A DNA stretch of 35,861 nt. It comes from a virus. The position numbers were made by a program, and so were the translations under genes. The DNA is taken from positions 1-35,861 of the IMG/VR virus record IMGVR_UViG_3300046169_000031, one strand, 5' to 3'. Within the stretch, counting starts at the first letter, position 1; every line of letters starts with the position of its first letter. The notes beneath the pieces were generated by a model that was not told the origin of the DNA, made no database searches, and worked only from the letters and a program-made list of their open reading frames with translations. Positions 1 through 35,861 of the stretch are shown here, piece by piece.

Positions 1-288
1 TCCTGTAATAGTCCAACCTGTTTCACCATCACTAAAATCACCATTAGTAATAAATTCATCACCTGTATAAGTCTTTACAGAGTGTACCCTTGCATTACTT
101 GTTGCAGTAGGTGTAAGTAGTATAGTAGCTTTGTCTAATAAATCATAACTATCTATATCAGAAACAACAGCTCTTGAATCAGCAAGATTCTCACTATACG
201 TTGACCTTCTTGCTAATTTTGATAACAAGCCACCTATTTCGTCAATAACTCCTTTTGCTACACTTAAAGCTATTCTTAATCCTAACAT
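1..288 (-). CDS. Tail fibre / receptor-binding protein, N-terminal part (cut by window edge)
   Basis: The frame opens with ATG at 288 (MLGLRIALSVAKG...) and is open to base 1, giving 96 residues. The visible end, EFITNGDFSDGETGWTITG, is the start of the same beta-sandwich module repeated in the gene at the right window edge (compare ELVTNGTFDTDSDW there). Base 1 ends a complete codon, and the right-edge frame begins with a complete codon at 35861, so on a circle both make one protein of about 835 residues. Residues 1-70 would be the virion-attachment end. It follows the 202-aa surface protein by 1 nt. The function as a fibre is inferred from module type and position. Confidence 0.75.
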   Translation of the reverse strand, partial: MLGLRIALSVAKGVIDEIGGLLSKLARRSTYSENLADSRAVVSDIDSYDLLDKATILLTPTATSNARVHSVKTYTGDEFITNGDFSDGETGWTITG

Positions 289-289
289 A

Positions 290-898
290 TTAATCTTCTG
301 TATATACTACTTCCATAGTAGCGTTAAACCTTGCTGTTGTTGCTTCTGCTGCACCTGCTGATATAGTAACGATAATAATATCTCCTGCTGAGAATGTTTG
401 AGTGCTACCCAAACCACCTGCCGAGAATACATCTGTTGTAGTATTACCACCACCAACTTCACTAGCTGTACTACCTAATTGAGTTAAGTCAATACCCGCA
501 GAACTTTCATCAACAGGAGTTCCTTTGTAAATTTTAAAGTTTAAAGTCTTACCACTTGTAGCAGCCACAACACCACCAAAAGCATTGATGTAACCATCTC
601 TAAGGCAGTATAGTTGTGCTTGTGCAACAGCATCTTGTGCATCAGCAGTAGCATCAGTTACTACCGTATCCCAAACGTGAGTAGAGTTACCTGAATATGT
701 AGGTGCATACTCATCAGTAGTACTTTTACTAAAGAAACCATTAACTCTAACGAAGTGAGTTCTTCTAAGGTTGTCATCTGCCCAAGCCAAAGCATTGCTA
801 CCATTCTTTGTAAGAACAGTATTAGCTGATGCTGTGCTAAAGTCCTTTGGAACGTGAAGCTGTGAGTTATCTAAACTACTATGTTCGTTACTAGCCAT
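290..898 (-). CDS. Virion surface/structural protein with HVPKDF N-terminal motif
   Basis: This 202-residue protein has no signal peptide or membrane segment. The N-terminus (LDNSQLHVPKDFSTASANTV, residues 9-28) resembles a motif that I associate with small structural proteins of marine phages. The rest is Ser/Thr/Gly-rich and beta-prone, with the ending MEVVYTED typical of a jelly-roll or fibre-like domain. It sits between a 91-aa structural gene and the fibre gene with 1-nt spacings, so it belongs to the late unit. A head fibre, decoration or tail-associated role is inferred; the exact function is not known. Confidence 0.6.
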   Translation of the reverse strand: MASNEHSSLDNSQLHVPKDFSTASANTVLTKNGSNALAWADDNLRRTHFVRVNGFFSKSTTDEYAPTYSGNSTHVWDTVVTDATADAQDAVAQAQLYCLRDGYINAFGGVVAATSGKTLNFKIYKGTPVDESSAGIDLTQLGSTASEVGGGNTTTDVFSAGGLGSTQTFSAGDIIIVTISAGAAEATTARFNATMEVVYTED

Positions 899-899
899 A

Positions 900-1175
900 C
901 TATCTTGTATATCCTATGCAAATACCGCTTGTTAATGTAATGTCCGTTATCTTACCCAAGAACAATGTAGTTCCCGCAGGTAGAGTTGTTTCTAAAGCAT
1001 CTTCACCTGTACAGCCTGTAACACGAATGTTTGCTATTACACTTTCCACAGGGAAATGTATGCAGTAGTAGCTTTTGTTTGATTGAGTGGCAGTAGTAAA
1101 TACTTCAACATCACCAACGGTGTGTCCTACCATTCTCATCAACGATTCATTATCATCTAAAAATCCTGTTGCCAT
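900..1175 (-). CDS. Small structural protein, function unknown
   Basis: This is a 91-residue, beta-prone protein (HFPVESVIANIRVTGCTGED, then TTLPAGTTLFLGKITDITLT) without signal peptide or membrane segment. The start at ATG 1175 is the first in frame and has an AT-rich leader (ATAAAATAAGATAAA) typical of Bacteroidota genes. It lies between the DUF5824 protein (11 nt upstream) and the HVPKDF protein (1 nt downstream). The pattern of a short beta-domain with a 'PAGTTLFGKITDITLTSG' ending is common in phage head-decoration or tail-collar proteins of this neighbourhood, but no family is assigned with confidence. Confidence 0.6.
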   Translation of the reverse strand: MATGFLDDNESLMRMVGHTVGDVEVFTTATQSNKSYYCIHFPVESVIANIRVTGCTGEDALETTLPAGTTLFLGKITDITLTSGICIGYTR

Positions 1176-1186
1176 TTTATCTTATT

Positions 1187-2029
1187 TTATTTGTTTCTAT
1201 CGTATGCCCAATTTTTTAAAGCAATATAGTTCTTGGAGTAAGGGCATTCTTTACTCACATCTTTGCCTTGTGGTTGTTTTATTGCTCTTGCAATATAAGC
1301 AATAGCTTTTCTAGCTTCAGTAGCATCGTTAGATGTCCAATCAGCTTTTTTCTTAGAAAGTAGTTTTAGGTTTCTGTTTATAGCATCTCTACCTAAACTA
1401 GCCTTTTTACTACATTTATTCTCAGACCATCTTTTTAATTCTGAGTAACTCATATTTACAGACTTCTTGTACTCTGTATATGTTTCATCAATCTCCTCTT
1501 GAGAGAAAGCGTTTTTAACGGACTTAATCTCAGAAACTAAATCACTCATCATCTCGTTGATTAAATCCATAAGGTCAAGTTGATTCTCGTCAAACTCATC
1601 GTAAGAGTTATATCCACCACCTCCGTGTTCTTTACCGCACATCCAAGAGCCATCGGGCATTTGGTGTTCCCAACCATCAGGACAATTAGGATTCTTTCTA
1701 GCGTTCTCCACATCCTCCATAGATTTTTTAGTTGGATGGTCTTTAGGTAGTAAATCAGTATCGTGTTTACCACTTCTGTACTTACCTTTCTTCATAGCAT
1801 AAAGAAAAGAATTTACACGAGCATATGCCCATTGCGAAGGTGTCATATTTGGTCTAACAGACTCAGGATTTGTTTCATAAGCACCCAAACCTCTTTCAAA
1901 GACCTTCTCTAACTTCTTCAAAGTAACCTTTGCATTCCAATCAAGGTTTAACTCCTTAATCTCCTCATTGTGGTCTTTGACCTTTTTCTCAAGACCTTTC
2001 TTTACCGTTTCTGTTACTGCGTTATCCAT
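1187..2029 (-). CDS. DUF5824-like phage protein (portal-adjacent)
   Basis: The protein has 280 residues. Residues 40-78 carry the hallmark LEKVFERGLGAYETNPESVR followed by PNMTPSQWAYARVNSFLYAM, which I recognise as the DUF5824 motif found in many phages, often next to portal or head genes. A Cys/Gly-rich stretch (CPDGWEHQMPDGSWMCGKEHGGGG, around 115-138) could bind metal. The C-terminal third is Lys-rich and helical and resembles DNA-binding linker proteins. The start at 2029 overlaps the upstream adaptor stop as TAATG, implying translational coupling. The biochemical role is unknown; a head-assembly or internal virion role is inferred from place. Confidence 0.7.
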   Translation of the reverse strand: MDNAVTETVKKGLEKKVKDHNEEIKELNLDWNAKVTLKKLEKVFERGLGAYETNPESVRPNMTPSQWAYARVNSFLYAMKKGKYRSGKHDTDLLPKDHPTKKSMEDVENARKNPNCPDGWEHQMPDGSWMCGKEHGGGGYNSYDEFDENQLDLMDLINEMMSDLVSEIKSVKNAFSQEEIDETYTEYKKSVNMSYSELKRWSENKCSKKASLGRDAINRNLKLLSKKKADWTSNDATEARKAIAYIARAIKQPQGKDVSKECPYSKNYIALKNWAYDRNK

Positions 2030-2560
2030 TAGTAGAATATTATTCCGTTCATCTTACTAGCTATATCCGTATCAGGCATAGAGCTATCTCCATCTTTACC
2101 ATACAAAGGATAGTTATTTACTTGGTCTTGATGTGTAATGTAAGCAATCATATCGTCAAGCAAAACTTGTGCCTTTCTAAATGTATCACTTTTCATTTGA
2201 TTAAATTGCTCTACATTTGCAGGTGTACTAAAATCGGATGAGTTAACAACTAAACCTGCCGATGTTGTATTGTACTGAATCTCATTCATTACCTCAAATC
2301 TAACAAACCAACATAAAGCAGGTCTAAGGTAGTATTGTAAAAGCATTGAGTTGGCTGCCGTAAGAGTTCCTGTGCTATCGTTCTGTATCTTTAGCTCCTC
2401 ATACATATCCAAACCAAGCTCAGGCTTAATGTGTGCAAGTTCAGCAATTTCAAGGATAGCATCGCTAATCAAAGCTGTATCTGTTGCTTGATTAGTAAAC
2501 GCAGTAGATATAACCTCTGAAGGCTGTTACAAACTTATCGTATTGTCTTACATTAGCCAT
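2029..2560 (-). CDS. Head-tail adaptor (DUF6712-like), frame-disrupted
   Basis: Most of the protein reads as 147 codons below 2472 (ISDAILEIAELAHIKPELGL, then LLQYYLRPALCWFVRFEVMN), a pattern like the DUF6712 head-tail connector of Bacteroidota phages. No credible start precedes it in that frame. A good ATG at 2560, overlapping the portal stop by 8 nt, reads MANVRQYDKFVTAF and then hits a stop, while the other frame upstream supplies SEVISTAFTNQATDTAL. Skipping one base near 2515-2530 joins both into about 176 residues. The total length of 532 nt is 3n+1, as expected for one surplus base. Either an assembly indel or a real mutation explains it. Confidence 0.65.
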
Positions 2561-3845
2561 TCTCTTGTTCTCTTTGTACGGTTATTGTTTGTCTGTCTGA
2601 TATAAGTAATTCACCATCAGGAATATCAGGCAAGTCTTTATTAAGCATTGCTCTTTGCTCATTGATAGTCAATACTTGTTTAGGGTCAATATCTGCAAGG
2701 AATGAGATAGGTGGTTCGTAAGCTACCGTAAGGTCACTTGTATCAATACCCATCTCTGCATTTATAACTCTTTTAATCGGCTCTAGCAAGATATTAGTAG
2801 TATCTCTAATAACTGTACTCATAGCTAAGTCATAAGCTATTCTAATCTCGCTACCCGTATTGTTCATCTTACCCGATGATACGATACCACTCAAGGCAGG
2901 TTGCCATCTGTGAGCGGTAATTATGTTTTGGTCGGTTAACTTCTGTAAATCTAAGAAGTCACCATCTTCCTTGTTGGAGATAATCTGAACGTCAGTTCCT
3001 CGACTATCTTCTCCATTCTTTACAAGGAATAATATCTTTGAGTTGTTACCGCTACCTGTTAGTGTTTCTTTAGCAGTTTCAACAAACTTTTCGGCTTCTG
3101 ATTCGCCAAAGTCACCGTTAACGGTAACAATAGCGGAAGGACTAAATCCATTCTTAAATGATGTGTGGTTAAATTTACCAATCTCATAGTCTATTGCTAT
3201 GTGTTCCAATGCAGCCACATAGTCAGGTAAACCATAAAAGTTAAATGTACTTTCATAGTCCTTGTAGTGTATAATAAAACTGCTGTTAGAAATCTGTGGG
3301 TAAACAGGTATTCTTTGAGTTTTCTCTTTGTTCTTTCTGTAATTAGACCAATCAGAGTTGAAGTAAACGTACTTCTTGTTTTTAGAAACCCTAGCTGTTG
3401 AAGCATCTTTATGATAGAAGTTTACACCACCATCATATATAACACCTTCTAAGAAAGCGTTACCATAAGTATAGTAGTCGTCAGCAAGTTTCTTAAAACA
3501 ATCCTTTAGGCTTTCTCCATTAGCATTTACATCTTCTATAAAACCACTTAGAGTTTCATTGTCAGTAATAAAGCCACCACCCGTAGTGAATGTAGTTTTC
3601 TGTGCTAATACAGACCTGTGAGTAGAAGATTGTCTTTTTAGTTCAGCTAAGTATTGAGGGAATAAGTTATCCTTACCAAAAGGAATAAAGTCCTCTCTTA
3701 GTCTGTCTAAATCCTTAACCTCAGTATCTACCGTAGGGGTAGATAAGTTTACAAAAGCATACTTAGTATTAAAACTACTCTTTGTCGGAGTTGTCTTTAC
3801 TTGATTCTTCTTTTGCTTTTGCTTTGGTTTTCTTTGGTTTTGCAT
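2553..3845 (-). CDS. Portal protein
   Basis: At 430 residues it has the usual length for a dodecameric siphovirus portal, through which DNA enters and leaves the capsid. A basic, low-complexity N-terminus (residues 1-25) precedes the core. Portal-like features are FIPFGKDNLFPQYLAELKRQ (51-70), the DYYTYGNAFLEG segment, SFIIHYKDYESTFNFYGLPD, IISNKEDGDFLDLQKLTDQN and the helix ending RWQPALSGIVSSGKMNNTGS. The last two resemble the stem/wing segment of HK97/PBSX-type portals. Its first 24 codons overlap the preceding 66-aa gene. It lies downstream of the capsid gene, the reverse of the common terL-portal-protease-capsid order. Confidence 0.85.
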   Translation of the reverse strand: MQNQRKPKQKQKKNQVKTTPTKSSFNTKYAFVNLSTPTVDTEVKDLDRLREDFIPFGKDNLFPQYLAELKRQSSTHRSVLAQKTTFTTGGGFITDNETLSGFIEDVNANGESLKDCFKKLADDYYTYGNAFLEGVIYDGGVNFYHKDASTARVSKNKKYVYFNSDWSNYRKNKEKTQRIPVYPQISNSSFIIHYKDYESTFNFYGLPDYVAALEHIAIDYEIGKFNHTSFKNGFSPSAIVTVNGDFGESEAEKFVETAKETLTGSGNNSKILFLVKNGEDSRGTDVQIISNKEDGDFLDLQKLTDQNIITAHRWQPALSGIVSSGKMNNTGSEIRIAYDLAMSTVIRDTTNILLEPIKRVINAEMGIDTSDLTVAYEPPISFLADIDPKQVLTINEQRAMLNKDLPDIPDGELLISDRQTITVQREQENG

Positions 3846-3975
3846 CTTCTTTGCTTACAAAATTAGTAAATCCCAAGTCATAAACTTTCTTTAGTTCAGC
3901 TTGAGTTGCTCCTGCCCACATAACTTTAAATCCGTTAAAAACAGTAAGCCCTTCTTTCAGTTTTGATTTATACAT
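3775..3975 (-). CDS. Small head-module protein, unknown function
   Basis: I start this at ATG 3975 (MYKSKLKEGLTVFNG) rather than an upstream codon in the terminator, giving 66 residues. It has a short folded part (FKVMWAGATQAELKKVYDLG) resembling the small proteins placed before portal or capsid genes of Bacteroidota phages, then a Lys/Glu-rich tail. The gene overlaps the portal start by 71 nt in another frame. A TATACTTG promoter-like box lies 4 nt before the ATG, directly after a hairpin terminator, so this may be the first gene of a portal-led transcript with a leaderless start. Confidence 0.6.
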   Translation of the reverse strand: MYKSKLKEGLTVFNGFKVMWAGATQAELKKVYDLGFTNFVSKEDAKPKKTKAKAKEESSKDNSDKE

Positions 3976-3979
3976 ACTG

Positions 3980-3987
3980 CAAGTATA
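3980..3987 (-). promoter_or_regulatory. Promoter-like box before the portal unit
   Basis: TATACTTG ends 4 nt before ATG 3975 and directly follows a terminator hairpin. Confidence 0.5.
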
Positions 3988-3997
3988 ATAAAAAAAG

Positions 3998-4028
3998 AAG
4001 GAAAGGGCAAATGCCCTAACCATTCCTT
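3998..4028 (-). terminator. Terminator after the tail tube gene
   Basis: AGGGCA-aa-TGCCCT (4004-4017) is a perfect hairpin, extended by AAGGAA (3998-4003) and TTCCTT (4023-4028). The minus-strand transcript then has CTTTTTTTATTAT. A TATACTTG box (3980-3987) follows at once. Confidence 0.75.
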
Positions 4029-4040
4029 TTTAGTTAAATA

Positions 4041-4607
4041 TTAAGATAAGGTAACTGTTCCTGATGATTGATTAACAGTAACTGTACTTGTTACAATTCT
4101 TGGAAGCTCACCTGAACTACAAGAGATTGTTACAGTAACACCGTTTTCTTCACCAAGTGCTGCACCTGTTCCACCTTCGATAGAAGTCAATGTAGCATAC
4201 ATTTGTGAAGCAAAAGCATTAACTCCTGTTTCGTGTCCGTAAGCCTCACTAATACCTACACAGTATTTGTTGTCATTATGGTCAACTACTACTGCTGCAA
4301 GTCTTTTACCTAGCAAATCTTGTAGGTTGCTAAAATGCTCAGTTGAGCAGTTAGGAACATAAAAAGATATAGTATGCTCAAACATAACAACACCATTTTC
4401 TTTAGAGCCGCTTGTAGATAAAGAACCTGTACCTTGTTTAAGGTCAAAGTTAGCTAAATCCTCAGATTGTGCTAAAGCAACACCGTGAACATCAGTAGTA
4501 TTACTAAATGTAGGAGTTAACTTATCCAACTCACAAAGCGCAATGTGTCTTAGACCACCTCTTTTTTCAATATCAGAGTTGACTACAACTAAATTTTCTA
4601 TTGCCAT
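4041..4607 (-). CDS. Major tail tube protein
   Basis: The protein has 188 residues. Its core (GVVMFEHTISFYVPNCSTEH, then RLAAVVVDHNDNKYCVGISE) matches the pattern of tail-tube proteins of Bacteroidota phages, in which a beta-barrel with a long hairpin polymerises into the tail lumen. The C-terminus (VTVTISCSSGELP...TVTVNQSSGTVTLS) looks like a short Ig-like add-on that would decorate the tube. It stands alone between two hairpin terminators (4637-4656 upstream, 4004-4017 downstream), which suggests separate dosage control, as expected for a high-copy structural protein. The assignment is by pattern; a head-decoration role is the alternative. Confidence 0.65.
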   Translation of the reverse strand: MAIENLVVVNSDIEKRGGLRHIALCELDKLTPTFSNTTDVHGVALAQSEDLANFDLKQGTGSLSTSGSKENGVVMFEHTISFYVPNCSTEHFSNLQDLLGKRLAAVVVDHNDNKYCVGISEAYGHETGVNAFASQMYATLTSIEGGTGAALGEENGVTVTISCSSGELPRIVTSTVTVNQSSGTVTLS

Positions 4608-4636
4608 TTTATTATTATTTAAAAGTTAAAAATTAA

Positions 4637-4656
4637 GGGGGAGTATTTCATCCCCC
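4637..4656 (-). terminator. Terminator after the capsid gene
   Basis: GGGGGA (4637-4642) pairs perfectly with TCCCCC (4651-4656) around an 8-nt loop. On the minus strand it is followed by a T-rich run (TTAATTTTTAACTTTT). It separates the capsid gene from the tail tube gene. Confidence 0.8.
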
Positions 4657-4670
4657 ATTAATTGAATTAA

Positions 4671-5690
4671 TTACGATATAGCATTAGGAGTGTAATATAC
4701 AGCTAGTTTAGGGTCTTTCAACGCTACACCAACCATATAAGCAACTCTAAAGCGATATGCTTTGTTATCCATAGAATACCATTGCTCAACAGAGTTCTCA
4801 TCGAAGTCAGTACCTACAACAAAAGCATCTTTTGTAGTTAGTAAAGCTCTGTGAGTTTCAGCAGCAGCAGTACAACCGTTGATTTCTGCAACATCAGCAG
4901 CGATTGCTACATCCCAATCTCTACGTACAATGATAGGAATACCTCTGTAAGTTAAGTTAGGAACACCGTTAACCATAGCACCGTAACCTGCAGCAGCAAA
5001 GCTAGAAGATTCTAAAGTTGAAGCCATATAGTCATCAGCGATATCACCTGATACAAAGAATACGTGATTTCCTGCTTCTAATAATTCAGGAGCAGCAGAA
5101 TCATAAAGACCTTGCATAATTTTAAGACCATTACCCGCTACTAAAGCAGCATCGTCAGCCTGTGTAGTTAAACCACTATATTCTCTTGTTAATGCAGTTG
5201 CACCCGCTTCTTTAGCTACTTGGAAGATACCATCATAGATACCGTAGTCAGCATCAGCTTCAGCAACATCTGACAACCATAGTTGACGATTGAAGTCAGC
5301 CTTTACGCCTTGTCCGATTAAGTCAAGAAGAATGCTCTTAACAACAGAACCCTCAACATTATCAAACTCGTGTCCGTCACGCATTAATTGACCTTTCATC
5401 TTATTGAAAAGCTCGTTTGCTCTAAACTCAATCTCAGCTTCTACACGAGAAGGAGTGATTGTAATTGTAGCACCTTTATCTCCACTACTTTCAGCAGAGA
5501 AAGCACCGTTTGTGAAAGCCTTTGTAATCTTTCCTAATTGATTGAACTTGTCAATCACAGTAGTACCTTTAATGTTAGGTAATACTTCCATATATTGCAT
5601 ATAATCCTGACCCATAAAGATAGGTTGGATGATTGCTCTGTTTACATCATACTGCTCAACAGTTGGTAAACTTGTTAATTCTAAAGCCAT
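4671..5690 (-). CDS. Major capsid protein, HK97 fold
   Basis: At 339 residues it has the standard length for a processed or scaffold-assisted HK97-fold capsid subunit. Visible features are the N-arm (MALELTSLPTVEQYDVNRAI), the long spine-helix region RVEAEIEFRANELFNKMKGQ, VFFVSGDIADDYMASTLESS, the P-domain/A-domain passage NLTYRGIPIIVRRDWDVAIA and the C-terminal strand RFRVAYMVGVALKDPKLAVY. It is 17 nt downstream of the protease-scaffold gene and is followed by a strong GC-rich hairpin terminator. That is the expected neighbourhood for capsid genes, and the terminator would let capsid be made in excess. Confidence 0.9.
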   Translation of the reverse strand: MALELTSLPTVEQYDVNRAIIQPIFMGQDYMQYMEVLPNIKGTTVIDKFNQLGKITKAFTNGAFSAESSGDKGATITITPSRVEAEIEFRANELFNKMKGQLMRDGHEFDNVEGSVVKSILLDLIGQGVKADFNRQLWLSDVAEADADYGIYDGIFQVAKEAGATALTREYSGLTTQADDAALVAGNGLKIMQGLYDSAAPELLEAGNHVFFVSGDIADDYMASTLESSSFAAAGYGAMVNGVPNLTYRGIPIIVRRDWDVAIAADVAEINGCTAAAETHRALLTTKDAFVVGTDFDENSVEQWYSMDNKAYRFRVAYMVGVALKDPKLAVYYTPNAIS

Positions 5691-5707
5691 ATTATATTAT
5701 TTATTAA

Positions 5708-6085
5708 TTATTTTAAAATTGATTTAGCAAAAGCATCCCAAGCGTTAACTACAACATCACTTTCGTTGATTGCAGGGTCGCTTTCTACTTCTACATTAGT
5801 TTCGGTAGCTTCTAATTTTGCTAGTTTTGCTTCCATATCAGCAACCTTGTTAGTTAAGTCAGCAATAGTGCCTTCTTTCTCACCAACAAGACCTGCTAAT
5901 TCTTCTTTTTCTTCACGTAAAGAGTTAGCGTTTTCTTCTAGCTCTTCTAGCTTATTAACGATAACCTCATTGTCAGAAATAGAAACAGAAACTTCTTCAG
6001 CAGGAGTAGAAACATTCTCTCCTTTTACAGCGTTTAAGATTTCTTCTTTAACACCGTTGAACCAAGTTTTTAATTCTTCAGTCAT
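5708..6085 (-). CDS. Nested scaffold protein (internal in-frame start)
   Basis: Met210 of the protease gene (ATG at 6085) begins MTEELKTWFNGVKEEILNAV and continues as an acidic coiled coil (LEELEENANSLREEKEELAG) of 125 residues, like a capsid scaffolding protein. The DNA just before it is a run of AAT codons and A-rich sequence (6086-6115), the type of leader seen before other start codons in this genome. The protease/nested-scaffold layout is well known from lambda C/Nu3. That translation starts here is inferred from base composition and domain boundary. Confidence 0.6.
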   Translation of the reverse strand: MTEELKTWFNGVKEEILNAVKGENVSTPAEEVSVSISDNEVIVNKLEELEENANSLREEKEELAGLVGEKEGTIADLTNKVADMEAKLAKLEATETNVEVESDPAINESDVVVNAWDAFAKSILK

Positions 6086-6712
6086 TTTAATTGATTTATT
6101 ATTATTATTTAATTTCAATTTATCATTGACCTCTTTCTCGTTTACGTTAGTAAATTTAGAAAGGTCAAAAGATGCAGCAACTTTCATAGGAGCAGTAATT
6201 GTATCTACAAATCCATATTCCATTGCTTCTTCACTTGACAACCAAGTTTCCTTATCCATCATATCCGAAAGTTGTTTAGTCGTTAGGCTAGACTTCTTAG
6301 AATATATCTCAATAATTTCATTCTTAATTTTGTCAAGTAAGTCAGCAGTTTTACGCATATCTCCTGCTTCTCCTGCCGATTGTCCAAATGGGTTATGAAT
6401 CATAAAGAATCCGTTTTCTGACATCTCTATGTTATCCCCTGCCATTGCTATGACAGTAGATATAGAAGCAGCCAAGCCTTCAATCTTTATGTTTACATAC
6501 CCATTGTGAGAACGTAAAGTATTGTAAATAGCTAAACCATCAAACACACTACCACCAACAGAGTTGATACGTAATGTGATGTCAGCAGTTCCAACAGCTT
6601 TTACTTCCTCTATAAAGTTTTTAGCAGATGTTCCATAGTCACCTATCTCATCATAGATAGATATTTCTACGCTATTATCTGCTTTGTTTTCTATTGAATA
6701 CCATTTGTTCAT
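5708..6712 (-). CDS. Head maturation protease (ClpP/S14-like) fused to scaffold
   Basis: This 334-residue protein has two parts. Residues 1-185 are a ClpP-fold serine protease: LRINSVGGSVFDGLAIYNTL, the nucleophile loop IEGLAASISTVIAMAGD with Ser83, and GFFMIHNPFGQSAGEAGDMR with His106, then the WLSSEEAMEYGFVDTI segment. Residues 210-334 form a Glu-rich coiled coil typical of capsid scaffolds. The junction is an Asn/Lys-rich linker (LKLNNNNKSIK) whose DNA is an AT-rich translation-start-like tract, so an internal start could release the scaffold alone. The gene precedes the capsid gene by 17 nt. A TAAATTTG promoter box ends 4 nt before the ATG. Confidence 0.88.
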   Translation of the reverse strand: MNKWYSIENKADNSVEISIYDEIGDYGTSAKNFIEEVKAVGTADITLRINSVGGSVFDGLAIYNTLRSHNGYVNIKIEGLAASISTVIAMAGDNIEMSENGFFMIHNPFGQSAGEAGDMRKTADLLDKIKNEIIEIYSKKSSLTTKQLSDMMDKETWLSSEEAMEYGFVDTITAPMKVAASFDLSKFTNVNEKEVNDKLKLNNNNKSIKMTEELKTWFNGVKEEILNAVKGENVSTPAEEVSVSISDNEVIVNKLEELEENANSLREEKEELAGLVGEKEGTIADLTNKVADMEAKLAKLEATETNVEVESDPAINESDVVVNAWDAFAKSILK

Positions 6713-6716
6713 TTTG

Positions 6717-6754
6717 CAAATTTAATAATTAATATATCATATCTTTCGCAGAAA
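6717..6754 (-). promoter_or_regulatory. Late promoter, head module
   Basis: TAAATTTG (6717-6724) ends 4 nt before ATG 6712. Upstream CTGCGA-AAGATA and ATATTAAT match the tail-module promoter at 18643. No TTTG element at -33, so an activator may be needed. Confidence 0.6.
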
Positions 6755-6762
6755 TGGGGTAA

Positions 6763-7080
6763 TCACCTAATATTGTAGTCCTTGTTGAATTTACGCTTGT
6801 GCTTATACATAATGTTCTGAATGGTTCTTTCTGATACATCATACTTAATGGATATGTCCATATATGTAAATGTGTAGTTACCATTGTTAGATTCCAATAC
6901 CTTGTCAAAATCTCTTATTATCATATAATCCCTTAGCTTTCTTGGCTCGATAAGACCTTTCTCTGATAGATGGTTTAGGACATTCTTTATTCCTGCCTCC
7001 TCAGAGTATCGCACCTTGACTTCATTGTATATAAGCTCTATGAACTCATTGACAATATCGGCACTATTCTGTCTTATCAT
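6763..7080 (-). CDS. Small HTH protein within the late region
   Basis: I start this at ATG 7080 (MIRQNSADIVNEFIELIYNE), giving 105 residues; a TTG two codons upstream lies in the promoter box. The C-terminal third (YMDISIKYDVSERTIQNIMY) is a clear helix-turn-helix with the SERT-type turn of sigma-factor-like or Mor/C-like regulators. It is the only regulator-like gene inside the structural block, placed between tape measure and head protease and directly upstream of the late promoter at 6717-6760. A role in switching on head genes is an inference from that position. A TATATTTG box ends 3 nt before its ATG. Confidence 0.65.
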   Translation of the reverse strand: MIRQNSADIVNEFIELIYNEVKVRYSEEAGIKNVLNHLSEKGLIEPRKLRDYMIIRDFDKVLESNNGNYTFTYMDISIKYDVSERTIQNIMYKHKRKFNKDYNIR

Positions 7081-7083
7081 ACG

Positions 7084-7091
7084 CAAATATA
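7084..7091 (-). promoter_or_regulatory. Promoter-like box before the late HTH gene
   Basis: TATATTTG ends 3 nt before ATG 7080, the same close spacing as at the other late genes. It overlaps the end of the tape measure region. Confidence 0.5.
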
Positions 7092-7727
7092 CTAAAAAGT
7101 AGCCTGACTTTCAATAGCAGATATTCTATTCTGCACCTCTGTCATATCACTTTCTACGATTACAACCTTAGAACTTCCCATTCCTCCGCTTACTAATTGT
7201 TGTGCTGACCTTAGCTCTCCACCCATAGCAAACTTCTCTCCACTATTGAGTAAACCACCATCAGCGAACTTTACACCATTACCATTGTAGCTGTTTATAG
7301 CTGATAGCATAGGTCTAAACATACTTGTTGATTTCTTGTTGATAATTGCTTCACCGCCTTCAGCTTCGTGTATTCTACCACCAACTCTAAATTTAACACC
7401 ACCATTAGCGTGTGAGTTACCTTGAAACATACCACCTCTTGTAAGTCCGCCTTGTTCAAATTTAACATCTGTTTCTGTATCAAAATTACCGCCTGATGCT
7501 CCTTGACCACCGCTAGTTAACTGCTTTAAGTTTAAACCAACAGAAGCAAAAGAAGCGACTAATGCAATTATGTTAGCTATTTTTAAGTACCAAGGTGAAT
7601 CAGCAGCCATATCAGTTACAGCTTCTACTGCGTTCATAGCGATATTAACACTAGATGCTAATGCAGCAGCTTGTGATATTTTAATACCTAGCTTCTTTAA
7701 TCTTGTTGTTTTCACCTTCAGCTTCAC
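7092..7727 (-). CDS. Tape measure protein, C-terminal fragment (frame-disrupted)
   Basis: This 211-codon stretch opens with a GTG and is the typical C-terminus of Bacteroidota tape measure proteins: a hydrophobic helical region (IANIIALVASFASVGLNLKQ, residues 50-69), then Gly-rich repeats around SHANGGVKFRVGGRIHEAEG and EAIINKKSTSMFRPMLSAIN. Between the upstream tape measure stop (7724) and this frame, the third frame encodes GEAEGENNKIKEA, the expected linker. So the intact protein probably reads through two frame changes in 7685-7730. I read it as one gene split by indels, with a full product near 950 residues. Confidence 0.7.
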   Translation of the reverse strand: MKLKVKTTRLKKLGIKISQAAALASSVNIAMNAVEAVTDMAADSPWYLKIANIIALVASFASVGLNLKQLTSGGQGASGGNFDTETDVKFEQGGLTRGGMFQGNSHANGGVKFRVGGRIHEAEGGEAIINKKSTSMFRPMLSAINSYNGNGVKFADGGLLNSGEKFAMGGELRSAQQLVSGGMGSSKVVIVESDMTEVQNRISAIESQATF

Positions 7728-9958
7728 CTATCATTATTAAGGTTTTGACCTAAATCTGACATTTGATTAAGAACTTCTTGCCTTCCTGCTTTTTCTTTGT
7801 TAAAGTTTTGCATTTTTAAGTCAATCAACTTTTTTCTCAAAGCCATTCTAGTTTCGTAAGATAAAGAATCATCTTTCAACATAGCCTGTATCATTGTTGT
7901 TTGAAAGTCTGCGTGTTCTTTTTGTGCTTTTTCTATTGATAAGGTGTTTAAATCTAAGTCTTTAAATAACTGAACATAAAAAGCATCTACTTGAGTTTGT
8001 AGTATTGATAGCTCATCTAACACAGGCTCAGTTCCTGCATCATCATTGGCAGGGGTTCTTCCTTTTTTTAGTTCAGATAATTCCTGCTTCTTTTTCTCTT
8101 GGTCTATCAATATAGTGTTAATAGATGCTTCATCAAAACCCGCTTCTAGCAACAACTCTTTTAATCTTTTTTCTTCATCTAATAGTTTATTGCCTTCTAA
8201 CTTTAACTCAGTCATTTGACCTGTTAAGTTGTTAACTCTATTTTGTTGTTCAGCAAACTCTTTATTTCTGTTTGTTAGTTCTTGAGTTTCTTCAGCGACA
8301 TTCCCCTCCATATCGCCAAGAACTTGCATACCTCCACCTGCATTAATAGTTGACTTGGTTAAATCATCTGTTGTTTTACTCGCTTCGTTTAATGCTTGTT
8401 TTGCTGTGTTTGTTTTTTTGGCTAAATCATCTTGAGCAGAAGAATTAGATTTTAAATCTTTTTGTAGCTTTCTAAGTTGTCTAGCTAGTTTTAGAGCTTC
8501 TTTATCGGCTAACAATGCGTGTCTTTCAATAACCTCATCTAAAGCATCACTATTTAATTGCAAAGCTCCTGTTTCATCATTTATTCTAACAACACTATTT
8601 CCTAACTCATTTTGCAAATCAATCAAGATTGTTTCCATCTCAAGATGTTCTTTTCTTGATTTTTTTGTTTGCTGATTTAGCGTGTTGTATCTGTCTTTTA
8701 ATGTTGTTAAGTTCTCTGAAAGAACTCTTGATTCCTTTGCTGATGAAGCTATCTTATCCTCAAGACTATCAAATCCTTCTACTGACAAAGCTATATTATT
8801 AAATAATGTTGCTAAAGCATCGTAAGTGGATTGTAATGCAGGAGCAAACAAATCAGCTATAACAATTCTAAGACCGTCAAGTGCAGAGTTAAATCTTCTT
8901 AAAGCACCCTCAACATTATCACCAATAATATCAGCCATTTCCCCTGCTGCACCTGCTGAACCCCTATATGCTTCTGTTTGTTTTTCAATTTTGTCGATAT
9001 GTTCTATCATTGTAGATATTGCAGCAACCTGTCTTACATCTACAACTTCAAGCATCTTTTCTACATCAATACCTTCATCCCTCATTCTTCTAAACTCCTT
9101 AACCATATCCTCTCCTGAATTGACAGTAAAGCCAATAGACTTAGCTAAATCAGATGAAGGGTCACCAAGTTTTAGGAATATATTACGAAGCGATGTACCC
9201 GCAATAGATGCTTCAATACCCGCATCTGTAAGAACACCCATAATAGATGTAGTTTCTTCTAAGTCCATACCTAGCAGTTTCGCAACAGGAGAAACCTTTG
9301 TCATTGATGTTTGGAATTTCTCAAGAGTTAAGGCTGACTGAGTAAACGATGCAGCCATAACATCAGCTACTCTAGCACCTTCTGACGCATCTAAACCAAA
9401 ACCTCTAACCGTAGAACCAATAACTGTTGCGGTTCTCGCTAAGTCCTCGCCTGTTGCTGTTGCACCAAGTAAAGCTGCTTCTTGCACTTCCAAAACTTCT
9501 GATGCTGTAAAACCTAGCTTAGAAAAGTTAAGTTGTAATCCTGCAACCTGCTCTGCTGTAAAGAATGTAGAACGACCTAAGTCTTGTGCGGATTTATTTA
9601 GTTGCTCAAACTCCTCTTTAGTTGCACCTGATATAGCTTTAACTTTAGCCATCTCAAACTGATAACCTTTAAAAACCTTAAATCCTTCTTTAAGTTGTTG
9701 TACTACAAACTTAGAAGCCTGTCTAAATCCTACTAAAGCAATGGTAGCAGCACCAAATGCTTTTGTCATTTTACCAACAAACATTGTTGAGCCTTTAGCT
9801 GTATCTCCTATGCTTTTAGTAGAATCAGATGCTTTCTTTGTTTCTTTACCTAAAGCATCATACTTGCCGTTTAATTTACTTATCTCGGTATTTAACGATT
9901 TAATATCATCAAGTCCTTTTACTCTAATTTCATATACTGTTTGTTGCTTCTTCGCCAT
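7724..9958 (-). CDS. Tail tape measure protein (main part)
   Basis: The 744 residues set tail length and may pass through the membrane during DNA injection. The N-terminal 300 residues match the TP901/PhageMin_Tail core: GKMTKAFGAATIALVGFRQA, FEMAKVKAISGATKEEFEQL, DLGRSTFFTAEQVAGLQLNF and GIEASIAGTSLRNIFLKLGD. Residues 400-660 are long coiled coils rich in Lys/Glu/Leu. The start overlaps the gp10-like stop as TAATG. The C-terminal Gly-rich part lies in the next frame (see 7092-7727). The length implies a tail of over 100 nm by the usual 1.5 Angstrom per residue rule. Confidence 0.9.
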   Translation of the reverse strand: MAKKQQTVYEIRVKGLDDIKSLNTEISKLNGKYDALGKETKKASDSTKSIGDTAKGSTMFVGKMTKAFGAATIALVGFRQASKFVVQQLKEGFKVFKGYQFEMAKVKAISGATKEEFEQLNKSAQDLGRSTFFTAEQVAGLQLNFSKLGFTASEVLEVQEAALLGATATGEDLARTATVIGSTVRGFGLDASEGARVADVMAASFTQSALTLEKFQTSMTKVSPVAKLLGMDLEETTSIMGVLTDAGIEASIAGTSLRNIFLKLGDPSSDLAKSIGFTVNSGEDMVKEFRRMRDEGIDVEKMLEVVDVRQVAAISTMIEHIDKIEKQTEAYRGSAGAAGEMADIIGDNVEGALRRFNSALDGLRIVIADLFAPALQSTYDALATLFNNIALSVEGFDSLEDKIASSAKESRVLSENLTTLKDRYNTLNQQTKKSRKEHLEMETILIDLQNELGNSVVRINDETGALQLNSDALDEVIERHALLADKEALKLARQLRKLQKDLKSNSSAQDDLAKKTNTAKQALNEASKTTDDLTKSTINAGGGMQVLGDMEGNVAEETQELTNRNKEFAEQQNRVNNLTGQMTELKLEGNKLLDEEKRLKELLLEAGFDEASINTILIDQEKKKQELSELKKGRTPANDDAGTEPVLDELSILQTQVDAFYVQLFKDLDLNTLSIEKAQKEHADFQTTMIQAMLKDDSLSYETRMALRKKLIDLKMQNFNKEKAGRQEVLNQMSDLGQNLNNDR

Positions 9959-10476
9959 TATACTTGTTTTGGTAATTGTTTAAATATGTTATTTATATCT
10001 GTTGATATTGATTTATCAATGTCGTTAAGAAAGTGTCTTTCATTACTCCCTACTACTCTATTAATAAATCCTGTTCTATATGTATTATTAGAATACTCCT
10101 TGCTATTTCTTGTAGGAGTACCTTCTCTTGCTATTGCTGCTGCAATTAAATATGCTATTTGTAATCTTTCTTGTGTTCCGCTTGGAAACTTCTTACTCTT
10201 TCCATTCTTGTCCTTATCATCCATCCAATTCATTATCTCAGACACATCCCAATCAAAAGGTCTTTGACCTTCGTTGACTTCTCTTACATAGTCTGCTTTG
10301 GATTGAATTATTAGTTCGACATAGTCGCTACCCTCATCTAATGAGTAGTGCATAGTGTCGTGCATATGTCCTGATGCAATATGATTCTGATTAACAAGCT
10401 CTTGTTGTATTTTTTCTACAAACTTCTTGCCAACCTTATTGATTGCTCTGTCGAATGTCTTTAGTATATCTTTCAT
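9958..10476 (-). CDS. HK97 gp10-like tail completion protein
   Basis: The protein has 172 residues. Residues 25-70 (ELVNQNHIASGHMHDTMHYS, then YVELIIQSKADYVREVNEGQ) follow the HK97-gp10 pattern, in which a helix with a S/TG..L motif is followed by beta strands and a 'Y...v..GtrP' loop. RPFDWDVSEIMNWMDDKDKN and the RTGFINRVV segment are also typical. Proteins of this family sit at the head-tail junction or tail terminator. Here the gene lies just upstream of the tape measure, overlapping at both ends by TAATG-type junctions, which indicates tight translational coupling. Confidence 0.75.
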   Translation of the reverse strand: MKDILKTFDRAINKVGKKFVEKIQQELVNQNHIASGHMHDTMHYSLDEGSDYVELIIQSKADYVREVNEGQRPFDWDVSEIMNWMDDKDKNGKSKKFPSGTQERLQIAYLIAAAIAREGTPTRNSKEYSNNTYRTGFINRVVGSNERHFLNDIDKSISTDINNIFKQLPKQV

Positions 10477-11411
10477 TATCCTTTTGCCAATGATGCTTGT
10501 TTAATAATTGAGTTTTCTAAATCAACTAAATTAGTAGATATATAATGATTGTAAGCAGATATGTGATATAAAGAGCCGTTGTATGTATCAGATGTTAATC
10601 CACCTATTATTCCAAACTGATTAAAAACAAAGTCCGTTGTAGGTGTAGTTTCACTAGCCACCTGCACACCATTCTCTCTTATATATAAAGTAGTTCCGCT
10701 TCTTTGCAATGTTATCAATATCTTTTTGCTAGTGGGCTGCCAATATTCTGTTGATATGCCGACAGCAACACTACTTGATGATGAAAAGCTAAGTATGTAA
10801 GATTTATTTCCTGATTCTCCTATTGAAAAATACATATCGTTATCATCACTCTTACCTAAGAATCTATGTTTCTTATGAACATTTGGAACTAACGGTATTG
10901 GCTCTACATACATAAATATTGTAAAATCTCCTGTAAGCGTTACACCACTACTAAAAATAAAGTGGTCTGTGTTATCATAATTAAAATATGCAGGAGAAAC
11001 ACCACTAACACCATTGCCTTTAAGACCAACGTCAGGTCTAAATGATGGGTTGGCTTGAGTTAACTGATTGTTGCTAAAAGAAGCTAACCAAGTTTGTATA
11101 TTGTTTCCGCTAGTTACCTCAGCATAGCCTTTCTTATAGTCAAACACAAACTCAGGGCTTACAACTGTGGCAGTTTCACCAACTATCTCCTGCACCGTTG
11201 ATACTGCTTTTGTATTAGATGCAGCTTTTCTTTTTGATAATCTAGCTTCAGGTGTTAGGTAAACATTATTTTTTTTTGTTATCTGATTAACCTCTGTGGA
11301 ATCATAAACTATTGGCTGCAATACATCATCAATAGTAGCATACACCTTATCTTTCAGTGTATCTTGATTTATTAATCTAGGTCTATCTTTATCTCTTTTT
11401 ATACTTCTCAT
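10476..11411 (-). CDS. Virion protein with C-terminal LamG/concanavalin-like domain
   Basis: This 311-residue protein has a helical, basic N-terminal 90 residues that may anchor it to the tail. Residues 100-305 form a LamG-like jelly roll: FVFDYKKGYAEVTSGNNIQT, DHFIFSSGVTLTGDFTIFMY, then GTTLYIRENGVQVASETTP and FGIIGGLTSDTYNGSLYHIS. Such domains bind glycans and are common on phage surface proteins. It is coupled to the tail-tip gene upstream and the gp10-like gene downstream. Glycan binding on the host capsule is inferred; specificity cannot be told. Confidence 0.65.
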   Translation of the reverse strand: MRSIKRDKDRPRLINQDTLKDKVYATIDDVLQPIVYDSTEVNQITKKNNVYLTPEARLSKRKAASNTKAVSTVQEIVGETATVVSPEFVFDYKKGYAEVTSGNNIQTWLASFSNNQLTQANPSFRPDVGLKGNGVSGVSPAYFNYDNTDHFIFSSGVTLTGDFTIFMYVEPIPLVPNVHKKHRFLGKSDDNDMYFSIGESGNKSYILSFSSSSSVAVGISTEYWQPTSKKILITLQRSGTTLYIRENGVQVASETTPTTDFVFNQFGIIGGLTSDTYNGSLYHISAYNHYISTNLVDLENSIIKQASLAKG

Positions 11412-13954
11412 TACATATTAAGATTTTCAACATCTATATCAACTGTTGTGTCAACACCTGATTTACCAAGCAAGAAATACTCTTGCAACTCTACTTTAGT
11501 TGATTGCTTATCGTGTGGTTTAAAATCAATTATTTTATTTAATCTATAATAAGAACCATCTATAAATATTAACTTTCTAAAATCAAGTTTAGATATATCC
11601 AACTTACTCAAGTTTATATACAAAACTTTTACTCTAGGATTTTGTTTTAACTGAGCAATCATTTTGGAATAGTAATTGTAAAACAACCCCCTCAGTTTTT
11701 GTTGACTTGATGATATAACAGTATCGTGATTTATATCAGAGAAAGATAAATTGTAGTCAACATTTTCATATCCATTAGATATAACAACTTGCGAAAGATA
11801 ACTTGTTGCGGGTGCGTGATATGCAGAACCATTACCTCCATCATAGGCAAGACTTGATTGAAGGTTGTCAAAAGCAATAAATGATGCTTTATTCCAATCA
11901 AAATCAGAAGTTGAATTTCCTCCTGCTAAATTATCAGGGTCATAATATTGCCATTGCCTTTTACCATTAAAAGAAGAATAGTAACCACCATCTTTTAGTA
12001 ATATTCTTGCTCCTATCTCAAATTCCTTCTCAGGTCTTTCAATAGCATTACTCAAGGATAAATCGGTATCATCAGAGAAATACATTGGTATAAGCGGACT
12101 TCTTTCTATATGTTCAACATATATATAATTAGGTTCATACCAATTAAATGTAGGAGAAAAGTAGCTGTTTTCTACTTTGTACTCTCCTGTTTGAAATTTA
12201 CCACTTGTATCTGTTTCTTCGTAAGAACCCCAATCAACAGCATTTCTTTTATTGTATTTATCCAACAATCCATCTCCACTAGCATCTTTGTATTTAAATA
12301 TAAGTTTAGATTTTATATCAAATAAAAACTCATCCTTTATTGCCTTAGAGTAGTCAATCTTATCAGTCCAATTAACAGCGTTAGATATTCCTTCATAAAA
12401 ATGGTCGTAAGGTTCAATAAATACCGTTTTACTTATCGGGTCTGTTTCAAATTGAAGGTTGAACATTTGTGCTAATCCCTTAACGAAATCAGACTGCTTT
12501 CCCTTTGGAAGCATATTATGAATATTCTTTATTTCCTCACCATTAAAATAAGCTGAAGTTTGCTCTATTTGCAAATAACTTTGAGCCTTCGTTATAACTT
12601 TTAATTTAGGTCTTTCTGCTCCTGCTAGTGGTGTTTGATAATGAACAAAATCAACTTTTATAGCAAATTTATCATTTTGAGCCGCTTCAACAGGGTTTTC
12701 CGATTGAAAATTAAATTGATGCTCTCTTGTAGATGCGTTCACGTGGTTAATAAATGTTGCATCTATTTCACCTGTTAATACAACATCAAAAGAGTTTGTA
12801 TCATCATTAGCACCCGTAAATTTAATTATACTTGCTACGACCTTGTATGAAGTAAAACTTAAAGCTAAAGCACTAGCAAAAGAAGCTCCATCAGTTTCTA
12901 CCTCAACCGTAACAGAGCCTTTTATATTAAATAATCCGCTACCTTGTGAAGAAACAACTAATCCATTTTTAATTCCACCTGTATGCTCAGTTCCAAGTTG
13001 TGCGTTACCATAATCATCTGTATCTAATCCTGCTTGTGAAGGAGCATCATCTGTAAGAGTATCAGCAGAAACTATAAAAGGTAATGTAAAGTCACCACCT
13101 GTATATCCTAAGCTAAGTGTATAACTTTGATTGCCCAAACTTCTATTGTCAGTAACAGAAGTATTGACTGCTGTATCAAGCTCTACCAACACCTCATCTG
13201 CACTTTGTAAAACTTTACCGAAAGAAACATCAGTCACATCAGTTGGCTTCTTAAATATTAATGGCATTATCAGTTTCTTGAAAAAGTCGCTATTGCAAAA
13301 TGTTGAACTAACAGTATAACCCTGTGCTTGAAATATTTTATCCCAAACATTCTTTATATACACACAAGGAACAAAGTCGCTATCCAAAGTGCTATCGGTA
13401 GTGTTATCTCCTTCTCCAACCGTTAGTAAAGGATATACTAGCTTATCGTGATTTTTAACATAACTAGGATATGTTGTTCTAGGATTTTCAAAAACCCAAG
13501 ATGAACTAGAAATGTTTTCGTATGATGAATAATATGTTGAGCTAAATCTTAATTCATCAAGGTCTGCGTTTTTTATCTTGTCTGCCCAATCCATATTATC
13601 AGCTAAGAAAAGACATTCATACTCCAACACATCTGTATTTTTGTATATTTGACTTACTCTTAGCTTACCATTCATTATCGGCAAGTGGTCTGCATATATT
13701 GTAGATGGCAAATCTTTTAATACATTTTTGCTATCTATATTTCCATCTTTGTATATATGATTGAAAAGTTTGTTGTTGTTCCTTGTAGCAGGAACTTTGA
13801 AAGTTTTACTAAAGCTACCGCTACGAGAATTAAAATCTCTAATATCAAAGTTTTGATAATTAAGTGACAAAGGAAAGTCATCACTCGATGTAATATCAAG
13901 GTTACCTAATATGCTGTCAGTAAAATCTCTTAGCTCAACTCTTATTTCTGCCAT
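11411..13954 (-). CDS. Tail tip / baseplate-type protein
   Basis: This large protein (847 residues) begins with a conserved pattern, IRDFNSRSGSFSKTFKVPAT followed by NNNKLFNHIY, that I know from flavobacterial phage tail proteins. The middle (residues 250-450) is beta-rich, and the segment DFVKGLAQMFNLQFETDPIS plus KTVFIEPYDHFY (about 495-530) looks like the hub-type fold of distal tail proteins. The C-terminus (QSTKVELQEYFLLGKSGVDT) is also conserved-looking. It lies between the 433-aa tail protein and the LamG protein, each junction overlapping by 1-4 nt. A baseplate hub or tail-tip role is inferred from size, pattern and neighbours. Confidence 0.65.
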   Translation of the reverse strand: MAEIRVELRDFTDSILGNLDITSSDDFPLSLNYQNFDIRDFNSRSGSFSKTFKVPATRNNNKLFNHIYKDGNIDSKNVLKDLPSTIYADHLPIMNGKLRVSQIYKNTDVLEYECLFLADNMDWADKIKNADLDELRFSSTYYSSYENISSSSWVFENPRTTYPSYVKNHDKLVYPLLTVGEGDNTTDSTLDSDFVPCVYIKNVWDKIFQAQGYTVSSTFCNSDFFKKLIMPLIFKKPTDVTDVSFGKVLQSADEVLVELDTAVNTSVTDNRSLGNQSYTLSLGYTGGDFTLPFIVSADTLTDDAPSQAGLDTDDYGNAQLGTEHTGGIKNGLVVSSQGSGLFNIKGSVTVEVETDGASFASALALSFTSYKVVASIIKFTGANDDTNSFDVVLTGEIDATFINHVNASTREHQFNFQSENPVEAAQNDKFAIKVDFVHYQTPLAGAERPKLKVITKAQSYLQIEQTSAYFNGEEIKNIHNMLPKGKQSDFVKGLAQMFNLQFETDPISKTVFIEPYDHFYEGISNAVNWTDKIDYSKAIKDEFLFDIKSKLIFKYKDASGDGLLDKYNKRNAVDWGSYEETDTSGKFQTGEYKVENSYFSPTFNWYEPNYIYVEHIERSPLIPMYFSDDTDLSLSNAIERPEKEFEIGARILLKDGGYYSSFNGKRQWQYYDPDNLAGGNSTSDFDWNKASFIAFDNLQSSLAYDGGNGSAYHAPATSYLSQVVISNGYENVDYNLSFSDINHDTVISSSQQKLRGLFYNYYSKMIAQLKQNPRVKVLYINLSKLDISKLDFRKLIFIDGSYYRLNKIIDFKPHDKQSTKVELQEYFLLGKSGVDTTVDIDVENLNM

Positions 13955-15255
13955 TATTCTATTGTTCTTTTAGCTTTGCTTTCTATATAATTTAAAGTAC
14001 ATCTCTGTAAGTTCTCATTGTCAAATGTAGTGACACTAGCATCTTTCACAACAACAGGAACATAGTAGTTTCTATTGAGTGTAGAATACCAACCCTTCGA
14101 GTTAGGTATGTCTGTTTGATACTCCCTTACCACAATGTAGTCTATGTAAGTTTCTCCCGCTACATCATCGTGATTTATAAGTATTGTTGGAGATATGTAT
14201 TTAACACCATCATAGGCTGTTGATGCTGTATTTATGTTGTGTGATTCAGATGCTGCGGTTGTAGAGTGACCTGTAACATAACCTCTAAAAGTTTCCCATT
14301 CATCATTAGTTTGTTGGTCGTAATCCTCTAGTGTTATTTTATGGAAGTTGCCATATTGGTCAGAGCCATCTGTGGCTATCTTGGTTGTTTTGTTGGAAGC
14401 AAATCCTGTAAAACCTGCAATCTGAAAACCTGAATCACTAGCGTTACTTTTTATTCTAACTTCAAACTCATATATACTTTTAGGGTTGTACGGTATTCTT
14501 GAATCACTAACCAACCAAAGAGTATCGTTATCTGAACCACCGCTGCTAGTAGTTCCTTCATTACCTTTTCTTAGAGTTCTTGTTCCCGTTAAATGACCAT
14601 CAGCAGTTTCAAAAGCAGCATCACTTGTTATATTACCATCTTGTATATGATATTTATCGCTTATGCTTGTTACAGCGGAATAACCACTCCAATCTTCTCT
14701 AAACACTTCTTTACCTATCCAACCTTTCTCTATCCATACATTTGGTGAAGCTAACAAATCCTCAAACATATCTTGTTCTGCAATTCCATAAGGTCTTGAT
14801 ATTGCTGTTCCTTCCTTAACAGCTTTTACCTTTGACTTTCTAACAGATGGGTATTTGTCATCAGTATAACCCGCTACTCTAGGCACAACAGCACCATAAT
14901 TCGGGGTGCTTCCTGCAAAATGATAACCTTCATTATCACCTATCGTAGCATTTGTATTAGATGTGCTACTTCCTAACTGACCTCTAAACTCAGGATATAT
15001 GCTTTGCTCGTATGATTTAGAAGATATGTTTATTCCCTCTGTAAATGCACCATCAAAGGTGTAGCTATCAATACCGCCTAATCTATTTTGCCAATGGAAT
15101 CTAACTCCATTAACTCTTTCTCTTGTGTGGTCAATGTAGTAAGTTACCTTTTCTCCTATCTTATCTGAAGGAGAGCCTGTGTCATCTGTTTGAACGGTAT
15201 AATATGATACATTTGAGAAGTCAGTTAAAGGTTCATCCGTTATTCCATTGAGCAT
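13954..15255 (-). CDS. Tail-associated protein, C-terminal portion
   Basis: The frame gives 433 residues from ATG 15255. Early residues (GVRFHWQNRLGGIDSYTFDG, about 50-69) match the 'W.NrlGg.dsytF' pattern of tail proteins in Bacteroidota phages, and the end (NYYVPVVVKDASVTTFDNEN, then RCTLNYIESKAKRTIE) resembles their C-terminus. A carbohydrate-binding-like segment lies at 180-390 (FREDWSGYSAVTSISDKYHI). The preceding frame (15233-15811) supplies the typical upstream half, so this and the two pieces before it may be one protein interrupted by indels. Its own ATG overlaps the upstream stop by 23 nt, which also permits a separate gene. Confidence 0.6.
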   Translation of the reverse strand: MLNGITDEPLTDFSNVSYYTVQTDDTGSPSDKIGEKVTYYIDHTRERVNGVRFHWQNRLGGIDSYTFDGAFTEGINISSKSYEQSIYPEFRGQLGSSTSNTNATIGDNEGYHFAGSTPNYGAVVPRVAGYTDDKYPSVRKSKVKAVKEGTAISRPYGIAEQDMFEDLLASPNVWIEKGWIGKEVFREDWSGYSAVTSISDKYHIQDGNITSDAAFETADGHLTGTRTLRKGNEGTTSSGGSDNDTLWLVSDSRIPYNPKSIYEFEVRIKSNASDSGFQIAGFTGFASNKTTKIATDGSDQYGNFHKITLEDYDQQTNDEWETFRGYVTGHSTTAASESHNINTASTAYDGVKYISPTILINHDDVAGETYIDYIVVREYQTDIPNSKGWYSTLNRNYYVPVVVKDASVTTFDNENLQRCTLNYIESKAKRTIE

Positions 15256-15811
15256 CAGTCGATTCTTTTATATTTCTTGTTCCTACTCCAATCTGAACCA
15301 CGCAGTTAGCAGGATTAGTAAGTCCTGATAAATCTGATGTTGTCATATCTCCCCAACTATTGAGGTCAGTTCCTAAGTTACCTTCTCCATCAGTTGTTTT
15401 GCTTATAACAAGAGCATATCCTGTTGATGAATCTGATGTTGGTATAGCGTTTCCATTTGCATCGTAAAATCTAACTACTGCTCTAGGGCAAGTGCCTGAA
15501 TCAAATAGTGCGAAAGACAGATACTCACATTCATCGTGACCTATAACTCTATAATTAGTTGGTTTTGTTGTCAAATACTTTTGCCTTCCTGCTTCATATC
15601 CTGTTCCTGTTCTATGCAAGTATTGTATTGATAGATTATCGCCCTGTACTTGAGTTGCACTACCCGTAAGTAGTTCATTTGAAATGCTAAGGTAATGTTC
15701 TTCTTCGTGTAGAAGTGCTGAGTTTACAGCTATAAAGTTTCCGAAGTCCGTTTCTCCTGATACATCTACTAACTGACCGCTAGAATTTATTTCTCCAACT
15801 GAAACTGAACT
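15233..15811 (-). CDS. Tail-associated protein, middle fragment without a start codon
   Basis: The frame is open from just after a stop at 15812 to 15233, about 192 codons, but has no ATG near its left side; a TTG at 15619 would remove conserved-looking sequence. The upstream part reads GEINSSGQLVDVSGETDFGN, FIAVNSALLHEEEHYLSISN and continues to KPTNYRVIGHDECEYLSFAL and VVQIGVGTRNIKES. It overlaps the 143-aa gene by 25 nt, and a one-base shift around 15790-15810 would join both. With a second shift near 15245 it would run into the 433-aa piece, giving a protein near 760 residues. I treat it as a fragment of that gene. Confidence 0.6.
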   Translation of the reverse strand, partial: SSVSVGEINSSGQLVDVSGETDFGNFIAVNSALLHEEEHYLSISNELLTGSATQVQGDNLSIQYLHRTGTGYEAGRQKYLTTKPTNYRVIGHDECEYLSFALFDSGTCPRAVVRFYDANGNAIPTSDSSTGYALVISKTTDGEGNLGTDLNSWGDMTTSDLSGLTNPANCVVQIGVGTRNIKESTDAQWNNG

Positions 15812-16218
15812 TTAATTCTTTCAAATACATTTTTAGAGATTTGACCCATTGTTATATCTCTCTTAACTTTAGTTGATGTATCGTGAGTACAAGGTCTTAA
15901 ATCGTAAGAAACAAAATCTCTTGCTATGCTAGAAACATCTATTGTGTAATACACATAATCTGTGTTTGGTGTTTGGTCATCTTCCCAATTAGGAATATCT
16001 ATACTAGGCTGAAGTCTTATCTGAACACCTCTACTTGTTTCCAAAACACCTGTGTATGGATTTCTAGGATATATACTTACCCTACAACTAGGGTATTTAG
16101 CTTTAGCTTCTGCAAGTGTATATGATGAGTCGAAATTATACCTTGCTGTATATTTTATTGGACTATATACGCTTTGTATCGTTTCTCTTGGTTCGTCAAC
16201 TATGAATAAATCAGGCAT
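15787..16218 (-). CDS. Tail-associated protein, N-terminal portion
   Basis: This 143-residue reading begins MPDLFIVDEPRETIQSVYSP at 16218, overlapping the upstream LamG fragment stop as TAATG. It is beta-rich (SIYPRNPYTGVLETSRGVQI, then YVYYTIDVSSIARDFVSYDL) and ends at a stop only 11 residues after FERIKVQFQ. The sequence continues naturally in the next frame (15233-15811), so I read it as the N-terminus of a longer tail protein. The 'DEP...QSVYSPIKY' opening is a pattern of tail proteins in this phage group, where a fibronectin-like domain is followed by jelly rolls. Confidence 0.6.
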   Translation of the reverse strand: MPDLFIVDEPRETIQSVYSPIKYTARYNFDSSYTLAEAKAKYPSCRVSIYPRNPYTGVLETSRGVQIRLQPSIDIPNWEDDQTPNTDYVYYTIDVSSIARDFVSYDLRPCTHDTSTKVKRDITMGQISKNVFERIKVQFQLEK

Positions 16219-16610
16219 TATATATTGTATTTATGTTTTAAGTAATCTGATAATTTTGTAACTTCTTCGACAGTAAGTTCTTTTTCAAATATAAGAATCT
16301 CTTGTATGTCAACTTTTAAGTTTCCAACAGCATCTCTAGCTGTACCTAATCTCAATGGGTATAGGTCTTGGAATGCTTCAACATCAAAGTCTGAGTTAGT
16401 TTCAACATCAACCAAAGAGCCATTCTCAAAAGACTTTACGCTATGATTTGTTTTATGCTTTGTGAATCCATTAGCACTAACTTGATTTGCTGCGTTTGAT
16501 GTATATATGTAATCCAACAAATCGTCATCAGCTATCTTGCACTTGAGTTCTCCAATTAAGGTTACCACCCTGAGTTGATATTCTAACAGCAAAGTTTGCC
16601 TTTGCAGCAT
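16218..16610 (-). CDS. LamG-domain C-terminal half (separated by a +1 frame change)
   Basis: From about residue 27 this frame reads ADDDLLDYIYTSNAANQVSA, SVKSFENGSLVDVETNSDFD, PLRLGTARDAVGNLKVDIQE and ILIFEKELTVEEVTKLSDYL. That is the second half of a LamG-type lectin fold, with the usual 'G.i.Eilif...Lt..E...l..YL..kY' ending. The first half is the end of the 391-aa frame upstream. The ATG at 16610 lies inside that overlap and its first 26 residues look non-native. I regard it as part of the upstream gene rather than an independent gene. Confidence 0.6.
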   Translation of the reverse strand: MLQRQTLLLEYQLRVVTLIGELKCKIADDDLLDYIYTSNAANQVSANGFTKHKTNHSVKSFENGSLVDVETNSDFDVEAFQDLYPLRLGTARDAVGNLKVDIQEILIFEKELTVEEVTKLSDYLKHKYNI

Positions 16611-17703
16611 TGTCGTTGTTTTTAGCTATAACGTAACCTGCAAATCCATCATATCCCTTAGCTACATAAAATACAGATAGTCCATTATTCAAACCATCAG
16701 CAGTTCCATCAAGCGAATTGTTAACGCAAGTTAAGAAGTCATTTGTTCCTTCAAAGAATACATAGGGATAGCTGTTGGATGACATCTCGTACTTATATAA
16801 AGGCTTCTTAGCTGATGTTGTTTGCTCAAAGTGATTTGCATTACCACTTTGGTCAATCCATTTGTTTACAACCTCATTACCGCCAAAGAACTCCGTTTTA
16901 ACACCCATATCAGCCTTTAACCAAAGCAAAGGTGTCAATCCCTTAACAAATGCTTCATCAATAGCTAAAAGGCTGTGAGAGAAAGCATTTAAAGTAAAAG
17001 TAAGCCTGACCTGTATCAACTTGTCGTTATATAGTTCTTTTTCTCGTTCAACTGATATACTGTCAGGACTTAAAATTACCTCTTTGTTTGTGTAGCTATC
17101 TAACACCCTTTGTAGCCAAGTCAATGCTTCTTGTTCCAATAAGCTAAACACCACATCAAGCGAACCTGCTTGGTTTTGGTAGTATGGCTTAACGACTAGG
17201 CACTCGAAAGTGTATTCCTCTTGCACATCGCCTTCCGTAGCAGGAAGTTCAGATGTTGGTGGTAAGACAACAAGTAATGGATAGTCATTGTTGTGATTCT
17301 CATTGATTTCATTCTCGTAACCAAAGATGAAGCCACCATTTATCCATTGTTGCTCAAACCTATCTCTTAATTCTCTAAGTTTAGTAAAACCCATTATTTT
17401 ATTTGCTTCCTGCTGCTCTTCATTAACAGCTAGTTCATAATCTCCTTTTGCAGTTTTCCAAGACAGGTATGTCATAACTTTATACAACTTCTCATCTTTT
17501 ACACTTTGCATAGCATCTTTACCATCTTTTGTAAATACTCCATCAAGCGATAGGTCGTATAAGGTATTTAGCCAACCAAACGGCTTCATTATCTTACTTG
17601 CTTTCGCTACTGCAATACTTTTTGTTTGACCATCTCTGAAAAGGTTTTGATAACGCCTAGTGATTGAATTGTTTTCTTGTTCAAAAAAAAACTGAACTCC
17701 CAA
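16528..17703 (-). CDS. Composite frame: chaperone extension, tail protein, LamG first half
   Basis: The 391 codons contain three parts. Residues 8-103 (RYQNLFRDGQTKSIAVAKAS, FGWLNTLYDLSLDGVFTKDG) look like the C-terminal extension of a tail assembly chaperone, reached by a -1 slip from the upstream gene. Residue 104 is an ATG (17394) with AGGAAG 11 nt before it and a TAATG-like overlap in another frame; the segment that follows (MGFTKLRELRDRFEQQWING, YPLLVVLPPTSELP) looks like a separate tail-completion-type protein. Residues 255-391 (LLWLKADMGVKTEFFGGNEV) are the first half of a LamG domain. The ATG at 17703 itself is probably not used. Boundaries are uncertain. Confidence 0.55.
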   Translation of the reverse strand: MGVQFFFEQENNSITRRYQNLFRDGQTKSIAVAKASKIMKPFGWLNTLYDLSLDGVFTKDGKDAMQSVKDEKLYKVMTYLSWKTAKGDYELAVNEEQQEANKIMGFTKLRELRDRFEQQWINGGFIFGYENEINENHNNDYPLLVVLPPTSELPATEGDVQEEYTFECLVVKPYYQNQAGSLDVVFSLLEQEALTWLQRVLDSYTNKEVILSPDSISVEREKELYNDKLIQVRLTFTLNAFSHSLLAIDEAFVKGLTPLLWLKADMGVKTEFFGGNEVVNKWIDQSGNANHFEQTTSAKKPLYKYEMSSNSYPYVFFEGTNDFLTCVNNSLDGTADGLNNGLSVFYVAKGYDGFAGYVIAKNNDNAAKANFAVRISTQGGNLNWRTQVQDS

Positions 17704-18251
17704 ACGATATCCATTGTTAATCTGCGAAAATTATTCGCCTTTTCATCAATATTGTCTAAATCAACATCTTCGTCAACTTTTTTACATAAAATAGCCATTT
17801 GTTCGGGTAAAACATCAAACCTTCCGTTTTTTAGGTACTGAGTATTCATTTCTAACTGCTGACTCTCTATGTAGTCGCCAAAAGTTCCTGTTCTAAGAAA
17901 GTCTATTGGAAAATAATAAATATCTCCTTCAAACTTAAAAGAATCAACACCTTTAGGCTCATAATCTTTCATAATACTTTCTAGGCAGCCTAAAACAGAG
18001 TTTATGCTATCCATTGATATATTATTTACTTTTTCGTAACTTAATCCTGTCATATAACAAAAAAGCTCTTTGTGCATCTTATTTTCTTGATGAAAGAAAT
18101 ATTTTGTTAAATCATTTTCACTATCTTCTTCTTCTTCGGTTTTCTGATACTTTGATATTATTGAATGTATTACACAATAATAATCTAGCGTCATTTCTTC
18201 CCAAGAATCAGGAATATTATATTCTTTGTCCTCTATCTCTATTGTTAACAT
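17607..18251 (-). CDS. Tail assembly chaperone (gpG-like)
   Basis: The 214-residue product starts MLTIEIEDKEYNIPDSWEEM, the kind of opening seen in gpG-type tail assembly chaperones of Bacteroidota phages, and is acidic and helical throughout with no membrane segment. Near codon 190 the mRNA has nine U in a row (17683-17691), coding SFFL, a potent slip site. A -1 slip there leads into the frame FFEQENNSITRRYQNLF that continues the chaperone-like fold. This fits the gpG/gpGT strategy, although here the tape measure is some 8 kb further downstream instead of adjacent. The start overlaps the 130-aa gene by 7 nt. Confidence 0.6.
   Translation of the reverse strand: MLTIEIEDKEYNIPDSWEEMTLDYYCVIHSIISKYQKTEEEEDSENDLTKYFFHQENKMHKELFCYMTGLSYEKVNNISMDSINSVLGCLESIMKDYEPKGVDSFKFEGDIYYFPIDFLRTGTFGDYIESQQLEMNTQYLKNGRFDVLPEQMAILCKKVDEDVDLDNIDEKANNFRRLTMDIVWEFSFFLNKKTIQSLGVIKTFSEMVKQKVLQ
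17683..17691 (-). promoter_or_regulatory. Likely -1 frameshift site (U9) in the chaperone gene
   Basis: Nine A on the plus strand (nine U in the mRNA) after CAG. A -1 slip moves from the 214-aa frame to FFFEQENNSITRR in the 391-aa frame, which continues the chaperone-like protein. Confidence 0.5.
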
Positions 18252-18637
18252 TGTTCCATTTCTTTTATTTCTTCTTCGTCTTTCATTAGGTCAGATAAAT
18301 TTCCTACGACATCCATTGTAGAACTATATACGTTTCTCACGCAATCCTCAATAACATCATCGTTTTCTTTATTTCTTAATCCTGCAAAGAAGCCTAATGC
18401 TGTAAACATTGTTAAATTAGGGATAGCAAATGCCCATTCCTCTAAATTATCCTTGTTTAAGCCTGTATCAGCAAAATCATTGTGATACAACACAATATCC
18501 TCAAGTAAGTCTTGAAAATCATCGTATTTACCATCATTGGCGGTTTCGGTAGCGTTATATACCTGCTTTTGTATGTAAGTAAGGTATTTGCTTACCAAAG
18601 CGTTGTGTTTGCTGTTTATATGCTTAAACGTATTCAT
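18245..18637 (-). CDS. Hypothetical late protein, first gene of the tail unit
   Basis: This is a 130-residue, acidic, helical protein (MNTFKHINSKHNALVSKYLT, then DIVLYHNDFADTGLNKDNLE and a Glu/Asp-rich end). A moderately hydrophobic stretch, IPNLTMFTALGFFAGL (about 72-87), is too short and mixed to call membrane. No family is recognised. It is the first gene after terL and has a TAATTTTG promoter box 5 nt before its ATG, preceded by a block nearly identical to that upstream of the head protease gene. So it likely leads the tail transcript. Bacteroidota phages often have an unknown gene here, before the chaperone. Confidence 0.6.
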   Translation of the reverse strand: MNTFKHINSKHNALVSKYLTYIQKQVYNATETANDGKYDDFQDLLEDIVLYHNDFADTGLNKDNLEEWAFAIPNLTMFTALGFFAGLRNKENDDVIEDCVRNVYSSTMDVVGNLSDLMKDEEEIKEMEQC

Positions 18638-18642
18638 TTCTG

Positions 18643-18680
18643 CAAAATTAATTATTAATATGTGTTATCTGTCGCAGTTT
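18643..18680 (-). promoter_or_regulatory. Late promoter, tail module
   Basis: TAATTTTG (18643-18650) ends 5 nt before ATG 18637. Upstream, CTGCGA-CAGATA and an ATATTAAT stretch match the DNA before the head protease gene almost base for base. No TTTG element at -33. Confidence 0.6.
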
Positions 18681-18708
18681 TTGTGCAAATTTCAATTTTA
18701 TAAGCTAT

Positions 18709-20136
18709 TTACCCAAAAAATACTATTTTCTTGCCGTTAAAGTGTCTATTTAATGCCATTACAAGGCAATCTACCATATCATCGTGCTTTGCAGCAGGAA
18801 ATGTTTGGCATTGCATAAGGAATTCTTCGTTCCAATGACCTCTTAGTAGTGAAACTCTTCCTGTTTCTATACTAGCACTAATGTCCTGCACTCTAGCCAC
18901 CTTGTCTTTGGTAGGCGGCTTATCTTCTTTTATATTAAGTCCTGTTTCTCTAACTAGAGTCTGCACAATGGATTTACCGCTTGCTTTAGGCTCTACAAAT
19001 ATTTTTGATTGTTTATTGTAGCCATTTTTGTTTACAAACTTAATAATATGCTTTACAAGGTCAGGAAACTCCAATCTTACGTTTTGAACTTCTCTAATTT
19101 GCCACTTACCCTCGCTAAATGTATATGCCATCAATGCTGAGGGGTCGTTCTTCTGACTTGCTGTGTATGCGGGGTCAATAACGAAGTTCACTACATCATC
19201 TACTTTCTCTTCGTCTATCTTAAACCAATTCTTCTGTATCATACCGCTATCGGCAGGTGTTGGTCGCTGTTGCAACTGTCCTGCATATCCATAACTACCT
19301 AAAGCTGACTTATAGTCATCTAGCACCTCTTGTGAGAATCTTTCTTTCCAAAATAAACCATCTTGATAGTTGTCGGCTAATGAATATGGCTTTAGGTCAC
19401 TAGAAAGTTCTGCGGGTATGCAGATATGATGATGTTTGTCGGGTGAGTTGTATAGAAGGTAACCGCTAAGGTCATCTTCGTGTACCCTTTGCATAATAAT
19501 TATTCTAACTCCCGTTGTTGGATTGTTAAGTCGTGAATACAATGTTGACTTATACCATTCGTTAGCATTATCTCTTTCTGTTTCGGATGCTGCATTTTTT
19601 GGTGATGTAGGGTCATCGACAAGAATTATATCTCCACCCTGCCCTGTTACCGAGCCTCCAACAGATGTTGCTCTTCTAACTCCTAGATGTGTGTTCTCGT
19701 ATCTAGCTTTTAGGTTTTGGTCTTTTTTAATTTGGAATGTTTCTGCCCAATGACTTTGAAACCACTCGCTATTTATTATATCCCTAGACTTGGTAGCGTG
19801 TTCTATACTAATCTCAGCCGAGTATGATGCTGTGATAAATCTCATTTTGGGATATACCGCCCAACACCAAGCGGGAAACATAACTGTCACAAGTAACGAC
19901 TTAGTGCTACGGAAGGGAATATTAATAATTATATCCTTACCCTTTCTTTCGCCTCTAATTATTCTTTCTGCTTCTCCTTGCAGAATATCGCAAAGGTATT
20001 TGTGGTGGAAGTTTGTGGATAAAGGAACTGAGGGTTCTGCTATTGGAAAGGCTTTGACAAAGAACTCATAGAATGATTTCTCGCAGATGGCTTTCTCCAT
20101 CGCCTTTAGCAGTTGTTCCTTTTTAGTCTTATCCAT
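18709..20136 (-). CDS. terL: Terminase large subunit (packaging ATPase-nuclease)
   Basis: This is a full-length 475-residue motor. The ATPase half has an unusual Walker A-like loop (INIPFRSTKSLLVTV, about 71-85), the Walker B strand GGDIILVDDPTSP (about 165-178) and the following motif RIIIMQRVHEDDLSGYLLY. The RNase H-like nuclease half shows VVNFVIDPAYTASQKNDPSA (metal Asp), IFVEPKASGKSIVQTLV and KHDDMVDCLVMALNRHF (last metal Asp). It belongs to the gp17-like family that cuts and packages concatemers. It overlaps terS by 8 nt. The Walker A lacks the classic GK(S/T) and has STKS instead, as in several related phage terminases. Confidence 0.92.
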   Translation of the reverse strand: MDKTKKEQLLKAMEKAICEKSFYEFFVKAFPIAEPSVPLSTNFHHKYLCDILQGEAERIIRGERKGKDIIINIPFRSTKSLLVTVMFPAWCWAVYPKMRFITASYSAEISIEHATKSRDIINSEWFQSHWAETFQIKKDQNLKARYENTHLGVRRATSVGGSVTGQGGDIILVDDPTSPKNAASETERDNANEWYKSTLYSRLNNPTTGVRIIIMQRVHEDDLSGYLLYNSPDKHHHICIPAELSSDLKPYSLADNYQDGLFWKERFSQEVLDDYKSALGSYGYAGQLQQRPTPADSGMIQKNWFKIDEEKVDDVVNFVIDPAYTASQKNDPSALMAYTFSEGKWQIREVQNVRLEFPDLVKHIIKFVNKNGYNKQSKIFVEPKASGKSIVQTLVRETGLNIKEDKPPTKDKVARVQDISASIETGRVSLLRGHWNEEFLMQCQTFPAAKHDDMVDCLVMALNRHFNGKKIVFFG

Positions 20137-20503
20137 CTAAATCTTCAAAGTCTGCATCTTCGGCTTCCATCTCAGCCATTCTTTGTTTGAGGTCATCAAC
20201 ACTCATACTATCATCAAGAGTTATCTCTATCTTAGTATTTCCGTTTGAACTTATCTCTGTCGATTGCAGTTTTGGTATGGCGTAGTTTAGAAGTTTAGCT
20301 ACCGCATTGATATATGCTTCAGGATTTTTTTTAGATAGCTTTTCCAATGCTTCTCTAATATTATCCTCCTGTCCTGCTAATGCTAGGGTAAGCACTTCTC
20401 TTGAGAACTTGGTAGTCTTGTTTAAAGCTCCTTTAGTTCTACCTCCTACCGTATTACCAACGGCAAAAGGTCTGCCTACAACCTTCTTCTTTTCTTCACT
20501 CAT
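20129..20503 (-). CDS. terS: Terminase small subunit (DUF5681-like N-terminus)
   Basis: The protein has 124 residues, directly upstream of and overlapping terL. Residues 9-31 (GRPFAVGNTVGGRTKGALNK) form the 'F..GN..GGR.KG..NK' motif of DUF5681-type small terminases and related DNA-binding proteins. Helices follow (EVLTLALAGQEDNIREALEK) and then an acidic tail (DADFEDLDG). It would recognise phage DNA and regulate TerL. The non-coding region before it carries an iteron/palindrome element (20541-20640) that could be a packaging or replication site. A TATGTTTG box with TTTG 20 nt upstream ends 4 nt before the ATG, so the mRNA may be leaderless. Confidence 0.8.
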   Translation of the reverse strand: MSEEKKKVVGRPFAVGNTVGGRTKGALNKTTKFSREVLTLALAGQEDNIREALEKLSKKNPEAYINAVAKLLNYAIPKLQSTEISSNGNTKIEITLDDSMSVDDLKQRMAEMEAEDADFEDLDG

Positions 20504-20507
20504 AATG

Positions 20508-20539
20508 CAAACATAATTAAAAAACTAAAACTAAACAAA
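20508..20539 (-). promoter_or_regulatory. terS promoter, leaderless type
   Basis: TATGTTTG (20508-20515) with TTTG (20536-20539) 20 nt upstream. Only 4 nt separate the box from ATG 20503, so the mRNA may begin at or near the start codon. Confidence 0.6.
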
Positions 20540-20968
20540 TAGCTTTAACCTTAGCTTTATCTTTAGCTTTATTATGTAGGGTATGTTATACCCTTCAGCA
20601 ACCCTTAACTAACCCTTAGTTATAAAATACCCTTTTAAAATTTTTTTTGTATTATATGGGGGTCTATTTTTGCCTTTTAATATACTTTTTACCTTTTCCC
20701 CTTACTTTTGCGAAAGATTGTCTTTTTATTTCACTAACTTGCGTACTTTCCTTGCAACGTTGAATAAACGAATCCCTTAAAAGGAATATATCTCTCAACA
20801 TATTATACTATTTACTAACTTATAAAATTGGATTTCATTTTGTTATGGTTGCGTATATGTGGCTACACATCCTGACCAAAAAAATTGACGGAAATCTGTT
20901 GAGAAATCCGCCAAAGTTGTTAAAAAGTGCGTTAAATATTTGTTTTCTTGCTTAGTTGAATGAATTTT
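20517..20968. other. Non-coding region upstream of terS
   Basis: No convincing gene lies here on either strand. The left part holds the terS promoter and the origin-like element (20541-20640). The rest (20641-20968) is AT-rich with a poly-T run and a short inverted repeat (cgga...tccg around 20888-20908), but I see no terminator or RNA gene. Confidence 0.6.
20541..20640. repeat. Origin-like element A: ACCCTT iterons, palindrome and AT tract
   Basis: On the plus strand: AT-rich CTTTAN tract (20541-20575), 17-bp palindrome AGGGTA-tgtta-TACCCT (20578-20594), then ACCCTT at 20590, 20601, 20612 and 20629, the first three exactly 11 bp apart. It lies in the non-coding region before terS. The same layout recurs at 26095 and 30577. 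Confidence 0.75.
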
Positions 20969-21050
20969 TTAGCCTATCAACCATTCAAAAATCATAATAA
21001 TAAGCGCAAAAATCAAAGGTAATAAAGTCACTTTCGCTTTATCGCTATTG

Positions 21051-21149
21051 TTAAAATCGTGTTATGTATTCACTAAGGAATAGCAACAACATTAAAACGG
21101 GTACACTTAATAAGTATAAAACGTCCTTTTGTTTCTGTGTTAAGTTCAT
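21051..21149 (-). CDS. Small membrane protein, probably frame-disrupted two-TM protein
   Basis: The ATG at 21149 gives 32 residues, MNLTQKQKDVLYLLSVPVLM LLLFLSEYITRF, with one hydrophobic helix. Immediately afterwards another frame reads DFNNSDKAKVTLLPLIFALI and ends FEWLIG at 20969, a second hydrophobic helix with no start codon of its own. One missing or extra base near 21050-21065 would join them into a two-membrane-segment protein of about 60 residues. Size and shape suit a small membrane protein such as an accessory holin or superinfection factor, but I recognise no family. Confidence 0.45.
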   Translation of the reverse strand: MNLTQKQKDVLYLLSVPVLMLLLFLSEYITRF

Positions 21150-21173
21150 AGTAATAAAAATTAGGTTAATAGA

Positions 21174-22274
21174 TTAGTTTTGTATATCGTTGTTATGTAC
21201 ATAGCTGTTAACATTACCGCCAATATAAGTGCAATTCTCTTCGGCATAATAACAGCCGTCAACTTCAGAGTATCTTGTACAATCGTCGCAACGTGTTTCA
21301 CTTGTATCTTCGCAATAGTTTTGCTCGTCTTCGCTAATACTAGCACCACAACACTCACAAGTTATTTGCTCGACATCTGAATAGCTACCGCTAGTACAAT
21401 CGAAAAAGTGTGTGCTAGAATACTCCTTATCAATAGAAAGTAAATCGTCCGAATCATTACCATATTGAAAGGTATCCATATAAGGGAATGAATCAAAATC
21501 GGTTAAGCTCATAGACTTAAAATACACTTCATTAAAGGGACAATATGAACGGCCGTTTAAATCGTCCGAGTTGATATGTTTAAAATTGTAAGCGTGAATT
21601 TGTTCACTCTTATCAATCTTGTTTATTCTCATAATCTCTTGAATCATTCTTTTATATATATGATTAGATAGCGGTTCGTTATGTGCGTGAGTGTAGATTC
21701 TATCAATATATATTTTTGGCTTAGCCCAATAAGAGCGGCTGACTTGCCAAACAAGACAACGAGCGTATAAAGTACCATTTTCTAAGATGGTGTAAAGTTT
21801 TACAGGTAAATCTTTGTAAATTTCAAAGTATCCACTAGGTTTACCTTGCATACAAGACATCGAACCAATTGCGTTGGCTTCGCTTGAATAAATCGTCGCT
21901 ATATCGTTACCTTCAAATATTTTTAAATCCAATTTTTTTAAATCAAATAAATGCTTTTTCAATTGCTCGATAATTTCTTGACATTTGTAGTTATCCGATA
22001 CAGCATCAGTGAAATACTTATTTACTAATTTTTCGATAGTCGTATGATAGAAAAACTTTTTGCGCTCTTCTTTAGTAAAAGTTTTATTTTCTTTTTGCTT
22101 ATACTCTAATAGCTCATTTTGTTTCTTTTCTGTTATATAGCTAACTTTTCTAAAATCTGACTGACTAAAGCCCAATTTAATAGGTGTAGCTGTATTGTAT
22201 TCCTTACTATTAAAGCCTAAAGACTCGATATCTTTAATAGCTATTTTGAATAATTGATTGACTGAATATCTCAT
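21174..22274 (-). CDS. Conserved phage protein with C-terminal Cys-rich zinc region
   Basis: The protein has 366 residues. The central part (SMSCMQGKPSGYFEIYKDLP, then LYARCLVWQVSRSYWAKPKI and YIDRIYTHA) follows a 'SCM..yf.iY.....ARalvW....DRiYt' pattern that I recall from uncharacterised proteins of many phages. The C-terminal 70 residues are a zinc-binding candidate: CECCGASISEDEQNYCEDTS, CDDCTRYSEVDGCYYAEENC. The N-terminal 110 residues are Lys/Glu-rich and helical. It lies at the end of the early block, 5 nt after the 72-aa gene, from a Bacteroidota-type promoter at 22524-22556. The function is unknown; RNA or DNA binding is a guess from the Cys clusters. Confidence 0.65.
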   Translation of the reverse strand: MRYSVNQLFKIAIKDIESLGFNSKEYNTATPIKLGFSQSDFRKVSYITEKKQNELLEYKQKENKTFTKEERKKFFYHTTIEKLVNKYFTDAVSDNYKCQEIIEQLKKHLFDLKKLDLKIFEGNDIATIYSSEANAIGSMSCMQGKPSGYFEIYKDLPVKLYTILENGTLYARCLVWQVSRSYWAKPKIYIDRIYTHAHNEPLSNHIYKRMIQEIMRINKIDKSEQIHAYNFKHINSDDLNGRSYCPFNEVYFKSMSLTDFDSFPYMDTFQYGNDSDDLLSIDKEYSSTHFFDCTSGSYSDVEQITCECCGASISEDEQNYCEDTSETRCDDCTRYSEVDGCYYAEENCTYIGGNVNSYVHNNDIQN

Positions 22275-22278
22275 AACA

Positions 22279-22497
22279 TTAAAAGTTTAAAGGGGTTAAA
22301 GATTCGATAAGCTTTTTCTCTAGTTCTTTAGATAGTTCTCTACCCTCTATATGGCTATCATCATCAGCCAACCAATACCAAAAAATACCATCGGCACTAT
22401 TATTATACATTAAGTTTTTTAAATAGTTAACGCCTTGAGAATCTGCCACCTTATCAAGTAGTTGTAAGTGATTAGGATTGAAAATGTAATTTGTCAT
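22279..22497 (-). CDS. Hypothetical early protein
   Basis: A 72-residue acidic protein (MTNYIFNPNHLQLLDKVADS, then DGIFWYWLADDDSHIEGREL) with no recognised family, signal or membrane helix. It is the first gene after a clear promoter (TATCTTTG at 22524-22531 with TTTG 21 nt upstream) and is followed after 4 nt by the 366-aa Cys-rich protein, so the two probably form a two-gene unit. The leader of about 27 nt from box to ATG is A-rich. Confidence 0.6.
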   Translation of the reverse strand: MTNYIFNPNHLQLLDKVADSQGVNYLKNLMYNNSADGIFWYWLADDDSHIEGRELSKELEKKLIESLTPLNF

Positions 22498-22523
22498 AAT
22501 TTTTTTTGTTTATTAATATGCTC

Positions 22524-22556
22524 CAAAGATACAAAAAAATTAATACATATAACAAA
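22524..22556 (-). promoter_or_regulatory. Promoter of the 72-aa/Cys-rich pair
   Basis: TATCTTTG (22524-22531) with TTTG (22553-22556) 21 nt upstream; 26 nt before ATG 22497. Confidence 0.7.
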
Positions 22557-22660
22557 AAGTTTACGAAATCAAAACTTTTTAATATGCAAGAAAAATACAA
22601 TAAAAAGTTATTAACAATGAAAATGTTGAAAACTCAAAAATGGGTGGTGCTAAAAAAAAG

Positions 22661-22766
22661 GCAGGTCGATGGCAGTTTCAGGGCAGTTTCACGGCAGACT
22701 CAGCAGGTCGGTGGCAGTTTCAATGGCTATAAAAAAAAGGAGGGCGGCAAAGCAGTTTCACCGACC
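22661..22766. repeat. GC-rich direct repeats with GCAGTTTCA core
   Basis: GCAGTTTCA occurs at 22672, 22683, 22714 and 22752. A 20-bp unit GCAGGTCGrTGGCAGTTTCA is repeated at 22661 and 22703. GGTCGGTG (22706-22713) pairs with CACCGACC (22759-22766). The block is far richer in GC than its surroundings and lies in the gap 22498-22784, which otherwise holds only a promoter. Confidence 0.7.
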
Positions 22767-22784
22767 CCCTAAACAAAAACATAA

Positions 22785-22997
22785 TTACAAATCTAATGAT
22801 TGTATGATTGTATCTTCTAGGTCAATGTAATCCCAATACAGGTCTGTTACATCAGTATCTCCGTTGAGTATAACCTTTTCTATTTCTAAATCTTCGTAGT
22901 TAGTATCTCTCTCTGAGTAGTAGTGGTAGAAAACCTCTAGCGTGTAGTTGTCTTGCTCTATGTAGTAAGAGTCTTTGATGCTTCTGTTTGATTTCAT
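22785..22997 (-). CDS. Small acidic early protein
   Basis: I start at ATG 22997 (MKSNRSIKDSYYIEQDNYTL) because an upstream in-frame codon at 23033 lies within the promoter. The product has 70 residues and is strongly acidic (DTNYEDLEIEKVILNGDTDV, then DLYWDYIDLEDTIIQSLDL). Very acidic small early proteins are often DNA mimics or host-factor inhibitors in phages, but no such family is recognised here. Its own promoter (TATCTTTG at 23023-23030, TTTG 20 nt upstream) gives a 26-nt leader. A GC-rich repeat cluster follows the stop codon. Confidence 0.55.
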   Translation of the reverse strand: MKSNRSIKDSYYIEQDNYTLEVFYHYYSERDTNYEDLEIEKVILNGDTDVTDLYWDYIDLEDTIIQSLDL

Positions 22998-23022
22998 AAT
23001 GTTTTTAGTTTTAAATTCACTA

Positions 23023-23054
23023 CAAAGATACAAACTTTTTTTTAGTTATGCAAA
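23023..23054 (-). promoter_or_regulatory. Promoter of the 70-aa acidic gene
   Basis: TATCTTTG (23023-23030) with TTTG (23051-23054) 20 nt upstream; 25 nt before ATG 22997, which decides that start over the codon at 23033. Confidence 0.7.
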
Positions 23055-23059
23055 CTTAT

Positions 23060-23257
23060 TTAACTATTATATGTTTTACCTTTGATAATCATATTGATAA
23101 TGGGCTGAGATACACCGTACTTCTTAGCGAGTTTGGTCTGACTAATACCACCACCCCTATACTCCCCCCGTATGGCCTCCGCCTCCTCTAGGGTAAACTT
23201 GCGCTTGGCATAGCCCCCACCTCTACGGTCTTTCCTGTCGTATATATTAACGCTCAT
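23060..23257 (-). CDS. Small HTH DNA-binding protein
   Basis: The 65-residue protein is basic at its N-terminus (MSVNIYDRKDRRGGGYAKRK) and then forms a helix-turn-helix: FTLEEAEAIRGEYRGGGISQ, TKLAKKYGVSQPIINMIIKG. The turn with Gly-Val-Ser and the final 'IikGktY' resemble the HTH found in NUMOD/HNH-associated modules and small phage regulators. It overlaps the DUF3310-like gene by 11 nt and ends the early operon that begins upstream at 25175 or earlier. Its stop lies right before the promoter of the 70-aa gene, so it could act on that promoter; this is inference. Confidence 0.65.
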   Translation of the reverse strand: MSVNIYDRKDRRGGGYAKRKFTLEEAEAIRGEYRGGGISQTKLAKKYGVSQPIINMIIKGKTYNS

Positions 23258-23579
23258 TCTCCAATCTTTCTATCTCAAACTTGAGATGATTAATAGTCTT
23301 TTTAATATCCTCGATATGCTTTGCCTTGTTATCCATACCCTGCTCTACCTTCTTACCTGCACGAAGAAGATATGTAACGGCAGTTCCAATGTTGTACGAT
23401 AAATTCCAATCCTCAACTACCTTACGTGCTTCATATCCATACACAGAGCCAATGTAATAGCTTGGTATGTTTCTCTCCTTAGCAGTTTCATTGAACAGCT
23501 TATTGTTTATTCTCTCTAATTCACTTTTGTTCGTGGTATCCATATTCCTTGTGTATTCGTAGTAGTATTTAGATTTCAT
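23247..23579 (-). CDS. DUF3310-like protein
   Basis: This is a 110-residue protein whose core (YYIGSVYGYEARKVVEDWNL, SYNIGTAVTYLLRAGKKVEQ, AKHIEDIKKTINHLKFEIER) matches the DUF3310 layout: a Y..g..yea..viedw.Ls...GtavkYl.Ragkk..... DikKa..yL..ei. DUF3310 includes the T7 gp1.7 nucleotide kinase group, so a role in nucleotide metabolism is possible but untested here. The start at 23579 overlaps the VRR-NUC stop by 11 nt. A second Met at residue 13 is an alternative start. Confidence 0.65.
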   Translation of the reverse strand: MKSKYYYEYTRNMDTTNKSELERINNKLFNETAKERNIPSYYIGSVYGYEARKVVEDWNLSYNIGTAVTYLLRAGKKVEQGMDNKAKHIEDIKKTINHLKFEIERLENER

Positions 23580-23937
23580 TGTTAAAGTATTTATCTATGG
23601 TTTCTTTGCAATGGTCAAAACCCTTACAGCAGACAGCGTAGTATCCTCTATCTAAAGCGTTCTGAATGAATAACTTCTGCTCCTTTGAGGGATAAGACTT
23701 CTTGTCTTTTTTTAGCTCTATAAACAAGCCGTTGTACTTCTCGTTTGGCTCGAATATAAGCAGGTCTGATACTCCTCTCAAATATCCTGTGCGCTTTGCC
23801 TTGAGCCTTTGTGAGTAGTGTCTTTGAAACTGACCACCCATTGTTGCAGTAAGTAGTGCATTTGGATATTGCATTTTTACATATTCTACGATAGCTATCT
23901 GCACTCGCTCTTCTGTTAGCTTCGGCTTGTCTGCCAT
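23569..23937 (-). CDS. VRR-NUC domain nuclease
   Basis: The 122 residues cover a whole VRR-NUC fold: EERVQIAIVEYVKMQYPNAL (helix 1), the strand-turn GYLRGVSDLLIFEPNEKYNG with the catalytic Asp in the 'RGvpDLl' motif (Ser replaces Pro), LFIELKKDKKSYPSKEQKLF with the E-x-K pair, and ALDRGYYAVCCKGFDHCKET. These stand-alone proteins are structure-selective endonucleases of phages, probably acting on branched DNA in replication or recombination; the present phage has no other resolvase in view. The start is inside the long overlapping frame of the membrane protein upstream. Confidence 0.8.
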   Translation of the reverse strand: MADKPKLTEERVQIAIVEYVKMQYPNALLTATMGGQFQRHYSQRLKAKRTGYLRGVSDLLIFEPNEKYNGLFIELKKDKKSYPSKEQKLFIQNALDRGYYAVCCKGFDHCKETIDKYFNNEI

Positions 23938-24094
23938 ATTCTATTTCTTTAATTCTTTTCTCGTAATCTGCACAAGTCTTTTTAAGAATATCCATTCTAA
24001 ACTCAACATCACTAATATCGTTTCGCAAATCATTGAGTGCGAATATAAGATATAAAATAGAAATAAGCAATAGTGTTATCAATATTGTTTCCAT
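23648..24094 (-). CDS. Membrane-anchored coiled-coil protein (C-terminal end uncertain)
   Basis: The first 53 residues are convincing: one membrane helix (METILITLLLISILYLIFAL) followed by a coiled coil (LRNDISDVEFRMDILKKTCA). From about residue 53 the frame runs for 290 nt inside the VRR-NUC gene in another frame and becomes Arg-rich (AYIRAKREVQRLVYRAKKRQ), which looks like a shadow. The real gene likely ends near 23937, with the stop lost by an indel or by genuine read-through. Spanin or holin-like roles fit the shape, but the gene lies in the early block; I assign no function. Confidence 0.45.
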   Translation of the reverse strand: METILITLLLISILYLIFALNDLRNDISDVEFRMDILKKTCADYEKRIKEIEYGRQAEANRRASADSYRRICKNAISKCTTYCNNGWSVSKTLLTKAQGKAHRIFERSIRPAYIRAKREVQRLVYRAKKRQEVLSLKGAEVIHSERFR

Positions 24095-24098
24095 AGTC

Positions 24099-25175
24099 CT
24101 ATATGTTTACTACTTGACTATCATCTACTATCGTATCACAACCTATGCAATACTTGCAGTCATCTCCTATCGCATCAGACACATAGACCTTGCTGTCACA
24201 CCATTGGCACTTACCGACATTAGTAAGCATATTGTCATCTTCGTAGTCGTATTGCTCGTGCATATCCCAATCATTGTAAGACTTGTTGCCTACTAGATTT
24301 CCATTTACATAAGCATATCCTAAGTTGTCGTACGTTTCTTTGTATGTAACTCTGTTTGATAACTTACCTTTCTTTTTCTTTCTAGGCTTCCAATCAGACC
24401 ACTCGTCCCAAGATGGAGCTTCAGATTTCTGAACATATAGATTGCAACCTAATAAATCTATAAGTGATGAAATCATATCACAGCAGTTAGTAGCGTCTGC
24501 AACATCTACAACCTCTTTGTCTGAGTGTGGTGCATAGTAGCCGCTAGACATATTAGCTACACATACATCTAAGCCGTTGAGCTTGAGCTGATATACATCC
24601 GTCAATGCACCTGATGTTTCTGCATAGCCGTGCTTGTGAAGTGTAGATGAAATCTTCTGTGAGAACTCCTCGCTGAACAACTGAACATCGTATATGTTGT
24701 TTACGAAGTCTTTGTTGCCACGTCTGTCTGATTGAAAGCAGTAGCCTACATCTTTGAAGAAGTCCATATCTGCGGCGGAGCTACCTACACAGCCTATCTC
24801 CTCGCTGTGAAAGAAAGCGCATTTGACAACATCTTTGTCCAATAGCATCTGTAAGCCAATCCATACACCTACCTTGTCATCGCCACCTATACCTACCTGC
24901 GTTTCTACATCGTTGCTAAATGCAAACAATACACCATCTCTTTCGTAAACACCGAAGTCTTGATGTATATTGTGTACTGTATCTGTGTGAGATACAATGC
25001 AAGGATAGTATTCAGCAGCACCTTTGGTAACATAGATGTTGTTGTCCTTGACCTCGATAGTAGCTTGAGGAACATTGTCCTTGACAAATTGTTGTATGTA
25101 GGCAATCATTAAATCTTCTTGCCCTGAATAAGATTGCACCGATAAGGTGTCGATAAGTAGTTGTTTGTAATTCAT
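24099..25175 (-). CDS. M20/M28-type zinc metallopeptidase-like enzyme with C-terminal zinc ribbon
   Basis: In this 358-residue protein, residues 1-245 show the di-zinc peptidase signature of the MH clan: IVSHTDTVHN (His63, Asp65), GIGGDDKVGV (bridging Asp99/100), FFHSEEIGCVGS (catalytic Glu125, ligand Glu126), CFQSDRRG (Asp150) and SGYYAPHSDKE (His217). The pattern is nearest to peptidase T/M42/M20-type exopeptidases. After a Lys-rich linker, the last 40 residues carry a zinc ribbon (KCQWCDSKVYVSDAIGDDCK, YCIGC). There is no signal peptide, so it acts in the cytosol. It has its own promoter (25207-25237). A peptide-trimming or deacylating role in host takeover is inferred. Confidence 0.8.
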   Translation of the reverse strand: MNYKQLLIDTLSVQSYSGQEDLMIAYIQQFVKDNVPQATIEVKDNNIYVTKGAAEYYPCIVSHTDTVHNIHQDFGVYERDGVLFAFSNDVETQVGIGGDDKVGVWIGLQMLLDKDVVKCAFFHSEEIGCVGSSAADMDFFKDVGYCFQSDRRGNKDFVNNIYDVQLFSEEFSQKISSTLHKHGYAETSGALTDVYQLKLNGLDVCVANMSSGYYAPHSDKEVVDVADATNCCDMISSLIDLLGCNLYVQKSEAPSWDEWSDWKPRKKKKGKLSNRVTYKETYDNLGYAYVNGNLVGNKSYNDWDMHEQYDYEDDNMLTNVGKCQWCDSKVYVSDAIGDDCKYCIGCDTIVDDSQVVNI

Positions 25176-25206
25176 ATAGTTTTGTTTTTGTTTGATTAAT
25201 ACTCTG

Positions 25207-25237
25207 CAAAGATATAACTTTTTTTTGGAATACCAAA
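25207..25237 (-). promoter_or_regulatory. Promoter of the metallopeptidase gene
   Basis: TATCTTTG (25207-25214) with TTTG (25234-25237) 19 nt upstream; 31 nt before ATG 25175. It overlaps the end of the upstream gene. Confidence 0.7.
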
Positions 25238-25238
25238 A

Positions 25239-25634
25239 TTATTTTAATCTTTTTGCTTTACTGATAGTGTCGCCCATCATTTTCTGACTATCCCTATCTT
25301 TCTGATAGTCGGTTAGTTGCCGTTGTTGTCTTTTAAGGTTTGCCTTAGCTTTGTACTCCTTGAGCCATATATTCCAATTACGCACATTTACAAAGCCTCC
25401 ATTATCCGAATGCCTTATACCCTGCTCAAATGCAAACATTACCTCAGCCATCTCCATTGACGGGTAGAACCTCGACAGGTCATCTACTAGCAGTTTCGAC
25501 ATCATCACAATTTGCTCTGTATCGGGTTTCTGACCTAGCATCAGATAACACTTGCTTAGGGCATCTACACAATCTATGTTAAGAGATTCTCTATCGTTGG
25601 CAAATCTATACCATATTTGTCTAGTCTTATCCAT
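25239..25634 (-). CDS. Replication accessory protein, possibly helicase-loader-like
   Basis: The 131-residue protein is helical. DALSKCYLMLGQKPDTEQIV, SKLLVDDLSRFYPSMEMAEV and MFAFEQGIRHSDNGGFVNVR NWNIWLKEYKAK fit a pattern that I know from small proteins encoded next to replication initiators in Bacteroidota phages, where the family measures helicase-loader size. The C-terminus is basic. It follows the 72-aa gene with a 1-nt overlap, and the replication-initiator-like gene lies just upstream. The role is an inference from neighbourhood and pattern, not from a named catalytic motif. Confidence 0.5.
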   Translation of the reverse strand: MDKTRQIWYRFANDRESLNIDCVDALSKCYLMLGQKPDTEQIVMMSKLLVDDLSRFYPSMEMAEVMFAFEQGIRHSDNGGFVNVRNWNIWLKEYKAKANLKRQQRQLTDYQKDRDSQKMMGDTISKAKRLK

Positions 25635-25852
25635 TATAATACTATATTATTTCGTGTTTGCATTCTTCTCATATCAGCCTTATCGTGGCAGACAAATCCT
25701 GTAATCATATAGTGCATATTATACTCATTGATTTTTCTTGACCTTAAAGTTCCGTTGTTATTCATATCTTTAAGAAAATTTTTAGTATACTCACTAGCTC
25801 TACTTCTATTCTTATTGTATTCGTTCCAAAATTCTTCTGTGTAATTAGCCAT
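25634..25852 (-). CDS. Hypothetical early protein
   Basis: The 72 residues (MANYTEEFWNEYNKNRSRAS, then EYNMHYMITGFVCHDKADMR) are charged and helical with no family recognised. The start overlaps the end of the initiator-like gene by 8 nt and the stop overlaps the next gene by 1 nt, so it is translated as part of the replication operon. The 'MITGFVCHDKADMRRM' ending has a single Cys-His pair, too little for a metal site. No other feature stands out. Confidence 0.55.
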   Translation of the reverse strand: MANYTEEFWNEYNKNRSRASEYTKNFLKDMNNNGTLRSRKINEYNMHYMITGFVCHDKADMRRMQTRNNIVL

Positions 25853-26513
25853 TGTTGATTTGTGTTCTAGCTTGTTCCCAAGCGGTTAATACTTGTTTAG
25901 GTTGTGATACTTTTTGTTGTTGGGTAGTATTCTTTTCCCAAGTTCTTACAGATGCTTTCCAATCCTTCATTGCATTCTTACCTACTTTCCAACCGTTAGA
26001 AGAATAGTAGTCGTAAAACTTTTCAGCATCTACATCATTGTTCCTTTCATTGCAATAGTCAGCTACTTCTTCGATTGTTGGCTTTGCAAACCTCTTAACC
26101 TTAGCTTTAACTTTAACTATATCTTTATCCTTATCTTTATTATTAAGGGTACTTTGTACCCCTTGTGAACCCTTCAGATACCCTTCAAGATTATATTTAT
26201 CAAGTAATGCAATTACTGATTTATGCACATTAGAATTAGGATTCAATTCGCCATATTGAAAGTCAATAAATTCAGGAATAAACCACTTATCTCCATTGTC
26301 AAAGATAACTATCTTGTCAAGAAATGCCTGTGGCAACATATCGTATATTAGTTCTTCTCCTACTCTAATAGATGCCACCTCTATATCAACGTCCCATATT
26401 CCTGCGTGATTGCAGTCATCTAATATGTAGAACCATAGTAGCTTGTGTTGTGGCTTTAACTCCCTTAAAAAGCGTTTCTTCCACTTATCTGTATCTGTCA
26501 TTCGTTTTGCCAT
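25845..26513 (-). CDS. Replication initiator-like protein (O/DnaD type)
   Basis: The protein has 222 residues. The N-terminal 90 form a winged-helix-type domain: WKKRFLRELKPQHKLLWFYI, DDCNHAGIWDVDIEVASIRV, WFIPEFIDFQYGELNPNSNV, a pattern common in Bacteroidota phage replication proteins. Residues 108-138 are a charged linker (GSQGVQSTLNNKDKDKDIVK) whose DNA is an origin-like iteron element (26,095-26,186). The C-terminal domain (AEKFYDYYSSNGWKVGKNAM, DWKASVRTWEKN) is the small domain that such proteins share with DnaD/helicase-recruiting factors. In lambda the origin lies inside gene O in the same way. Its role in recruiting the host helicase is inferred. Confidence 0.7.
   Translation of the reverse strand: MAKRMTDTDKWKKRFLRELKPQHKLLWFYILDDCNHAGIWDVDIEVASIRVGEELIYDMLPQAFLDKIVIFDNGDKWFIPEFIDFQYGELNPNSNVHKSVIALLDKYNLEGYLKGSQGVQSTLNNKDKDKDIVKVKAKVKRFAKPTIEEVADYCNERNNDVDAEKFYDYYSSNGWKVGKNAMKDWKASVRTWEKNTTQQQKVSQPKQVLTAWEQARTQINNG
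26095..26186. repeat. Origin-like element B, inside the initiator-like gene
   Basis: CTTTAN tract (26103-26143), palindrome AGGGTA-ctttg-TACCCC (26146-26162), then ACCCCT/ACCCTT/ACCCTT starting at 26158, 26169 and 26180, exactly 11 bp apart. It encodes the charged linker of the replication protein, as the lambda origin lies inside gene O. Confidence 0.75.
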
Positions 26514-26527
26514 AATGTTTTAGTTTT

Positions 26528-26641
26528 TTATTTAATTGTCATTGTAATTAACTCAAACTCATCTCGAGTTATTAATCCTTTCATTAGTCCGAGATATTCT
26601 TTTGATACATCTCTACCTGTTATTTTGCTTATTATAATCAT
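26528..26641 (-). CDS. Very small early protein (37 aa)
   Basis: ATG 26641 gives 37 residues, MIIISKITGRDVSKEYLGLM then KGLITRDEFELITMTIK, with normal-looking codon use and amino acid pattern. A Bacteroidota promoter (TATCTTTG at 26670-26677) lies 28 nt upstream, the same distance as before other early genes here, which supports expression. It leads the unit that continues with the initiator-like gene 14 nt downstream. The C-terminal half resembles short 'isgRDeFelI' regulatory peptides; no function can be assigned. Confidence 0.45.
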   Translation of the reverse strand: MIIISKITGRDVSKEYLGLMKGLITRDEFELITMTIK

Positions 26642-26669
26642 AATGTTTTAGTTTAATTGTTTAACACAG

Positions 26670-26703
26670 CAAAGATAAGTAAACTTTTTTACATACAAGC
26701 AAA
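26670..26703 (-). promoter_or_regulatory. Promoter of the initiator unit
   Basis: TATCTTTG (26670-26677) with TTTG (26700-26703) 22 nt upstream; 28 nt before ATG 26641. Confidence 0.6.
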
Positions 26704-26719
26704 CTTTTTTAGTTTTTTT

Positions 26720-26899
26720 TTAATCAACCTCCTTGTACTTCAGGTATTCATAAATCCTAGCCTTACTTAAATTTAACTTATCTGCAATGTCTGCAACAGA
26801 ATGACCTATGCTTTTTAAATGCTTACAATGTTCAGCAGTTGCTATGGTTTCTATCTTGACTAACTTTGTATGTTCTTTTTGTTTACTATTCCAATTCAT
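26720..26899 (-). CDS. Small HTH protein (59 aa)
   Basis: ATG 26899 overlaps the preceding stop as ATGA and opens 59 residues. After a short basic arm comes a helix-turn-helix, AEHCKHLKSIGHSVADIADK LNLSKARIYEYLK, of the resolvase/Hin type that is used by small phage and plasmid regulators ('G.sv.dIA..l.lSkariYeyLk'). It is a likely repressor or activator acting within the early block, and its stop lies directly before the promoter of the 26641 unit. The target is not visible. Confidence 0.65.
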   Translation of the reverse strand: MNWNSKQKEHTKLVKIETIATAEHCKHLKSIGHSVADIADKLNLSKARIYEYLKYKEVD

Positions 26900-27117
26900 T
26901 TTGTTGTCTTATGATTATCATCTATGTCAATAATAGAATGTGTGTATGGACATAATTCCTTAATAGCTCTTATATTAGCTCTTATATGCTTTCTAACGAA
27001 TTCAATCTCGGTTTTGGTGCTATCTATACCGAGAGAAGCGTTGAGGGCGGCATTGGCTTGTAATAGCTTATCCACCCTCGACACATACTTTCTTTTAGTG
27101 TTCGATTTCACAATCAA
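26896..27117 (-). CDS. Hypothetical early protein
   Basis: This 73-residue protein is basic and helical (MIVKSNTKRKYVSRVDKLLQ, ANAALNASLGIDSTKTEIEF, VRKHIRANIRAIKELCPYTH). No family is recognised. It lies 23 nt after the DUF3127-like SSB gene and overlaps the 59-aa HTH gene by 4 nt, so it is part of the replication operon. The first 30 residues could form a coiled coil. Nothing in the sequence indicates an enzymatic role. Confidence 0.55.
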   Translation of the reverse strand: MIVKSNTKRKYVSRVDKLLQANAALNASLGIDSTKTEIEFVRKHIRANIRAIKELCPYTHSIIDIDDNHKTTK

Positions 27118-27140
27118 ATATTCTTATCAGTTCCCTTACG

Positions 27141-27452
27141 TTAAAAGGGTAAGTCTGATTCTTCTTTAACAGTATCAGCCTTCTCTGTCTTTGCACCACC
27201 GACATTGATTGCCCAAGCTAATATGTTGTTATAGTAGTTTCCTTCATACAGGCGACCTCTGATGTCAATCTTGCAAGTGACCTCAGTTCCTACCTCCATA
27301 CTGTCAATCTTTTCTATGTTGTCTTTAACGACCTCCATCTTGATTGACTGAGGGTATTCGCCTCCTGTGTTTACCACAAACTCTCTTTTTCTAAATCCGC
27401 TGTTGAAAGTTTTAGTTTCAAACTTTGCTTCTAAAGTTCCTTTAATTTCCAT
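27141..27452 (-). CDS. DUF3127-like single-stranded DNA-binding protein
   Basis: The 103 residues begin with the DUF3127 pattern: MEIKGTLEAKFETKTFNSGF, KREFVVNTGGEYPQSIKMEV, EVTCKIDIRGRLYEGNYYNN, an OB-fold-like beta barrel typical of Bacteroidota. The C-terminus is acidic and ends SDLPF, the same kind of tip as the DDIPF of bacterial SSB, which docks repair and replication partners. It probably coats single-stranded DNA at the phage fork. The start overlaps the DnaA-like gene by 11 nt, and the initiator-like gene lies downstream, consistent with a replication role. Confidence 0.75.
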   Translation of the reverse strand: MEIKGTLEAKFETKTFNSGFRKREFVVNTGGEYPQSIKMEVVKDNIEKIDSMEVGTEVTCKIDIRGRLYEGNYYNNILAWAINVGGAKTEKADTVKEESDLPF

Positions 27453-27870
27453 AATAGTTAAAATTGTTTTGATTACTAATTGCTGTTAATTCATTCTTTA
27501 TTTCAAATAACCTATCATCTATAATTATCTTATCTCTTAATAGGGAGTCCATTTCATCTTTTATATTAAGATATGTAATCTCGTCAAAAACCATATCCCT
27601 TACCTTGATGTACTTTCTTATCTCTGACTTGTCAAATGTTAAGAAAGATGCTAATTTCTTTTCGTGAAATATTACTGTTGCGTGGTCTTGATTAAACTTT
27701 CTGCCTATTGACTTATATGTTTGGTCAAAATGCTTCCTAGCCATATAGTAAAACATTCTTCTAGCACCTACAATCTCAGACCTCCTAGACCTAGAGTGTA
27801 GTTCTTTGTCTGTTATGTTGTAATACTTACAAACAGCTTTTTTTAAAACTTCTTCTCTATAACTTGTCAT
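27442..27870 (-). CDS. Stand-alone DnaA domain IV (DNA-binding) protein
   Basis: In this 142-residue protein, residues 6-75 match the C-terminal HTH domain of DnaA: VCKYYNITDKELHSRSRRSE, IVGARRMFYYMARKHFDQTY, KSIGRKFNQDHATVIFHEKK, including the 'DHaTVih' signature that contacts the DnaA box. The AAA+ ATPase and domains I-II are absent, and a coiled-coil-like tail (MDSLLRDKIIIDDRLFEIKN) follows. It could bind DnaA boxes to recruit or block host DnaA. It lies between an HTH protein and the SSB-like gene, overlapping both. Only one perfect DnaA box was noticed in the window (20014-20022). Confidence 0.82.
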   Translation of the reverse strand: MTSYREEVLKKAVCKYYNITDKELHSRSRRSEIVGARRMFYYMARKHFDQTYKSIGRKFNQDHATVIFHEKKLASFLTFDKSEIRKYIKVRDMVFDEITYLNIKDEMDSLLRDKIIIDDRLFEIKNELTAISNQNNFNYYGN

Positions 27871-28093
27871 CGTGCTTAATCATATTTAATAGTTCAACAT
27901 CTCCAAGCTCTTGGTTCTTAAACTCTTCTGCATCAGCTAGTAGCTGTAAGTGTTTAAGCCTAAGCATTGTTGGGTCTTGTAGGTATTTATCTATACTTGT
28001 TCCTTTCAGACCTGTTACTTCGCTAAACCTACGCTTAGTCATTCCTGTTATTCTCACTAATTTGTGAAACTCATTGTTTGCTATCTTTGTCAT
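27857..28093 (-). CDS. Small HTH (Cro/XRE-like) regulator
   Basis: The 78-residue protein holds a helix-turn-helix of the Cro/XRE kind: LVRITGMTKRRFSEVTGLKG TSIDKYLQDPTMLRLKHLQLLAD. The second part gives the recognition helix (TSIDKYLQDP) and the dimer-type helix. It is followed by an acidic end. It overlaps the DnaA-like gene by 14 nt and follows the 68-aa gene by 2 nt. It is one of several tiny HTH genes in this block and may control early promoters with TAnnTTTG boxes; direct targets are not known. Confidence 0.65.
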   Translation of the reverse strand: MTKIANNEFHKLVRITGMTKRRFSEVTGLKGTSIDKYLQDPTMLRLKHLQLLADAEEFKNQELGDVELLNMIKHDDKL

Positions 28094-28095
28094 AA

Positions 28096-28302
28096 TTATT
28101 TATATTCTACGATTTCTAATTCTATTCCAAACTCTACTTTGTAGGTTTCTTTTATCCTGTCATTATCTTCCTTCATATACATATCTATGAAAGATTTTAA
28201 TATTCCTATTGGTCTCTTGCCATCAGAAAGTTTACCTATCTGATTTCTTGTGATTGAGAGTATCGCACCCTCTTTAGTCATTGCGTGTTTTCTTATTGCC
28301 AT
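28096..28302 (-). CDS. Hypothetical early protein, possible HTH
   Basis: The 68 residues (MAIRKHAMTKEGAILSITRN, QIGKLSDGKRPIGILKSFID) contain a weak helix-turn-helix-like stretch at ITRNQIGKLSDGKRPIG, but I cannot fix its family. The start overlaps the next-upstream gene stop by 10 nt and it is followed after 2 nt by the Cro-like gene. The C-terminal part is acidic (YKVEFGIELEIVEYK). It may work together with the neighbouring regulator; this rests only on position. Confidence 0.5.
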   Translation of the reverse strand: MAIRKHAMTKEGAILSITRNQIGKLSDGKRPIGILKSFIDMYMKEDNDRIKETYKVEFGIELEIVEYK

Positions 28303-28529
28303 CTCTTTGTGATTTTATCAAATTGTTCTCTAGGGTCTTTTGGTATGTAATCTTCCTTTAGCTTACCGATTAACTCGTATGCTTCTTGATAGGTTAAATG
28401 TAAAAGACCGTTCTCTATATCTCTAATGTTATCTTGTTCATAAGGAACGCTTGTTAGCAAACCCTCAATAACAGCTATCTGCGTGTTACTGATAGGTTCA
28501 CTAGCAAATATTTCATCTATCCAATCCAT
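28293..28529 (-). CDS. Hypothetical early protein
   Basis: This 78-residue protein (SNTQIAVIEGLLTSVPYEQD, GLLHLTYQEAYELIGKLKED, YIPKDPREQFDKITKRW) follows a 'T..Q...Ie.Ll....y......i.....Ls..eA..li..Lk....P.DPr.qF' pattern that I have seen in uncharacterised phage proteins next to recombination genes. It overlaps the SSAP-like gene stop by 1 nt. No catalytic motif is visible. Position suggests a partner of the annealing protein. Confidence 0.55.
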   Translation of the reverse strand: MDWIDEIFASEPISNTQIAVIEGLLTSVPYEQDNIRDIENGLLHLTYQEAYELIGKLKEDYIPKDPREQFDKITKRWQ

Positions 28530-28924
28530 TAGTCAGCCATTTCATCTTGACCATAAACTCCTTGCTCATAGAATCCTGTAAGCATTAGTACTGCTCTTGA
28601 CTTGGCTCTTTTTTCTGCCATAGCCACAGGAAACTTACCCGCAAGACCCATAGTGTTTTCTTTAGAACATTCGCCAAAAGATTCTACTCTGCGTTGATTC
28701 TCTGACATCTCTGCAACACATCTAAGTACAACCCACTCTCGCTCCATAATGATTGGCTCATAGGAAACTTTTATTCCTCTGTTACTGATAATCTTGTCAA
28801 TTCCTGTTCGTGTAATAATAACAAACCCTCGCTTGTCTTTATACACATCTTCTTGTACTAGACCGTTCTCTGTGAATAGTCTGCGTAAACTTTCTTTCTT
28901 AGTTTCTGTTTTAATTTCTGACAT
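28529..28924 (-). CDS. Candidate ssDNA-annealing / recombination protein
   Basis: The 131-residue protein reads ESLRRLFTENGLVQEDVYKD, FVIITRTGIDKIISNRGIKV and REWVVLRCVAEM, then GKFPVAMAEKRAKSRAVLML TGFYEQGVYG. The motif 'P.AmAEkRAksRavL.ltG' is the kind of helix shared by phage annealing proteins of the Erf/RecT/Rad52-like groups, which bind ssDNA for recombination. No partner exonuclease is seen, though a VRR-NUC nuclease is encoded downstream. It lies in the early operon right after the 75-aa gene. The role is an inference from one motif and position; it could be another ssDNA-binding protein. Confidence 0.5.
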   Translation of the reverse strand: MSEIKTETKKESLRRLFTENGLVQEDVYKDKRGFVIITRTGIDKIISNRGIKVSYEPIIMEREWVVLRCVAEMSENQRRVESFGECSKENTMGLAGKFPVAMAEKRAKSRAVLMLTGFYEQGVYGQDEMAD

Positions 28925-28935
28925 AATAATATTTA

Positions 28936-29163
28936 TTAATGGTTATTAATTTGTGATTTTACTATTGATAGTGATTTTAGGACATACTCGTATGCAAATG
29001 CTTTTCCACGACAGAACTCTGCTTCTAGATTATTATCTTCTGAAAGCATATCTGCTTCTTTTAGGTAAGAGTCCTTTATAAGACTGCAAATTTCTTCTAT
29101 TTCTCTCTCTATAAAAAAGTTTATATCTCCTAGTTTTACCTTTTGTACTTTGATTTCTGACAT
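28936..29163 (-). CDS. Hypothetical early protein, first gene of its unit
   Basis: The 75 residues (MSEIKVQKVKLGDINFFIER, EIEEICSLIKDSYLKEADML, FCRGKAFAYEYVLKSLSIVK) are helical and acidic, with no family recognised. A well-formed promoter (TATATTTG at 29194-29201 and TTTG 19 nt upstream) precedes it with a leader of 30 nt, so it leads the recombination/replication operon. It shares the first residues MSEIK with the following gene, 11 nt downstream, which may reflect an old partial duplication or chance. Confidence 0.55.
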   Translation of the reverse strand: MSEIKVQKVKLGDINFFIEREIEEICSLIKDSYLKEADMLSEDNNLEAEFCRGKAFAYEYVLKSLSIVKSQINNH

Positions 29164-29193
29164 TGTTTAGTTTAGTATTGATTAATAATGATG

Positions 29194-29224
29194 CAAATAT
29201 ACAACAATTATTTATATTACCAAA
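29194..29224 (-). promoter_or_regulatory. Early promoter, recombination/replication operon
   Basis: TATATTTG (29194-29201) with TTTG (29221-29224) 19 nt upstream, matching the Bacteroidota primary sigma consensus; 30 nt before ATG 29163. Confidence 0.75.
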
Positions 29225-29272
29225 CAAAAAGGTATAAAAAAGTAAAAAAAGTTTGCTTTGCTAGAGTGCGGA

Positions 29273-30037
29273 TTACTCCTCTCCCAAGTGCATTGGATAG
29301 GTAATCGGTAGTGTTCCGTTGTCTAAAACAACACCACAAGCGATTATAGAACGCTTAGTAAAGTTCTTAGCATATGCGAGTGCATACTGATTTGTGTTAG
29401 TTACACCACAACCTACCTGCATAGCAAAGTGTCTAGCAGTCTTAGTGCAATGCCAAGATACAGAACACTCCGTATGTATATGACCCTGCACTACTGATTT
29501 ACCCCAATTTACCATTCTGTTGTGCGCACCTCTTGCTCCGCTACTACCTGTTCCGTGAGTATAGATAACACCATCTTGCTCAAAGCTATCATCAAATGTC
29601 CAAGTAGGCACTTGTAAGGCTTCTGAGAGGTCTTTAAGCCATCTTTGTGATATTCCCATAGCTACCGCCTTACGAGATATTATAGCATCGTGGTTACCAA
29701 TACACACCCTTGCATTAGGGAATGCTTCGTGCCAAGGTTGTAACTGACTAATAGCTCTATCTAGTTCTTCTCCTGCACCAAAACCATCAGGGTGTGTTTC
29801 GTGGAAGCTAGAAAAATGTGAGTCAATTAAATCTCCTATGAAGATTACATCGTTGCAGTTATTCTTTTCATAGACCTCTAAGCAATGCTCTAGGTATGAG
29901 CCACCATCATTGCATTGTCCTTTGATAAATGGTGCGTGTAAATCTCCTACAACGAGTACGTTACGAGTTTCTTTCTCTCTCATCTTTTGTATGATGTCGT
30001 ACTCTGATTCGGATAGTCTAGGTCTGTATTGTTTCAT
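29273..30037 (-). CDS. Calcineurin-like metallophosphoesterase
   Basis: I start at ATG 30037 (MKQYRPRLSESEYDI) since an upstream ATG at 30055 falls in the promoter box; the product has 254 residues. All metallophosphoesterase motifs are present: VLVVGDLHAPF (D-x-H), VIFIGDLIDSHFSS (GD), ARVCIGNHDAI (GNHD), GVIYTHGTGSSGA (H) and VVQGHIHTECS (GHxH). The family uses two metal ions to hydrolyse phosphodiesters or phosphomonoesters, in phages often acting on DNA ends or nucleotides. It is the first gene after the lysis-module terminator and thus probably the first early gene. The substrate is unknown. Confidence 0.85.
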   Translation of the reverse strand: MKQYRPRLSESEYDIIQKMREKETRNVLVVGDLHAPFIKGQCNDGGSYLEHCLEVYEKNNCNDVIFIGDLIDSHFSSFHETHPDGFGAGEELDRAISQLQPWHEAFPNARVCIGNHDAIISRKAVAMGISQRWLKDLSEALQVPTWTFDDSFEQDGVIYTHGTGSSGARGAHNRMVNWGKSVVQGHIHTECSVSWHCTKTARHFAMQVGCGVTNTNQYALAYAKNFTKRSIIACGVVLDNGTLPITYPMHLGEE

Positions 30038-30052
30038 ATGTGTATGTTTTTG

Positions 30053-30084
30053 CAATTATACGAAAAAAATATATAAAAAACAAA
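30053..30084 (-). promoter_or_regulatory. Early promoter, metallophosphoesterase
   Basis: TATAATTG box (30053-30060) with TTTG (30081-30084) 20 nt upstream. It lies in the T-tract of the preceding terminator and 16 nt before ATG 30037. A further TATATTTG (30153-30160) upstream has no good -33 partner. Confidence 0.55.
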
Positions 30085-30085
30085 T

Positions 30086-30105
30086 GGAGTGCCGAGAAGC
30101 ACCCC
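30086..30105 (-). terminator. Terminator ending the late/lysis unit
   Basis: In the minus-strand RNA, GGGGUGC and GCACUCC form a 7-bp stem (one G-U pair) around UUCUCG, followed by AUUUGUUUUUUAUAUAUUUUUUU. It lies after the holin gene and just before the first early gene. Confidence 0.85.
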
Positions 30106-30183
30106 ACTTGAAAACTAAAACAAAATCTAATCACATCATACAGACGTATGTGCAAATATAGTAAAAAAGAAGCAAGTTAAAAG

Positions 30184-30573
30184 TTATTTCTTAATTTTTT
30201 CGTACGACCTTCCTCCAAAGTACGCACCAAAGGCAGTAATGGCTAATAGTTGCCATAGGTCAATCCAAGAATCTTTGATGTCCATATCTACATATCCAAA
30301 GTCAATTAGTGTAAATATGGTAAGCACAAACAACAGGAAAGCTAGTGACAATGGTCGTATGGATTTAGATAGCCAATTACCATTCATATCAGCTTCCCAA
30401 CGCTTAGTTACCTCTACCTGCATACTCTTTTCAAACTCATAGATAGCTTTGTTTATTTCGTTCTTTACAAGTTCTTTTTCTTCTGCTGAGGTATGTATCT
30501 TATCAATAGCATTTCCAACACTATCTACTAAATCCTTTGCTCCACTACTAAATATTTTTTTTAATATACTCAT
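30184..30573 (-). CDS. 3TM-type holin
   Basis: Starting at ATG 30573 (MSILKKIFSSGAKDLVDSVG) gives 129 residues. After an amphipathic N-terminus and a charged helix (SAEEKELVKNEINKAIYEFE), the end contains WLSKSIRPLSLAFLLFVLTIFT, DSWIDLWQLLAITAFGAYFG and GRSYEKIKK. These match the holin-of-3TMs family ('W.sr.iRPl.l...fg.YfGgRs.EK') also used in gene transfer agents. It would open the membrane for the endolysin. It is the last gene of the late unit, followed by the strong terminator at 30086-30105; the iteron element at 30577-30667 fills the gap before it. Confidence 0.75.
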   Translation of the reverse strand: MSILKKIFSSGAKDLVDSVGNAIDKIHTSAEEKELVKNEINKAIYEFEKSMQVEVTKRWEADMNGNWLSKSIRPLSLAFLLFVLTIFTLIDFGYVDMDIKDSWIDLWQLLAITAFGAYFGGRSYEKIKK

Positions 30574-30576
30574 ATC

Positions 30577-30667
30577 CTTAACTTTATCTTTATCTTTATC
30601 TATAGCTTTAGCTTTATTATATAGGGTATAAACTACCCTTTGTGAACCCTTTGGCAAGGGTTAAACT
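30577..30667. repeat. Origin-like element C, between DUF5675 and holin genes
   Basis: CTTTAT/CTTTAG tract (30580-30619), palindrome AGGGTA-taaac-TACCCT (30623-30639), ACCCTT at 30635 and 30646 (11 bp apart), then an inverted AAGGGT at 30656. It fills almost the whole gap between the two lysis genes. Confidence 0.75.
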
Positions 30668-31143
30668 TCCATTAAATCATTAATGTGTTTATATTCAATA
30701 ATTACTCTATGACCTAAATCAAGTTCATCAGCAACCATTTTGTAAAGTCTTTTGTATGCTTGTGTAGATTTACCTATAAATCCATCAGAAACTAAGTTGT
30801 TGTTTTCCTGCGAATCGCCAACGAGTAAACACCCGCTAGTATGTTCATCAGTATTACCGCAATGTATGAGAATATGCTCAAAGTTAGGAACATTAGTGAT
30901 ATGCAACATACCACGATGTAAATCGCCAAATCTTTCAGTATATCTGTTATGAAAGCCACCCTCTTTTCTATACTTTATTTCGTACACTCCATAAGGTATC
31001 ATTGTTTCGCCTTTGACCTTATCCTTCCTGTACTCATCTTCTAGTGTATAGCAAAGAAAGTCATATCCTGCAAACCCTTCATAGAACAACATACCATTAG
31101 TACTATCTAAGGCAAGGTTATATCGTAAGCACAGCAGTTTCAT
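30661..31143 (-). CDS. DUF5675 family protein, candidate lysis enzyme
   Basis: The 160 residues match DUF5675: TIPYG-like stretch MIPYGVYEIKYRKEGGFHNR, then GMLHITNVPNFEHILIHCGN, TDEHTSGCLLVGDSQENNNL. The 'ILIHcGNt..ht.GClLvG' block resembles the catalytic His/Cys layout of YkuD-type L,D-transpeptidases. Family members commonly sit beside holins in phages, as here, so a cell-wall role is a reasonable inference, though not proven. The start overlaps the Cys-rich gene stop as TGATG. There is no signal peptide, in line with holin-dependent release. Confidence 0.7.
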   Translation of the reverse strand: MKLLCLRYNLALDSTNGMLFYEGFAGYDFLCYTLEDEYRKDKVKGETMIPYGVYEIKYRKEGGFHNRYTERFGDLHRGMLHITNVPNFEHILIHCGNTDEHTSGCLLVGDSQENNNLVSDGFIGKSTQAYKRLYKMVADELDLGHRVIIEYKHINDLMEV

Positions 31144-31331
31144 CAGCTACCACAATTCTCGCAGTCCTCTTGATTATCAATGTCGCAGGTAGGTTGTTCT
31201 TGTTCTTCCATATCTTCTACCCAAGAATCAAAACCTATATGTTCAGCAGTTTCAGCAGTTTCAGCAGTTTCACAGGATTTACAAGATTCCCATTTAAAAC
31301 ATTTGCAGTATTCTTTATCTTCCTTGCCCAT
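31143..31331 (-). CDS. Cys-rich small protein with Glu-Thr-Ala repeat
   Basis: I start at ATG 31331 (MGKEDKEYCKCFKWESCKSC), overlapping the 43-aa gene, giving 62 residues. Seven Cys residues fall in two groups (positions 9, 11, 17, 20 and 49, 57, 60), suggesting a bound metal. Between them is ETAETAETAE, coded by three exact 9-bp tandem copies (31243-31272), a site prone to length change. It lies in the lysis block between the basic 43-aa protein and the DUF5675 gene. No family is recognised. Confidence 0.55.
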   Translation of the reverse strand: MGKEDKEYCKCFKWESCKSCETAETAETAEHIGFDSWVEDMEEQEQPTCDIDNQEDCENCGS

Positions 31332-31446
31332 TGTATTTCTTTTTATATTGTTTACCACTTTTTGTTCTGCTTTTTGTCTTAGCGTGTATTCCCTTTCTTT
31401 TTACCTTAGGAGATGCTCTAAATGTAAATGATATACCCTTAGCCAT
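31315..31446 (-). CDS. Conserved small basic phage protein (43 aa)
   Basis: ATG 31446 opens 43 residues: MAKGISFTFRASPKVKRKGI then HAKTKSRTKSGKQYKKKYNG QGR. The 'RKGIHAKTKsS..K.gk.Y.kkY.GQGr' end is a pattern that I know from small uncharacterised proteins of marine phages, so this is a real gene despite its length. It is strongly basic (net charge above +12), fitting binding to nucleic acid or anionic lipid. It overlaps the XhlA-like gene by 8 nt and the Cys-rich gene by 17 nt. Confidence 0.65.
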   Translation of the reverse strand: MAKGISFTFRASPKVKRKGIHAKTKSRTKSGKQYKKKYNGQGR

Positions 31447-31690
31447 TCTTAGTAAAGAAAAACGCCACCAATGAGCCAATTACAATAGTCCACAATCCCC
31501 ATAATGCTTTCTGCATAGTAACTCTAGCTGAAGTATTTTTGTTTACACGAGAAACAACCCCTTTATCAGGGTCAAGAAGATTCTTAGTTAGCATATCTAA
31601 CTTATCATCCATCTTATCTAATTTATCCTCCATAGAGTCCATCCTTTGTTTCATAAGTGCTATTTCTTGTGCTGCTGATGTTCGTGCCAT
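31439..31690 (-). CDS. XhlA-like membrane protein (lysis accessory)
   Basis: The 83 residues form a coiled coil (LMKQRMDSMEDKLDKMDDKL, heptads at 10-42), a short linker, and one C-terminal membrane helix (LWGLWTIVIGSLVAFFFTKN). This layout matches the XhlA hemolysin family, which acts with holins in lysis. It stands in the lysis module, upstream of the DUF5675 and 3TM holin genes. The ATG overlaps the stop of the preceding disrupted gene as TAATG. A role in timing host lysis is likely; alternative is a small tail-anchored protein. Confidence 0.65.
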   Translation of the reverse strand: MARTSAAQEIALMKQRMDSMEDKLDKMDDKLDMLTKNLLDPDKGVVSRVNKNTSARVTMQKALWGLWTIVIGSLVAFFFTKNG

Positions 31691-32056
31691 TAGAACTTGT
31701 ATTCTTGGTAATCTAATCCCATAAATGAGTGTACCCCGTTATTATCTAACTCTATTCTATTTGATTCCCAACCACTAGGCTCTACATAAGATAAAACCTC
31801 TGCTTCTGCATCAACAGGCTCTAAGCCTTTCCATAACACATCTACGTGAAATTTATCAGATAATACAGGTGCTTTTGTTGGCTCACCACTTTCGTTGTAC
31901 TCGCCTTGCTCTAAAACGATATAGCCTAGTCTAACTACACAATGATTGTGTGAAGGATATGTGTTACCATCTTCATCTGTTGTTGTTCCCTAAAGCAGCT
32001 ATCATATCATCTGCTTGTGTAGAACTATTAAATTCGTATTTTCCTATTTTATTCAT
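31690..32056 (-). CDS. Fibre-adjacent protein, frame-disrupted
   Basis: ATG 32056, 2 nt after the 527-aa fibre stop, gives MNKIGKYEFNSSTQADDMIA ALG and then a stop. From there another frame continues TTTDEDGNTYPSHNHCVVRL GYIVLEQGEYN and on to VEPSGWESNRIELDNNGVHS ending EYKF at 31690. One surplus G in the GGG at 31988-31990 explains this; removing it gives a 121-residue protein, and 367 nt is 3n+1. The domain is beta-rich and resembles small chaperone or attachment proteins beside fibres. No family name is assigned. An assembly indel is the simplest cause. Confidence 0.65.
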
Positions 32057-32058
32057 AA

Positions 32059-33642
32059 TTAACTTGTTAGTGTTCCTAAATCTATACCGTCTGTTTCTTT
32101 ATATACTCTTATTGCTTTGCATTTACCATAGAAAGGATTTAAATTTGAATTTCCTCTGTCAAAGTTTAAAGTGTCAAAAGTATTGGAGCTTGGAACACTA
32201 CCACTAGTATCTGTTGCTCTTTCTACTCCATCAACCCACAATGCAAAATCATTAGCTTTATATTTAAAAGCTACTTTAGAAAAAGTTTTAACATCTGTAA
32301 CAACATAAGACATATTAGCTTGAGTTGTGCCACCTACTTTAATAACAACAGTAATTGTATTATTTGATGAAGTATATTGTATGTAAGCTCTATTGTCATC
32401 TGTTCCATCACTTATAGATAAAATCCTAAAAGTACCATCATCTGCTAGTGCAGCTATCTCTGCATACAATACTCCTTCTTCACTATTAAAGTCAGCAGAT
32501 GAACCTGCATCTGTGCAAGTTTCTGCATCTCTAGTAACCGTTGAACCATTAGTAGGTATGTAAGAAGTTACGTAGGGTAGTTCTTCTAGTTGTGCTCCCC
32601 ACACATAAATGTTATCCCCACCTGTTCCTGTACTTGCGCTATCATCAGCTACTTCTAATCTAATTGATGATAAATCTGTAGCATCAAATGTATATTCTAT
32701 TTTCCACCAATCATTACTAAAAGATGTTGTAGTTACTGTTGCAGTTCCACTTCCTACATTAACACTACCATCATCTAAATCTATCCACCTAGTAATATTT
32801 GTTCCACCACTTATATTCATCCATATATAAATGTAATCGTGGTTACCTTTTTTAGCAAATACCGAAAAAGTATGTGTTGTAGCGTTTGGACTAACAGCAA
32901 AACTTATTTTGCCATCTGTTCCACTACTAGAGCCTGTTAGTTGTAATTTTGCAGCGTTTTGCGTACCATCAGGACTATTTATAGAGTTGTCAGTTACTTC
33001 TACATTAGCTTCCGTTGTCCACTCACTAAAATCCTCGCTATAAGTAATAAGATTTGTACTCTGTGGTTCAAGTAATAAATGACCATCAGTATTATCTGTA
33101 AAGTCTATACGAGGTGTATCTGTTTTTACTTCTTGTACTGATATGTTGTCTATTGAACCTGTGAATGGTGAACTTTTATATATTTCAAAATCATTTTGGT
33201 CGTAAGCGCCATAAAATGTATGTGTTCCATTAGATGTAATATAAGGTGAATTAACACTACCAAAATCTACAAGTAATAAACCTGTTCCACCATAATTAGA
33301 TACAGTTAAAGTTACTTTAACATATTTTCCATTTAATGTATTTGTTTGTCGTATTTTACCTGAAACGCCTGATATTGCTACTGCTTTACCATTTTCTATA
33401 CTCCAAGCATCTCCCGTAATCCAATTACTATCAGTGTCAAAAGTACCGTTATTAACTAAATTAACGTCTTGTAAGTTACTTTCTTTGATTAAACCATCTC
33501 TACCTACATAAGTAGCTCTAGTGCCTCTAGTAACAGTAAACTCTGCATTCTTAAATCTACCATTGGTTTCTTTAGCAGCCAATAGATTACCATCTTTAAC
33601 TGCCCAATTACCTTCTCCTAATTTTACTATACCTTTTCCCAT
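32059..33642 (-). CDS. Tail fibre / receptor-binding protein 2
   Basis: The 527 residues contain an N-terminal attachment-like region (MGKGIVKLGEGNWAVKDGNL), a galactose-binding-like module (NLVNNGTFDTDSNWITGDAW to SIDNISVQEVKTDTPRIDFT, about 62-190), a second module (NLITYSEDFSEWTTEANVEV to YIPTNGSTVTRDAETC, about 200-370) and a LamG-like C-terminus (GVLYAEIAALADDGTFRILS to NPFYGKCKAIRVYKETDG). The same last two modules end the adjacent fibre, so these are tandem paralogues. It overlaps that gene as TAATG. Sugar binding on the host surface is inferred from the fold. Confidence 0.75.
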   Translation of the reverse strand: MGKGIVKLGEGNWAVKDGNLLAAKETNGRFKNAEFTVTRGTRATYVGRDGLIKESNLQDVNLVNNGTFDTDSNWITGDAWSIENGKAVAISGVSGKIRQTNTLNGKYVKVTLTVSNYGGTGLLLVDFGSVNSPYITSNGTHTFYGAYDQNDFEIYKSSPFTGSIDNISVQEVKTDTPRIDFTDNTDGHLLLEPQSTNLITYSEDFSEWTTEANVEVTDNSINSPDGTQNAAKLQLTGSSSGTDGKISFAVSPNATTHTFSVFAKKGNHDYIYIWMNISGGTNITRWIDLDDGSVNVGSGTATVTTTSFSNDWWKIEYTFDATDLSSIRLEVADDSASTGTGGDNIYVWGAQLEELPYVTSYIPTNGSTVTRDAETCTDAGSSADFNSEEGVLYAEIAALADDGTFRILSISDGTDDNRAYIQYTSSNNTITVVIKVGGTTQANMSYVVTDVKTFSKVAFKYKANDFALWVDGVERATDTSGSVPSSNTFDTLNFDRGNSNLNPFYGKCKAIRVYKETDGIDLGTLTS

Positions 33643-35861
33643 TATATTATTGTATATCCGTTAGCTGATGCTAGTTCACCGAATGAACCATAGTTAGTTA
33701 CACCTGTTAGTAATTCTAGTTCGTCATCACTTAAAGCTTCATTAAATACTGCTAGTGCTTTGCATTTTCCGTAGAAAGGAGAGCCACCTGTTGGAGATGT
33801 AAAAGTTAAAGTTTTCATACCAATAGGTGAGTTATTAATTGATTGTGTGAGGCTTTGACTACCATTAATCCAAACCCTAACATTTGAAGCATCCCAAACT
33901 AACGCAATCTTATTATTGTTTGTTTGGTTTACCCCATTTACTGTTAATGTATTATAAGTACCACCTCCACCTCTTGCAAAAGAATTTATTCTATTGGCGG
34001 TGTTGTCAATTCTTATATATATTAAATTGTCATTTGTTTCGTCTGAAAGAGAAATTATTCTGTCATCTCCGCCATTAACTAATGCCTCTATCTCTGCATA
34101 TAAAACACCCTCTGTTGAGTTTATTAATGTACTATTACCACTACCTGTTAGTGTTTCTGTTGCTCTTGTAACTGTACTACCCGTTAGTGTTGGTATGTAT
34201 GATGTAGCGTAGGATAAGGCTTCTACTTGTGCGCCCCATATTTGAAAATCTCCACCCGTTAAAGGCGATGAAATAAATACGGGATAAAAATTAGAATCAA
34301 CAGATACAGTAACAGTATGTTCAAACCTTTGCCATTCCGTTGTAGCAGTAAACACACTACTTGTATCAGCTCCATCTGTTCCATTAAAACTTTGCATTTT
34401 AAAATCATTTGTACCACTTGAAACTTTAACATAACAACTAAGAGTAAAAGTTCCCGAACCCGTTGATATTGTTTTGTAAAAAAAAGTTGAAGGAGCTATA
34501 TTTAATGTACTTGCTGTTTGTGTTCCATCAGGTGATATTGATGTATTTGGCGTTACGTTTGCAGTTCCCGTTGTAGTCCAACCACTAAAATCTTCACTAT
34601 AAGGAACAAGATTAGTAGAAGTAGGCTCTAACAATATATGACCATTATCTCCATTACTATCATAGTTTATTCTAGCTAAATCTACATCTGTACTAAATGT
34701 AATGTCTTTTACTGATACGTTGTCTATTGTATAAACAGCAGTATTATCTGATAAAGTTGTAAAGTTTAAATTATCTTGATTTGCAACAGCAGTAGCATAT
34801 AAAGTGTAACTACCTTCGCTAGTTATATTGGAGATTGTAGTATGACCATTAACACTATCTCCCATTCTTACTCTTGTACTTAAAGAACCACTTGCAACAT
34901 TTACGTCAAACTTTATTTTATAAGTATTTCCTGATTGACTAAATACATTTTCTTGAAAAGCAGTTACATTAATAGTTCCATTAGACTTTAGTTTTCCATC
35001 TTCTATACTCCAACCTGTACCTAAACTCCACCTATCATTATAGTCTACTTGTTGTACTGATACGTTGTCTATTGAGCCGTTAAAAACTCCACTTGTACTT
35101 GCGTAGAATCTAAAAGCATCATTTGTCGTGGTTTGTTCTAAATATATGGTGTGTGTACCATTTGTAAATTCTGATGTTATAGCGCCTGTTCCAAGCCTTA
35201 CTCTTACTCCACCTAATGTGGTATTAGCAATAGTAAAAACTATTTTGTAAAATTTGTTTTGAACCAACCCAATAGCTTGATTAACATTAGTTGTTGAGGT
35301 GTCTGTTAATATTAATTTTCCATCGATAATTTTCCAAGAATCATCTAAAAAATTCCAATCGCTATCAGTATCAAATGTACCGTTAGTAACCAACTCATCA
35401 CCCAACTCCTCAAAATCACCATTAAGTACTAATTCAGGGTCAGTAATACTCTGCATATCTTGTACTAAACCACTAGAGTTTATTCTTGTAGCACTACTTG
35501 CTCTATCGAAGTCAAAGTCTGATGATACGTCTATTAAAGATACGTTGTCAATAGTATATCCTTGATTAGCACCACCTGCAAAAAACCTTACAAAAGTAAA
35601 ATCTCTATATGCAGTAAAATAAACGGTGGATATTGACGCACTAAAGGCTATGATGTTACTTGCGTCATAAATACCATCTAATCTAAGATACCCATTAGGA
35701 CTAACAGTAAAATCACTTGCAGTAATTTCTAACTTGTATATATGACCATTGTAACCTTGTAATGTATCTGTTTTAGATAAAGCGTTGTTAGCGTCTGAAG
35801 GAATACCTGAATACATTACTAAAGCACCATTAACTACTGATTGAGTAGCTGATGCTGCTGC
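33642..35861 (-). CDS. Tail fibre / receptor-binding protein 1, C-terminal part (cut by window edge)
   Basis: The frame is open to base 35861 (739 codons in view); the first ATG at 35816 is probably internal. Three beta-sandwich modules each end in a IDNVSV motif (NVSLIDVSS, SIDNVSVQQVD, TIDNVSVKDIT), followed by the shared YSEDFSGWTTTGTANVTPNT module and a LamG-like end (GVLYAEIEALVNGGDDRIIS to SPFYGKCKALAVFNEALSDD). The upstream codons AAASATQSVVNGALV complete the module begun at the left edge of the window. The joined protein of about 835 residues would be the main fibre, acting with its paralogue downstream in host recognition. Confidence 0.78.
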   Translation of the reverse strand, partial: AAASATQSVVNGALVMYSGIPSDANNALSKTDTLQGYNGHIYKLEITASDFTVSPNGYLRLDGIYDASNIIAFSASISTVYFTAYRDFTFVRFFAGGANQGYTIDNVSLIDVSSDFDFDRASSATRINSSGLVQDMQSITDPELVLNGDFEELGDELVTNGTFDTDSDWNFLDDSWKIIDGKLILTDTSTTNVNQAIGLVQNKFYKIVFTIANTTLGGVRVRLGTGAITSEFTNGTHTIYLEQTTTNDAFRFYASTSGVFNGSIDNVSVQQVDYNDRWSLGTGWSIEDGKLKSNGTINVTAFQENVFSQSGNTYKIKFDVNVASGSLSTRVRMGDSVNGHTTISNITSEGSYTLYATAVANQDNLNFTTLSDNTAVYTIDNVSVKDITFSTDVDLARINYDSNGDNGHILLEPTSTNLVPYSEDFSGWTTTGTANVTPNTSISPDGTQTASTLNIAPSTFFYKTISTGSGTFTLSCYVKVSSGTNDFKMQSFNGTDGADTSSVFTATTEWQRFEHTVTVSVDSNFYPVFISSPLTGGDFQIWGAQVEALSYATSYIPTLTGSTVTRATETLTGSGNSTLINSTEGVLYAEIEALVNGGDDRIISLSDETNDNLIYIRIDNTANRINSFARGGGGTYNTLTVNGVNQTNNNKIALVWDASNVRVWINGSQSLTQSINNSPIGMKTLTFTSPTGGSPFYGKCKALAVFNEALSDDELELLTGVTNYGSFGELASANGYTII

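Follow-up and report, generated by a model that had tools for sequence, protein, structure and literature searches.

A polarised eight-base DNA word and its conserved intergenic array in a lineage of marine Bacteroidota phages

A GC-rich repeat array in a leftward gap

The window, that is, the whole stretch of DNA analysed, is an IMG/VR virus record of 35,861 bases with 35% GC. Between two of its leftward genes (22279-22497 and 22785-23033) lies a gap made up of an AT-rich spacer and a GC-rich island of short direct repeats, with the terminase genes on one side and the replication genes on the other.

18709-20136, minus strand: terminase large subunit (phrog_38, E 4.9e-100)
20129-20503, minus strand: probable terminase small subunit (from gene position)
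22498-22650, no strand: AT-rich spacer of about 18-23% GC, left of the array
22524-22555, minus strand: predicted Bacteroidota-type promoter, TTG - 21 nt - TATCTTTG, serving the leftward gene 22279-22497 (pattern match)
22661-22768, plus strand: GC-rich array with GCAGTTTCA starting at 22672, 22683, 22714 and 22752 (repeat search, motif counts), together with the degenerate relatives GCAGGTCGATG, GCAGACTCA and GCAGGTCGGTG
22672-22722, plus strand: three array copies past the terminator, probably not transcribed (repeat search, fold, promoter match)
22731-22770, minus strand: predicted intrinsic terminator of the leftward gene 22785-23033 (fold and pattern scan)
23060-23257, minus strand: 65-aa helix-turn-helix (HTH) protein, candidate reader of the array (Pfam HTH_3, E 9.9e-6)
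25845-26513, minus strand: replication initiator-like protein, with a DnaD-like C-terminal part common to sub-lineages and an N-terminal half that differs
27442-27870, minus strand: DnaA domain IV protein, the DnaA-box binding fold (PF08299, E 1.7e-19)
28529-28924, minus strand: probable Rad52-superfamily single-strand annealing protein (AlphaFold model, pLDDT 86)

Repeat search confirmed each of the elements that an earlier note on this DNA had described at 22661-22766. Besides the four GCAGTTTCA copies, these are the 20-mer GCAGGTCGATGGCAGTTTCA at 22661-22680, which recurs with 95% identity at 22703-22722, an 8-bp inverted pair (22706-22713 and 22759-22766), and A8 runs at 22652-22659 and 22731-22738. 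The note had also called the base composition unlike the rest of the genome, and the island does stand out at 54.6% GC, a value equalled or exceeded in just 0.13% of the 108-bp windows. The AT-rich spacer contains a DnaA-box-like TTATTAACA at about 22608, with TGTTGAAAA directly to its right.

The note had placed the gap between two divergently regulated early units, but the flanking units are co-directional, as every confident gene of the window lies on the minus strand. Read in that direction, the order is gene 22785-23033, its terminator, three array copies, AT-rich DNA, the promoter, and the next leftward gene. At 22731-22770 a GC-rich hairpin and a U-tract follow the gene, as in intrinsic terminators; the fold (22727-22772, minus strand) has an energy of -16.7 kcal/mol (z -2.98) and is followed by U8, which corresponds to the A8 run at 22731-22738. 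One array copy, GAAACTGC, falls within this hairpin, on the loop side. The promoter at 22524-22555 was located with the established Bacteroidota consensus. Most array copies lie between the predicted terminator and the next predicted promoter, and the array is probably mostly outside transcribed units. Because three of the four copies are found beyond the terminator and before the next promoter, a role at the DNA level is favoured over one in RNA. A small or structured RNA was also considered and rejected, since a search of the array with Rfam models gave no match up to E 1 and its folding on both strands was no better than that of shuffled sequence.

The octamer GCAGTTTC is the commonest 8-mer of the window, with 14 occurrences on the plus strand and none on the minus strand, and the island is its densest cluster. 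GCAGTTTCA occurs 12 times, always on the plus strand, against 0.29 expected from shuffles. The four copies noted previously in the island are thus real, but the eight others in the window and the one-strand polarity had been overlooked. Copies outside the island are in genes and, read on the minus strand, mostly encode Glu-Thr-Ala (E-T-A).

3073-3081, plus strand: dispersed copy in gene 2553-3845 (minus), encoding E-T-A
9274-9281, plus strand: dispersed octamer in gene 7724-9958 (minus), frame 2, encoding K-L
11170-11178, plus strand: dispersed copy in gene 10476-11411 (minus), encoding E-T-A
14603-14611, plus strand: dispersed copy in gene 13954-15255 (minus), encoding E-T-A
23482-23490, plus strand: dispersed copy in gene 23247-23579 (minus), encoding E-T-A
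25490-25497, plus strand: dispersed octamer in gene 25239-25634 (minus), frame 2, encoding K-L
31134-31142, plus strand: dispersed copy at the start of gene 30661-31143 (minus), reading K-L
31246-31272, plus strand: second cluster, three tandem GCAGTTTCA in gene 31143-31358 (minus), encoding ETAETAETA

Inside gene 31143-31358, the DNA word has apparently expanded into an array of its own. The number of tandem ETA units in this small protein varies between 2 and 5 among relatives.

Conservation of the array and selection on the word

A search with the pattern GGCAGTTTCANNGCAGTTTC matched 79 viral contigs, and two further scans added at least 95 more contigs of the lineage. This lineage of marine Bacteroidota phages has at least 92 distinct intergenic arrays of 3-7 copies each, and their position is syntenic, with the replication genes to one side and the terminase to the other. 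The shared gene order comprises the terminase with variable small genes, the array, a small gene, the 65-aa HTH gene, a nucleotide kinase-like gene, and the replication module. Spacings between copies in the relatives are mostly 11, then 12, 9, 17, and 13, and DNA of 18-26% GC flanks the arrays on one side, the same side as the AT-rich spacer of the window. The occurrence of the same array in more than 170 other contigs disposes of an assembly artefact, which the earlier note had named as the outcome that would overturn its observation. Its suggestion of a recently acquired segment is likewise contradicted by the presence of the array throughout the lineage, even in members with unalignable flanks. 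A DNA-level control or recognition site, which the note had also envisaged, fits the conservation of position and sequence across the lineage and the location mostly between terminator and promoter. Among the matches listed, contigs outside the lineage show just chance pairs or coding repeats that span open reading frames; five of these have dense copies, across which open frames of 86-912 aa run.

The polarity seen in the window extends to the relatives. Copies in the array orientation outnumber those in the opposite one by 197 to 2 in 20 lineage records, and by 465 to 11 in 95 additional lineage contigs among the matches listed. This is the strand bias expected of Chi, though it is confounded with gene strand: because all genes lie on one strand, genome polarity is inseparable from transcription polarity.

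Other sequence features accompany the arrays. Many relatives carry a G-rich tract, GGAGGGGAGGGGAGGGGAGG, a possible G-quadruplex, and others have CA/CG-alternating tracts, ACGCACATACACACGCATACACGCAC, at the same place; examples lie about 20-70 bases left of the first copy in contigs L002, L004, L006, L013, and L054. The next commonest GC-rich octamers in related viral contigs are AGGGGGTA, ATAGGGGG, and TAGGGGGT, read opposite to the array strand.

Shuffling codons with proteins and codon pools held fixed separated the contribution of the encoded proteins from that of the DNA word. The coding sequence of the window holds 10 copies against 1.9 expected, with a maximum of 5 in 300 shuffles. For 11 genomes, which are related and hence not independent but whose dispersed sites span more than 25 gene families, the count is 69 copies against 15.7 expected by synonymous-codon shuffle. 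The three most enriched of all octamers in these genomes are AAACTGCT, TGAAACTG, and GAAACTGC, i.e. the word and its overlapping neighbours. Within E-T-A, Glu is encoded by GAA in 100% of cases (67% overall) and Thr by ACT in 89% (40% overall), and GCA accounts for just 11% of Ala codons (46% overall). In the other frame, Leu is encoded by CTG at 17 of the 19 places where this completes the word, compared to 2% of Leu codons overall. Codon choice therefore agrees in two reading frames, which indicates selection on the nucleotide word itself, and an extended word close to TGAAACTGCY is kept at the nucleotide level. The codon shuffles and the two-frame codon choice rule out that the word simply follows from the encoded proteins or from codon usage. 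These phages thus carry an asymmetric short word in excess of composition and codon use, as Chi-bearing genomes do.

Relative to codon shuffles, the word is enriched about 4-fold whichever 6-kb bin is taken, and sixfold within the 6 kb that adjoin the array towards the replication genes. In raw counts, dispersed sites seemed to form a gradient with distance from the array, but this was discarded because the codon-shuffle expectation explains most of it. The octamer codon-shuffle test gave no clear enrichment of the word in six cultured flavobacterial phages.

Hosts and candidate readers

A Chi word is expected to be common in the genome of its host. The density in the window is about 335/Mb, as compared to at most about 100/Mb for the octamer in 196 Flavobacteriales, at most about 40/Mb for TGAAACTGC in 395 Bacteroidota, and at most about 23/Mb for TGAAACTGCY in 396 Flavobacteriales. 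These low densities rule out, for the sampled genomes, a general Bacteroidota genome word, and codon-shuffle tests on two genomes revealed nothing special for it. A search for the host through TerL in 396 genomes yielded best matches of 53% and 40% identity with no word nearby. Similar DNA was not found in plasmids, and cultured phages gave no more than two 29-base matches at chance level. This leaves two options, a host group that has escaped sampling or a phage-encoded reader of the word.

Across 84,980 host genomes, the pattern GGCAGTTTCANNGCAGTTTC was found at 37 loci, mostly in alphaproteobacterial coding sequence. The exception is an intergenic AAGGCAGTTTCAAGGCAGTTTCAAGGCAGTCTGATGCC located some 250 bases from one end of L098 (Flavobacterium sp. 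CYK-55); it closely resembles the phage arrays, adjoins other short tandem repeats and has no phage genes nearby. Two further candidates were dismissed. Genome G230 has core genes with E-T-A, and a one-strand octamer cluster on the Flavobacteriales chromosome G013 belongs to a family of repeated coiled-coil-type genes. The latter region (C1 1727796-1749436) encodes paralogous Ala/Glu-rich repeat proteins (APDGIKASETAIK...) that mimic a polarised octamer cluster.

As for enzymes that could read such a word, 60 Flavobacteriales genomes were searched as candidate hosts: 56 match an AddAB-type nuclease domain, which mostly sits in long reading frames (about 900-960 aa) that often have a ~1050-aa partner close by, and RecC was found in none. 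On the phage side, the 65-aa HTH gene is no more than about 1 kb from the array in 11/11 genomes, and a DUF3127/SSB-like protein is encoded in addition to the DnaA domain IV protein. Sub-lineages differ by an exchange of the N-terminal half of the initiator-like protein, with no change in the word; the two versions look unrelated (MAKRMTDTDKWKKRF... and MKEQPNYYAIISAEVRYD...), and comparison of the window with the relatives G199, G200, and G203 reveals a clean domain swap with the same C-terminal part.

The 131-aa protein encoded at 28529-28924 is present in 11/11 genomes and has no Pfam or PHROG match. The best structural matches of its AlphaFold model are RAD52, Mgm101, Sak of phage 80a, and Red-beta of lambda, at Z-scores of 5.5-7.7 that alone are not decisive. 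It is probably a single-strand annealing protein and likely represents a new sequence family of such proteins in phages.

A Chi-like reading and its alternatives

That this lineage carries a polarised, selected DNA word with an array is a solid result. What the word does is best, if tentatively, read as a Chi-like polarised signal for a directional DNA enzyme. The likeness rests on the enrichment on one strand throughout the genome and on the dense array between the replication genes and the terminase. Bobay et al. reported that Chi is over-represented in lambdoid phages lacking RecBCD inhibitors, including those that have a recombinase, that the sites are concentrated between the replication genes and the terminase, and that for recombinase-bearing phages they may protect free ends near the packaging site (PMC3784561). 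The sites described here are concentrated in the same region, and the probable annealing protein counts in favour of the Chi-like reading because recombinase-bearing lambdoid phages that lack a RecBCD inhibitor over-represent Chi (PMC3784561). As in the RecBCD-dependent lambdoid, P1-like, and T5-like phages (PMC3784561), the signal is a short, asymmetric, over-represented octamer, but it is GAAACTGC rather than GCTGGTGG, 3-7 of its copies stand in tandem within a spacer, and no sampled host genome is enriched in it. Chi words are known for few species, with no Bacteroidota among them (PMC8022716).

The lineage maintains the word, read as 5'-(T)GAAACTGC(Y)-3' along the gene strand and as GCAGTTTC along the plus strand, as an intergenic array of 3-7 copies with scattered genic copies. 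Under the Chi-like reading, a helicase-nuclease entering at a DNA end would meet it in one orientation only and would there switch from degradation to recombination. Supposing that GAAACTGC is the strand read and that E. coli Chi provides the geometry, the enzyme would enter from the terminase side and head towards the replication genes. Given this assumed entry, the array would guard ends arising at packaging or during concatemer formation. Both the directional nature of the reading enzyme and its identity, as the AddAB of the host or a phage protein, are inferred.

Next in rank comes a lineage-specific self-DNA signal that is not Chi, with a phage-encoded reader (the HTH, DnaA domain IV, annealing, packaging, or a replication protein) for which the array would be the loading or nucleation site and the scattered copies secondary sites. 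Among the matches listed, word and arrays are confined to the lineage, no sampled host is enriched, and the HTH gene keeps close to the array in all 11 genomes. The HTH and DnaA domain IV proteins nevertheless diverge strongly between sub-lineages with the word remaining letter-perfect, and an ordinary duplex binder alone needs no single genome-wide orientation, so that we regard this reading as somewhat unlikely. We give still less credence to a replication origin, with the array as initiator iterons beside an AT-rich unwinding region and DnaA boxes. The DNA of 18-26% GC adjoining the arrays, the phage-encoded DnaA domain IV and initiator-like proteins 2-4 kb away, and, in 5/11 genomes, boxes of the TTATTAACA type at 60-120 bp from the array (5 boxes near the array against 0.2 expected) speak for it, but three of the five box-bearing genomes are closely related, and the other six have no boxes near the array. 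Iteron-type origins of phages and plasmids similarly have direct repeats by AT-rich DNA near replication genes, some with DnaA-box-like sites, whereas here the unit is short, the spacing irregular (9, 11, 12, 13, 17), the word constant despite the change in the initiator N-terminus, and the enrichment (about 4-fold over codon shuffle) spread over the whole coding genome rather than confined to an origin. The replication control site proposed earlier is a weaker possibility, given this enrichment and the initiator exchange.

A word acting in RNA, as UGAAACUGCY on the sense strand, in antitermination, processing, or RNA binding, would account for copies that are always in the sense of transcription and for the one within the terminator hairpin; with most of the array between terminator and next promoter, no Rfam match, and folding of the array strand not above shuffles, we consider it improbable. 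Slightly less probable again is that the array serves the leftward promoter (22524-22555) as a set of upstream activator or operator sites. Of the 92 arrays among the matches listed, 53 have a TTG/TAnnTTTG promoter on the same side at a distance of up to 400 bp, but the spacing is not tied to the helical repeat, and the scattered polarised genic copies and the rare CTG codon choice would be left unexplained. Phage pac and cosB sites, arrays bound by the small terminase, resemble the array as repeat clusters on the terminase side of the genome; here, about 2.2 kb of variable genes separate it from the small terminase gene, and the word is genome-wide. The EcoP15I sites of T7 are all on one strand, and restriction escape predicts strand bias without enrichment or arrays, whereas the present word is strongly enriched and forms arrays.

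The Chi-like reading, which we prefer while holding it open to doubt, may take two forms. The word could be a one-strand, genome-wide mark of self DNA with a loading array and a phage-encoded directional reader, a viral counterpart of Chi, or GAAACTGC could be the first Chi word of an AddAB from unsampled marine Bacteroidota. If this is true, phage genomes would reveal which word a major marine group uses for recombination or protection, or else its phage-made counterpart, and a single eight-letter word with a ready array would offer a direct test of how DNA ends are protected and concatemers made in these phages.
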